Source of the DNA: Linanthus parryae
Lineage: Eukaryota > Streptophyta > Magnoliopsida > Ericales > Polemoniaceae
NCBI GenBank assembly: GCA_023055425.1
Contig: JALGPY010000008.1
Span: 9,868,501-9,932,500, forward strand
Direction of reading: 5' to 3'
Length of the DNA stretch: 64,000 nt
The notes under the pieces are model-generated. The model was not told where the DNA came from. It ran no database searches and saw only the letters and a list, made by a program, of their open reading frames with translations. The position numbers and the translations under genes are program-made. Positions 1-64,000 of the stretch are shown here, piece after piece; the stretch's first letter is position 1, and the number at the start of each line of letters is the position of its first letter.

Positions 1-1029
1 TGCACAATAAGGAAAATGTCATATTAATCGTCATTTTCAAAATTATTAAATAGCACAATGGTATTAATCTTGTCTTGGTTTCAAATGATACAATCTACTA
101 TCCCTCATAGAATATGGAATCATATCAATGCATACGTGTTTGTAGCTTTATCAATAGATTCAATGATGTATTTTAAAAATAAAATAAAAAATGACGTATT
201 TTTCTAGAAATTTGGTACAATGGTGCTGAGACGACTACCCAGGCGATTGTATCGCCTCGGCGACCGCCTTTGACAACTATGATATATAAAAGAAAAATCT
301 CCCCTTCTACACCCATCAAGGACATTTTAAAGATGATATTTTTGACTGAAAGATCGACAATTCGTCAATGAGCTTGGTATTTCACCGGTGTTTGTTACTT
401 ATTGAAAAATTATGCGTATAATAGAATGCCAAATCAAGTTGGTAAGAACTATACTGTCAGGCTTTTTATGTTCCTTATTGTTGCCTCCAAATCAGTTATA
501 AGAAAATATTCAAATAGCAAATATACCTCCTCAATAGTTGGTTTAAAATTGTGTATGGATGGAGGAACATTTCATGGGAAATCGGAGGTCAATTCTTAGA
601 AGCTCGACTAGTACATAAGCATAATTTGATATTCGTATTCTATTATGGAGCCACAACAGTGTCAATTTGATGACCAACCTGCAATAGTGCTCCAGTTTTG
701 TGTCGCACCTTCTCACTGTTAGCAATGTTTGTCAGAATGTACTTTTGGAACTTTACCTTGCTAGACAGAAATATTATGTTATTCTTAGATGTTTCTAGCT
801 TTTGCCTCTTGGTAAATAGTAATTTGCATAGACCTGTAAATATGAATGTCAATTGAAGATAGAGCTTTGAAGCTGGTTAGGCTTGAGAGCACGTCTTGTA
901 TGTGTTACCATTTCAACACTCAAGTGAAATAATTATATATACTGTAACTTTTAATTACGGCAGATGGTCATATACCGTAATTATATTGATAATGTGCTGA
1001 AAATGTATATACAATATAATAAGCAATTA

Positions 1030-1537
1030 AGGGTGTCAAAGGGCTGGTCCGGGCTGGCATGGGGGCCGGGCTAGTGGTGGGCCGGGCTTGGAAGAGGGCT
1101 GGGAGGTGAGGGGCCAGGCCGCGCTGTTTGAGGAGGAAAGTGATCCAGACCGTTTAGGGGTTAAAAGCCCTTGAATTAGGGGCCGGGAGGAGGGCATGTC
1201 GGTCCGGGTTAGAATGGTCAACTGGAAGTTTTTTTTTTTTTTTTTTTTTTTTGATACAAGGAAGGTTTTTTTTTGGGTGGTGGTGGTGGGGGGGGGGGGG
1301 GGGGGGGGGTGGGGGGGGCAGCCCGGACAGAGGGGGGCAGGCTAATCCGGCGAGGGCTTTTTGCTTGGAGGGGGCGGGCCGGGGCGGGCCGGGGCGGGCC
1401 GCTGGGGGCGAAATGCGACCTGGACCGGTTTCGTTGCCGGGTTAATTCGTAGGAAGCCGGGCTGGGTCGAGGGTGGAAGGTGGCCGGTCTGGGGGGCGGG
1501 CTGGTTTTGCCTGCGGGCCGGCCCCCATGACGCCATG
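1030..1537. mobile_element. G-rich hAT-like non-autonomous element nested in the foldback element
   Basis: A 508-base G-rich block starts AGGGTGTCAAAGGGCTGG and ends CCCCCATGACGCCATG. It is flanked by a perfect 8-base direct repeat AGCAATTA (1022-1029 and 1538-1545). The ends form weak inverted repeats around GTCA..GGG. Eight-base duplications and GGTGTCAA-type ends are typical of plant hAT elements. The related copy at 41 kb reads straight through this point, which gives an empty site. The interior is GGGCCGG repeats with long T and G runs. The reading frames here are low-complexity artefacts. Confidence 0.7.
1231..1319 (+). repeat. Poly-T and poly-G homopolymer runs
   Basis: A T run at about 1231-1252 is followed by a TGG-rich stretch and an almost pure G run at 1288-1319. 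Runs like this are prone to assembly and polymerase error, so the length shown may not be exact. Confidence 0.9.
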
Positions 1538-2744
1538 AGCAATTATCAAATGATCCGACTCTAGAGGCAAGAACCCAAGCTTTTCCCGTTTGGGCCTGAT
1601 TGGTTTTACAAAGAGCCTGAATCTATATTATAGCTTGCCTCATTTAGCACACAGTTCAATTTCGATCGAGGTTTGACCGATCTGGTCATGGACCATTGTG
1701 TTCATTTTACAGCTGTAATATTGCCATGAAGGATATTACAATTTTGACTGAGTTATATTCAAACCACAAGTCTTTTTCAAATTACAAGAGCGCCTACTCT
1801 ATGTAATATTTTGTTTCCTCCTTTATTTTACCATACGGTGTCTCTCTTTCACTATCGACCAGGAAGTGCAAACCAGAGACCATCCATGATTGAACCACCC
1901 ACATTCCGTCGATGACAACTATATGTCGTGGCTGGATGACAACTAGTAATATTTATGTGGTTGTAATTTGCTAGATTTGGGTTTCAGAATTGGGGACTTC
2001 CCATGAAATGTTCCTCCATCTATACACAATTTTTAACCAACTTTTGAGGAGGCATATTTGCTATTTGAATATTCTCTTGCAACTGATTTTGGAGGCAACA
2101 ATAAGGAACATAAAAAGCCTGACAGTATAGTTCTTACCAACTTGATTTGGCATTCAATTATACGCATAATTGTTCAATAAGTAACGAACACTGATGAAAT
2201 ACCAAGCTCATTGACGAATTGTCGATCTTTCAGTCAAAAATATGTTCTTTAAAAAGTCCCTTGATGGGTATGGAAGGGGAGATTTGTCTTTTATATATCA
2301 TAGTTGTCAAAGGCGGTCGCGGGTAGTCTTATCAGCACCATTGTACCAACTTTCTAGAAAAATACATCATTGAGTCTTTTTTTTTTTTTAATTTTTTTAA
2401 ATACATCATTGAATCTATTGATAAAGCTACAAAAATGTATGCATTGATATGATTTCATATTCTATGAGGGATAGTAGATTATATCATTTGAAATCAAGAC
2501 AAGATTAATATCATTGTGCTATTTAAAGATTTTGAAAATGACGATTAATATGACATTTTCCTTAATGTGCATTAAATTAGTAGTAACAAATGCAATTTAA
2601 GACATCATGTGCAACATAAATAAATTTATAAATTAATAACTTTGTTATTGTTATTAGCATTGTTATTATTAATGCTGGGATCGCCTAGGCATTTAAAAAG
2701 CTTTATCACCTCGGGTCATTTTGACAACTACCAAATCAGTTTTA

Positions 2745-3371
2745 GGGACATAATTAGGGGCCCTAGCCTAGGGCCCCAAATTTAGGGGCCGCGTAATATT
2801 TTTTAAAGAGTAGGGGTAATATTGGAATTTATAATACATAGTTAAAAAAAAAATATGGTCGATAACAGTTGGAAGAAATTTAACCGATTTAGAAGATGAA
2901 ATTACGTGAGAATGATAACTGACTTTGATCGTGTCAATAATCAACAACTTGTCCTAATTTTTAATTAGCATTGAATTAGGGATGATTTTATTTCTTCAGC
3001 TACCAACGTTCAGTTACTTTGATGGTAACTACAATCAACAACTTACCCTAATTTTTAAGATTGAATCTGGGAACATTTTATCTTTTAAAAAAAGTACTAA
3101 CGTCTATATGCTTAATTTTTTTCTTTTTTGTAACTTATTTTCATATATAAATCATCTCCTATATATTGTAACTTTTTTTTTGTAGTGGGTAAAGTTTTAT
3201 GTCCCCGCACATTTTTTACGGGTTAAAAGCATTAAATATTAATAAAATGTGGGGTATATGTCCCCTTACAATTGAGTATGTTTTTTTACTAAACAATTAT
3301 GCTTATGGTACAAAGGGTCTCACTTTCAACTATCGCCTAGGCCCCATGGAAGTCTAGGGCCGGCCCTGATT
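2745..3371. mobile_element. Degenerate hAT-like element with GGGCC-rich ends
   Basis: The block is bounded by GGGGCCCTAGCCTAGGGCCCC on the left side and by CGCCTAGGCCCC and TCTAGGGCCGGCCCTG on the right. The right end matches the CAGGGCCGG-type terminus of the better preserved elements at 13166-14189 and 42777-43081. The interior is AT-rich, including ATTTTT runs and two near-copies of a CAACTTxxCCTAATTTTTAA string. No clear target duplication was found, so the left boundary is approximate. Confidence 0.45.
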
Positions 3372-3549
3372 AAAAGTTGTCTATATAATACTATTGAAGG
3401 GGTGGGGAAGCTCCAGACGGATGCAAGATCGGTGGCAATTCCGTGAATATTAAAAACATTGTGGGTACAGGCGGGTGAGGGCGAGGCAATGACTACAAGT
3501 AGTCTAATTTTACTCATAATCCTGAAGAGCATAATGATTTGGACTTTCA

Positions 3550-3830
3550 CTTTCCTGTGATGCAGCAGTGAACAGGTTAAAAGGAAGTGTGGTATTGGAG
3601 TTGTGAATGTGATAACACCAACTCAGTTGAGGAATTTGTTGAGGACATTTCTCCCATCTCAAATCCTCTTATTTTGGAATTTATTTTATGGCAATAAGAA
3701 AGGCTCTTCTCATTGCTGCAGGTAAATAGTACAAGAAGATCATAATTGTTTTCGATTCAAAGGTGGCTATTGACTTCCTCTTAAACAATCTAAGAATTCA
3801 TCCACTGATGTTTACTTAGTTTCCATGGAT
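3550..3830 (+). pseudogene. RNase H-like (RVT_3) retroelement fragment, decayed
   Basis: Translating across frames gives DAAVNRLKG, then AIRKALLIAA, then KKIIIVFDSKVAIDFLLNN. This order fits the plant RVT_3/RNase H domain of LINE-type elements: first Asp strand, the helix before the second acid, then the strand carrying the central SDS/DSK aspartate. The segments sit in different frames and a stop follows the LLIAA helix, so the copy is dead. It is one of four such fragments in the window. No reverse transcriptase lies next to it. Confidence 0.5.
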
Positions 3831-6800
3831 GTGTATAGCACCCCCACTTCTTAGAGCTAGGAAATCTACCATAGGACCCCAGACTAGCTATAGGCCTCAA
3901 CAAGGAGTTAAGTACTAACGATTTTGTTAGTACTCACCGGAGTGTCCTCCGCTAAGGCATGTGCCTCAACAAGGAGTAAAGTACTAACGATTTTGTTACG
4001 AGACAAAATGAAAGAAACTAGAAACTTGAGAGAGAAAGCTTGTAGTTATATTCTAAGTATGATAGATACGCAGTGGTGTCAGCTATATGTTTGAGTTTAC
4101 TAACCAGCTCCCCGTTTACTATCCTAGTAGCTAGCCTAGTTTCTTGATATGTTATTCCAGCAACCACTACACAATTCAAGTGTATATGTTATTAAAACAT
4201 GACCTCTAAATGAGATGGGATGCATAATGTAGATTCCATGCTGACTGCCCAATCAAATTTACTGTTTTGCCCCCTATAACCCAGTTTCCTTACTACAGTC
4301 CGTAACAGTGCCTGAACCCGCCCAAACTCAGTCAAGTCCATTAATACGAAACTATAATCCCTATCCCTTCTTGATACATTAAGTACTGAAATCTGAAACT
4401 TTTACTTAATTGCACATAGTCCCTGCAGTCTAGCCAAATTACATAATAGCCCCTTCTGTTAACTTTTAGTCCATTTTAGACCAAACATGTGCATACTAAC
4501 TCCAAATGTTATGAAACTGGTATAGAGGCACGAGGTCATACCATGAGCCAAGATTTAACAGTCCAATTCAATCACTTATTAAAAATTACTTATTTATCCC
4601 TCCTATATAGCCCGGTCATACTAGGGTTCTTAGAAATTTAAACTTGGTCAAACTTAATCCTTGAACTTTAAATGTTATCCCGAACTACTTTCCAGAATGA
4701 TATCTTGGTCAATTAAGCTATCTGAAAGCTCAACTCAAAATGTCAAAGATAACTGTGAAACTATGACTCAAGGGTTAACTTTGCAGTGAGCTTCTGGTTA
4801 ATTGAGGAATAGATAATAGATTTTGTAGATTGAAGTACCAGGTTTCCCGAGCATAACAATAAACAAATCTTCCTACTCCTATTTTAGACCGCTTCTAGAT
4901 CGTTCAAATAATTTGTCTTTTGCACCTATCACTCATTTATCGAAAGTTCTCATCCAACTCTATACTCAGAATGTTTATTCCTCATATTCCAAAACCATTA
5001 TAACATGTACCATATAGAATATGTGAAATTGAAATGGTCCAATAAACTCGTCATGTATTTGATGACAATCCAACATTGATACCACCCATTCAGAATTGTA
5101 ACATACCATTAATGAACTTTCTCATGTTATATGAACAATATCTTTTCCGTTTGTATAATCGAGCAAAAAAGTCCATAAAAAAATTATCTCAACAGGGAGA
5201 CAATAGGAGTCCACCCTTCCATGAGTTTAACCCGTAAGGAACATTATCTTGTGCTCCTCTAGCCATCCTTGCAATATAAGGCTCTTACTCATAAAGTGAG
5301 AATTGATACATATACAATCTGTATAGACCTTATAATAATGGCATAATGGTGCTTAGATGTGAAATACAATTCAAAATGATTGAGAAGATGCTTATCAGAA
5401 ACTTCTCTGCAGTTTGCTAGTGATCCACAGAAAGTCCAGGAGAGGTTATGATTTGTAATTCTTTATATCACACTGCTGATATTTTCAATATCAGTAGAAG
5501 GCAGCTCCTGTTCACAATAGTAACTAATACTGAACACTAACTTAAATGGCAATTTTACGTTGCAGACCAGATTGAAAAATAACAACCCAGTTCTCTTAGT
5601 ATTAACTACTTAAATTTATAATCTTTGATGTTAAAGACAATAATTTCATGAGTACTGCTGAAAGTGTCACTGCCACCACCAAAACGTGACTATGTTAGCC
5701 GTTGGTCTTGGAGTATCCGGCATAACTTGCTTTAGTTGTCTCTTTCTTTTAACAACATATTTCTCCCTGTAATTCCAGTTCCAGCCCTATTGGATGGTTC
5801 TATTACCCATTCCTCTATTGCTTTCATAACTTGGATGGTTACCGACTACAAAATTGCTTCATGGATAAGTTTATAGTAATATGAAAATAGGCTATCGCAT
5901 AAGTAATAACATATCTGTATTATGTGTGAAAACTAGGAGTTCCTCCATCTTACTGTGTCGTTGTGGAATGTCATCTCTACATGCATGTTTCAGTTGAAGT
6001 GTAGTTTTGAGCTAAAAGCATGATAAACTAGTGTTGCTTTTGGATTTTACTAAATTTTCTTGAAAAGTAGAAGGCATTGTTTGTTTCATGCACAAGCATT
6101 TCTCCCAATTGCATTCTACTGTACTTGGTATGGCTGGGGCACAACTGCCGATAAGCTATAATGCATATGCATGCTAGCTTATACACGTGTCTATTGGAAC
6201 TACTATGACGAATTTTGAACATTATTATTACACATTTTTTGCTGCAAATGTATATTGTTTGACTAAGAATTGCAAAAATAACATTGCTACAACAAGAATC
6301 GGTTTGTTTCGGTCCCTCAACTTTAGGAAGTTTTAACTGGGTCGTATACCTCTAACAAGTTTCAATCCTTACCCTCTTCCAATCAATAGCCCTTTGTAAA
6401 TTAAATTATCTTTCCACACATCACTTAAATCATAAGTGACTTAAAAGGCCTATCTGTAGCTAACTGGAGATCCCTTACTGAGAAAAGATATGGAGTTTGT
6501 GTATAGTAGTTTTGATATTTTTGTTTTTATTTTTTTATTTTTGGAAAATAAGAGCTGTAAGTTGGCAGTTAACTAGTACAAGTTTCCCATACTTAGCCAT
6601 ATTTTGAGTATGCTCTTTCAATAGTCTCCACAACTGCACCTTCCATGCCAAATTCAGGGAGATTGGGAGGGAAGGTTGGGTCACTCAAGTCATGGAGCTG
6701 AAGATCACACATTCAGCCACGGTTAGGAGAAAACGGAAGTGCAAACGATCAAGAAATTAGCAAGTTACAGTTACATGAAATATGTCCGAAACTTTCAAGG

Positions 6801-7290
6801 TAACTCGTGTAGTTCGTGACTCTAAAATTGTAACAACTTTAACCCGATTTTCTGGCCTCCCCTTGATCAATTCAGGCCACCTAAACAGCATGAATGTTTT
6901 AGTACCAAATGCCAAGAATACACAGGTCCAAGTTTCACGCAAAATGGATAGTCAGAGGCAGAGTTATAGGGCCAAGAATAGGGCCCCATAACACGCTGAA
7001 AAAACGCCCTATATATAAATTAATATTAATACATGATGCATTTTTTAAAGAAAAGGATAATAAAATTAAAATATACACCACGAGGTAGACCCTTAACCTT
7101 CTGCATTTCATCAAAGTGCTAACAGTTCGAGCTCCGCATTTTAGCTTTTCCCTATGGCCTTTTGGGTAAGGTATAAAAAGATGGGGATAAATACCCGTGA
7201 TTTCATATTCTGTGTTTGCTTTGGGGATATGAGACATAAATTATAGTACCCTTTTTCATTTCATAATTTCTGCCTAAAATCCTATAGAAG
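3831..7290. other. Gene-free stretch with old repeat debris
   Basis: No convincing gene is seen. A 30-odd base string (GCCTCAACAAGGAGT..AAGTACTAACGATTTTG) occurs twice, near 3893 and 3964. The segment opens with GTATAGCACCCCCACTTC, which resembles the start of some Gypsy LTRs, but no partner LTR was found. A CGGTCCCTCAACTTTAGG string at about 6310 and a GGGCCAAGAATAGGGCCCC string near 6970 are typical of transposon debris. Open frames here are short and unsupported. Confidence 0.5.
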
Positions 7291-7435
7291 CAAGGAAAAG
7301 AGTTGAGGGTATCAGTGGGGGCGTCATAGTATATTGTACTTCCTCCGTGTTAGTAGGTTCTTCCTGCTTCACTTTTTCACATGTTTTAAACAAAATTATG
7401 TAGTGACCCCACCTAATTTATGTAATTACTCTCTC

Positions 7436-7462
7436 AGTCTCACTCTCTCTCTCTCTCTCTCA
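7436..7462 (+). repeat. CT microsatellite
   Basis: A short CT-rich run, mostly (CT)n, lies inside the segmental duplication. The partner copy at 34.98 kb has only ACTCTCACTCTCTTT here, so the repeat has expanded or shrunk since duplication. Confidence 0.8.
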
Positions 7463-8029
7463 CAAGAACATCATCATCATCTACAACACCAGCGACATTG
7501 AAATATTTACAGTAACAATTAAATACAGATCTAAAGCAAAAAAAAAGAAAGAAATCTAATCTAATGACAAGAAGGAGATACAAACAGAATAAGAAGAACA
7601 GGAAGAACACTGTCACCACACCGCCAACTCCAACGCCATCACCGCGTCTGGTTCATCAGTAGCGGGGGACCGGTGGCCTAAGCCCTCTTCCTCCTCCTCC
7701 ATCTCCTGATCTGCAACAAGGGAGGCCTATATCTGCAGAGAAAACCAAGATCTAAGATAGGAGAGGAGATGAGATATGAAGAGAGGGAGAGAGTATCTTA
7801 CGCAGTGGTGGTGGTGGTGGTGGTGACAGTAGCGGCCTTATACCCTTATTCCTTAACCACACAAGGGCTAAAAAAATTGGCATTCTATCACAAGGAGCCA
7901 ATTGTTAGAGCAAAAACAAATGTTGATATGAGCAACATTAGTACCATCACTTGGTGTACAAGCTGCCGTAGGAACAAGCGGTGCCAATTGTCTAAAAGCC
8001 TGCGTGTACTCCCCCTGCAACGATGGCAA

Positions 8030-8527
8030 TGTTGGGGATTATTCGTCAATCCGAATTCCCGCCGCAACGGAAGCAAAAACAATGCCGCACGATCACACAC
8101 TCAACACACGCAATATACGAGAAGAAAAACGACAACAAGAATTTAACGTGGTTCGGCCAAACCGCCTACATCCACGGGAGGAGGAGAATTTCACTATATC
8201 AATGAGGGAATACATCGTAGGGGAGAGACAGCTCAATCCGCGGACCACGTCGACGCGGTACTCTCATCCTCATGGCCTACAACCATGAAACTCTAACCTC
8301 ACACATCCGCTCAAAGATATCTCTCACCAATCTCTCTCAACTCAACTCAATTAGAAACAATAGCTAGCACCTCTATTTATACTAATATAGAGGAGGTGGA
8401 AAAGCCCACCAAGACCTAGCCATCACCTCCTCAGAGATCACCTCCTCAGAGATCACCTCCTCAGAGGACAAATCAGACGCATCGGGTACACCGATTCGTC
8501 TTGCGGAATTCGAGACAAAACCCAACA
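8030..8527 (-). repeat. 3' LTR of the Copia-type element
   Basis: This is a 498-base LTR with TGTTG/CAACA termini. It contains three copies of a 15-base unit GATCACCTCCTCAGA (about 8426-8475). On the element's own strand it follows the polypurine tract. A few bases differ from the partner LTR, including A versus C in the AAGMCCTAGCC string. Confidence 0.92.
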
Positions 8528-8538
8528 AACTCCACCTT
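8528..8538 (-). promoter_or_regulatory. Polypurine tract of the Copia-type element
   Basis: The minus strand reads AAGGTGGAGTT directly before the 3' LTR start TGTTGGG. This is the expected place and composition for plus-strand priming in Copia elements (typical AAGGTGGAGATTG). Confidence 0.8.
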
Positions 8539-9348
8539 GACTTGAATTCTGCAAGCGCCTAGCAAATTCCTCAGCCAACTCCGTTGTTGATGTCAACTCC
8601 GCCGCATCCGCCATGCTCCAACTGCATGGACCGCCATCGCATCACCACAGAGATGCTCTGCACCCCCTCCTAGGGTGCCGCCTCGCACCTCCAACACAGG
8701 TGCGTCCCAAAGCATGCCACTTTGGGGAGTAGTGTGGCTCTATCTCTCCACCAGCTAGCTCATCACTGGAGAGTTCCCCACCAACCACGTCAAGTGCAAA
8801 CGAGACTCGCTTCCTCTTCACTACTGCAGTAGTTTTCTTCATCATCGTTCTCGTCACTTGAGCACCATCACGAACAACCTGCAACTGCTGCATAGCCTGC
8901 ACTATCTCCATGCTTCAGCGTCCTCACACGTCAACCACGTGTTTCTCCACGCCAACCCTGAGTGCTTCTCCTTGCGATGTTGCTTCTCATGTTCGATCCC
9001 ACGCCTTCGCCAAGGCGTCTTGCAAAGCCACCGCTTTGCGGACCCGTCGCGACTTACCTCTCTTCTTGCCTCGAGTTGCTCAAGAGTTATCGTCACACAC
9101 GCAGAGATATCAGGACGCCTCCTCTGCCATGGCCTCATCAACTGCGTCCACCACCCCGATCTCTGCCCCTGGAGCTTCTTGTGAATTTCCTTGCAATAGT
9201 TGCCCACGTCTCTAGCCAGACTCCTCAACATCTTTTGCGTCTCGTGCTCACAATCAAATAAAAGCCTATGCTTCTTGCCTATGTTGAACAGCAGCTCCAC
9301 CTGTCAACACACTCCCAAGCCTGCATAGGTTGCCAATCGAACGTTCAA

Positions 9349-9764
9349 TTAGGAAAACGCCTCTAATTGACCCCACCTGATTGGACTTGAACTTGATTGA
9401 CCCTGATCGCATCCCGTCGTCTTCGATCTCGCCCATCGATACCGATTGATGCCGATCTTCTCAATCCACTCTGAATCTGAAAATTCTGACCGTACCGATG
9501 AATCCGCAACATCCAAAAACATAGGGTTAGACTCCTGACTCATCCCAATCCGATCTACAGGCACGCCGTAACCACCCGAACAATTTTGGACCGTTGGATC
9601 TCACCGCAAACTACTACGTCAGAATTCTGCAAAATCCAGCGACAATTTTCAGAATCAGACCCCGCCATCGCGTCGGGAACGTCCAAAAACCTAGGGTTCA
9701 CTTCCTGTTCGAGCCCAATCGGACTTACAGACAGCTCAAAACAACCCAAACAAATCTGGACCAC
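9349..9764 (-). repeat. Internal degenerate direct repeat in the element's 5' leader
   Basis: Two adjacent minus-strand segments (about 9764-9560 and 9560-9350) translate to similar strings, IGLEQEVNPRFLDVPDA and IGMSQESNPMFLDVADSS, each followed by a Ser/Asp/Glu-rich stretch. The similarity shows an old tandem duplication inside the retrotransposon between primer site and interior. Both frames are short and closed, so a protein product is not supported. Confidence 0.5.
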
Positions 9765-9981
9765 TCGATCGCGTCCTTGCCGTGCTGGAGCACCGTGGAT
9801 CTATCACACCTGATCCATCAGCCCAGCAGCAGCCCCATGTGCGCCAAACAGCTGCCTTCTTCACCCTTTGGTTGGTAACAACCCACCACCAACTCCATGT
9901 CACGAGCAGCTAATTTTTTTTCTTCTTTTCTTTGTTTTTTCTTCGTCCTCGTTTAGTGTGCTCCACCCGGATCGTGAACCT

Positions 9982-9994
9982 GGCTCTGATACCA
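9982..9994 (-). promoter_or_regulatory. Primer binding site (initiator Met-tRNA)
   Basis: The minus strand reads TGGTATCAGAGCC two bases after the 5' LTR ends. This string is complementary to the 3' end of plant initiator methionine tRNA and is the usual Copia primer site. It fixes the element's strand. Confidence 0.9.
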
Positions 9995-9996
9995 CT

Positions 9997-10494
9997 TGTT
10001 GGGGATTATTCGTCAATCCGAATTCCCGCCGCAACGGAAGCAAAAACAATGCCGCACGATCACACACTCAACACACGCAATATACGAGAAGAAAAATGAC
10101 AACAAGAATTTAACGTGGTTCGGCCAAACCGCCTACATCCACGGGAGGAGGAGAATTTCACTATATCAATGAGGGAATACATCGTAGGGGAGAGACAGCT
10201 CAATCCGCGGACCACGTCGACGCGGTACTCTCATCCTCATGGCCTACAACCATGAAACCCTAACCTCATACATCCGCTCAAAGATATCTCTCACCAATCT
10301 CTCTCAACTCAACTCAATTAGAAACAATAGCTAGCACCTCTGTTTATACTAATATAGAGGAGGTGGAAAAGCCCACCAAGCCCTAGCCATCACCTCCTCA
10401 GAGATCACCTCCTCAAAGATCACCTCCTCAGAGGACAAATCAGACGCATCGGGTACACCGATTCGTCTTGCGGAATTCGAGACAAAACCCAACA
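9997..10494 (-). repeat. 5' LTR of the Copia-type element
   Basis: This LTR is 498 bases, the same length as its partner, with six observed substitutions and no indels. It begins on the element's strand with TGTTGGGTTTTGTCTCG and is followed by the Met-tRNA primer site. Confidence 0.92.
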
Positions 10495-10973
10495 GGCAAC
10501 ATTAGTATCACTTGGAGTACAATCCGTCAGGGAAAATAGAGATCCGAATCCATTACTGATCCGCTCGGTTCGGATTGAACATTTTCATCGGATCGAATTA
10601 CAATATCCGAATCCCGTCCGCTTTGGCCGGATAATTTTGATCGGGCCACAGTCTTAGGTCAGATTTCCAATCCAGCTCTCTATTTAGTGATTCCCGAACG
10701 TGTGTATGTGAAATTTCCACAAAATCAACTCACAATTTATGTTTATTACAAGCATAAACAAAGAATTTAACATCCCAGCCAACAAAACATGGCAAGTCTA
10801 CACCTTTAATCTAATCTATGCAACAACACGTAAAGGTATAATCAAAATCCAAGGTCAGATCTAGGCAGCAACAGTAAGTTTTAATCCATCTCCAGGTTCA
10901 ACCCAATATTTCAAATGATCAGTCTTGAAACCTGCAAAATATCAAAAAGAGAAACTCGATTAAAAAAATCGAT

Positions 10974-11334
10974 AATAGACACTAAACCTACCTGCAAAAT
11001 GTATTTTGGGACACAAAACCCGCTACACTTTCAATTTTTCACTACAACCCCCTGCAATATACATATGTGGGCACTTAACCCCACATTGATAGCGGGGTTT
11101 AAAATTCTAACATAACTTCATCACGTGCTATTCATGCGGTAGCTCTATAGATGAAGAAAATGCAACTTCAAAGACCATCACGTGGTCAATATCTGTTAGA
11201 AATTTAACCCCCGTCATCAATACGGTGTTGTGTCCCGCGAATGTATATTGCAGGGGTACTTTGTAGTGTGAAATTCAAAGTGCATGGGGTTTTGTGTCCC
11301 AATATGCATTTTGCAGGTAGGTCTAGTGTTCATA
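10974..11334. mobile_element. Palindromic MITE with CACTAxACCTACCTGC ends
   Basis: The left arm (ACACTAAACCTACCTGCAAA, then a GGGACACAAAACCC-like string and CTGCAATATACAT) is repeated inverted at the right end (GCAGGTAGGTCTAGTGTTC). The arms are about 120 bases. The partner duplication near 35838 keeps only the left arm, so the element predates the segmental duplication and was later trimmed there. No transposase and no certain target duplication are seen. Confidence 0.6.
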
Positions 11335-11348
11335 ACCCTAAAAAATAA

Positions 11349-11528
11349 TCATTGACGGATTTTGCTGTCAGATCTAGAGTTTCAAGGCAAGTAGTTGAGC
11401 AGGAAATTGATGTGAAGGAGGAAATATACCGTGTCCTTCTGAAGGAGAGGGACAAAGCTTCACATCTCCCAGCCGCCCTAACAAAGGCAGATCTTGTGAG
11501 CCAATTCGCCTTTGTGCCAACATGCTGA
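11349..11528 (+). pseudogene. Coding-like fragment of unknown origin (59 open codons)
   Basis: The frame is open from a TAA at 11346-11348 to a TGA at 11526-11528. It reads like real protein: charged and helical, with VVEQEIDVKEEIYRVLLKER and then LPAALTKADLVSQF. No Met start lies at the front, so it could be an exon or a captured exon fragment. The duplicated segment at 36 kb lacks this piece. I do not recognise the family. The opposite strand is also open here but reads less like protein. Confidence 0.35.
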
Positions 11529-12349
11529 GTGAAGAAGACGAAATGGAGAATAAGTTTCTGGCGAGGTGAAACAAAGAACAACTGGGGTTGCTTAGCTTAG
11601 TATAAACCCATGATAAACTTCTAAGCAATAAATGCAAGCAAACACAATTAAGCAATCACATATAACCTCCTTCAGAAATGCAATATTTACTCTCATAGTT
11701 ATCAAACCGAGATTCCGATCTTCAATCGGAAACCTCGTTTTCTGAATCGCAAAGAGAATGGAATCGCGAATCATAGAGATTCAGTCTAATTTTCTTTTCT
11801 ATAAGATAAAGTTACCCATTAGGATTTACAATCATCAACTCACTACTATTTTTTAAGAAATACATAACAAGGATGAGAAATATGGATGAATTTGTACAAG
11901 GCGACTAGTCGTGACCTATAGGGAAGGATGCCTCTGTAGAGTGAAAACACCTCCATGATTGGCCAATTGTAAACACTAGAGCAACACTCTGGACAATTAA
12001 GTGACCAAAGCCCCAAAACCAGCCACACACATTGCACTCAACTACACTAAATTTCCGAAGAAAAGGACATAATTATATGAAACAAGATTGTCCTTTTTAT
12101 GTCGTCCGCCTACTTTGACATTCAAGAGAAAAGGTGCAACTCTCTGCTCCATGTCTAGCTAACTATGAAGAATACTAGGTATTAAGTACTTCTATTTCAA
12201 AACAAAAATCATTATGAAGAAGAAGAGAAGGAAGTCAAAATATCAGAATATGGAGCTTTCTCTGACTTCATTGAGGCATTTGGTTTAGAAAAGGAGAATT
12301 AGTGCTCGTATACGTGACTGGAACCTGCCTAAAATCAGCACTTAGTTCA

Positions 12350-12351
12350 AA

Positions 12352-12396
<45 letters not shown>

Positions 12397-12406
12397 GTGA
12401 GAGAGA
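12350..12406 (+). repeat. Poly-A and GA microsatellite
   Basis: An A run is followed by (GA)n with a GTGAGTGA interruption. The partner copy near 36450 has only a short A run and no GA expansion, so the microsatellite grew after the duplication. Confidence 0.85.
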
Positions 12407-12881
12407 ACTGTGTCTGGTGAAGGAACTTTAGGAAAAGAGGAGAAACAGGATACTAGCACCAAATGTTTTTGTCCTGACTAGCATACTCGATCCAAACCTG
12501 CCTAAACACAACAGCAACAAGAATCGCTGGATTCACGATTAGCCCATCCAAATCGAAAAATTCACAATGCAGTGTCACAAATCAATGCTAAATTCTAAAG
12601 TGATGTAGGGGTGAACCGAATCGAATTGACGAATTCAAAATTATGGGTGTTCAAACTCCATTTATTTCATTTCACCAAACAAACTATAGACGCAAACTGC
12701 TAATTCGGAATCCAAAATCAAGCAAAGTATTGTTGAAGCTATGCACATGTTACAGTGTATTTTTTCTCTTCACTATACCGGGTTTGTTTTTTTGTGTATA
12801 TCGATTATAGTGTTTAAACCTGAACCTTGAACATTTTACACTTATATAGTTGTATTCAAGTTTCTTTGATGTCATGTGTAG

Positions 12882-13130
12882 ATTCTCTCAGATGGAAACG
12901 CTATAACTACCTCTCTTCCCCAACAAGTTGGTGAATCTCGCAAAAACAATCAGGTATGAAATTCAACTCTAAATGATAAAGAAATACAAATTAACTTTTT
13001 TCCAGTGAAGATTTTGGGAACTTATGTTACCATTTTGTCTCAAATTTCTGTTGACTATTGTGAATATGCTCGTATTATTGTTCCCCGTGATGTTCCTAGC
13101 AGTCGAGCAGCACTGAGCGACGTCAATCTT
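12882..13130 (+). pseudogene. Relict module pair of the gene 2 family (copy C)
   Basis: After a TGTAG acceptor, bases 12882-12953 form a 72-base phase-0 exon ending AATCAG|GTATGA. This is the same length, phase and ending as the 24-codon modules of gene 2. It translates to ILSDGNAITTSLPQQV... and ends RKNNQ, comparable to the ...FNPNQ endings there. About 130 bases on, 13080-13130 reads VPRDVPSS... and ends VNL, matching the 25-codon module but 8 codons short, with no AG acceptor and AA in place of the GT donor. I take this as a decayed copy. It sits at the edge of the segmental duplication and just before a hAT insertion. Confidence 0.5.
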
Positions 13131-13165
13131 AACTAACCAAACCGGTGTTAAATTTGGTTACTAAA

Positions 13166-14189
13166 CAGGGCCGTCTCAACACTTTCGGAGGCCTTAGGCA
13201 TAATTTTTAAAAGAGGCCTATTTTGTGTCATCTATGTAGTGAATTATGGTTTCACATCAAAACTATTTTTTGATACCCTTAGAAATTCATAGAATACTTC
13301 TTTAAAACTTGTTAGCTTCCTTTTGACCTATCAAAATGCGAGTCCGGATCCTCAGTATCCTTTGTGTGTATCCTTCCTATGATTGATATATTTCATATTT
13401 TTTAATTCAACTTAATTGTTTCATAATCCGATCAAATTGAATATAAAAAAATATGAAATATACCAATCATAGTAAGAATACATAGAACGATACACACAAA
13501 GGATACAGAGGATCTCGACTCTCAAAATGCTTATTAAAGTTTTTACTATCTTGTAATAAATCTTATTAAAATCAATATATTTGTGATACTCATTTAAGTG
13601 AGACACTGGTCTAAAAATATATTGAAAATGGTATTTGAAATCAGCATTATATACTCTAAACTTCAAATCATTTATTGTTCTCTATGTAATTTTGCCTAGA
13701 AAAAATATACAATTTTCCTAACAAAACAATTGAAGATTGATTGTTTTTCTTTTTCTTTTTTTTTCAGTCCAAGGCTTGTATCGAAAAAAAAAATATTAAA
13801 GAATTTTTAACTGAAAGATATGTAACATTCCTCAAAAGAAAATATAGGAGCTATCAACTGAATGATAAAGTTAAGGTTACATTTTTCAAATAGGAATGCC
13901 CATGATACCACAATTAAAATTAAAAGATTTGATTTTCAAGTAAGAAAATATCTCTTGAATTAGTGCTCACCCTTTCTTTCTCTAAGTTTGTCATTAATTA
14001 CACAGTCCCATATTTTTCTCCTGATTTCTCTCTCCATCTCGCAGTAGAACCAAAACAATAGGGCTTTATGATTTCTAATTTTACTAAATGTACATATAAG
14101 TAAAGACGTAAATATACATAATTTGAGGCCTTGTCAAAAATGAGGCCATAGGCACTTGCCTAACTTGCCTAGAGGCAAGGCCGGCCCAG
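13166..14189. mobile_element. hAT-like non-autonomous element with 8-base target duplication
   Basis: The block starts CAGGGCCG and ends CGGCCCAG, an inverted pair with one mismatch. It is flanked by a perfect 8-base repeat TTACTAAA (13158-13165 and 14190-14197). GCCTTAGGCA and TGAGGCCATAGGCACTTGCC near the ends are typical of this plant hAT MITE group. The interior is AT-rich, carries a nested MITE at 13340-13521, and has no transposase. Confidence 0.85.
13340..13521. mobile_element. Mutator-like MITE nested in the hAT element
   Basis: The 182-base element begins GAGTCCGGATCCTCAGTATC and ends with the inverse (ACAGAGGATCTCGACTC). The arms are about 70 bases and share TATCCTTTGTGTGTATC. It is flanked by a perfect 9-base repeat TCAAAATGC (13331-13339 and 13522-13530). 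Nine-base duplications and starting G point to a Mutator-like origin. It interrupts the hAT interior, so it inserted later. Confidence 0.85.
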
Positions 14190-14197
14190 TTACTAAA

Positions 14198-15383
14198 GCG
14201 TTGAAATTTGACCCACTTCATTTAGTATAAAAATATATAAAACTCTTGTTTGAAAAACTCTTATACTAGTACAATCATATCATGCCCTAACCAATCACTC
14301 AGAATTAGAACAAAATCAATCTTAGCTGATGCTGCTGTATTTTAGAGTTCTTAGGCCTCGTTTGGATAAGGTACAAAAGTGATGGGGATAAGAGTTGTAC
14401 TAGTATAAGACGTAAGATATGATTGTACTAGTATAAGACAGAATAAATTGTACTACTTTTGAGTGATTGGTTAGAGCATGATATGAGATAGGATAAGGTG
14501 CAGGGATATGTATTAACATGTTTGGGTAGTGCCGGATAAGAGGTAGATATGTGTGTAAATGACCACATTGCCCTGCTTGTTTAAACTTACTTTTTTAAAT
14601 TATTTGTCTTCCACAGTAAACAATTATAATAATAATAATACCCACACATTTTGACATGTTAAATGTGACAATATTAGAGTAGAGATAATTATAAATCGTA
14701 GCCCAAGGTTGTGAAATTAAAAATTCTAAATTTTTTTCATAAACAAACATGGAAATTAGTCCCCCCCCCCCCCCTCCCCACGCACAAACCTACATAATAT
14801 TTTTTTTTGCGATGCATACCTATATGAATTAAAAATCCCCGCATTACAAACATTTGATCGATCTGAAATTGAAAATTGGGGTTCTTGATTCTTGGTTGTT
14901 GAACTAGGCAGAGCAAAGAGTCATTGAGTCTTGGTCGGTGTTAATGGAGGACAGGTGAAAATCAGACATGGGTCTATTTGGGGTGCTGGGTTTTGGTTCG
15001 AGGGTGGTGCTGGTTATTTTTAGGGTGGGTATGAGTTATGGTCTGTGTAATGGTGGAGGTAGTGTTGGGTGGGTTTTGATCGGAAAATGTAATTCTGAAT
15101 CTGGGGAATGTTTGTCGGAAAAACAAGGGCTAATATTTGCCGGAAACTGGATTTGTAGAGGCAGCGTTGGTGCTGGCTCAGGCGGCATTAGTGGCGGAGT
15201 TGGTCTTGCCTGTTGGTGTTCATAGTGTGTTCATATTTTTATGGGATATATATTTTTACCCTCGAAAAAAAGGATTTAGTTGTCAACTAACAGAATATTC
15301 TGTTAAGTAAGTCACGGAATTTTTTTTACCAGTTTCAAATTGACTAGTTTATTGCAAATGGGGTATATTTTCAGCAAGTATTA
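14198..15383. other. Gene-free stretch, transposon-like termini and a C run
   Basis: A TTAGGCCTCGTTTGGATAAG string at 14351 resembles the end of a PIF/Harbinger (Tourist-like) MITE. TACTAGTACAATCATATC near 14265 pairs with ATGATTGTACTAGTA near 14420, an inverted repeat. A C run lies at 14761-14774. An 85-codon frame at 14968-15225 is Gly/Val-rich, with no recognisable motif, and I do not support it as a gene. Confidence 0.4.
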
Positions 15384-16389
15384 GGCTAAATTACACCGGA
15401 GTTACCCAAACTTTGTCAAAACGAGCCAGTAGGTACCCGAATTTCAAAATTGAGCACAAGAGGTCTCAAATTTTGAATTTTCGAGCAAGTACGTACCCTT
15501 CTGTTAACTTTCCGTTAACATTGGACGGAAAATTATAAAAAGACTTTTGTATCCCTTATTTTCACCTCCAACTTTTTTTTTAAAAATACTTTTTTTACTA
15601 AAAATCTAAAAAAAAAATTAATAATTTGATATGTAAGATAATGCAATATATTTTATCAACATTACATACTTTTACATCATTTCAAGATACAAAATATGTT
15701 TTTATTAACACATATCCGTCGATCTTAAAGTCTTTAATTTTTGTAACAGTGTTTAAAAGGAATCTCAAATTTCATAATTTCACATGTATTTTTTAAGAAA
15801 CAATAACATACAAGTATCTTTGTACATTTTATACTTTAGTCTCTTTTACATTTGCATGAAAAATATAAATCATTACAAAAAAGCTACTCAAGAATGTCTG
15901 GTATCAACTCTTATGTAATTTGTTAAAATGAACAAAGATACTTGTATGTTATCGTTTTACTAAAAAAAATACATTGGAAATTATGAAGGTTTGAGATTTT
16001 TCTTAAAGACTGTTAAAAAAAAGTTAAAGACTTTAAGATTGAAGGATATATGTTAATGAAAACATTTTTCATATCTTGAAATGATGTAAAAAAAATGTCA
16101 TTTTGATGAAATATTGCAATATCTTACATATATCAAATTATTAAATTATTTTTTTGAATTATTTTTTAGATCTTTAGTAAAAATTGTATTTAAAAAAAAG
16201 GATGAGGTGAAAATAATGGGTAAAAAAATCTTTTTATATCTTTCCGTCCAATTTTAACGGAAAGTTAACGGAAGTGTACCTACTTACTCGAAAATCCAAA
16301 ATCTGGGATCCGTGGTGCTCGATTTTGAAATTTGAGTACCCTACTTGTTCGTTTTGACAAACTTTTGGTACCTCCGGTGTAATTCAGCC
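15384..16389. mobile_element. Fully palindromic Mutator-like element, about 1 kb
   Basis: The element begins GGCTAAATTACACCGGAG and ends with the inverse (CTCCGGTGTAATTCAGCC). Both arms carry TTTTGACAAA.., GTTAACTTTCCGTTAA-type strings and the paired tract ACATACAAGTATCTTTGT / ACAAAGATACTTGTATGT. Each arm runs about 450 bases with a short centre near 15870. Flanks AAGTATTA and AAGTAATTA are an imperfect 8-9 base duplication. Long arms and about 9-base duplication fit a Mutator-like element. No coding capacity. Confidence 0.75.
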
Positions 16390-16404
16390 AAGTAATTAAG
16401 CCAA

Positions 16405-17185
16405 ACAAAAAGAACCTTTCAAATAGGTAAATCCAGAAGAATAATGCATGGAATAAACCAAGTACATGGACTAGTTCAAAGAAGTAGCAAATACCTCTGC
16501 AGTTTCCTTCTTGGCAGCAGCACCTTTCTTCTTCCTGCCAATGTCAACACCATAGTGTTGCAGATACCATTGCTTGGATGGAGCAGCATCCACCTGGACA
16601 ATTGCGCTCTTCACCAGAGTCTGCGTCCTGACAAGCTCATTGTTGGAAGCATTGTAAACCACGTCAAGGATACGGATTTTGCGGCTAACAGCTTCACTGA
16701 CTAATTACCAGTGTCTAATCTTAATCGAAGAGCCCTCCACTTCACATTGCCTCATCTCACTCGGACTCTCCTCACTGTCTTGTTGCTTGAGAGCTTAGTG
16801 TTAGCAGGCTGACGACCAAGCTCGTACCTATAAAATCCAACATAAATAGGAAACTTGTCAGACTGTCAGTATAGAACTCAACTGATAGCAATCTATATAC
16901 TAAACACCTAGGTGTTTTACCATTCACTAGGTAGTGTTAGATGATTGTGAGCACTAAGATTAAAGAGAAACCAATTGTCTGAAGTTATCAGGACATCACT
17001 TTAGCAGATGTGTGGTTCACAATTCAGAGATGTGATGGTTTGAGAAAAAGTGGCTTAAAGCCAAGGCAACAAGAACATGTGTCAGGAAATAAAACCCCCA
17101 TAGGCATATGTCCTCGCAACAAACATGTTTCACATTCAAACATAACACCATCTAGTTACAGAATTTTCCTAAAATTGGGTTTTTA
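16405..17185 (-). repeat. Segmental copy of part of the RPS8 gene (exon 3 plus intron 2)
   Basis: The block matches 58525-59470 in the same orientation. It contains a broken exon 3, the GTAGGTACGAG-side splice region and intron 2 strings such as GATTGTGAGCACTAAGATTA and AGAACATGTGTCAGG. Its left edge is within 20 bases of the palindromic element above. The other RPS8 exons are not seen near it. Confidence 0.85.
16495..16827 (-). pseudogene. RPS8 exon 3 pseudogene
   Basis: On the minus strand the segment matches exon 3 of the intact RPS8 gene at 58608-58941, including YELGRQP-side sequence, [19 protein letters not shown] and [15 protein letters not shown]. It carries a 6-base insertion (CGATTA) and, just after DTGN, a 7-base deletion. 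A TAG stop falls at the deletion, so the frame is broken. Both intron boundaries (AG acceptor side and GAG|GTATTTG donor side) are still recognisable, so this arose by DNA duplication and not by reverse transcription of mRNA. No start codon, exon 1-2 or exon 4-5 is present nearby. Confidence 0.88.
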
Positions 17186-17465
17186 TTCTTAAAGCCAAGG
17201 CGGTGTTAGATGATTGTGAGCACTAAGATTAAAGAGAAACCAATTGTCTGAATTTATCAGGACATCACTTTAGCATATGTGTGGTTCACAATTCAGAGAT
17301 GTGATGATTTGAGAAAAAGTGGCTTATAGCCAGGGCAACAAGAACATGTGTCAGGAAAAAAAAAAAAAAAAAAAACCATAGGCATAGTCCTGGCTACAAA
17401 CGTGTTTCACATTCATAGAAAACACCATCAAGATACAGGATTTTCCTAAAATTGAGTTTTTAGGC
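16935..17465. repeat. Tandem duplication of RPS8-intron-derived sequence
   Basis: About 250 bases starting GTGTTAGATGATTGTGAGCA occur at 16935-17185 and again at 17203-17465. The second copy has an expanded A run (17358-17376). The matching part of the true RPS8 gene (59020-59470) has this sequence once, so duplication followed the copying event. Confidence 0.8.
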
Positions 17466-17477
17466 TTGTGAAGTTAA

Positions 17478-18922
17478 TCTTATATATAATATAAAAGCAG
17501 AAAAGTAACTAGGTGAAATCACATTTGGACATGTGTAATCCTACGTGTCTATTTTCTCATAATCAGCCAATGAGAAATCGACATGTAATTATCTATTGCT
17601 TTGTCATTATGACTTGAATGTTACTATTTTAGTTTGTAACTCATGAGCAATCAATACTCATTTCCATATTATAATGATAAATTAGCATTGAATAATCGTG
17701 ATTATTTTTATGACCTGAATATAAATATATTTTACATATTAGTGCAAATACATATGCTAGTAGCATAATAAACTCATAAATCATTCAGAAATATAAGCCA
17801 CTTTATGATTTTTTTTATATAACACATCTGTCATAATACAAAAATGATAATTTCATTCTATGTAATAATATAAATTATTTGTATGAATTGAATCTTAATA
17901 TATTTTAAATATTAGTACAAAATACATATGATAATAACATAATTAATGGAAAAAATATTATAGGTATAGGAACTTTGGTAGTAATTTTTTATTATCATTT
18001 AAAAATTATTATTCTTCAGTGAATGTTTGGTTGATGTATATTATATTGTTGAAACTTTAAAAAATAATTTATGACCTCTTATTTCAATTAAATGTTTACG
18101 AAAATAAAATTGTAAGAATTGATATTCTTAAAAACATTTGTTGCATGCATTTGTGCATCTACATGTATGTAAAAGACATCACTTGTTTTTTTTTTTTGAG
18201 AAATTTGTCTCACTAATTGCTCCATCATAATTTCCTCATCCTGCTTAACTTTATGTTAGAAAATTCTCTTAAGGTTGCTCGATTTTATGAAGTGAATATT
18301 AAATTTATTTTATAATGATGTAAAGCGTGCATGATAATATTATAATAAAGGCAATAAATATAAATAACATAGGTACATAAACTTAGAAGCTATTATGTTT
18401 TTTATAAATATAAATATTATTAGAATCTTCTTGAACCAGATTGTTTATCAATCTCTCTATGATGACAAAATGCTAAGTAAAATGAAGAAACGGTTTCAAT
18501 TATGTTTAAAAAAAAGGATGAACAAATCCTGCATTAAAATAAGACATTTGTATTAGAAGAAGTCGAAACAAATCTGAATGTGTAGAGACTTTTCTTATTA
18601 TTTCAATTAAGATTACTAAAATTATTAATGTCTACACTGTTTTAGAATAATTAAAATTTTATATCTTCAAATAAAAGAAAAAAAATGTAAACCACCTGAC
18701 CAATTTCCCATTCCAAAAGAAGAATGTCGGCTTCGTGACATTATAATGGAGATGTACCAAACATAAAAATATAGAGCTCTATAAATTTTCATTTTATTTG
18801 GAACAAAGTTCATTTTATGCATCATTTATATTAGTTGAAGTTTATTTAGGTTGTTATGATGTCTAATTTTTAAACCAAGATATGGTACAAAGCCCCGCGC
18901 TTTAGCGCGGGGTATCGCCTAG
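17478..18922 (+). mobile_element. Non-autonomous Helitron
   Basis: The element starts TCTTATATATAATATAAAAG directly after an A. It ends with a perfect 8-bp-stem hairpin CCCCGCGC-TTTA-GCGCGGGG (18893-18912), ten bases, and CTAG directly before a T. TC start, 3' hairpin, CTRR end and insertion between A and T without target duplication are the diagnostic Helitron features. The 1,445-base interior is AT-rich, with no Rep/helicase frame and no recognisable captured gene. Confidence 0.88.
18893..18912 (+). terminator. Helitron 3' hairpin
   Basis: An 8-bp perfect GC stem with a TTTA loop lies 10 bases before the terminal CTAG. In Helitrons this acts as the rolling-circle replication terminator. 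It is the most GC-rich spot in an otherwise AT-rich kilobase. Confidence 0.88.
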
Positions 18923-19700
18923 TTAGCTTAAAAGACAAAAACCTTAAACGAACTACAATGAAAGAATAGTGACTTATTGGCTGAGAAATAAGTATGTTTC
19001 AGAAAAGTACACTTTCTGTAAGTTAAGACAGCAATAGGGTATAGAGTATAAACGGTCTAAAATAGGTTTCAGTTTTCTTTGTCCATTTGAAACATAGTCA
19101 CTGTTCCAAGTACTACAACATTCGTTAGTTTGCACCGTAAGGCACCGCACGAACACACAATATTTTCGGTAGCTGCCTAAAACTATAACTAGCTTATAAA
19201 GGAGGACGACTTAAATAAAAGGGGTACTGATACAAAGTCATCTACTTGAACATCAATATTTCACAAATTCATGCCCGATAAATCTCTCTTAACTGAAAGA
19301 TTTGCTATTGAAATCATTTTGTTAAAACCAATGTCACGCGGATATCATATAGAGTAACTAGTAAGAGTTTCCAACTTTTAGTATTGTTATATTCATACGA
19401 AAGAAATAAAAAATAGTAAACCCTAACCTATTAGCAACCCAAATCACATGCAAGAAATCGAGATAACGGCGGAGAATAAGTAATGAAAACTGAAATTGAA
19501 TCGAGTTGGAGAGACTTGCCTAGCAATGTCACCGAATCGATATCAAAGCTTCCGAGTGGTTGAAGGTAAGAAGATGAGGAACAGTCTAAGGTGGTACCGA
19601 AAGACAACTCAATTTTGGTAAAAAGTAGGGGAGGAGGCAGAAAAAAGTGGCTAACCGGCACTAAAGAATTACAATTTTTATTAAAATATACATATTAGAA
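18923..19700. other. Intergenic; contains a diverged copy of a flank seen at 40 and 53 kb
   Basis: No gene is recognised. A block around 19410-19600 (ACTTGCCTAGC, CACCGAATCGATATCAAAGC) resembles 53660-53780 and, more weakly, 40690-40760. On the minus strand all three have AG|GCAAGT. This could be a shared 5' gene flank or just a repeat. Confidence 0.3.
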
Positions 19701-19710
19701 TTACATCATA

Positions 19711-19774
19711 TAGCTAGGGTTTGAACACAGGGGCTTCAAACGCTCTACCACTGAACGAGCACCCATTTACCAAA
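19711..19774 (-). repeat. tRNA-like head (pol III A/B boxes), SINE relic
   Basis: The minus strand reads GGGTGCTCGTTCAGTGGTAGAGCG, close to a tRNA D-arm/A box, and 20 bases later GTGTTCAAACCC, close to the B box (GGTTCGANNCC). The acceptor stem does not close, so it is not a tRNA gene. A tRNA-derived SINE head or decayed tRNA is likely. Confidence 0.45.
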
Positions 19775-20339
19775 AAAATGTTTATTCTTGCTCAGTTTAA
19801 ACACAAAATTACACGAATTAAACAAATTAATGGTTGACAAAAAAAAGTAAACAAATTAATTAAAATTGATGTAATAATTTCAAAAATATTCGAACAGACA
19901 CCCAACCCAATGTTTCTATCTTTTTCCCTATCCCTTGTTAGTCGACTAACAAATCGAACCCGCCACCACAACTTTGCCGATTCCCACCCAGACTCCGGCG
20001 ACCTCCATAGCGTGTGTTGTCGTCTTCTTTATGTTTGGCCATCGCGAGACCCTCTCTCACTCCAATAACGAACCACCTCTTCCATCCATCCTCTTCACCG
20101 TCCAACCACCACAATCGACCTCCATTAACGCCGGAAACTCTCAACATCTCCAACACAAACCATCGAGAACCACCATAGCGCTCTCAAACATTGTACAAAC
20201 CCGTCTCTTCCTCACCTTCCTTCAACCATGCCAGTTTCTTGAGCACAGAAATAAATGACATTTTTCAACGCCGTTAAATATATTTTGGAATGCAGTAACT
20301 GAAATAAATGGCAGTTTTCATACAACTGTATATTACGAA

Positions 20340-20820
20340 ATGGTTGTTTTTAAAGTTAGGTTAATGCTCGACCTTACTACTTCGAAATTAGCAAGGCCGA
20401 GCCTCGACCTAGGTAGGTTGAAGTTCAACCTTATAGTTCGAGTTGACAATGACTCCTATTTTCATCGGGAAATAATCGAAGTTCGACCTTGTACTTCGAC
20501 TTTGTCTACTTTTTCAAATTGATAATCTGATTTGATCCATTAGTAGTTCGATTGAGTACCTTAGTGAAGATTGATTGTCCAATTGAGTGGTGAGTCACAG
20601 TTGATAGTCCAATATGATCAAGTAGTAGTTCGAATGAGTTCATTAGTGAAGCTTGATAGTCCGATTGAGTCATTATCTGTTTTGATCAATTAGTAATTTG
20701 ATTGAGTTAATTATCAAGACCGATTGTCCGATTGAGTGGTGAATAACAGTTGGTAGTCCAATTTGATCAGTTTGTAGTTCGATTGAGTTCAGTAGTGAAA
20801 CTCGACCTTTTAACATAGAA
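20340..20820. repeat. Imperfect tandem repeat of TAGTTCGATTGAGT units
   Basis: Short units with TAGTTCGATTGAGT, TTAGTGAAG.TTGAT(A/T)GTCC and AATTTGATCA(A/G)T alternate about five times from 20540 to 20800, with a looser AAGTTCGACCTT version upstream (20365-20500). The higher-order period is roughly 90-180 bases. No coding signal is seen. Confidence 0.6.
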
Positions 20821-20859
20821 TATGATTTAGGGTTGAGAATCTAGGGTTTTAGGGGTTTT

Positions 20860-21424
20860 TCAGAACTGGGTAGTCAACCCCAAAGAAACAAAGTTCAATA
20901 CATCAATAGCCCAAGACGGCGTTTGTGCATAATAACTAATGTCGTCCTCTTCCATTGCTTTTGAAGCTGCCAATTGGGAAAAAGTGTTACCTTCTCTGCG
21001 AACATGAGAGCAAATCACCTCCTGTAACTTTGTAAAGAAAACCATGCACTCAGCTAAAACATCGTGAAGGTATGAAATTGCATTTACCTTTCTTGTGTTG
21101 CCTACCAGAAAGCTGCGGAGAAGAGATACAGCAACAGTGCTGTCACTTTTGAGTATGATACGAGTGCAACCCAGTTCCGACGCCAACCGGAGGCCCTCCC
21201 AAGCTTCATAAACCTCCGCCATCAGCGAGGAGCGCAGTCGAGGCAGCCTGCACTGTCTTGCCGCGAGAAAGCCACCAGCTTGGTTATGAATGACCATTCC
21301 CAGCCCCGTTTCCACGTCGAACTCTATCCAAGCGACATCAATATTTATCTTCACAAATCGTGAAGGTGGAGCAGCCCATACTCCTGTTTCAAGGTCTTGG
21401 GGGTAGATAACTCTTCATGTGTGA
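20860..21424 (-). pseudogene. RNase H-like (RVT_3) domain, longest surviving copy
   Basis: From a stop at about 21425 the frame is open to TAA/TGA at 20860, about 188 codons, with a Met at 21354. The order fits plant RVT_3: KINIDVAW (first Asp), GLGMVIHNQAG, MAEVYEAWEGLRLA (Glu), LKSDSTVAVSLL (Asp), then HVRREGNTFSQLAA. In the last motif the usual Asp/His before LA is Gln, so the fourth metal ligand is missing. No zf-RVT or reverse transcriptase is seen upstream, and a SINE 3' end lies there instead. It is probably the stranded C-terminus of a LINE ORF2; an expressed RNase H-like gene cannot be excluded. Confidence 0.6.
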
Positions 21425-21489
21425 CTTCAACAAAGTATGTCTTTACTTTTTTTTAAAAATAAGCTTGTCATGAAACAACCAATAACTCT

Positions 21490-21545
21490 TGGGTCGTGGA
21501 ATTAGTCCAGATGCGGGCAAGCTGTCTAGGACACCACGGTAATAA
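21490..21545 (+). repeat. SINE 3'-end-like fragment
   Basis: TCGTGGAATTAGTCCAGATG, GCAAGCTGTCTAGGACACC and ACGGTAATAAGAAAAAA resemble the common plant SINE tail (GGATTAGTCGAGGTGCGCGCAAGCTG..GGACACCACGGTT). The tRNA-like head is not next to it. Identified from memory of the motif. Confidence 0.45.
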
Positions 21546-21924
21546 GAAAAAACAATATATTATTTCATATGTGTTTTCAACAAAGTATGTCTTTTCTTTC
21601 CCTGAAAATAAGCTTGTCTTTATTAAATTATTAATTGAGCTTTATCAGTACCGTTTTATACATATGGGCTTTGTAGGCTTACAACAACCCAAATCATAAG
21701 TATACAAAGCCCAACCCAACTAAATCGTGTGAAAGGGTATCATCGCCCTGTACTGTGTACACAAACCTAACCCTACTTGACGATGTAATCGAGGCTAAGT
21801 GAGAGACTAATCTCATCATTCCTTCCAATTCAGAGTGAAAGCAGATTTTGCTCAAGAGTTTAGCTTTCAAAATTTGATAGTCAATTTCCAAGAATAGATT
21901 CTAGAACACGAATTGCCCCGCGAT

Positions 21925-21934
21925 TCTGATACCA
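21925..21934 (-). other. Possible Met-tRNA primer site of a lost LTR element
   Basis: The minus strand reads TGGTATCAGAATCG. The first ten bases fit a Copia primer site. No LTR pair was found around it, so this is weak. Confidence 0.2.
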
Positions 21935-21949
21935 GATCAAAGTGCCATC

Positions 21950-23159
21950 ACCGACTTTGACTACAACGACAAGGAAAGGTAATTGCTCTGATGAAATCTA
22001 CGTTTGAGTTTCTTACCATGATCCTATGTCTAACTAATGATTTATTCTTATCGACGCGTCGAGGATTAACTTTAAGAGACCCATCGGCGGGGCCCTTCAA
22101 CTCCGGTGAGTACCCGAGTTTCTGATAGTTCGTGGCATCCCTAGATTTGTTTTCCTATCTATTTATTTCTACCATCAAACCTCAGTAAATATTGCACATT
22201 CACATATACTTGAAGATTTTAGATCCATGTAATTATGTTTTTCTGATTCAAATATTTTTTTTGTTTCTAGATTTCCAGATCTCCCAAACGAGATGGGGAA
22301 AAATTGGTCATTGGCGATCATAATATTGAAGACATAATTTCTTTATTGTTTAATAAGAAGTTCCAATGTTGGAGTGACCAGGTTTGGTGAACCCAATATT
22401 GGTCAAGAAGTAAGCAAGCACCGGATTCAATTACGGAATTACAATGAACACGGTCAGTGTGAATCCCAATCCCTACTCTGTTCAAATAAAAAGGTTATTT
22501 CTTTCAGTAAGGCACAAAATTCATTAAATTTTCTAGAAAAAAAAGATTTAAATTCTCATTGGTGCTACCACCAATTTCTCAAGAATTTTGTTGGTTTACA
22601 ATGAAAATAGTCACAAGATAACCTTTTTAAACATTATAGGCTCCATTTTTTGTTTGTGACCAAACTACATTTTCACTGTAAACTAGAGAAATTAATAAAT
22701 TTTGGATAATGATATCAACTTCATCTTTCAATTAGTACACAAAGATTTGTTATTTTGTAAAATTCAGTAACCCTAAAAAATGACTATGATGCACTAATAT
22801 ATTTGCCTTGAATGCTAAGTTCTTATAATCACAACAAATTTACTTAATTGAATTCATATGCTCATACATAATAGTGCCTTGTTAATAATAAAGTTAAAAA
22901 TAAATGTCAAAGAAAGTTTCTTACAATGTGTAAATTGTATATTTATGCACAACTTAAATCTTGGGTAAATATTAAATAATTTAAAGGTTATATTTATGTG
23001 TATGATATCTTGAAATAATATTAAACTATTTTTTCTTTCATTGGAAAACATAACTCTTTTTTTTTTTGGCTTATTTGAAAGTACTTTACAAGTCATGTTT
23101 TTTTGTTGAGTGCTATGGGTGTAATTAATCAAGAGAAGAGATTCTTCAAACTTTTACTA
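21950..23159. other. Gene-free stretch
   Basis: AT-rich sequence with short closed frames only. A 76-codon frame at 22374-22604 has no recognisable motif. I see no repeat structure beyond homopolymer runs. Confidence 0.4.
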
Positions 23160-23324
23160 TGTTATGTACTGTAGAACAAAGAGATAGAGATGACTCAAGG
23201 AGAAATATGAAGTGTGTATTATTCTCCACCATTTATATAGAGTGGGGGTCAATTAGTATCATGTACATATGACAGTACAATATACAGTTAAAACGCACCA
23301 GTATCAATCACATATGTCCTAACA
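23160..23324. mobile_element. Possible short solo LTR (TRIM-like)
   Basis: A 165-base block starts TGTTATGTACTGTAG and ends TATGTCCTAACA, with perfect TGTTA/TAACA ends. On the minus strand it has a TATATAAATGG promoter-like string. Flanking 5-mers do not match, so a clean solo LTR is not proven. Confidence 0.35.
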
Positions 23325-24639
23325 CTCTCATTTGAATATTAACAAAATTGATGCCTCACTGAAACATTGTGAAGCAAAAACGTTGGATAAAAAATTAAAG
23401 AATAGAAAAAGTTCATCCTATGAGCAGGGATTTGGTGTAGTCTTGAACTCGTCCATGGTTGCATGCTTCACTGAAACATTGCTATAAAATAGGTCCGGAT
23501 AAAAACATCGTCTAAGGAAAATTAGTACAACGCCTTGTAAATATTTAGTCTTCCCCTGTATGTAACATTTTAATGTCAAAAATTTTGTAGCGGAGAAGTA
23601 CACCAATGAAAAAAGCACTACGTTTAACACATATATTATCAACAATTCAAGATCAACTTATCAAATATGATACTAAATGATCATGTTAGACAGTAAAAAA
23701 ACTATTAATTAATAAGTATGACATGTTATTACATATATTCATCAGAGTTTATTCATACTAAAAAATATGCACATGCACTTGAACTACTTGCAAGTGTATG
23801 CGTTTAATTTCCTTCAAGAAAATAAATTTATCGCATACGTATCAACCTTATAGATTTCAAATACAGTATTCATACAAACGGAGTGTGTAAGTAGATACTT
23901 TTCAAACATATTTCTAATATCTTAGTCTTCTAGACTAAACAAAATATCATAATCACTCTTATCAATAGATGATTGCGGGTTATAACTATAATGTATTCAT
24001 GATAAATATCGTGCTATCATTTAAGCATAACTTTCAATATAACATATTTTGTCTTCTATTAGTCTCGAGCATTCAACCATATAGAGAAGTGCAAACGCAA
24101 ACACTTTTTGTTACTTCTACCATGTGACTGAACTCATCTATTGTGTTGAGACTACTTCACATGGTGTATGCGTAAAATGTTCATTTTGACTTCGAATATT
24201 TCATTTTATTTTGAGCCCATTAAGAATATGTTATGTTAATTCATTTGCTTGTTCCACTAGCACAGTGGGATTCGTATGAAGCATATCAACACTGGGACTT
24301 TATCATAATGAACATGTTGTGATTAGTGGTCAATGAGCACATTTGCACTGAATTGATGGTTACTATCCTTGACAAATGCATGCCACCATGGGTAATAATA
24401 AGCATTTGACAAATATATTATTTGCAAATCAGAGTTTAATTGTATGAAATTTGTTCATACATAATTAAATTCCTAAAGTGAAAGTTGCTTCCATATAATT
24501 TATTTTATTGTGGTTTGTTTATCAGCAGGAAGATTCATATTTTATCTTATTTTTCTTTTTTAAGTGAGCGCATTTAGCCTTTTTTTGAGGGAAGTCTATT
24601 GGGATCTTTATTGATGGGCCATTGGGCATACTAAGTCGT
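23325..24639. other. Gene-free stretch
   Basis: AT-rich, with no supported gene. Frames are short and interrupted. Nothing structured was seen. Confidence 0.4.
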
Positions 24640-25270
24640 CATGTACTTCAGTGGTAGCCCCTGGGGCTCTTTTGTTGCATACACCAAGTCTATTCGATAA
24701 TAACACATGCATAGAAAACAGTGAGTACACTGATTTGTGCGCCTTGAGTAATGGCACACTACAGTGTTCCGATGTGATGTAATCACTCCACACAGATCTC
24801 GATACCTCTTCCACTTTCTGAGAGGTCATTACCCCTTGGATCGCTCTCTCTTCTACGATTCTTTTTCTCTGTAGAGTGATATTGTCACTTTCAAACAACA
24901 CCTTATGGAGATTCATCTCTTGGGCTAGATTTATCCCTTCCTTCATGGTTGTGGCCTCTACTTCTTTTGGCGTTGGTCCGAAGGGGATATTTACGCTTTT
25001 AACGGTGATGAAGACTCCTCCGTCGCGGACGACTACCACAGTAGTGGTTTCCCCCTTTGGTTTCCCCACACCGCATCCACGTTTATCTTAACCAAGTTTG
25101 GAGGGGGCATTGACCAAGTGTGGTTCGCCGAAGCGTTGTTATAAGTCAGGTAAACAAGATATGTCCCCCTAGTTGTCGATCTATACTCAGATATGATTCT
25201 CCTTCCTTATTTGATAATCTCTTATGGTTAATTTTGTTAATTCTCAAACACGGCCTTGTTTTTTGTTTTT
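24640..25270 (-). pseudogene. RNase H-like (RVT_3) LINE fragment, frameshifted
   Basis: Reading leftwards on the minus strand: RKTKNKAVFEN (the linker before RNase H in plant LINEs), then PPPNLVKINVDAVWG (first Asp strand), a frame change, then EVEATTMKEGINLAQEMNL (Glu helix) and VLFESDNITL (central Asp). The last His/Asp motif is not recognisable. At least one frameshift lies right after KINVDAVWG and stops occur upstream. It is a dead LINE ORF2 C-terminus. It does not share breaks with the 20.9, 3.6 or 54.2 kb copies. Confidence 0.6.
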
Positions 25271-26249
25271 CTAAATTAGTCCCTGGAGAGTACAAACATC
25301 TTGTCTTTTATTTTGTGGTATATTTCTGAATATTCTTTGAAGACAAGTGCTAAAATCTTCGCATATGTGTTTCAGGTGGTCCAAACATGTCTGACGGACC
25401 CTGATCTATTTGGAGATAGGTGCCAGCATGAAATTGTCGCCTTCTTTTTTTTGTCTTGGTACCAATTCAATACTAAACAAGTCCGAACCAATTGAATTAT
25501 GTTTCTTCTTCTCGGACGAAAATTAGGAAGGCAGTGTTTGTGCACGTCCCTCTTTTTCTTGAGGTTCCCCTTGACTGGTAAGCATTTTATCGACTCCCCT
25601 CTAGATAAGAAAGAGCTATCATATTTTTGGTTCCAGTGGGTTAACCAACATGATTTGGTGTTACTGTTCTTGACTCTCCATGTTTGATGTTCTTTCTGCA
25701 TTTCTTCCATCCGTTGAATCAGTGGATATTTTCCTTTTTATTTTTCGTCTCCTGTAAAGGGCACATTTTGTTCGAGAAACAATATCTGATTTGATCTAGT
25801 ATAAATATTGTGCGTATTCATTAAATGATAGTGATTTCTAAGGATAGTAATACGTAGCGCTACGTGTAAGACACTATTTGTCCTGGGGGGACATTTCACA
25901 TGATTCATTTAATTGTTTTCATTTTAAAGTTAGATCTAATCATAAAGAGATGTATGGATCAAGTGGAAGAATGTAAGTTTTGCACATATGTAGTGTGATC
26001 CGCACAACGTCTCATAAAATAATATAATAATTACCACAAATTACTATTGCCAAATAAATTTTAATCGTTGTTTTGGTTGAATACGTAGATTTTTTTTAAT
26101 CCCTACTCTGAGACTAAAATAAAAACCTACAATGTGAAATTGCGGTGAGGGTGGAAGAATCCAAGAACTCTAAAACACAGCAAGATACACAAAGCATACA
26201 TTGTTAGATGTGTGAGGAATACATACCCTGTTAGAATAACTCCTTTTCA
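25271..26249. other. Gene-free stretch
   Basis: A 112-codon minus frame at 25372-25710 is Lys/Arg-rich with no family match that I can see. It may belong to the same LINE wreck as the RNase H fragment to its left. The rest is AT-rich, with a mirror ATACGTAGCGCTACGTGTAA near 25850. Confidence 0.35.
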
Positions 26250-26720
26250 GGATGCACATTTCTTTTGGATGAGGTCTATGGCACTCTTAATGGTTGTGGT
26301 GTTTCTAGTGTTGATATCCAGAGTCATACCTAGGTAAATTCCTAAATAGAAGTATAGGCAATGCCTATTTGGAATGTAAAATGGAATTTGTCATGATCTG
26401 TACAGTTAGGGTTGAAAGTGTAATGAGATATATTTAATTTAATGTGTTGCCATGTTTGAGTACAGTAATCAGAACGGATGGAATGAATTGTTCAAGTATT
26501 GTCCTGAAGTTTAAGAAAGATTATGCTATCATCTATAAATTACAAGTCAGTCATGGGCTTGAAATGTGATTTTGGCGAGATTCCTCTCAAATCACGAATA
26601 CGCTTACAAAAGGGTCTGGGATAAAACCTCCGCACACATGATGAAGAGGAAGGGTGACAGGGTGTCCCCATGCCTCAGAAGTTATGGGGTTTCAAGGGTT
26701 TTGTGTAAAAATGCTTAATT
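26250..26720 (-). pseudogene. LINE reverse transcriptase fragment, decayed
   Basis: Reading leftwards on the minus strand, RGMGTP/GDTLSPFLFIMCAEVLSQ matches the plant L1 RT block RGLRQGDPLSPYLFVLCAE. About 100 bases later DDSIIFLKLQ matches the catalytic FADDS(I/L)IF block. Frames change between the two and stops occur. The copy lies at the left edge of a large palindrome. The endonuclease half on the same strand is at 29650-28880, so the palindrome appears to sit inside or across this LINE. Confidence 0.65.
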
Positions 26721-27305
26721 TTTAATCTCCAACTGATAGGATCTCCCCCATTTCAAGTTTTGAAACTTATCTATAATACAAATAAGTCATTAAAATGTTG
26801 GCAACAACACAAGGGTAACCTGAAACATAGAATCACCACTAGTCATATAAAGCATTACATTGGGTTCAAAAGTAAAATTCTCTAGGCTGAGGGAGGGGGA
26901 AAAATGCTTAACTCTTATCTAATCACTCTAAGATAAGGAGGATTGGGGATCATAATTCGTCACTAACCCTGCCATGAATCAACAAATTCACTATGATGAA
27001 GAAATTAGGAATGCTTTCCTCAAAACGTTTTGATAGGTTATGTGCGCTTCTTTTGGCTTTCATCTCTTAGCCTATAGCTTTGAAATCGAAATCAATTTGT
27101 TTTACTCAAGTATATTTCAAATTCAAGATTACTAATACCATCCCAACAGTAAAATTTGAATCCTTCCGTACGTCAAATTCAGAATTTGGAATTTTTGGAT
27201 TTGAAATCCAAATCCAAATTCAGGTTACCAAACGCAGCCAAAAACTTTGCCAGTATTCATTGAAAAATGGATCTGCACCTTTTATATTATAGGTAAACTT
27301 CATAC

Positions 27306-27732
27306 CCAGTTGGTGTTGATCGATTCACCAAATCCTTGGAGGAAAGAAGTATCACCACGGTTACATATACAGGAAGCTATGAGTAACCTCATAGAAAACT
27401 TGATGCAAGTATAAAATATTCAGATGCAATTATAACACAAATATTGATCTGGGAAATACCAGATTGTTATAGTTGCTTTTACTGAGAAGATTACTAGGCA
27501 CAAGATATGTGTTTATGTAAGATACTTTTCACAACATTTAACACAAAATTTAATGAAAATGTAACGTTCGCGATCCAGAAAAAAATTGGCAGTATTCCAC
27601 TATCTAATTTGGTGCAGAATTCCGAACTTTACATTCTTGACGCTTAGAGTTAAGACCTCATACCCAATTATTGTTGGCTAATGCACTTAGTCCTTGTGGA
27701 GTTGAAGTTCCGGGAGTCACATGCCGATAAAT
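27306..27732 (-). pseudogene. Gene 2 family exons, left arm of P1
   Basis: Minus-strand exon 27732-27664 is 69 bases in phase 0. It is open as IYRHVTPGTSTPQGLSAL... and ends NNNW before GTATGAGG. It is the counterpart of gene 2 exon 9 (47917-47985), same length and splice signals. The next exon, 27376-27306, matches the 24-codon L module (CTTCCTG..ACCAACTGG|GTATGAAG) but is 71 bases, with one base missing after ACCG, so the frame breaks. The combination is a dead copy with conserved intron boundaries. Confidence 0.6.
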
Positions 27733-27850
27733 CTATGCATAACATCACATAAATTTCACGATAATAAAAAGTTAGAAATATTGTGTTACACTTTCATCTC
27801 TGTATTTCTAACTTTTTATTATCTTCAAATTTTTGTGATGTTATGCATAG

Positions 27851-28277
27851 TTTTATCGGCCTGTGACTCCCGTAACTTCAACTCCACACGGACTAAGTGC
27901 ATCGGCCAATAATAATTGGGTATTTGGTCTTAACTCTAAGCATCAAGAATGTAAAGTTCGGAATTCTGCACCAAATTAGACAGTTGAATACTGCCAAATC
28001 TTTTGTGGATCGCGAATGTTACATTTCCATTAAATTTTGTGTTAAATGTAGTGAAAAGTATCTTACATAAACACATATCTTGTGCCTAGTAATCTTCTAA
28101 GTAAAAGCAACTATAACAATCTGGTATTTCCCAGATCAATATTTGTGTTATAATTGCATCTGAATATTTTATACTTGCATCAAGCTTTCTATGAGGTTAC
28201 TCATAGCTTCCTGCATATGTAACCGTGGTGATACTTCTTTCCTCCAAGAATTTGGTGAATCGATCAACACCAACTGG
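27851..28277 (+). pseudogene. Gene 2 family exons, right arm of P1
   Basis: This is a mirror of the left-arm pair. Exon 27851-27919 (69 bases) reads FYRPVTPVTSTPHGLSAS... and ends NNNW before GTATTT. Exon 28207-28277 is an L-module copy of 71 bases. It has the same one-base deletion after ACCG as the left arm, so the frameshift predates the inverted duplication. The intron between them matches gene 2 sequence at 48000-48230, including TATTTCCCAGA.CAATATTT. Confidence 0.6.
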
Positions 28278-28879
28278 GTATGAAGTTTACCTATAATATA
28301 AAAGGTGCAGATCCATTTATCAATGAATACTGGTAAAATTTTTGGCTGCGTTTGGTAACCTGAATTTGAATTTGGATTTCAAATCCAAAAATTCCAAATT
28401 GTGAATTTGACGTACGGAAGGATTCAAATTTTACTGTTGAGATTGTATTAGTAATCTTGAATTTGAAATATACTTGATTAAAACAAATTGATTTCGATTT
28501 CAAAGCTATAGGCTAAGAGATGAAAGCCAAAAGAAGCGCACATAACCTATCAAAACGTTTTGAGGAAAGCATTCCTAATTTCTTCATCATAGTGAATTTT
28601 TTGATTCATGGCAGGGTGAGTGACCAAATATGATCCCCAATCCTCCTTATCTTAGAGTGAGTAGATAAGAATTAAGCATTTTTCCCCCTCCCTCAGCCAA
28701 GAGAACTTTACCTTTGAGCCCAATGTAATGCTTTATATGACTAGAGAGGTTGGTGATTCTATGTTCAAGTTACCCTTGTGATGTTGCCAACACTTTAATG
28801 ACTTATTTGTATTATAGATAAGTTTCAAAACTTGAAATGGGGGAGATCCTACCAGTTGGAGATTAAAAATGCATCGGAT

Positions 28880-29650
28880 TAATTCGTAAGATTTATCAAC
28901 ACTTAACCACGAAGCCTCAGACCTCAATGGTCTAAGGAAGTTATGGGGGGATGGGAGGGTTTCCAGGTAAATGGGAGAGTGATCTAAGATAGTCATTCCT
29001 AGAGGGGAAATCCTAGCATGGTAAAGCATGTTTATCCAAAGTGAGTTGTAGAAGTCTCTATCCAATCTTTCTCAGGTTGGGGAAGAGGTATGTCTATTGT
29101 TCGTGCAAGTAAACCAAGGACCAACAATCCTAATTTCCATTATGCCCCATGAATTTAGGTAGCTTTTTAGATTTTTACTACCTGAAAAGTGAGAGGGTGA
29201 AGATCCTAGTTTGTCTTCTGCAGATATGACTTGATTGGAATCTCACATGATTAGAGTGTGGTGATCTAGAGGGATTAAGTTATGCATCCCTTCTCGAACC
29301 TTATTTCTTTCTTCCAATTGAGAGTGTCCATAGAGGAGCCATAGGGACCATTTATTGTGGAGTGCACTAGAAATTTCAGAGAAAATACAATTCTTACTTC
29401 TGGAGATGATGGATAGTGTGATATCTGATCCTCAACCCAACCAAAGTCCACCTCAGCTACCAAAGAATTCACTCCATCACTATTATTAAAACCTAATTTT
29501 CTATGTTTGTGGGAAGTTGAAGCAACTGAATTTCTTGTTTCTGAATGGAAATCCATGGAAGCGATTTTTTAATCTGGTCATCCTATAAACCTCATGAACT
29601 GTATCGACTTGACCAATTCTTGTACAGTTCCAGGCGATGAGTCTCATGGT
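28880..29650 (-). pseudogene. LINE ORF2 endonuclease fragment
   Basis: Reading leftwards on the minus strand from 29645: MRLIAWNCTRIGQ (L1 AP-endonuclease start, consensus MRLLSWNCRGLG), TVHEVYRMTRLKN, then in another frame ETRNSVASTSHKHRKLGF, and finally ILDHSPIYLE (consensus SDHxPI) at about 28990. Several frameshifts and stops are present. It is the EN half of a plant L1 element. The matching RT half lies at 26720-26250 beyond palindrome P1. Confidence 0.65.
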
Positions 29651-30395
29651 GAGGTTGATGGTTGTTCAAGGCCAACCATTCAGAAGTCTTAGGTACTAGA
29701 GTTTAGTCTGCGCTTTTTAGCACCATGTAAACTAAAGAGGTAAGATTTCTAAGAGAGACTGGAGGGGGTTTAATTCTCGTATTTTATTTGATTGATTAAA
29801 TTGAGCATTAACATAATGAGTAGGAATGCAATTTCTTAGGAGTGAACATGGAGGGAGTTCAGGATCATGAAATAAGTATTGAATATTTGAAATTTTGAAT
29901 CTTACCCCTGTGTTTGAAGGTACTGTCTGCTTGGATGGTATTCTCCTCTCTGAACCTCTTCTTGATTGGGAGATACGAACTACCAGTGCTTTCATACTAC
30001 TGCAATGCTACTTTGTCTTCCTGGGTGAGATGAGCCAATTTTGATTCCTCCCCTTTGAAACCCAATTTTATCCATGTCCTTTTTTGGTTTCTATTTGAAT
30101 TTCAAAGTCGTCTTCATCATTAGATATCGCAATTAAGTACTAAATTCATTGATCTATGCCATTCACTCACACTAGATGTTAAAATTACAAATGTTGATGG
30201 GTAAACCACTCCTCTTAGGTACATCTAATGTTTTTTTTTTTTTTTTGAGAAAAACATATAATGTTTCATGTTGTAGGGTTATATATGTAACTTCTTTCTT
30301 GGTCGACAAAGTAAATATTGTAGTCTTTAATTTAAATGTCACCGTAAGTAAAAAAATCATGGTAAACTTTAATTTGAATGCAACAATTACTGTAC

Positions 30396-30536
30396 CAGGT
30401 TTTTTGCAAGTTGTTATTGTTACGTGGATGTTTGGTGAAATGCTCTATATAGTTTTGGATTTTCAGGACCACAGAGAGATCCATCAAATGTGTTTGTCTG
30501 GTTACTTCCCGAATTGGGGTTATTTGATGATGACAT
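30396..30536 (-). pseudogene. Gene 2 exon 1 copy, left arm of P2
   Basis: The minus-strand ATG at 30536 starts MSSSNNPNSGSNQTNTF, matching gene 2 exon 1 (MSSPSNPNSGSNQTNTL). It continues LYRAFHQT, a segment gene 2 itself lacks, then hits TAA within the exon. The splice context CCTG|GTACAG is kept. Confidence 0.65.
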
Positions 30537-30888
30537 GCTTTTCCTAACCAACAGTGAAGAACATTGTCAATTTATATTCTGCACAGTGCAAATAAAAGCA
30601 TAACTTTCTTAACCTTCAAAAGAATTGAAAGAAAGATAATAAATATTTGAACAAAAATGCCCAATTCCTACTTTAACCAGCCAAATCAAAGGAGTTGGAG
30701 TTTAGTTTCATGTACTCAGTTTCGATCTCCTTTGATTTGGCTGGTTAAACTAGGAATTGGGCATTTTTGTTGAAATATTTATTATCTTTCTCAATTTCAA
30801 TTCTTTTAAAGGTTGAGAAAGTTATGCTTTTATTTGCACTGTGCAGAATATAAATTGATAATGTTCTTCACTGTTGTTTTGGAAAGGC

Positions 30889-31024
30889 ATGTCATCGTCA
30901 ATAACCCAAATTCGGGAAGTAACCAGACAAACACATTCGATCAATTTCTTTGCGGTCCTGAAAGTCCAGAACTGTATAGAGCATTTCACCAAACAGCCAA
31001 AAACAACAACTTGTGGAACACCTG
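30889..31024 (+). pseudogene. Gene 2 exon 1 copy, right arm of P2
   Basis: An ATG at 30889 is followed by one missing base within the first codons, so the ATG frame is lost. The downstream frame still reads VNNPNSGSNQTNTF, ESPELYRAFHQT and NNNLWNTW up to the GTACAG donor. This arm and the left arm carry different lesions, so both decayed independently after the inversion. Confidence 0.6.
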
Positions 31025-31710
31025 GTACAGTAATTGTTGCATTCAAATTAAAGTTTACTATGATTTTTTATCTACTGTGGCATTCAAATTAAAGACTACA
31101 GTATTTACTTTGTCGGCCAAGAAAGAAGTTACATATATAATCCTAGAACATGAAACATTAGATGTACCTAAGAGGAGTGGTTCACCCATCAACATCTATA
31201 ATTTTAACATCTACTGTGAGAGATCTTAAGGAAGAATGGCATAGATCAATGACTTCTAGGACTTAATTGAAATATCTAATGATGAAGACGACTTTGGACT
31301 TCAAGTAGAAACCATAAAAGGACACTGATAAATTGGGTTTCGAAGGGGAGGAATCAAAATTCGCACATCAGACTCACGAAGACAAAGTAGTGTTGCAGTA
31401 GTATGAAGGCACTGGAAATTCTTATCTCCCAAATCAAGAATAGGTTCAGAGAGGAGGATACCATCCAAGCAGACAATACTTTCCAACACAGGGGTAAGAT
31501 TATAAATTTTAAATTTTCATTACTTATTTCATGATCCTAAGCCCCCTCCATGTTCACTCTCAAGAAATTTCTACTCATTATGTTAATGCTCAATTTAATC
31601 AATCAAATAAAAATGAAAGACGAAAATTAAATCCCCTCCAGCAACTCTTTGAAATCTTGCCTCTTTAGTTTACATGGTGCTAAATAGTGCACACTAAACT
31701 CTGGTACCTA

Positions 31711-32252
31711 CTCTACTACCTTCGCATTTCCTCCTCCCTAAAACTACTACTCATCTACAACCATTCCCCTCCTCCCACCTAATTAAGTTTATTTTTAAAA
31801 ATATTTAATGATTTAAAATATATTATTATTAGTGATAAAAATAAATCTGAAATAATATTAATATAAATATATTCACAAAAATGGTAAAAAATAATAATAT
31901 CAATAATAAAAAACAACAATTTTATTTCTCAAAATATTTAATAAATATAATTACTAATAATAATACAAAATAAGATATACCAAATTGACAACAAAATAAA
32001 ATACGATTTTTCTTAAATATTTTGCTCAATTATCGAAAAATATATTATTATCATTTTATAATAAAATTATAATTAAAATATATAAATCATAATTTAAAAC
32101 ACATAAAATAATAATAAAAAAATAATATTAAGTGTAATTAACTATCCCAAAATTGGATTAATTAGCTACCCCCTCACCCTCCCCCCTCATGGTTGGACAT
32201 GGTCCGTATTTTTATACATTTTTCCCCCTCCCCCTCATGGTTGGAGATGCTC
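31711..32252. mobile_element. PIF/Harbinger-like element inserted in the right arm of P2
   Basis: The right end reads CATGGTTGGAGATGCTC followed by TAA, the terminus and target typical of the GGGCATCTCCAACC group. The left arm of P2 provides the empty site (inverse of TCTTAGGTAC near 29690), so the insertion is in the right arm only. The left terminus is poorly preserved. The interior is extremely AT-rich (ATAATAATA tracts) between C-rich ends. Confidence 0.6.
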
Positions 32253-32259
32253 TAACACA

Positions 32260-32607
32260 CTTCTGAATGGTTGCCTTGAACAACCATCCACTTCATCATG
32301 AGATTCTTAACCTGGACTTGTAGAGGAATTGGTCAAGCCTCTACAGTTGATGAGGTTTATAGGATGACCAGATTAAAAATCCCTTCCATGTTTTGCATTT
32401 CAGAAACCTAAAACTTCAGTTGCTTAAACTTCGCACAAATTAGAAAATTAGTTTTAATTATAGTGATGGAGAAGATTCTCCTGGTACCTCATGTGGACTC
32501 TGGCTGATTTGGGGATCAGATATCACACTATCCTTCATCTCCACAAGTACGAATTTTATCTTCTCTAAAATTTCTTATGCGCTCCACAATAATTTCCTTA
32601 TTGGGCA
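32260..32607 (+). pseudogene. LINE endonuclease start, right arm of P2
   Basis: A plus-strand mirror of the 29.6 kb fragment: MRFLTWTCRGIGQASTVDEV, YRMTRLKIPSMFCISET then a stop, followed by the QISHYPSSPQVRILSSLKFL string. The Gypsy LTR at 32608 cuts it off. Confidence 0.6.
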
Positions 32608-34190
32608 TGATAACTCCCAAATATGAGCTATAATTAGAGTTTAAACAAGATAAAAGTGCCTAAAATTACATGAATTTGAGCCCACTTTAGCCTGAAAACC
32701 CTTGGTAATGCACATTGTACACATTTGAGCTATTATTTGGATTTCGAGTGATTTTGCACTACTTTCATGTATATTTGGATATGATTGCGAGTTCTTCTTG
32801 TTCTTGTATGCTGGAATAGGCCTTGGAGATCATTGGGAAACAAATGAATCACTCTGGGAAGGATCTGACAAAGTGAGGCATGGAAAATTTACTGACTGCG
32901 TTCTGTCAGGGAGCACTGGAAAGAGTGGAGGAAACACGACTGCGTTCAAAAGACAAGACCGTTCCGTTCAAACACATTCAGAAAGTAAAAGGCTCAAAGG
33001 AACTGCAATGTCTGCGTTCAAACGCAGACATGACTGCATCAGAGAGGAAGGAAACGATGGAAACGCAGTGACTACGTTCAAACGCAGGGCTGGCTGTGTT
33101 CAAGCACAGCCAGAGAAGACAAGCTGAAGAAAATGGCTAAGGCTTAAAGAGCCTGCGTTCAAACGCAAGGCAAGTTGCGTTCACATGCAGTCAGAGTAGA
33201 AATGACGAAAATTTGGCTAAGTATGGGAATGAGTGCATGCTGACTACTTTCAAATGTTGGGCCTCCTTCGTTCAAACGCAATTTGAGGACATTTTTAAGG
33301 CAACAAAAACGCAGGGGAAACTAACAAAGTACAAGTAGACAATTAGGAAGGCCTAGGTATTTATATAGACTTTTCAGAACGTCCAAAAAAAAGAGTTTCA
33401 ACACTGTTGGAGGAGGCTTTGGAGCTTTGACACATCATCAAAACTATCGTTTTGATTCTTCTTCGTGATCGTTTCGTTTAGTTTATGAAAAAACTTTACA
33501 ACTATTTTGTCGTACTTTTAGCAGTTAAAACTTTTACCTAGGTTCCTCGGTGAACCTAGGGTTTCTAACTGATTTTTCAAGATTGTTGCTATTCCTGCGA
33601 GAGCGACCAGATTAGATCAGGAAGAGAATACAATATTTATTCCCGTATTGCGATGAACCGAGAGGCGCAGTGTGTTAGGAATAGCCTGAACGTATAGATT
33701 GACGGGTACACAAATTAAAATATATCAAGAGGAGATCTCATGACCTTATTAGCCTTAGAACGAGTCTGTAGATCTTGGTAGACCCAATAGACCCGAAAAT
33801 CTGTAGAGTCGGGAAAATAGTGTATGACCGAGAAAAGATTAAACTAACAGACTGGCATGTGTAACAAAGAAACTATGTGTTTTCATACAATTTCCAGCTA
33901 CCCTTAAGAACCTTAGGGGAGCCTGAGACGGCCTAGCTTTTCCAAAAGATTCTTAAACCCTAAAACAATTTCCTGAAAACTTTGCCAAGAAGATTTATAT
34001 CCAGTTCTTTATTAACTGCAATAACTTAAGTAAGCAAATCATCCAAATTCTCCTATCTAACTCTTTCAATAAAGTTTCTCATCAATCGATAGGTCCAAAC
34101 TGTCCTCGTGGGATCACTAAACCGAGTCCTAATACTCGATCTTTATTACTCTTATCGTGCATTTGCGTATACACGTAAATAATCATGTCA
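32608..34190 (+). mobile_element. Ty3/Gypsy-type LTR with primer site remnant
   Basis: The block starts TGATAACTCCCAAATATGAG and ends ACACGTAAATAATCATGTCA, directly followed by AGTTTTTGGCG(G)GGAC. That is the usual plant Gypsy LTR end plus a shortened TTGGCGCCGTTGCCGGGGAC primer region. The 1.58 kb length fits. It cuts the LINE endonuclease fragment, so it inserted later. The internal domain and second LTR are absent; the element was deleted just after the primer site. Frames at 32798-33127 lie inside the LTR and are not genes. Confidence 0.75.
32938..33290 (+). repeat. Cluster of CTGCGTTCAAACGCAG palindromes in the LTR
   Basis: TGCGTTCAAACGCA or close variants occur around 32941, 33013 (perfect 18-base TCTGCGTTCAAACGCAGA), 33074, 33151, 33177 and 33270. 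A sister palindrome GGCTGTGTTCAAGCACAGCC lies at about 33092. The spacing is irregular, 20-90 bases. They lie in the U3-like half of the LTR. Confidence 0.8.
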
Positions 34191-34329
34191 AGTTTTTGGC
34201 GGGGACAACAACAGATTACTAAGTAATAAAAATAGTTATAAGAGTTGTTTTTAGTTCTAGTGTATGCAGACTTGGTTACGTTATTGTTAAACACAATGTT
34301 TATTTTCTTCTTCATAAAGCAATGTGAGG

Positions 34330-34868
34330 TAGGCGTTATGAGATCCGAGTGATCCGAGCGGAATGAATCGGATCTGAATCCGATCCAATTAAAAATGAAT
34401 CGAATTTGGATCCGGAAAACCAAACCCGAACGGATTTGGAACTGAGATCAGATCCACTGGGTTCCGACCCGATCTGATCCGACGTATATGGGTTCTTTAT
34501 AACTGTATCACTATTACCTCCCTATTTATACTTCCAAGAAGAATACTACAGTAACTTCAAACTACGAAGCTATTTCTTTTGTTTGTTAGGCTTCATAGCT
34601 TACGAACATGCCTTGGCAAATGAAATAGTGTTTATTCTTTTATGATTTTCTCATGTTTTATTGCAAACTTGAGCCGGATCCGATCCAAATCCGATCCGAC
34701 AACATACTATATGGATCTCTGGATCGAATTTGGATCAGCTGAATGAAACCGGATCCGATCCGAATTCGGTGATGATCCGAATGGATCTGGATCGGATCTA
34801 GATCACATTTCTCATGTTCGGATCTGGATCGAGAAGGGCCTGATCCAATCCGGATCCGACCCGTTGTC
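34330..34868. repeat. GGATCCGA-rich repeat block, probable hAT-like remnant
   Basis: GATCCGA/TCGGATC variants occur more than twenty times, concentrated at 34340-34480 and 34675-34860, with an AT-rich gap between. The right end CCCGTTGTCATCCCT resembles inverted hAT termini (AGGGATGACAACGGG). A smaller block of the same motif lies at 10520-10640 in the partner duplication. Confidence 0.65.
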
Positions 34869-36882
34869 ATCCCTAAAAAGAGTCAAGGGTATTAGTGAGA
34901 GTCATAGTACATTGTACTTCCTCGATGTCAGTAGGTTCTTCCTACTTCACTTTCTCACACGTATTAAGAAATTTATGCAAATGACCCAACCTAATTTATG
35001 TAATTACTCTCACTCTCTTTGATATTCAGAGACAACAACAACATCATCATCTACAACAACAACATTGAACTATTTACAGTAACAAATACAGATCTAAAGC
35101 AAAAAATAATAATAATAATAATAAAAGAAAGAAATCTAATCTAATGACAAGAAGATACAAACAGAAGAAGAAGAACAGGAAGAACACTGTCACCACACCG
35201 CCAACTCCAACGCCATCGCCGCGTCTGGTCCGTCGGTTTCAACGGGGACCGGTGGCCTAAGCCCTCTTCCTCCTCCATCTCCTGATCTGCAACAAGGGAG
35301 ACCAATATCTGCAGAGACAACCCAGTTCTAAGATAGGAGAGGAGATGAAAGATAAAGAGAGGGAGAGAGAGTCTTACGCAATGGTGGTGGTGGTGGCGAC
35401 ACTGGCGGCTCCTCGTCGTGGCTGGCGTTCGTCTGAAGCCCTCCCACCGCCAATCATGCGAGAGGAGAAAAAATGAAGATCGGGGAGGATGGTGGTGGTA
35501 GGATGCTAATCGGAAGGTAGGAGGCTAATCGGAGGGTTAAAACCCAGGCTTCAACAAACTGCGGCGGATGTGGTGGTAGAAGAGGAGTAGGAGCCTCTGA
35601 CAACCATAACATGAAAATCTACACTTGGACATTGCGTTGGGAGAGTGAGAGATTAGGTCAAAATCCAAGCAACAACAGGTAGAAGTAGAATCAAAATCCA
35701 AGGTCAGATCTTCGCAGCAACAAGGTTTCAAACCATCTCCAGGTCTCCATCAACCCAATATTTCAAATGATCAGTCTTGAAACCTGCAAAAAAACTTAAA
35801 AAAATATAAACTCAATTAAAAAAATGGGTAATGAACACTAAACCTACCTGCAAAATGTATTTTGGAACACGAAATTCCCTACATTTTCAGTTTCCCACTA
35901 CAAACCCCATACAATATACATATGTGGGACACTCAACCCCAAATTGATAACGGGGTTTAAAATTCTAACATAAATTCATCCATATAACAACTAGGATGAG
36001 TAATATGGATGAAGTTGTACAAGGCGAATAGTTGTGACCTATAGGGAAGGATGCGTCTGTAGAGTGAAAACAAACACTAAAGAACCAATGTGGACAATAA
36101 TGTAACCGAAGCCCCAAAACCAGCCACACAATTGCGATCCATTACACTAAATTTTCGAAGAAAAGGACATAATTATATGAAACAAGATTGTCCTTTTTAT
36201 GTCATCCACCTACTTTGACATTCAAGAGAAAAGGTGCAACTCTCTGCTCCGTGTCTAGCTAAGTATGAATAATACTAGGTATTAACTATTTCTATTTCAA
36301 AACAAAAATCGTTATGAAGAAGAATAGAGGAAGTCAAAAGATTAGAATATGGAGCTTTCTCTGACTTCATTGAGGCACTTGGTATAGAAAAGGAGGAGAA
36401 CTATTGCTCGTATACCCGACTGGAACCTGCCTAAAATCAGCACTTAGTTTAGAAAAAAAGATAACTATATCTAGTGAAGGAAGTTTGAGAAAAGAGAAGA
36501 AATAGGATACTAGCACTAGTATAGCCGACCCGAACCTGCCTAAACACAGCAGCAACACGAATATCTGGATTCACTATTAGCCCATCCAAATCGAAAAATT
36601 CACAATTTCGTGTCACAAATCAACGCTAGATTCTAAAGTGGTGGAGGGGTGAACTCAATCGAATTGACGAATCCAAAATTGTGGTTGTTCAAATTCGATT
36701 TATTTCATTTCACCAAACAAGCTATAGACGCACAATGGTAATCCCGTATCCAAAATCAAGCTAAGTATTTTTTTGAAGCTATGCACATGTTACAGATGAT
36801 TTTTTCTCTTGATTATACCGGATTTGTTCTTTCGTGAATATGGATGATGTTGTCTAAACTTGAACATGAACAATTTATACTT
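34869..36882. repeat. Segmental duplication, copy 2 (partner 7292-12880)
   Basis: Same orientation as copy 1, shorter because it lacks the Copia-type element and the 11120-11870 segment. It runs into GGGTAAAATAC at 36883, where a Mutator-like end has inserted into sequence that in copy 1 leads to the relict gene 2 module. An ATAATAATAATAATAATA microsatellite lies at about 35106. Confidence 0.8.
35190..35457 (-). CDS. Possible two-exon small gene (58 codons), weak
   Basis: On the minus strand ATG at 35457 reads MIGGGRASDERQPRRGAASV to ATTGC|GTAAGA (exon 1 ends 35378). TGCAG|ATCAGG starts exon 2 at 35286, which reads SGDGGGRGLRPPVPVETDG and ends MALELAVW at TGA 35192-35190. The 80 plus 97 bases join in frame with good splice sites. 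Composition is Gly/Arg/Thr-rich and no family is recognised. The paralogous copy near 7610-7700 has a stop after RPPVPRY and lost exon 1, so at best one copy is intact. It may equally be a transcribed leader. Confidence 0.22.
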
Positions 36883-37600
36883 GGGTAAAATACAAAAACC
36901 ACCCTCCGTGTTTGGAATATATACAAAAACAACCCTCCTGTTCTGGGATATACAAAAACCACCCCTGTCAGCTAACGGTGACTAACAGCAACTAACGGAG
37001 GTGTGAAAAGACAAAAATACCTTTCGGATCAAAGCACATTACACCACATAAATCCCAATTATTCTCCTTCTCCTCTCAATTCTAACCCTAAATCTCTCTC
37101 TCTTCCCCTTCACATTCTTCCTTCCTCTCCTTTACCCACACACAACCCACCTGTTGAGAAGTCCCACATCTCCACATCAAACATTTCGCCGGCGGCCAGC
37201 TCATCGTCTCCGTCCGGCTTCCCCACCTCCGATTTGTCCAAGTTTGAAGTCATCGTCCCACTATCAACCGAACACGACGTCCCCAGAATACGTCCACCCT
37301 TTGGTCGGGATGGGTGTTTCCCGGAGGGAAGGGACGACGGCGGTGAGGAACCCAGAAACTGTGCTCCCCTCTCTCTTCGTCCTTCTCTCTGTCTCCCTCT
37401 CTCTGTCTTAGATCTGAAGGTTGCTTCAAATCCGGTCGGCGAAGGAAGAGAACTGAGACGACGGCGAAGTGGTGAAGGCGGCTGTGGTGGTGCGGATCTT
37501 GGCAAAAGCTGGATCGATGGTTTGGTTCAGATTGCGGATGGGTGTTGCAGGGGAGAAAGTTGGGTTTGGTTCTGAAATTGGGTTTGAGAAGGGTGGCGAT
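36883..37600. mobile_element. Mutator-like terminus followed by GC-rich, possibly captured sequence
   Basis: GGGTAAAATACAAAAACCACCC at 36883 starts like the MITE at 41283 (GGGTAAAATACACTTTCACCC) and is followed by repeated ACAAAAACCACCC strings. After about 120 bases composition switches to GC-rich, with long open frames on both strands (37003-37575 plus, 37110-37505 minus). The frames are Pro/Ser/Arg-rich without a known motif. A Pack-MULE with captured first-exon sequence is possible, but no right terminus or target duplication was found. Confidence 0.35.
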
Positions 37601-38537
37601 GGAGAAAGCCTGTTCTGAAATTGGGTTTGGTTCTGGAAACTAGGTGGGTTTCATATGGAGTTTGGTCTTTCCAATTTAGTTGTTGTTGATAACTTAGTTG
37701 TTGTGGATGTGTACATAACAGGAGAGTGGTTTCCATCCATGATTTAGAGCCTCCTATTTCTTCATTTCCTTCCTAAATGTGGTCTAGTTTTGGTTTCTCT
37801 AACATGGGTTTCAAAGGATTTTGATGATTTCTGGGTCATTTGGTTAGAAAAGGGGACTCTGTACTCATCTGGTTAAAAAAGTGGACGTAGAGATAATAAT
37901 TTCAGGAGACAGAGTGTAAGGGTAACGAGTGAGGGTATAACTGACCTTTTATTCTCCTTACATCTATCTAAATTTAAATTGTTGGAAAGATAGGCCTAAT
38001 TATATCACATTTTAATAACGCAAGGGATAATGAGGCACTTCTGTAAAATGAGAAGAGTAGTGTGGAACAAGTAGTAAAACGCGAGGTAGTATTACATATT
38101 TCACGCCTATAAAAAAATTATATTTCCATCGAAGTTAGGAGTAGATTTATGGCCACTATTGCTTAGTGGGCAGTTCGCATTCCATTTCTACCCTGTACTT
38201 TCAGTCGTTGTGCATGATGTGCTTAATTCTTATATACTAAAGTGCCCTCTTTTTATCATCTTCCTCCCGCTGCTGGACAACCACGCTACCGAAGGGAATC
38301 AACCACCAGCAGAAACCAACTTTCACATTTACCCCCTCCACATCCAATTCGACACCAACCCAGAAAACTCCAATGACCAGTAAAGCCAAATCCATGAAAG
38401 TCACCGTTGGTACAGCGTGTGAGTCCATTTTGCTAGTAAAAGAAAGATAAAACCGCCTTCTCGATTCTCACTATTTCTGATTAGTTCATTAAACCAGCAT
38501 CAACTTGCTTTTAACTTTTGGATGAACTTGTGTTCAG

Positions 38538-38873
38538 GCATGTCACAAACAGAGTCTACAATCCGTGGTGTGTCACAAAAAGAGCCTACAACCCGTTCTA
38601 TCAACTATTTGGCCTGCCCAATGATCCTTTATTTCGGGCATTTCTGGGGTCGTGGGGCCGCGAACAAGGCGGACAGAGTATGTTGTATAATCTTTTGTCA
38701 GCGCATCTTTTTGCAAGTTACATCATCATGTGATATTATATTGAGTGGATGATATTACCTACATGCCTTAAGTAAGTTATACTGGTCTCTGATAATGAGT
38801 TACTTTTCAAGACCCACTGCAGCGACAGGGAGAGGAACAAGGAGGAGACCAAGAAAATGGTGGAAACCAGTGA
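38538..38873 (+). pseudogene. 3' end of a gene 2 paralogue (copy B)
   Basis: After TTCAG, 38538-38677 matches gene 2 exon 14 in position and phase: HVTNRVYNPWCVTKRAYNP versus RLDNGVYDPLYLAL. It is 30 bases (10 codons) longer and ends CAGA|GTATG. The last exon reads RQGEEQGGDQENGGNQ and stops at 38871-38873, comparable to QGPNRGEDPNNGSGNQ in gene 2. The acceptor used in gene 2 (CTCAG|TG) is CCCAC|TG here, so splicing in frame is doubtful. Upstream exons are missing. Following sequence is also shared with gene 2's 3' flank. Confidence 0.55.
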
Positions 38874-39587
38874 AAATGAACAGGCATTTAGCCACCAAAA
38901 TTTGAATGAAGTAATTTGGTCAACTCTTGACTAGGTTGATTCTGTTTTCCTTCAGAAAACAATGTAACTGTCTGCGTCGTGAGCAACATATTTTCAAGTA
39001 TTGGGTGTGGCTGTGATATCAACAAAAACTTGTTATGTTACGCAACTTGACTATGTTAGGAGATATTTTTGGGACATCTTTAATTTTTTTAGTCTATTTG
39101 TCTGAAGTTTGCCATGATAGATCATCGATTAGAATCTAGCCTTGACATGACAACTCCTACAAAAGAAGGGGGAGATGAGGCATAAGCAAGAGGCTTTCCT
39201 ACAGATGCCCTTCTTAATTTCCCTTTCCTTTGCGGCTAGACACTCAACTCACAGTCCAGTTAGGTGGGCCCATGATCAGTAATCTACTCAGTTTAACAGC
39301 ACAGAAGAGCGGGCATGGCTTAACAGATGACTATATTATCTTTGGTAAACAAGCCTACATGATGTGCTTAATGGAGTTTAAGCTCTCACTCAGCTCAGCA
39401 TCGTCAAGCTGGCACCTGGTGAGCCAACAGTTCACCATTTTCGGAAGCTCAACAAGCAGTTTCTTGCAAGTCTGAGTAACTGAATTATTCAGACTTCTTA
39501 TTATCTTGTTATGAACTATCCTGTTTAGGCTTATGAGTTTAGTAGCTTAAATCACAGGAAAAGACAAGAGCCTAATGACATCTAATT

Positions 39588-39616
39588 ACTCCCTCCGTCC
39601 CAATTTTATTGTCTGG
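39588..39616 (+). mobile_element. Stowaway-like MITE terminus, truncated
   Basis: TACTCCCTCCGTCCCAATTT is the hallmark Stowaway end. No matching right end follows within 300 bases. Confidence 0.5.
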
Positions 39617-39704
39617 GGTGGACTTCTCACAAAGTTTAAGGAGGCTTCTGGCTTGATATATCTACTGAATTGTCATTTGTTTTCTATATTATTTTTTTCT
39701 GAAA

Positions 39705-39705
<1 letters not shown>

Positions 39706-39745
<40 letters not shown>
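39706..39745 (+). repeat. Compound (GT)n(GA)n microsatellite
   Basis: About twelve GT units run directly into about eight GA units. A useful polymorphic marker site. Confidence 0.9.
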
Positions 39746-39949
39746 AGGGTATATAAAGAAGTGAACTAAAAAGCAAGTAACTTTTTAAAAGAGTGACAAA
39801 CTGACGTTCAAAAGGTTGTGCATCTATTAGTACTTGGATCGGGCATCCATATGTTTCTTTCTGTCAATAATCACTCCCAGCAAGGCAGGTTAAGGACACA
39901 TTGACGGAGCCACAGCTCGGCACATCCGGAAAACCTTATATTGAGGGGA

Positions 39950-41030
39950 CTGGAAAACCATTTTATGTACTCAATCTATAATCTATAACTAAAACCACAA
40001 TATTATATATTCCACCAGTCAAAAGTAGACTAAAGCAAAAGTTACGAATAACTGATTTTAATTGACTAGTCTTCACTATCAATTAGTTTTGCAGCATTGT
40101 TTTACAACTAATTTCCTTTTATGTACTTATCTCTTTTGATATACACTATCAAACAACCATTATCCCTCTATCACTCATCTAGCTCCGCAATCCATATTAT
40201 ATCAATTTGATTGTTATAAATCATATAGCTATTTAAGTCCACAATTCTTAAATCACCCAGGTCCAGAAACTGAAATCACACAAATATAACTTGTGAAATA
40301 AAAAGATGTTCTATCATGAATTAAGGAACTTATTCATAGCTTTAAAATGAAAGTTGTCACAGAAAATAATAGAGTCGGGGAAACGTGCCGATGTTACCCT
40401 ATCAGTATAAGAACATAAGACAAGGTGGGCCGAATCAAGAATCCAACCGACAGTCTTCCGACCAAGGTTCTATCAGTATGTTGACGTTTCACTTCCTGGT
40501 GGATAACGACAGAGAGACAATTCGGTAAAGATCACGGAGTTTTTTTTTTTCTTTTTTCATACGGAGTAATATATCAATTCATTGTTATAAATCACATAGC
40601 TATTGAAATATCAATTCTTAAATTCTAGTCTAGCAAACTAAAACCACGCTAAAATTAAGAAGATATTCTAAAGTCAGAAAGAAATAACTAAATCGGAGCT
40701 TTCAAATTAAAATAGCAGGGTTGTGGAAACTTGCCTAATCAAGAATTCAACCGACAATCTCCCAGAGACAGTTCATAGTTGTCATCACCGGTACGCTGGT
40801 GGTTCAATCATCAACGGTATCTAGTCTGCACTCTGCACACGGCAGTGTAAGAGAGACAATATGGTAATGAGAACGGAGGAAACAAAATTTATACCGAGTA
40901 ATTTATCAGTTTCATTGTTACAAATCACAAACAACAGCTAATGAAGCCCCCAATTCTTAAACCCAAATCTAGCAAACTGCAACCAAGAACGGGTCATTAG
41001 CTGTAAACCCCAAATCTAGTAATTTATCAG
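39950..41030. repeat. Duplicated 3' flank, partner of 52490-54060, itself present twice
   Basis: Strings such as CACATAGCTATT, GAATCCAACCGACAGTC, GGTAAxGAxxACGGAG and TATCAATT(T/C)xATTGTTATAAATC recur at 40190-40570 and 40570-40930, so the block is a tandem pair. Related sequence (ATCCAACGCACGGTTCG, GTTGGTGGTTCA, CTCATCAACGGTTTCTAGT) lies at 53810-53900 downstream of gene 2. No gene is seen inside. Confidence 0.5.
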
Positions 41031-42730
41031 TCAAAATTGTAATATCCTTCATGGCAATAGTACAGCTGTAAATGAGCATGTTGGTCCTAGACCGCGTCGG
41101 TCAAACCTTGATCCAAACTGAACTGTGTGCTAACTGAGCCGAGCTATGACATAGATTCAGGCTGTGTAAAACCAATCAGGCCCAAACAGAAAAAGATCAG
41201 TTGCTTGCCTCTACAGTCGGATCATTTGATAATTGCTTATTTCATTGTATATATATTTTCAGCATATTATATATATAAATAAGGGTAAAATACACTTTCA
41301 CCCCCTCTAGTTTCACTGAAGGACACTTTCACCCCCTCTAGTTTGGAAAAGGGCACTTTCACCCCTTCAGTGTGCCAAACTTCTGAAAACTTACACCCCA
41401 TATTGTGACACCATTAGTCAGGAGTTGAGATATGTCATTGAAATAGTTGTTTTGGGACAGTCTTACCCATATAATATGCAAAATATAGGGTTACTCTACA
41501 CTGTTTGCATGATATGAGGGGCAAATGTGTCTCTAAAACTATTTTCAGTGACGTATCCTGCCCCGAGACTATCGATTTCTCAAACACAGTGTGCAACTTA
41601 CTTCAAGTTCGACACACTATAGGGGTGAAAGTGTACTTTTCCTCCAAACTAGAGGGGTAAAAGTGTCCTTCAATGAAACTATAGGGGGTGAAAGCATCTT
41701 TTACCCTATAAATAATCATATCGTATATGACCATCTACCGTAATCAAAAGGTTACGGCAAAAAAATAATTATTTCACTTGAGCTTTGAAAAGATTATTTA
41801 TGGTGAACACATACAAGATGAGCTCTCAAGCCCAAACAGCTTCAAAAGCTCCAGCTACAATTACTATTTACCAAGAGGCATTAATTGTTTAAATCTAGAA
41901 ATATCTAAGAACAACATAATATATCTGCCTAGCAAGGTAAAGTTCCATAAGTACATCTGACAAACATTGCCAACAGTGAGAAGGTGCGATACAACACCGG
42001 AGCACTATTGCAGGTTGGTCACCAAATTGATACCGCTACGGCTCCACTACAGAACACAAATATCAAACTATGCTTATGTACTTGTCGAGCTTCTAAGAAT
42101 CGTCCTCCAATTTCCCATGAAATGTTCCTCCATACACAATTTTAAGCCAACTTTTGATGAGGTATGTTTGCTATTTGAATATTTTCTTATAACTGATGTA
42201 GGAGGCAACAATAAGGAACCTGAGATGTCTGAAGGTATAGTTCTTACCTACTTGATCTGGTATTCTATTATACATTCGGTGAAATATCAAGGTCATTGAC
42301 GAATAGTCGATCTTTCAGTCAAAAATATGTTCTTTAAAATGTCCCTTTATGAGTGTAGAAGGGGAGATTTATCTTTTACATATCATAGTTGTCAAAGTCG
42401 GCTTCCAAGGCGGTACAATTGCCTGGGCAGTCATCTCATATCTGCTGCACCATTGCACCACTTTTCCAGAAAATTACACCATTGAATCTATTGTAAAGCT
42501 AGAATAATTTATGCATTAATATAATTTCATATTCTATGAGGGATATTAAATTATATCATTTAAAATCAAGACAAGATTAATACTATTGTGCTATTTATTT
42601 ATAGCGAAAATGACGATTAATATGAAGTTTTGCTTAATGTGCATTAAATTAGCATTAATGAATGCAAGTTAAGACATCATTATGTGCAACATAAATAAAA
42701 TTCATAAATTAATAATATTTGTTATTGTCA
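41031..42730. mobile_element. Second copy of the foldback element (one arm)
   Basis: This block matches the element at the window start: ATATCCTTCATGGCAATA (inverse near 1720), the CAATTATCAAATGATCC string, the centre with TTTTCAGCA.ATTAT, and the arm running to AATTAATAATATTTGTTATTG at 42730. The opposite arm is missing. It gives an empty site for the G-rich hAT insertion of copy 1 and carries its own nested MITE at 41283-41706. A 110-codon frame (41967-42299) is part of the arm and not a gene. Confidence 0.75.
41283..41706. mobile_element. Mutator-like MITE with 9-base target duplication
   Basis: The 424-base element begins GGGTAAAATACACTTTCACC and ends with the inverse (GGTGAAAGCATCTTTTACCC). 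The arms are about 110 bases, with several CACTTTCACCCC units. Perfect 9-base repeats TATAAATAA flank it (41274-41282 and 41707-41715). Nine bases fits Mutator-like transposition. It sits inside the second foldback copy. Confidence 0.88.
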
Positions 42731-42776
42731 CCGGTTCACCGCCCATAATTTTATGGCTTCTTAACAAACATATAGG

Positions 42777-43081
42777 CAAGGGCAGCCCAAGGTGGAGGAA
42801 TGTGAGGGCAGCCGGCCCCTGGGCTAGTAGGCCCCCAGTATTTAATACAAATAATTAAAGCTGATTATATATTTTAAGGCAAACTTATCAAGAATTAATG
42901 GTAGTTAAATGGTAATTTAAAATTGTGCCACAGATGTGACTTCGGGTCAGTTCTCACAAGCGTCATTTTTATCATCATTATTACTATATTTTCTACTCAA
43001 ACCCAAAAATGAGTTTTCTTCAATTCAGGGCCTCAAAACTTATACCCGCTTTAGGCCCCGAGAGGTCTAGGGCCAGACCTG
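42777..43081. mobile_element. hAT-like MITE with 8-base target duplication
   Basis: The 305-base element starts CAAGGGCAGCCC and ends GGGCCAGACCTG. It is flanked by perfect 8-base repeats CATATAGG (42769-42776 and 43082-43089). It belongs to the same GGGCC-ended group as 13166-14189. No coding capacity. Confidence 0.85.
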
Positions 43082-43089
43082 CATATAGG

Positions 43090-44045
43090 TCAGAGAGGGA
43101 AGATTGCATTTGATGATAGTTCAATAAGGATGAAAGGGTTTTAAACTCATCATTTACCGGTTTTTAGTAAATTCACTAATAGACTAATTAAATAAGACGC
43201 CTTTTTTCTTTTCCTCGAGAGAGAATAAGAAAATACTGAGCAAAGAAAGTCACAATTACGGATCAACTATTTTCCATTTATGTTATAAAGCAAAATTCAC
43301 GTTGGCTAGATAAATTAAAGGGGTTATTATAAATAAGGCAACAATTAGAAATCTATTTACTAACAAGGCAGTAAAACTCTGATAATTAGTTATAAGTAAG
43401 ATTTGTATGTCTTATTTATCATTAAAACAAAAATGTGAAATAAGTGGTATGAGATGTCTTCTTTACCCTCCACTTTAATGTAAGCTGAATCAAATTTAAC
43501 CCATGTAATTGAATCCCAATTGCAAAACAAATCGAGCTTTACCGGCATAAAAATGACGGAGATCTACGACTACAAAATCGCGATAAAAATAAGGGTAAAT
43601 ATGTGCTTTGGACAGCTTAATTTTAAGATTTTTCCTTATTAGTAAATACTTCTTTATAAGTTTGTTTTTTTAATAATTTACTTACCTTTCTGCCTTTATG
43701 TTAATTACGTTTTTAATTTAATTCCTTAGCTATAATAATCCCTATATTAAATACCATATATTAACTACCTTAATGCCTTCTAAGACAACTATAAGTATTT
43801 TTTATGATCATTTATTCGGTTAATTAGGTTTCATTGATGAATTAGATAAGATTAGTCCCTTTGATGCATTTGATTAGATTATTTACCCGCTAGAAACAAT
43901 TTTTTCAATTTTTTATTCGCTTTCTTTCAATTCTTTTACAGGTTAAGAAACTTATGCTTTTATTAGTCTCAAAGAAAATTATGCTTTTATTTGCACTGTG
44001 CAGAATATAAACTGATACTCTTCTTCATTGTTGGTTAGGAAAACA
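43090..44045 (+). other. Upstream region of gene 2
   Basis: AT-rich sequence without a supported gene. The last 130 bases (CTTATGCTTTTATTxGCACTGTGCAGAATATAAA..GTTGGTTAGGAAAA) are shared with the sequence just upstream of both exon 1 copies in palindrome P2, so at least the proximal leader belonged to the ancestral gene. No single TATA box stands out among many AT runs. Confidence 0.45.
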
Positions 44046-44773
44046 ATGTCCTCACCAAGTAACCCAAATTCAGGGAGTAATCAGACAAACACACTCCCAG
44101 GATTTCTTTGGGGTGCTGAAAGTCCAGAACAACTTGCAGAAAACCTGGTACAGTAATCGTTGCATTCAAATTAAAGTTTACCTTGATTTTGTTTACCTAC
44201 TGTGGCATTCAAATTAAAGTCTACAGTAAGTTTCCTTTGATTGATCATTTAGTATTCCTGGTTTAGTGGCCATAAGGGTTATAACTTCTAAAGAACAACG
44301 AAATCTTGGTTAGATGGGGATCCTAGTTCAGACAATCAAAGGTTGTGGTGAGAAGCATATGGACTCTGGGGCCATGTTTCTTATTTGGCTTGTGAACCCA
44401 GGATGGGATCCACAAGCCTTAACCATGTAAGGTCAGTGTTTGTTGGAAAGAATGAGTAGGTATTATAAGAATCCATCGTGTTCCACTTCGAAACTAATTA
44501 GCAACGAGGAGAGTAACGTAGGAAACCCTTAAGTTGAAGTTTCTTTTTTTTTGTAAGTGTCCAATGAGGGACATCTCAACGGGATAGGCACTAACAAGCC
44601 CCACTTTAAGACCTCTAACAGGGGACTTACATAGGCAAGGCGCATACATATAAGCAAATGGTCTCTAGCTCAATAGCAGATCATAGCATGCCCTAGCATA
44701 GGAATGGAGTCCGAACCCCACCAATGGTTAGGTTACAAAGGGATTAGTTAAACTAACGTTCCTTCTTGTTATC

Positions 44774-44844
<71 letters not shown>

Positions 44845-47800
44845 AATAAAATAGGGTCCCTCTCAACAAGGGGAATCCACTTAGGGAAAGGTAGACCCAT
44901 ATTTGGATGGTTATGATTCCGGTTGTTACTCCAACTGCTTTTAGTTTCTTTCTTGATGGATTTCTCGCAAGTCTATCAGATCACACATAATGACATTGGA
45001 AACCTAAACAGAGATTCGTTGAACCAATTAGTTATCTTATAATTTCTTTGATGAAATGTATAGCCTCCCGAAATGTATACTTACCTCAAGTTTTCCATGA
45101 TGTTATAGCTTCCTGCAGATGTAACCGCTGGTAATACTTCCTCCCTGGAAGGATTTGGTGACTGGTTCAACACCAACCAGGGATGAGGTTTACCTATAAG
45201 ATAAAGAACCCAAATCAGTTTTCGCATTGAATACTATAATAGCATTTGATAATATTAGTTACATTTTAGCTGAAATTTATGTTGATTGCTGCAAACAGGT
45301 TTCCGGGACTCCTACCGATGTGTCTAGTCATCTTCCTGGCTACCAAGCAGGATCGAGCAACAACGCTAATCTTGTACGGGCACTATTAACAAATTGTAAA
45401 ACTTGAAATATGATTCTAAATTTTGTTTATGAAATTTGGCTCCTGTTTAATCTTGAATCACTTCTTTGTTTACGAAATGAAATTATTGGAAAATGTCTGC
45501 TTTCGCATAAACTTTGGATTGATAATCATAGAACATTAGAAATATTTTCTTGGGAATTTACTATGTACTAAGGTGTACACTTGTATCCAAAATGTTTCAC
45601 TCTGAATATTTTTATGCTAACCTCGAGTTTTCTATGATGTTATAGCTTCCTGCAAATGGAACCGCTGGTAATATTGCCTCCCTACAAGGATTTAGTGAAT
45701 GGTTCAACCCCAACCAGGTATGAGGCTTAACTCTAGTATAATGAACCCAGAATTGTTTCTAAGTATTTGATAATATTAGTTACATGTTATCTGAACTTTA
45801 TGTTGATTGTTGCAAATAGGTTTCAGGGACTCCTACCGTCGTGCCTAGTCATCTTCCTGGCTACCAAGCAGGGCCTAGCAACACCAGTAATCTTGTATGA
45901 GCCCTATAACAAATTGTACTTGCCAGTCAATTAAAACTTACAGATGCGACTCTAAATTTTTTTTAATGAAAATTGACTCCTGTTTAAACTTGAATCACTT
46001 CTTTGTTTAGGAAATGAAAACCTGAATTACGGTTGGAAACTGTCTGCTTTCACATAAATCTTGGATCGATAATCATAGAACATTAAAAATATTTTCTTGG
46101 GAACTTTACAGTACAATGTGCTAAGGTGTAAACTTGTATCCAAAATGTTTCACTCTGCATATTTTTATACTAACCTCGAGTTTTTATGATGTTATAGCTT
46201 CCTGCAAATCTGACCGCTGATGCTACTTCTTTCCGCCATGTATTTGGTGAATCGATCGACACCAACCGGGTATGATGTTTACCTATAATATAAAGAACCC
46301 AAATCCGTTTTCGCATTGAATACTATAAAAGTATTTGATAATATTAGTTTCAGTTTATCTGAAATTTATGTTGATTTTGGCAAATAGGTTTCCGAGACTC
46401 CTACCGGTGTGCCTAGTCATCTACCTGGCTACCAAGCAGGACAGAGAAACAACAGTAATCTTGTAAGGGCCCTATTAACCAATGAATTAAATCTTACAAA
46501 TATGATTCTAGATTTCTGTTTAAGAATTTTGGCTCCTGTTTAACATGAATCACTTCTTTGTTTAGGAAATAAAAACCTGAATTACATTTGGAACATGTCT
46601 GCTTTCAAAAAAAATTTAGATCGATAATCGTAAAACATCGGAATTTTTTTTGGGAACTTTATAGTACTACGGTATGAGTTTTAACTAGGGTGTACACTCG
46701 TGTCCAAAATGTTTCACATTGTGATGTTCCCGCAGGTGATTGGGAACTTTATAGAACTATATACTATGGTGTACACTTGTATCCTAAATGTTTTACTTTT
46801 TTATATTACTGCAGGTGATTGAGCATGTCAACCCTCCACCCCCGCCGCCGCGGCGCGGCCGTGGCCGACCACGGTCTGCAATAGTAAGAGCTCCATCAAC
46901 AGATAATTACAATTATCAAAAAGCCCGACGGGCATAAATTAAAACTCTTTGTGATATTTGATAATGTTTCACATAACTATATTTGGGCTAATTGATTGAT
47001 AGTAATATCTATATGATCACTCGATTAAGACATGAATGAAGTATTAACATGCATAAAGTTTAAATCTCTACACCAGACCTATGGGCCTTAAAATGAAATA
47101 TGAACTTCCAAAATAGAATTAAGAAGAAAAGGGGAAATTCATGGAATTGTAAGAGTGAGAAAGAGAGATGTAAAGAGTCACTACCTTTCGGAGGTCTTTA
47201 CTTATGCTCTTTCCTTTAAAAGAGCTATCTTCATCTCCTTGTAGTGGCCTCCTATTTTTCAATTTGAACTCTTCTTGCCAGAATCATCTAGCCCTTGTTA
47301 ACTTCCCAAAAGGAGCCTAAGTTGTACGTCTGAAACCCCAAAAGTTCCCAGTGAAGAATTGAAGTGGCAACCTTGGGCCCAACTAAAAACACCGCAAATA
47401 AATATGCATTTTGTCACAACATCATTGGTTTAACATAATCTATGCGAAGCAATAAATACTAGATAAGCACAATTAAGCTATTGGGCACATTCTTACATAA
47501 ATCCTCCTATATGAATAGAAATGTATACACTACGGTTATAATTTCATGCAAATAACGAGTAAAAGTGCCAAAATATACTTTCCATCACAGAGTTATTCAG
47601 CCTATATGTAAAGCATGACGTCATCCGTAAGAACGTTATCACTAGCAAAACATATACTTTCACACACGTGTGTGTGCCCGTGCATCATTTTTGTGGTGAA
47701 CCTAACAGCACTGGCGGCATCAAATTTCAATTTTGACACAGAGATATATTTCCTAGGGTCTTGTCACTATGCTTGAGAGTCTAAAGAACATTTCTTGGCT

Positions 47801-50800
47801 GATTGTTCTCAAAATCAATTATATTAGTGTTCGGATATGAGAAATACTGTGTTACACTTGCATCTCTGTATTTCTAACTTTTTATTATCTTGACTTTTCT
47901 GTGATGTTATGCATAGTTTTATCGGCATGCGACTCCTGGAACCTCAACTCCACAAGGACTAAGTGCATCAGCCAACAAGAATTGGGTATGAGGTCTTAAT
48001 TCTAAGCGTTCAAGAATGTAAAGTTCGGAATTCTGCACCAAATTAGACAGTTGAATACCGCCAAATCTTTTGTGGATCGCGAACGTTACATTTTCATTAA
48101 ATTTTGTGTTAAATGTTGTGAAAATTATCTTACATAAACACATATCTTGTGCCTAGTAATCTTCTCAGTAAAAGTAACTATAACAATCTGGTATTTCCCA
48201 GAACAATATTTGTGTTATACTTGTATCTGAATTTTTATACTTGCCGAAAACAAATATCAATTGATATTCTTTTTCAAATATATATGTATTAAGAAAATCT
48301 ATTAGTTATTTTATATTTTTAGTAATCTGAGAGATTCAATATTTTTGAAATGTGAACTTTAAGTACCAATGGCAAAGCTCTGGCCCCATTGGTTTTGGGA
48401 TCGGGTCCTTGCGAAAGATAAATATTTGTTTTTTTCAGATTGAAACCGAAAGATCAAATTTCAGTTTTCTTATTTGAAGCCGACTGATGATGACGAGTTT
48501 TCTTCACTTATTTGGCCCCCTTCCGTGTGTCGTTTCAAATAACATTTGTCACATGAGAATTTGACAATATTAACAAATAAGGGTCTTGGATTTGTTCCAA
48601 AAATAATCCCCCCAAATCCAAATGTAAGCCTCAAATTCATGGTCATCCAAACAGACCCTTTGAGAGTATTTGTTACATTTTAATCTGAAATGTATGCTGA
48701 TCGTTGTGAATAGGTTTCCGAAAGCGAAATATTTGTTTGTTTCAGATTGAAACCGAAAGATCAAATTTCAGTTTTCTTATTTGAAGCCGACTGATGATGA
48801 CGAGTTTTCTTCACTTATTTGGCCCCCTCCAGTGTGTCGTTTCAAATAACGTACCGCATGAGAATTTGACAATATTACCAATTAAGGGTCTTGGATTTGA
48901 AATTATTAACAATTAAGTTTGTTCCAAATCAAATCCAAGACACTTGTGTACCCAAACACTAGGTTTAGCCCCAAATCCCCCCAAATCCAAATCTAGCCTC
49001 AAATCCATGGTCATCCAAACAGACCCTTTGAGAGTATTTGTTACATTTTATCTGAAATTTATGCTGATTGTTGTGAATAGGTATCCAGAAATCCTACCGG
49101 TGTGGCCAGTCATCTTCCTACCGACCAAACAGGATCGAGCAGCAACAAATCGAGCAGCAACAGGACTTTTGTATGGGCCCTATTAACAAATTGTTTTATC
49201 CCCGAATTAAAACTAATAAATACTTTCACATGCTTGTATAACATGTTTTCACTCTATTTGTCAACAGGTTTCAACGGGGATAGGGAGGCACATACCATCT
49301 CGTCCTCTTAATCAAAGAGCAACATCCAACATTAACGTCAACAGCAACAGGGTATGCATGTTTTTTGTTTTAAGGCCATTCTCTTGGGAGATTGCTTTTG
49401 GTGTCCTGAATGTCATTGTCTAATTTCGTACTATCTTTTCAATAGGAGTCTTATGCCTCAACCTCCTCAGCGGTCATACATACTTCTCAAGGGCAACTTG
49501 CCTCCAGCAGCAATAATGTGCGTACACAATTCCACGCTTAGACCACTTCATTGGTCATTTTCTTTCGATCTACGTTCTTATAAAACAGTGAATAGTGCTA
49601 AAATACGATTGCTTTTTCTCAATTTCTTGCTTTAGCCTGGAATGCAGCAAGTACAACAAGAGCAGCCTCTTGATCAAAATCGCAAAAGGCCTAGAGATGT
49701 AACTGCTGAAGAAATAGATGAACACTTGAGGAAACGAAGGTACGATACTGTTTATAACTGACTTCTATATTTCCCCATACATACTTCACTGATCGTGCTA
49801 GAGAAAAAGCTGTGCTTATTATATTATCAGTTAAATAAGCAGAACATAGAAATGGAAATTAGAAAAAGGAGGGGTATGGTTATGTCATTATGTCACTACA
49901 GTTGGAGATGAAAGCAGGATTCTTCTATATAGGGGCCCGTAGTTACAAAAATTGTTTAGATAGCATTCTTACGTGGAATGCAAAAGCACTCATGTGTTCT
50001 GATGTTTATGCTTTTTTGAATTTTGAACTTGTAATTAAATTGCAGTGTTCGAAAGATTTCTAATATATACCTACATATATATATGAGTTATCCGGGTGCT
50101 ATGCTTAGTATGCTATCCACACAAAATCAAGATCTGTATGCAGTTGCTGTTCCATAAACAAATTCTATTGATTAGGATTCATTTCGAGTTATTGAATCCT
50201 AATATATGGTATCAGAGCTAGGTTTGCTCAAATACCTTGTTAACAGTAGTCACCGAATCAGAGGCGGAAGCTAACCAGATTTGAGAGATAGAAGCTGAAG
50301 ACGTTCACAGGCTCCAAGAGCATACTTCTAAACTGCTGCAGTGTAAGAAGCCATAATTGAGGTTCTGGGAAGCCGTATGGAGGGATTGGATTCGAAAATT
50401 GGGTACGGTTGAAGGCCAGAATGGAAACATCGGTGGGTTGAACGAGGATGAAAGTAGTACCAAATTCAGAATAGATGATTGGGTACCAAATTCACTACAC
50501 TTCGTATCGAAGCTAGTTCTTGGAGTTTAGCTGAATGTGAAAATATGGTTATCTGTTCATGAAGCAGTGGTAGGTGAGTATCGTTAAGGGGGATTTAAGA
50601 ATGTGTTGGGGGAGTATACCTACCTATACCCATTTTTCAGTTTTCACTTTACTCCCCCTCATACACATTCTTAAATCATCACATTTTTTAATTCCCAATA
50701 AAAGTACCACATCCAACAAAGGACTAGTAGATCTAGCGAGTCAAAAAGACATCCTTAATCTCCGTGAAAAAGTCCACCCAAACACTCAATCTGGGACAGA

Positions 50801-52044
50801 GGGAGTACTGTAATCAGGGGTTATAAACGAGAGAAGAAGTTCTTTTGCTAGTCCAGCATTGTTGGTAAGGAAAAATGGAAGTTGTTGGTGATTTTGCATG
50901 GATTAATCAAGTCAAATGATCTCACCGTGAAAAACAAGTTTACTACACCAGTTATAGATGATTTGATAGATGAATTGCGCAGAGCAAGCTGGTTCTCCAA
51001 GCTGGACGCCTGGACCTTATATATGAATACCACTTAGTACGAATGTCAGAAAAAGACATCGGAAAAACAGAATTACAACTGAAAAGCATAATTGAAAAGC
51101 ATAATCCGAACTCAAGGACCACAGGTGTGTCATGAATCTGAACCCAACTCCTAAAACACACTGGAATTTACCTTCTTGATGGAGGAGTGTACTGAATCGA
51201 GCAGAGCGCCCTTACTTTCTCGAGGCAAAAGTTTTAAGTATAACTGTTTGATCTCCTCTTCCCTCAAATATAACAGTAATCCAAAACCCTAGATCATAAG
51301 AGTTACTGCTTGTGATTTTAAGTCCAATTATTTAATTTCTTTTCCTCTAACCATTGCTATGAAATGATAGGTTCATTATTTTCAAATTCTGCATTTTCAA
51401 AAAGAAAAGTTCAGATTGTCGTTAAATAATTTTGTAGAGGGCCGTCTTTGTAACTTCTAACTTGCACCTTTTATATTAGTAGAAGTAAAGCAGAATTTGT
51501 GAGCTTAGCAAGGCCCATGCCCCCCTCACCCCATCCCTCTGTGTGCTTCCATATCTTGGTTGATATTTGCTTCCATCTCCTCTCCTACCTTATAACACAT
51601 TAAAGAACATTGTATATCTTAGTTATTATTATATCTCATTAACCCCTTATTTGAGATCACATTGCTATAAATGTTTGACATGACTTGTTTTTCAGGCGTC
51701 TTGACAATGGGGTATATGATCCTCTGTACCTGGCATTGGATCAGCAGATCGATATTTGGTATCGATCAATGCGGATGGTACTAGACATTGAAAAAAGCGA
51801 ACAAAGTACGTTGTTTCATTTTTTGTCATCACATCAGCATGCAAGCGATATCATTAGTCATTAATGTGCTATTTAATTTGAGTTGATGCTTTTTAAGTTT
51901 CACATTAAAGTTTTTAGATAACTAATCAAAAATAACACACCTTAAATAGATCGTACTAGTGCCTAACAATGAGTTGCCTTTCAAGACTCAGTGCAGGGAC
52001 CAAATCGTGGAGAAGACCCAAACAACGGATCTGGGAATCAGTGA
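44046..52044 (+). CDS. Gene 2: unrecognised multi-exon gene with tandem-repeated exons
   Basis: Proposed coding exons: 44046-44147, 45299-45373, 45646-45717, 45820-45894, 46198-46269, 46388-46462, 46815-46883, 47917-47985, 49081-49170, 49268-49351, 49446-49517, 49636-49739, 51696-51805, 51992-52044. They total 1,122 bases, 373 codons, no internal stop. All but the last three exons are phase 0-0. An L module (24 codons, LPANGTAGN...FNPNQ) alternates with a V module (25 codons, VSGTPT..PSHLPGYQAG..NL). A further exon-like L copy at 45109-45180 has GG for its GT donor and is left out. Then come PPPPPPRRGRGRPRSA (AT-hook-like RGRP), Ser/Asn-rich exons, KRPRDVTAEEIDEHLRKRR (possible nuclear signal) and an acidic tail GEDPNNGSGNQ. 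A nuclear protein is inferred, function unknown. No homologue is recognised; transcript data would be needed to fix the exon set. Confidence 0.58.
44550..44842 (+). repeat. SINE-like retroposon with A-tail and (TA)n, in gene 2 intron 1
   Basis: A 240-base non-coding unit ends GGGATTAGTTAAACTAACG, CTTCTTGTTATC and an A run (44774-44790), followed by 26 TA units (44791-44842). Tail structure and the GGATTAGTT..TTATC string fit a plant SINE. GTCCGAACCCC resembles an inverted B box, which does not fit the tail direction, so the class is uncertain. Confidence 0.4.
45109..45180 (+). pseudogene. Splice-dead L-module exon in gene 2
   Basis: After TTATAG, 72 bases translate in phase 0 to LPADVTAGNTSSLEGF... 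and end NTNQ, a perfect L module. The donor that is GTATGAGG in the sister exons is GGATGAGG here. Reading on to the next GT would meet TGA at once. The exon is probably skipped. Because it is 72 bases, skipping keeps the frame. Confidence 0.6.
46640..46822 (+). repeat. Short tandem duplication around the acceptor of the AT-hook exon
   Basis: GGGAACTTTATAG..CTA..GTGTACACT.GT.TCC.AAATGTTT..GCAGGTGATTG occurs twice in a row (46652-46745 and 46741-46825). The first copy leaves a decoy acceptor CCCGCAG|GTGATTGGG at about 46734. Only the second continues into the coding exon. Confidence 0.65.
46815..46883 (+). other. AT-hook-like exon of gene 2
   Basis: A phase-0 exon of 23 codons: VIEHVNPPPPPPRRGRGRPR, then SAI before GTAAGAG. 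The RGRP core flanked by Arg is the AT-hook signature for minor-groove binding. The proline run before it is GC-rich (CCGCCGCCGCGGCGCGGCC), unlike the AT-rich surroundings. Confidence 0.55.
47986..49080 (+). repeat. Gene 2 intron with a tandem 300-350 base duplication
   Basis: A block from TTTCAGATTGAAACCGAAAG through CCGACTGATGATGACGAG to TGTGAATAG|GT occurs at about 48421-48727 and 48727-49080. The first copy ends in an exon-like start (TGAATAG|GTTTCCGAAA) that is cut off after ten bases by the second copy. Only the second leads into the real exon at 49081. Confidence 0.75.
50207..50218 (+). other. Copia-type primer site in gene 2 intron 13
   Basis: TGGTATCAGAGCTAGG follows ATTGAATCCTAATATA, which looks like an LTR end. 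It marks a fragment of a plus-strand Copia-type element within the 2 kb intron. No partner LTR was found. Confidence 0.4.
50585..50808. mobile_element. MITE-like fragment with Stowaway-type right end
   Basis: GATTTAAGAATGTG and CACATTCTTAAATC form an inverted repeat about 80 bases apart, flanked by GGGGGAGTA/TACTCCCCC. The block ends GGGACAGAGGGAGTAC, a Stowaway-type terminus. Boundaries are approximate. Confidence 0.4.
50885..51100 (+). pseudogene. Ty3/Gypsy reverse transcriptase fragment in gene 2 intron 13
   Basis: DLTVKNKFTTPVIDDLIDEL then RRASWFSKLDAW matches the Gypsy RT block (KFPIPVIDELLDEL..FSKLDLRSGYHQI). In another frame HLVRMSEKDIGKTELQ matches the following IRM.E.DI.KTAF block. 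The frames differ and stops follow, so it is dead. It lies in sense orientation within the intron. Confidence 0.65.
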
Positions 52045-52593
52045 CGATATGTTGCAACTTAGAAGCATCAATAATGAAGCAATTAGGTCAAATTCATAGA
52101 CTTGACCGCTTCTTTTATCCTTAAGAAACTATTAAACGTCTATCTGCCCCCAAAAATAACGGGATTTGAAGAGTTTTATGACTATGATTTCACTACATCT
52201 TGTCTTGTTATGTGATTTGGATATGGTTTTGAATTATCTTTGCAGCGTTTTAACATTTTTTATCTATTTTTTTCCAACACTTGCCATGATAATACTCATT
52301 GGGAGGAAGTGAAATGGATCGATGCTGTTTGTTGCTTTTGTTGAGTACTTTCTAGAACTTATTTTATGCTATCATGTTTCTTAATTCATGGGTGAGAAAT
52401 ATGAAACATGATTCTACAGATTAAGAGTTGAGCTATACTCTTTGCCTCTAACTGTATGAACCAACTACATACATGGGCCTCGTCATACCAAGATAAACAG
52501 CATATTCAGATCCCCAATTCTCCAAAACCCTAGTCTGCCAAACTAAAATCATACAAATACAACTAGTAAAGACAACAAGTTTCCTTACCGTAA
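52045..52593. other. 3' flank of gene 2
   Basis: AT-rich sequence after the stop, probably including the 3' UTR. It corresponds to the sequence after copy B at 38.9-39.1 kb (for example TGTTATGTxAxTTGxxTATG). No other gene is seen. Confidence 0.4.
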
Positions 52594-53511
52594 GGGCATC
52601 TCCAACCCGTCACCCCCTCCCCTCACGGTTCACCATTTTCCCTTCTCCCTCCCCCTCTCCATGCCCCAAATCAAGGTGACTAGGATCGCGGAACGCTGTG
52701 GTAGTGGAACGGGATTGGGAACGTGGTACGGGGTCTGGTAGGAATGCGGTTTGCCAGGGGTAGCCTTCTTCGGATCGATTAGGTCGACCGAGATTTGCTT
52801 GCCTGGTTCGAAGAATGCTTTTTGGGAATGCCGTGTTAAAGTTATATTCATATTAGCATTGCCTAGTACTTTCGATTTATTATCACGTACAATTTTGTAT
52901 GGAGTCCCGTCATACACAAGAAAGGTAGATGTAAAGACGTAATTTCTTAATGAAATTATGGGGGCAAGAGAGTAATAATATTAAAATATTTAGGTCTGTG
53001 TAAAAACTTAAGGGGTCGCCGCAATTAATGATCATTGAGATTGCGCGATGTGGACCCCCAAACTAGCCATCGTCTACAACCCATCCCCTCCCCTAACCTA
53101 ATTAAATTCATTTAGAAATATATTTAATAAATTCTAAGTCTTTTGTTTATTTTTTAAGTTTAATGTACATTCTAATTTTGTGGCATGTTTATGGATCATT
53201 TCAATTGCATTTTATATCAGAAAAGTCAATCGAATATTTTAAATCTTACGAAAAATGTACTTATTGTGACGCTAAAACACAAAATAAAAGAAAGAAATCA
53301 TTTTCTTAATTGCATTTTTCAATAACCGAAAAGATATATTTTTTGTAAAAAATGCAGAATATATTAAAAAATAGTTTAACCATAATTAACAATATCAATT
53401 ACAATTATACAATATTATTACGTGTAATTAAAAATACCCAAAAACTGTAGTAGTGAACCTTCCCTTGGAAGGTAGTTCATGGGGATTTCAATTGAGGGGT
53501 TAGAGATGCCC
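52594..53511. mobile_element. PIF/Harbinger-like non-autonomous element
   Basis: The 918-base element begins GGGCATCTCCAACCCGTCAC and ends GGGGTTAGAGATGCCC. It is flanked by TAA on both sides (52591-52593 and 53512-53514). Terminal GGGCATCTCCAACC and 3-base TAA/TTA duplications are typical of PIF/Harbinger. The interior has no transposase; a 95-codon frame on the minus strand is unsupported. Confidence 0.75.
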
Positions 53512-53514
53512 TAA

Positions 53515-54066
53515 GAGATTATATTCAACAGTAGTATGAATCACCAATTTCTAATTCTTGAACATGTTTCCAATTTTCAAAACAATAAACCCTAGGCTAA
53601 CAAACCCAAAATCAAACACACAAATGACAATTGACAGGTAAACAACAAATCTGGAAATAATAGACTGCGTGTTGAAGAATTGTGTAGCTTTGCAATGAAA
53701 GTAGGCATAGAAGAGTGGTGAAACTTGCCTTGTGTTTACCGAATCGGTGTATCAAAGCTATGAGTTAGTTGTTGACAATAGTAAAAGAAGACGTGGGAAA
53801 CAAGGTGGGGCCCAACTACGAATCCAACGCACGGTTCGTCGCCGGCGTGTTGGTGGTTCAGTATCATACTCATCAACGGTTTCTAGTGACTGCACTTCAA
53901 GACTTCTCTCGCTCGATAGCGAAAGAAATGTTTATTTATTTGCAAGAGACAAAAACCAAATAATCTTCTTTCCCAAATTAGGCAAATTCAATCTGGAAAG
54001 TGGGTGGTTTTGCATTTACACAAAGAGTGGGTCCCAAAATGCTAATTTCACGGGTACTAATGGGTT
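53515..54066. repeat. Duplicated flank, partner of 39950-41030
   Basis: Similar to 40190-40930 and, in its first half, to 19410-19600. A 117-codon frame (53732-54085) runs through it, but the homologous copies do not keep that frame, so it is not supported as coding. Confidence 0.45.
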
Positions 54067-54510
54067 GGGTTTTTTTTTAGTGTAAAAGGAATTTTATTAA
54101 CCAAGCGGGGTTAAACCCTGAAACTTTTACATTACTGGGTCGCGCCCAGTCAGAAATACAACCCATCCAAATTTTTGGTTCATCGAAACTGTAACCGGCT
54201 TTAGCGCATACATGTGCAAGCTGATTCTTCTCACGCGGGCACCAACTGATTTCAACTTTGCGAAAACAGACTAAATATTCTGTAACAGTCGTTCATCACC
54301 AACCCAAATATAGAAGCGATCTGTAGCGACGTTCCCTTCTTTCAAATGCGACGTAGCCTTCTAGATTAGATTCAATAACAATCTGTGCAAACCCCATTCT
54401 GTGAGCCAGCAACAAAGCTTCCGAATGGAGATAGCCTCTGCATCAGCCGGAGATTTTGCCGTCGGTAGTGCACCTGCCATTGCCGCAATGAACTAATGGG
54501 TTGGTTTGGA
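54067..54510 (-). pseudogene. RNase H-like (RVT_3) LINE fragment, frameshifted
   Basis: Reading leftwards on the minus strand: AMAGALPTAKSPADAEAISI (Glu helix), a one-base shift, then EALLLAHRMGFAQIVIESN (central acid), and in a third frame EISWCPREKNQLAHVCAKAG (last motif with His) ending NPAWLIKFLLH. The order matches the C-terminus of plant LINE ORF2. Two frameshifts make it dead. The first Asp strand is missing. Confidence 0.65.
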
Positions 54511-54959
54511 TGATTGGCTTTTTGGTTTTTATTAAACAAAAACCAGTGTCTGGCAGAAACTGCCGGATGACGGTTTTTATTGCCTGCGACACTGGCTCTA
54601 CTTTTAGGCAACGTGTCTAGGACACGTCCAGCAATGTGATAACACGTCAACGTTTTTTATGCTTTATTTTCCCTTTGATAGCTGGAACTGGCGCCCGGCT
54701 ATTCTAGTGGTCGATGAATTGATAGTCGAGCTAGTGTCCAACAAGGTCGCTTGTGAAAAAAAGGAATGTAAATAACGGTAATCGGTCAAAATTATAATTT
54801 TCATTCTCAAACTAGTCGTGTGATGTAACCTTATTTGGAGCTGACAAAAGCATTATGTGATTCTATATGAATTACCACTCAAGTTTAACATGGATTAGAT
54901 GCAACAGGATCGAACTTTAGTAACTCGATGTATTTGTGAGAAATGGATGTTCCTCATTA

Positions 54960-56290
54960 TATATTACCACACATTCGCTTTAGAAGCCGCATCGGATCGC
55001 TGCCGCCAAGCCTTGTCCTTTCAGTCGAGCTATGGGAAAGCATATCTTCTTATTCTTGATAACTGAATTCCTGAAGGATAGTCAATTACAAAAAGGAGTG
55101 CGAGTAAACCCGCCCTATTTCTTATATCTCATTTGGCATAGGACCTTCCCCCTATCATAGATTCCCCGGTTACCCTATCTTGCGTAAGCATTTTAGTTCC
55201 CGAATCAAATACATGGCTCTCTGCTCTTAAGTGGTGTTGCTTTCTTTTCATTTGAATACCGAGTTTAGTGACTACAAACAATACCATTACCAAGTACCTT
55301 TTATCGCACTTGAATTAGGGGGACGTCGGTATTACCGAATGGAAGACCCTTTTCGGGGGACCGAGAAAGAGCTACTTGAAAGAGAGTTTTCTTTTCTCAT
55401 TAGTGGTTTCACGTACAAACTTTCCACTTCTCGTTGGTACAGATAGAAGAAGGGCGTCAAGGATATTTCTATCTTGTCTTTAATAATTTGTCTTTTCAAT
55501 TGAATACATTCACTAGCTTGTTACACACTTTCATTCATGTGGTAGCATTCTACGTGCCATTTTTATAGCTTTCGAGTAGGAGCGTCAAGCTGTTTCCTCG
55601 ATGTCTGCAGAGCGAAAGGGTTGCATGGTGAACCATATGTTGCAGCGCGTCCGATCGTTAACCTATTCCCTTCTATTGTTAGAAGCAGGCTCGATGTCTA
55701 CTATCGGTGCTAAGTTGAGGGGGGGATGGCCTTGCAACATGAACGAGTGAACGATTACTAACCCGGTCATATTAGGTAATGAAGTGATCCTTTTTTGCAT
55801 ATCTTTTTTCCTTTCGGGCAGCATAACTGCCCTCTTTCTGCAATCTTATTCCCTTGCAGCGGATATTGATCCCTACGGCATATTGGAAGATTTCTGCCGT
55901 CGACTGAACCATACCTGCTTTTGTGCCATGACACTCGACATATGTGATACCTAGATTTAGGGATATGACCGGGTTGCTTCTTTAAATGAAGAGTATGCTA
56001 GGAGTGACTTCTCAATCGCCGATCCAAAGATTTCTTTCTCGCAACGGCCGTCTAAACGAGCCTCTACTTGAGTTCTTGGTTCCTGATACCTTCGACCAAG
56101 GAGTACCCGAACTAGAAAGATAAAAAATTCAACATAAGGAGAATCTTCTTCCAAAAGAATTTTCTGGTTCGGCGGCATAGCATTCAAAAACACCACCGCA
56201 TGAAGTCTACAGTACAAAATTATATGTAGACTAGAGTAGAAGTTTACTAATAATGTCCTATGTACATACTTGTAGCTCTCGAGTTTCACT
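54960..56290. other. Possible organelle (mitochondrial) DNA insertion
   Basis: Composition shifts to balanced GC with few A/T runs. The style resembles plant mitochondrial intergenic DNA (for example GGTGCTAAGTTGAGGGGGG and CTATTGTTAGAAGCAGGC). Two frames are well formed: plus 55231-55446 (FIALELGGRRYYRMEDPFRG) and minus 56289-55957 (MPPNQKILLEEDSPYVEFF, then LVRVLLGRRYQEPRTQVEAR). I do not recognise either protein. The organelle call rests on composition and appearance only. Edges are approximate. Confidence 0.35.
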
Positions 56291-56984
56291 TCCTGCTAGT
56301 TTCACTTGCTGCAAACTTGGAACGTCGTCTAAAGCTAAGAGAAATATGTCACTGACCTCGTACCAAGAGGACTAGCAAGTACCATAACTAACGTCACTTA
56401 CAACCAAATCTTCTCCTTTAGTGGATGCAATAACACTGGTTGTCCATGAAAAGTCAATTGAAGAAGCTACGACACAAATGTCTTTAAAGAAGATTCGGAT
56501 GGAGGTGCAAACCGAAGAGGCTGAGGGTAAGGAACACAAATGTTACTATGATATTAAAACCACGAGGGTGAGAATAAAACTGGCTTAAGTTATGATGGCA
56601 CATAAATAACCTAAGCACCAAACTACATGTATGGTTTCTAAATGAAACTACACATAGAATGCCAGAGTGCAACAATAGACACACCAACGAAGTTTTCATT
56701 GAACCCTCGAGACATTTAGGTCAATGGAGACCGCATTCACAGTGAATCAGAGGTCTCAGACAAATAAAGCAAGCACAATTTCTGACAAAACAAATGTGAT
56801 CATAATGACATTACAAAATCTATTGTATTTAAGGCCAGAGTATATGGGAAGCAAAATTGAAAAACTCTCATCATCTTGAAACACAGGCCAATCTAATATT
56901 ATCTTCTAAATAAAAGGGTTTCTGACCAAGCATAAAGAGAGCATTGGAAAACAGCAAACTAACATTATAACCCAAACGCCCCTA
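56291..56984. other. 3' intergenic region of RPS8
   Basis: No gene is seen. The last part is expected to hold the RPS8 3' UTR on the minus strand, but no single polyadenylation signal stands out. Confidence 0.4.
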
Positions 56985-59989
<3,005 letters not shown>

Positions 59990-60018
59990 GGTTGCTGAGC
60001 GGCGGAGAAGCGACGGAA

Positions 60019-60044
60019 CCCTCTCTCTCTCTCTCTCTCTCTCT
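60019..60044 (+). repeat. CT microsatellite in the RPS8 5' leader
   Basis: About 13 CT units, i.e. (GA)n in the sense of the gene, lie 30-55 bases upstream of the RPS8 start codon. They probably fall in the 5' UTR or core promoter. GA-rich leaders are common in plant ribosomal-protein genes. Confidence 0.85.
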
Positions 60045-60110
60045 GTGGTTGGGGAAGGTCTGAACTCGGCTTTGAGATGAAATGGAGAAACCCTCTGATA
60101 TGTGTGAAGT

Positions 60111-60181
60111 AAACCCTAGCGTGATGGGCCAATGTGGTTGTCGAAGTCCATTTGGGCCGGCCCAAAGAGTGAAAAGGCCCA
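60111..60181 (-). promoter_or_regulatory. RPS8 promoter: telo-box and four site II elements
   Basis: A telo-box AAACCCTA lies at 60111-60118. Site II elements (TGGGCC or GGCCCA) lie at 60125-60130, 60153-60158, 60159-60164 and 60176-60181. They sit 120-190 bases upstream of the RPS8 ATG. In plants telo-box plus site II is the known signature of ribosomal-protein promoters; site II is bound by TCP factors and drives expression in dividing cells. Binding here is inferred from motif only. Confidence 0.85.
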
Positions 60182-60458
60182 ACGTAAATAAATAGTTTTC
60201 AGAAAAGAATGCACTATATTCTATGTTTCAAACCAGGTACCACTATTGACTGGGTCACTTTAACCGGGTGATTTTGATAGCAAAATGATGTAAATTTTGG
60301 ATAATTTTTCATGGTGTTGTAGAGTAAAAATTGCTCTATAACACAGTGAAAAAATTAACAAAAAATTGCATCATTTTGCTATCAAAAATACCCAGTTAAA
60401 ATGACGCAGATGTGAGTCGAAAAATCAGGATGGGGAAGAAGAGCTGAGACGGAATGGA

Positions 60459-60694
60459 ACTCCATATGTACCATAATTTTAGTTTGTTTTTACTTTTGAG
60501 ACCATTTTGACTAAGTGGTTAGAGCAACAAAATGGCGCAATAATTTATCAATCTTTTCATATGTAGTAGACTTAAGATTACTCTACAAGATCATGAAAAA
60601 GTTAGCAAGCTCGTGATCGTTTTTTTACTCAAAATTATCTACTCAAAATGGCCTTAAAAATCAAAGGGGACTAAAATTACGGGATGGAGGGAGT
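60459..60694. mobile_element. Stowaway-like MITE
   Basis: The right end reads ACGGGATGGAGGGAGTAC, the inverse of GTACTCCCTCCATCCCGT. The left end is a degraded partner (ACCATAATTTTAGTTTG, then GAGACCATTTTGAC against the right-side inverse GGCCATTTTGAG). Length is about 235 bases. TA at the right edge fits the Stowaway target. Confidence 0.5.
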
Positions 60695-61085
60695 ACTTTG
60701 TATCAAACCATGAGGCGTGCAAGTGGATAGAATAGTCTATCGGGAGAGACAAAACTTATTTCGGTGATTTCTATGACTCGAATAGATTAGGTGACATCGC
60801 GGTGTAAACAGAAAAGCATGTTTGTGACTAAAAGTTACAATATATGACAACAATAGTTATGCGTTAATTTTATGCGAACACTATGATCACATGTAACATT
60901 TATTTATTAACCTCACGAATTCACGGTTGACAAGAAGTTAATAAATACGCGTATTTATTTTGTCTTTTAAGCCAATAGATCACTTTATCATAGAGTCGAT
61001 GTAGCTCTACAACACTAGAACTTGTCTTTCCCACATTATAGAGTCAATGTAGCTCTACAACACTATCAAAAGATCCACAAATTCT

Positions 61086-63600
61086 TTTTTTTTTTTTTTT
61101 TGCGTTACCATTTGAACTTCATTGATAGATAAACGAGAGTGATACATAGCGGTACAAAGGATCATCAAAATACATCCCACGAAACATAAACGCAACATAG
61201 ACAACTAGATACAACTAGAAACAAACCCGAACGCCAGAAACACCAGCATCAAGAACCACCAAAAGCTGGAACCAAACCCAAAAGAAAACCAAACCAGTCT
61301 AGGGTAACAAAAGATTACAAGAGAAAACCAACAATGAATATCATTACAAATCCATAAAACAAATTATGCATCAATGAATGGGATCACAGCAGACATAAGT
61401 TCATCATCTGGAATTGGAGGGAGGCCTTCACCAGCACCAACTTCAACATCAGCAGCACCTTAGGCAAGCCCAGCACCTCCACCATCCCCCACTGAGGCCA
61501 AGGCATGATTAGTAGACGATGCAAGAGCAGAGGAAGAAGCAAGAGTCGGGCTATCCACAGCATCTGAAGCAGACTTTGCACAAGCAAAATTAGCAGGTGG
61601 CAGCACAGCAAGAGGAAAAGCATCAGACACTTCCACCAAAGCTGGAGGAGCAAGATGGGAAACATGAGGAGCAAACTGAGGAACAAATTGAATCTGTCCG
61701 GGCCTCCAAGAGATATTTCATTTCTTAACTTCAACTCCAACCCATTGATTAGTAGCTTTGGGGGCCTCTGCCTTGGAAGAAACTTTCTGCCTCTTACCCT
61801 TCCCCTTGAGATTAGAGGGTTGATGCACATTTGTTTCTCTCTTCTTAACTGCCTTTTTGATTGCTGGAATTTGCACTGGTTTTGGCTTTGTTTGAGCCTT
61901 CCCCTTACCTTTTCCAACCACTTTCCTATTGATCGCCTGCTTCTCCATGTCCTTCTCTTTCTTGGTGTCCCCTCTTTTACCCCTGGAATTTTTTGGCACA
62001 GATGGACCACTCTCCTTCAAGATTCTGTCAATGTCTACCATATCTTGATTTCTTTGAGCAATCTCCACATCAGGTTCTGAGGTTAAGGAAGGGGAGAACT
62101 CTGGGGCTTTTATGGAGAAGCTTGCATGGTGCAGTTTCTTGAAGGTAGTTGGGAGTTGCCTCATTGTAGTTGATTTGGGTGAAGGACGAGAGAGGATGGG
62201 ACAAGAGAGGGATTGACCGGTAATGTTCTGCAAAATCTATTCTTGGAAGTGAATGTTGGTATTTATAGTGCAGATGGGTGGGAGACTTTTCAGTTCCTGC
62301 AACAAAGAGTCGCCTTTTTGAAACCCGAAGTGCATGTGTTTAATGAATGCTTGCTCGGAAATCCAATCAGCATTGAAACTGATTGGTTGTGTCTGTTGGG
62401 AAGAGGAAGCATTCATAGCACCGATTGGAAAGCATGCATGAATTTGGTAGGAGAGAGGAACCGGTTGAGGGGGGAAACTGGAACGATTGGAGAAACCCTG
62501 TGGATTGCTCATCCAACTTAGAGCTTTCACCTATAAAAGAGGGGTCACACCCAGTTCTGGGTTTTTTGGTGGTTTCATTGTGCAGAGGTTCTGAGGGAGG
62601 AGTAAAAAAAAAAATTCAGAGTCATTTGAAGATGACGAGTGATATGAGAGATGAGGGTTTGGTGGGACAGGGGCTCCTTGGTTAGGGTCTTGTAGGGTTG
62701 GGACATCACGAAAATCATAGACAGGGATGATACTGATATCAAATTTCAGGGTTCGGAAGGGTCCGTGCTTTGAGTGTAGTTTGAGCAAGTGAGTGAACAT
62801 TGTCCGTTGTGGTTTCACAAAGAAAGGGTAGGAAGAGAGATGGTGGGATTGCAGATACCGAGCTTCCAACTTCTCCAGGACTTCCACCAGGTTAGTGTTG
62901 CAATGCTTGTTATCATGCCCAATACATCCACACCTATAACACACTTTGAAGATTCGTTCGTAACTAAAAAATACACATTTTTTCTCTTCCTCCCCTGGGA
63001 CATTCACATAAGCCCCAGGGGTTAAAGCTTGATCCAAATAAACTCTGGCCCTAATCCTTAATCCATGCAAGGCTCTCACTCTTTCAAAAGACCAATCAAC
63101 TACAATTAAATCCCCTGCTAAGTTCCCCAACTTCTCAGCCGTAGCATGATCAAACCCTTCAAGAGAAATATTTGGAACTTGAAACCAAAGACCAGCTTTT
63201 GTGAAATCAATTTCAGAAGGAGTTTGATTGTTTTTCGTTTTTAAAAATCAGAGATAAGCCATGCATGGAAATGAGAGATTCATTGAGAAAGAAATCCTTA
63301 TCTTTAGGGTTTTGAAAATGAAAGAGATAAACATCATCTTTTTTCTCAATCCAAACTGACCCAAATGTTTTCCAAGACTTGCAGATAGCTTGTTGCATGA
63401 CGAGGGGGACAGAGAAGTTTTACCCAGAAATTTAGCAACCAGGGTGTGTTTCAAGATTTCCCGAAAAGTGAAGGCTCTGGTAGGATTCAATGAGACCACT
63501 GAACCCCTTTCATCAAGCCTTTCCTCCATGGAATCATTAGAAGAGGGGCTACTAGTATCAAATTGATAAGATTTAGACATTAAGATCAAAATGACAGATA
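61086..63600 (-). pseudogene. L1-type LINE with ORF1 only, A-tail at 61086-61102
   Basis: On the minus strand, from about 63589: MSKSYQFDTSSPSSNDSMEE, then, in another frame, QQAICKSWKTFGSVWIEKKD and VYLFHFQNPKDKDFFL (DUF4283-like). A further frame reads GLWFQVPNISLEGFDHATAE, VVDWSFERVRALHG and the zinc knuckle CYRCGCIGHDNKHC (CX2CX4HX4C). The C-terminal part (62233-61718) is Lys/Pro-rich. This is the DUF4283/zf-CCHC_4 ORF1 of plant L1 elements, with at least three frameshifts. Only about 280 bases separate the ORF1 end from an A-tail (T run on the plus strand), so ORF2 (endonuclease/RT) is absent. The 5' end is probably near or beyond 63600. Confidence 0.75.
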
Positions 63601-64000
63601 GAGGAAGAAACTACAAAGAAGAAATTCAACAGAATGGAGCAAAGAGATAGAACAACTCTCACTATTTAGACACACTGAAGGGAAAAATAAAGAAGAAACC
63701 TGCAAGAAGAAGATATGATAAGATTTGATTAGCAACCTAAAATAATCAAATAATAACCAGCATCAAAAAGAGCCAATGCATGCAAATGGAATGATTTCAA
63801 AGATCTCGGTAGTGTGCAACAATGGAGTAAACCGTGAGTTACAAGGCAGTTAAATGATGACAATGTAGGTAGTAGGGTAATGGAGGTGCAACACACGAGA
63901 ATGAAAGAAGAGAAGAGAAGGTGAGAAGAAAGACAAATGACTGTGATTGGAAGCTGCGGCCAATTAGCAGCCAGTTAGTGGTGATGGAAGACGGAAGATT
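63601..64000. other. Window edge, no gene seen
   Basis: Purine-rich, with many AGAAGA strings. It may be the 5' UTR of the LINE on the minus strand or unrelated flank. No direct repeat of the A-tail flank (AATTTGTGGATC) was found here. Confidence 0.35.

What the first reader, a model, noticed from the sequence alone, without database searches (positions are those of the whole stretch)
44046..52044. Unrecognised gene built by tandem duplication of symmetric exon pairs
Three L/V exon pairs (72 and 75 bases, all phase 0-0) follow one another with near-identical splice contexts. The joined 14-exon frame is open for 373 codons, with an AT-hook-like exon in the middle and a basic, nuclear-type C-terminal region. 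Phase-0 symmetric exons can be duplicated or skipped freely, so isoforms with different module numbers are expected. Introns between repeats are also similar, which shows DNA-level duplication of a roughly 500-base unit. I cannot name the family.
Basis: partly seen in the sequence, partly recalled or inferred. Interest (0 to 1): 0.85.

Follow-up and report, generated by a model that had tools for sequence, protein, structure and literature searches.

The report
Plant gene with tandemly repeated exon pairs
A stretch of plant DNA holds an unnamed, probably protein-coding gene whose middle part grew by copying a pair of small exons head to tail; the copies keep their reading frame but show no sign that their amino acids matter, one copy has a broken splice site, and decayed relatives lie nearby, so it is a real but fairly ordinary fast-changing gene.

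Summary
Three ~540-base units, each an L exon (72 nt) and a V exon (75 nt), all phase 0-0, lie head to tail at 45,109-46,462. A 15-exon frame from 44,046 to 52,044 is open for 399 codons (373 without L1 and with a later last acceptor). Three corrections. (1) L1 has no donor: GG replaces GT, and reading through meets a stop after one more codon, so L1 is probably skipped. (2) The array is older and longer: exon Z looks like a decayed L exon followed by a dead V exon; the 49,081 exon is a fourth V and E11 a diverged V. (3) The gene has partial relatives in the window (L/V at 12.9 kb, E14/E15 at 38.5-38.9 kb, L/Z and E1 inside two large palindromes at 26.7-28.9 and 29.4-32.6 kb). Frames are mostly kept, residues are not: dN/dS among units is 0.9-2.1 and exons differ as much as introns. 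Best reading: a fast-evolving, probably disordered nuclear protein gene of a small local family, modules gained by unequal exchange and lost by decay; a recent pseudogene is the main rival. No family match was found, but the protein set searched seems to hold no plants. Transcription is untested.

The parts
44046..44147 (+). E1: first coding exon, ATG start, 34 codons
   Evidence: ATG also present in both palindrome-2 copies
45109..45180 (+). L1: first L exon, 72 nt, phase 0-0; donor lost (GG for GT), stop after one further codon, so probably skipped
45299..45373 (+). V1: first V exon, 75 nt, phase 0-0
45646..45717 (+). L2: second L exon, 72 nt
45820..45894 (+). V2: second V exon, 75 nt
46198..46269 (+). 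L3: third L exon, 72 nt, the most diverged of the three
46388..46462 (+). V3: third V exon, 75 nt
46684..46821 (+). Duplication of the acceptor region in front of exon H, copies 79 nt apart (46,684-46,742 and 46,763-46,821, 81% alike)
   Evidence: family D11
46815..46883 (+). H: 69-nt exon of 70% GC with proline run and RRGRGRPR (AT-hook-like by recalled motif; no Pfam match)
47917..47985 (+). [not shown]
48085..48194 (+). Dead V exon and its upstream intron after Z; V acceptor lost
   Evidence: (D12)
48674..48721 (+). Stub of a further V exon with its upstream intron, cut off by other repeated sequence
   Evidence: (D4, D5)
49081..49170 (+). V4: fourth readable V exon, 90 nt (15 nt longer than V1-V3)
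49268..49351 (+). E11: 84 nt, a diverged V-type exon (peptide matches V exons, shuffle P=0.001)
49446..49517 (+). E12: 72 nt, possibly L-type (shuffle P=0.035, uncorrected, 18 comparisons made)
49636..49739 (+). E13: 104 nt, basic stretches RKRPR and RKR (the second continued by E14)
51696..51805 (+). E14: 110 nt, phase 2 in; in-phase homologue at 38,538-38,677
51986..52044 (+). E15: last coding exon with TGA; alternative acceptor at 51,992
12882..12953 (+). Relative: 72-nt L exon, open, followed by GT; its V partner (about 13,031-13,128) has lost acceptor and donor
38538..38873 (+). Relative 'copy B': E14 homologue 38,538-38,677 (30 nt longer, in frame) and E15 homologue 38,812-38,873 with the same TGA; no E13 found before it
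26718..28870 (.). Palindrome 1, arms 94.4% alike, holding two copies of Z (69 nt, open) and two of L (71 nt, frame broken)
29352..32592 (.). Palindrome 2, arm pieces 84-88% alike, holding two copies of E1 (136 and 141 nt; the first shifted in frame, the second with two stops) with upstream and intron-1 sequence

Best explanation
This is a plant nuclear gene of a small, local, fast-changing family. It probably encodes a mostly disordered, Ser/Asn/Pro/Gly-rich protein with a basic, DNA-binding-like exon (H) and basic clusters near the C-terminus that could serve as nuclear localisation signals. Its middle grew when unequal exchange or slippage duplicated a ~540-base unit of two symmetric (phase 0-0) exons with their introns. 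Because each exon is a multiple of three, losing or gaining one leaves the rest of the frame intact, so modules can be added, decay and be skipped at little cost. L1 shows this now: its donor is gone, and splicing E1 straight to V1 still gives an open 375-codon frame. Shown: the units, phases, open frame, broken donor, older decayed modules and partial relatives. Inferred: transcription, splicing, disorder, nuclear place and DNA binding.
Against: No transcript data. No sign of purifying selection: dN/dS for L+V is 0.91, 2.09 and 1.00 in the three unit pairs, and exon identity (0.80-0.87) is about that of introns (0.82-0.85). All three L/V units would stay free of stops by chance in 37% of simulations. 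BLOSUM scores of L, V and E14 pairs do not beat random substitutions (P from 0.08 to 0.99). E14 and its homologue share only 7 of 36 residues and 52 of 108 bases. Z's peptide alone does not match L (P=0.35). In the palindromes the frame is not kept: E1 copies are +34 and +39 nt, the second with two stops, and both L copies are one base short; the two Z copies are 69 nt and open. The L1 donor is lost and two array modules are dead. No Pfam match at E<=10.
Confidence: 0.6

Rival explanations
1. The whole locus is a recently dead pseudogene: a once-coding member of the family that now drifts neutrally, like its fragments at 12.9, 27-31 and 38.7 kb.
For: dN/dS near 1 and exons no better conserved than introns; L1 donor lost; dead V after Z and a cut-off V stub; every other copy found in the window is partial.
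Against: All 15 exons are open and 27 of the 28 splice dinucleotides are GT or AG, though exons were picked for that. Length differences in the array and copy B keep the frame. A single lost donor of a skippable exon does not kill the gene.
Confidence: 0.27
2. It is part of a transposon, or a transposon-captured gene fragment, rather than a host gene.
For: The window is rich in mobile-element pieces: two RVT_3 ORFs and a zf-CCHC_4 ORF. Gene pieces sit in two large palindromes next to sequence that resembles LINE endonuclease/reverse transcriptase by recalled motifs.
Against: No Pfam match for the product. The gene has a 15-exon structure. No inverted repeats of 80 nt or more, nor direct ones of 100 nt or more, bound 44.0-52.1 kb; among the 25 longest of 105 short inverted pairs in 43.5-52.7 kb none joins the two ends (the other 80 were not shown). 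Pieces called LINE by eye gave no LINE match in Pfam.
Confidence: 0.08
3. The exons diverge faster than neutral because of positive selection (a conflict or recognition gene).
Against: None of the six Fisher tests is below 0.05. The two palindrome arms, which look dead, show the same excess between each other, which points to a mutational cause. V exon dN (0.12, 0.16, 0.11) is below intron divergence in all three pairs. Exon-flank odds ratios of 0.7-2.1 after splitting by base class rest on double-counted sites.
Confidence: 0.05

Closest known systems
Internal tandem exon duplication in eukaryotic genes (general phenomenon)
   Same: Head-to-tail copies of whole exons with their introns, exons symmetric in phase so that the frame survives. 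A tandem duplication inside a plant gene is in print, e.g. in a potato RNA-dependent RNA polymerase gene (PMC4974935, title and start of abstract seen in the listing).
   Different: Here the unit is a pair of exons, present at least three times, in a gene with no family match, and several modules are already dead. The potato paper concerns intron gain.
AT-hook proteins
   Same: Exon H encodes RRGRGRPR after a proline run, which resembles the recalled AT-hook core RGRP.
   Different: Only one such motif; no Pfam family for exon H or for the whole product.
Inverted-duplication loci of the kind proposed to give rise to plant miRNA genes (PMC3237417, title and start of abstract seen in the listing)
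   Same: Two palindromes hold inverted copies of pieces of this gene; exon Z shares an exact 25-nt stretch with palindrome 1.
   Different: No small-RNA or transcript evidence; arms are about 1 kb or more; the other 14 exons share at most 16 nt exactly with the palindromes.

Membership tests
Tandemly duplicated symmetric exons | Exon copies similar at DNA level in head-to-tail order | tested here: met
Tandemly duplicated symmetric exons | Flanking introns duplicated with the exons | tested here: met
   intron identity 82-85%
Tandemly duplicated symmetric exons | Same phase at both ends of each exon | tested here: met
   72 and 75 nt, phase 0-0
Tandemly duplicated symmetric exons | Canonical splice sites at every copy (wanted for a working copy, not for the duplication itself) | tested here: not met
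   L1 donor GG; 11 of 12 sites canonical
Tandemly duplicated symmetric exons | Copies spliced into mRNA | not testable with these tools
   no RNA data
AT-hook protein | Pfam AT-hook profile match | tested here: not met
   0 families at E<=10 for exon H alone and for the 399-residue product; HMMER's filters drop most weak matches, so a short motif could be missed
AT-hook protein | Binding to AT-rich DNA | not testable with these tools
   experiment needed
Transposon protein | Match to a known transposase, integrase, gag or reverse transcriptase family | tested here: not met
   0 Pfam families; other ORFs of the window do match RVT_3 and zf-CCHC_4
Known protein family of any kind | Homologue in a protein database | tested here: inconclusive
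   Searches (E<=1, 7,996 candidates scored; E<=10, 34 candidates): none. A control ORF with a zf-CCHC_4 match and a DUF4283 match below its cut-off, plant-LINE-like by recall, also found nothing at E<=0.001, so plants seem absent from that set

The most novel reading that the evidence does not exclude
A plant gene family in which protein length, module number and frame are kept but residues are free: a nuclear disordered protein whose exon-pair array is gained and lost by unequal exchange, while inverted fragments of its own relatives nearby are transcribed as hairpins and, through exon Z, feed small RNAs back on it.
Probability: 0.06. Interest if true: 0.6.

Novelty: new member of a known kind. 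Interest (0 to 1): 0.34.

Why it matters
If expressed, it is a clear natural case of how a protein can be lengthened in whole modules with no frame cost, caught with modules at every stage: fresh, splice-broken, decayed, dead. It would let one ask whether selection sees the length of a disordered region rather than its letters. If not expressed, it is a tidy pseudogene family and of local interest only.

Tried and rejected
Homology searches: phmmer of the 399-residue product against the large protein set, of residues 300-399, against PDB, Pfam (and the C-terminal 114 residues), Rfam on the window, viral contigs (13 pattern matches, none confirmed): no relative. In one search a 218-residue part gave two chance-level Pfam rows (SOG2 E=0.23, Ecl1 E=6.3, both far below their cut-offs), which I disregard. 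A control with a plant-LINE-like ORF also found nothing, so the nulls say little about plants.

Positive selection: considered because exons differ more than flanks, then set aside, since the dead-looking palindrome arms show the same excess and no test is significant.

Assembly artefact for the palindromes: set aside because the arms differ by about 6% in one and 12-16% in the other, too much for a folded-back read (recalled argument).

Terminal-inverted-repeat transposon for the palindromes: their outer parts look like inverted LINE sequence by recalled motifs, which fits inverted duplication of a decayed gene copy with a LINE insertion better; Pfam did not confirm the LINE pieces. Target-site duplications were not tested.

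Structure prediction: not run, because the joined exons cannot be read letter for letter from the window and single exons are too short to be informative.

Literature: three searches (4, 15 and 10 papers listed of 4, 79 and 202); only listings and starts of abstracts were seen; no paper was opened. None listed names this gene; without a species or family name that is weak evidence.

Corrected on the way: my notebook entry calls the extra stretch in copy B's E14 39 nt; it is 30 nt.

Full report
What was claimed.

What is there. I read the sequence and rebuilt the exons by script. The window looks like plant DNA: the recalled copia primer-site sequence TGGTATCAGAGC lies at 50,207-50,218, and ORFs match RVT_3, zf-CCHC_4 and ribosomal protein S8e in Pfam. 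The species is not known to me. My model has 15 exons: E1, L1, V1, L2, V2, L3, V3, H, Z, V4, E11, E12, E13, E14, E15; 1200 nt; 399 codons and a stop. All junctions are phase 0 except the last two.

The tandem units. L exons start at 45,109, 45,646 and 46,198; V exons at 45,299, 45,820 and 46,388. Exons and introns are copied together: over aligned, ungapped columns, units 1-2, 1-3 and 2-3 have exon identity 0.871, 0.816, 0.796 and intron identity 0.850, 0.846, 0.820. So DNA-level duplication is shown.

A broken donor. L1 ends in CAG and is followed by GGATGAG where L2 and L3 have GTATGAG and GTATGAT. Read on, it gives one Gly codon and a stop. If the letter is right, L1 cannot be spliced to V1 by the usual rule. 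E1 joined directly to V1 keeps a 375-codon open frame. I infer skipping of L1.

An older, longer array. A profile of the three L exons with 40-nt flanks finds, besides its own members, the two palindrome-1 L copies (E about 4e-33), a copy at 12,856-12,983 (E=3e-11), exon Z at 47,885-48,005 (E=5e-7) and Z's two palindrome copies (E=1e-5 and 6e-4). A V profile finds the 49,081 exon (E=8e-32), a stub at 48,674-48,721 (E=5e-6) and 13,031-13,128 (E=3e-5). After Z lies a V-like stretch that has lost its acceptor. At peptide level V4 and E11 match V exons (P=0.001 each in 1,000 shuffles) and E12 weakly matches L (P=0.035); E13 against L gave P=0.007, which I do not trust; Z against L gave P=0.35, so Z's kinship rests on DNA with its flanks; 18 comparisons were made in all. 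So the gene seems to have been built from L and V modules more than once.

Relatives in the window. (a) 12.9 kb: an open 72-nt L exon with a GT donor, and a dead V. (b) 38.5 kb: homologues of E14 and E15, of intron 14 and of the 3' flank up to 39,119; E14' is 140 nt against 110, same phase; E15' is 62 nt against 59, same TGA. E14 and E14' are far apart: 52 of 108 bases and 7 of 36 residues alike; the kinship rests on their ends (78% over 46 nt), on intron 14, and on position. No E13 was found in front of E14'. (c) Two palindromes, 26,718-28,870 (arms 94.4% alike) and 29,352-32,592 (pieces 84-88% alike). They hold Z and L, and E1 with its upstream sequence and intron start. Both L copies are 71 nt and so out of frame; both Z copies are 69 nt and open; the E1 copies are 136 nt (frame lost) and 141 nt (frame length kept, two stops inside), against 102 nt in the gene.

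Is it coding? For: exon-intron GC contrast and GC by codon position 0.56/0.52/0.40; 0 internal stops in the model frame, 9 and 28 in the others, 18.6 on average in shuffled exons; 5 of 5 exon length differences in the array and in copy B (V4 +15, Z -3, E14' +30, E15' +6 and -3) are multiples of three; a random spread of the same substitutions would break E14 in 82% (gene to copy B) or 94% (the other way) of 5,000 trials each, and the 12.9-kb L in 50-72%; the model frame of E14 scores BLOSUM +13 against -23 and -15. Against: openness is partly a choice effect (60 of 324 intronic AG..GT segments are open), and so are the lengths of V4 and Z; the three L/V units could all stay open by chance in 37% of trials; the palindrome copies of L and E1 have lost the frame.

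What it may do. The product is 13% Ser, 11% Asn, 9% Pro and 9% Gly, with 22% of residues W, F, Y, I, M, L, V or C (that script's joined string lacks one Arg at the E13-E14 junction): a composition that suggests disorder (inference). Exon H resembles an AT hook by recalled motif only; Pfam does not list it. E13-E14 hold RKRPR and RKRRR, basic clusters of the kind found in nuclear signals (recalled). I therefore think a disordered nuclear protein most likely, and a pseudogene the main rival.

Comparison with the known. No match in Pfam, PDB, Rfam, the protein set or viral contigs. The protein set probably lacks plants, since a plant-LINE-like ORF also found none. Tandem duplication inside a plant gene is in print (PMC4974935, title and start of abstract in the listing). 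I therefore file this as a new member of a known kind.

Verdict. The most telling facts, the lost L1 donor, the decayed modules and the lack of residue constraint, make it less a showcase of working modular isoforms and more a fast-turning-over local gene family. Interest is modest until expression is shown.

Noticed in passing
26718-28870: 2.15-kb palindrome without spacer (arms 94.4% alike) with gene fragments near its centre and LINE-like sequence (by recalled motif) at its ends.
   Followed up: partly
29352-32592: Second large palindrome (pieces 84-88% alike) with two head-to-head copies of E1, ATGs 353 nt apart on opposite strands.
   Followed up: partly
8030-8527 and 9997-10494: Direct repeat, 98.8% identical over 498 nt, each copy holding three 15-nt ATCACCTCCTCAGAG units.
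   Followed up: no
7296-12843 and 34876-36882: Four colinear repeated pieces (83-87%), suggesting an older segmental duplication upstream of both the 12.9-kb and the 38.5-kb relatives.
   Followed up: no
1-2651 and 40775-42728: Sequence at the window's start is related, in inverted and in direct order, to 40.8-42.7 kb, and holds an inverted repeat 1-583/1995-2571 at 89%.
   Followed up: no
16404-17072 and 58517-59162: Two copies (89%) of a stretch that in the second place encodes part of ribosomal protein S8e on the minus strand.
   Followed up: no
38542-38601: Copy B exon 14 holds a 10-residue internal repeat (VTNRVYNPWC / VTKRAYNPFY), a further in-frame duplication within one exon.
   Followed up: partly
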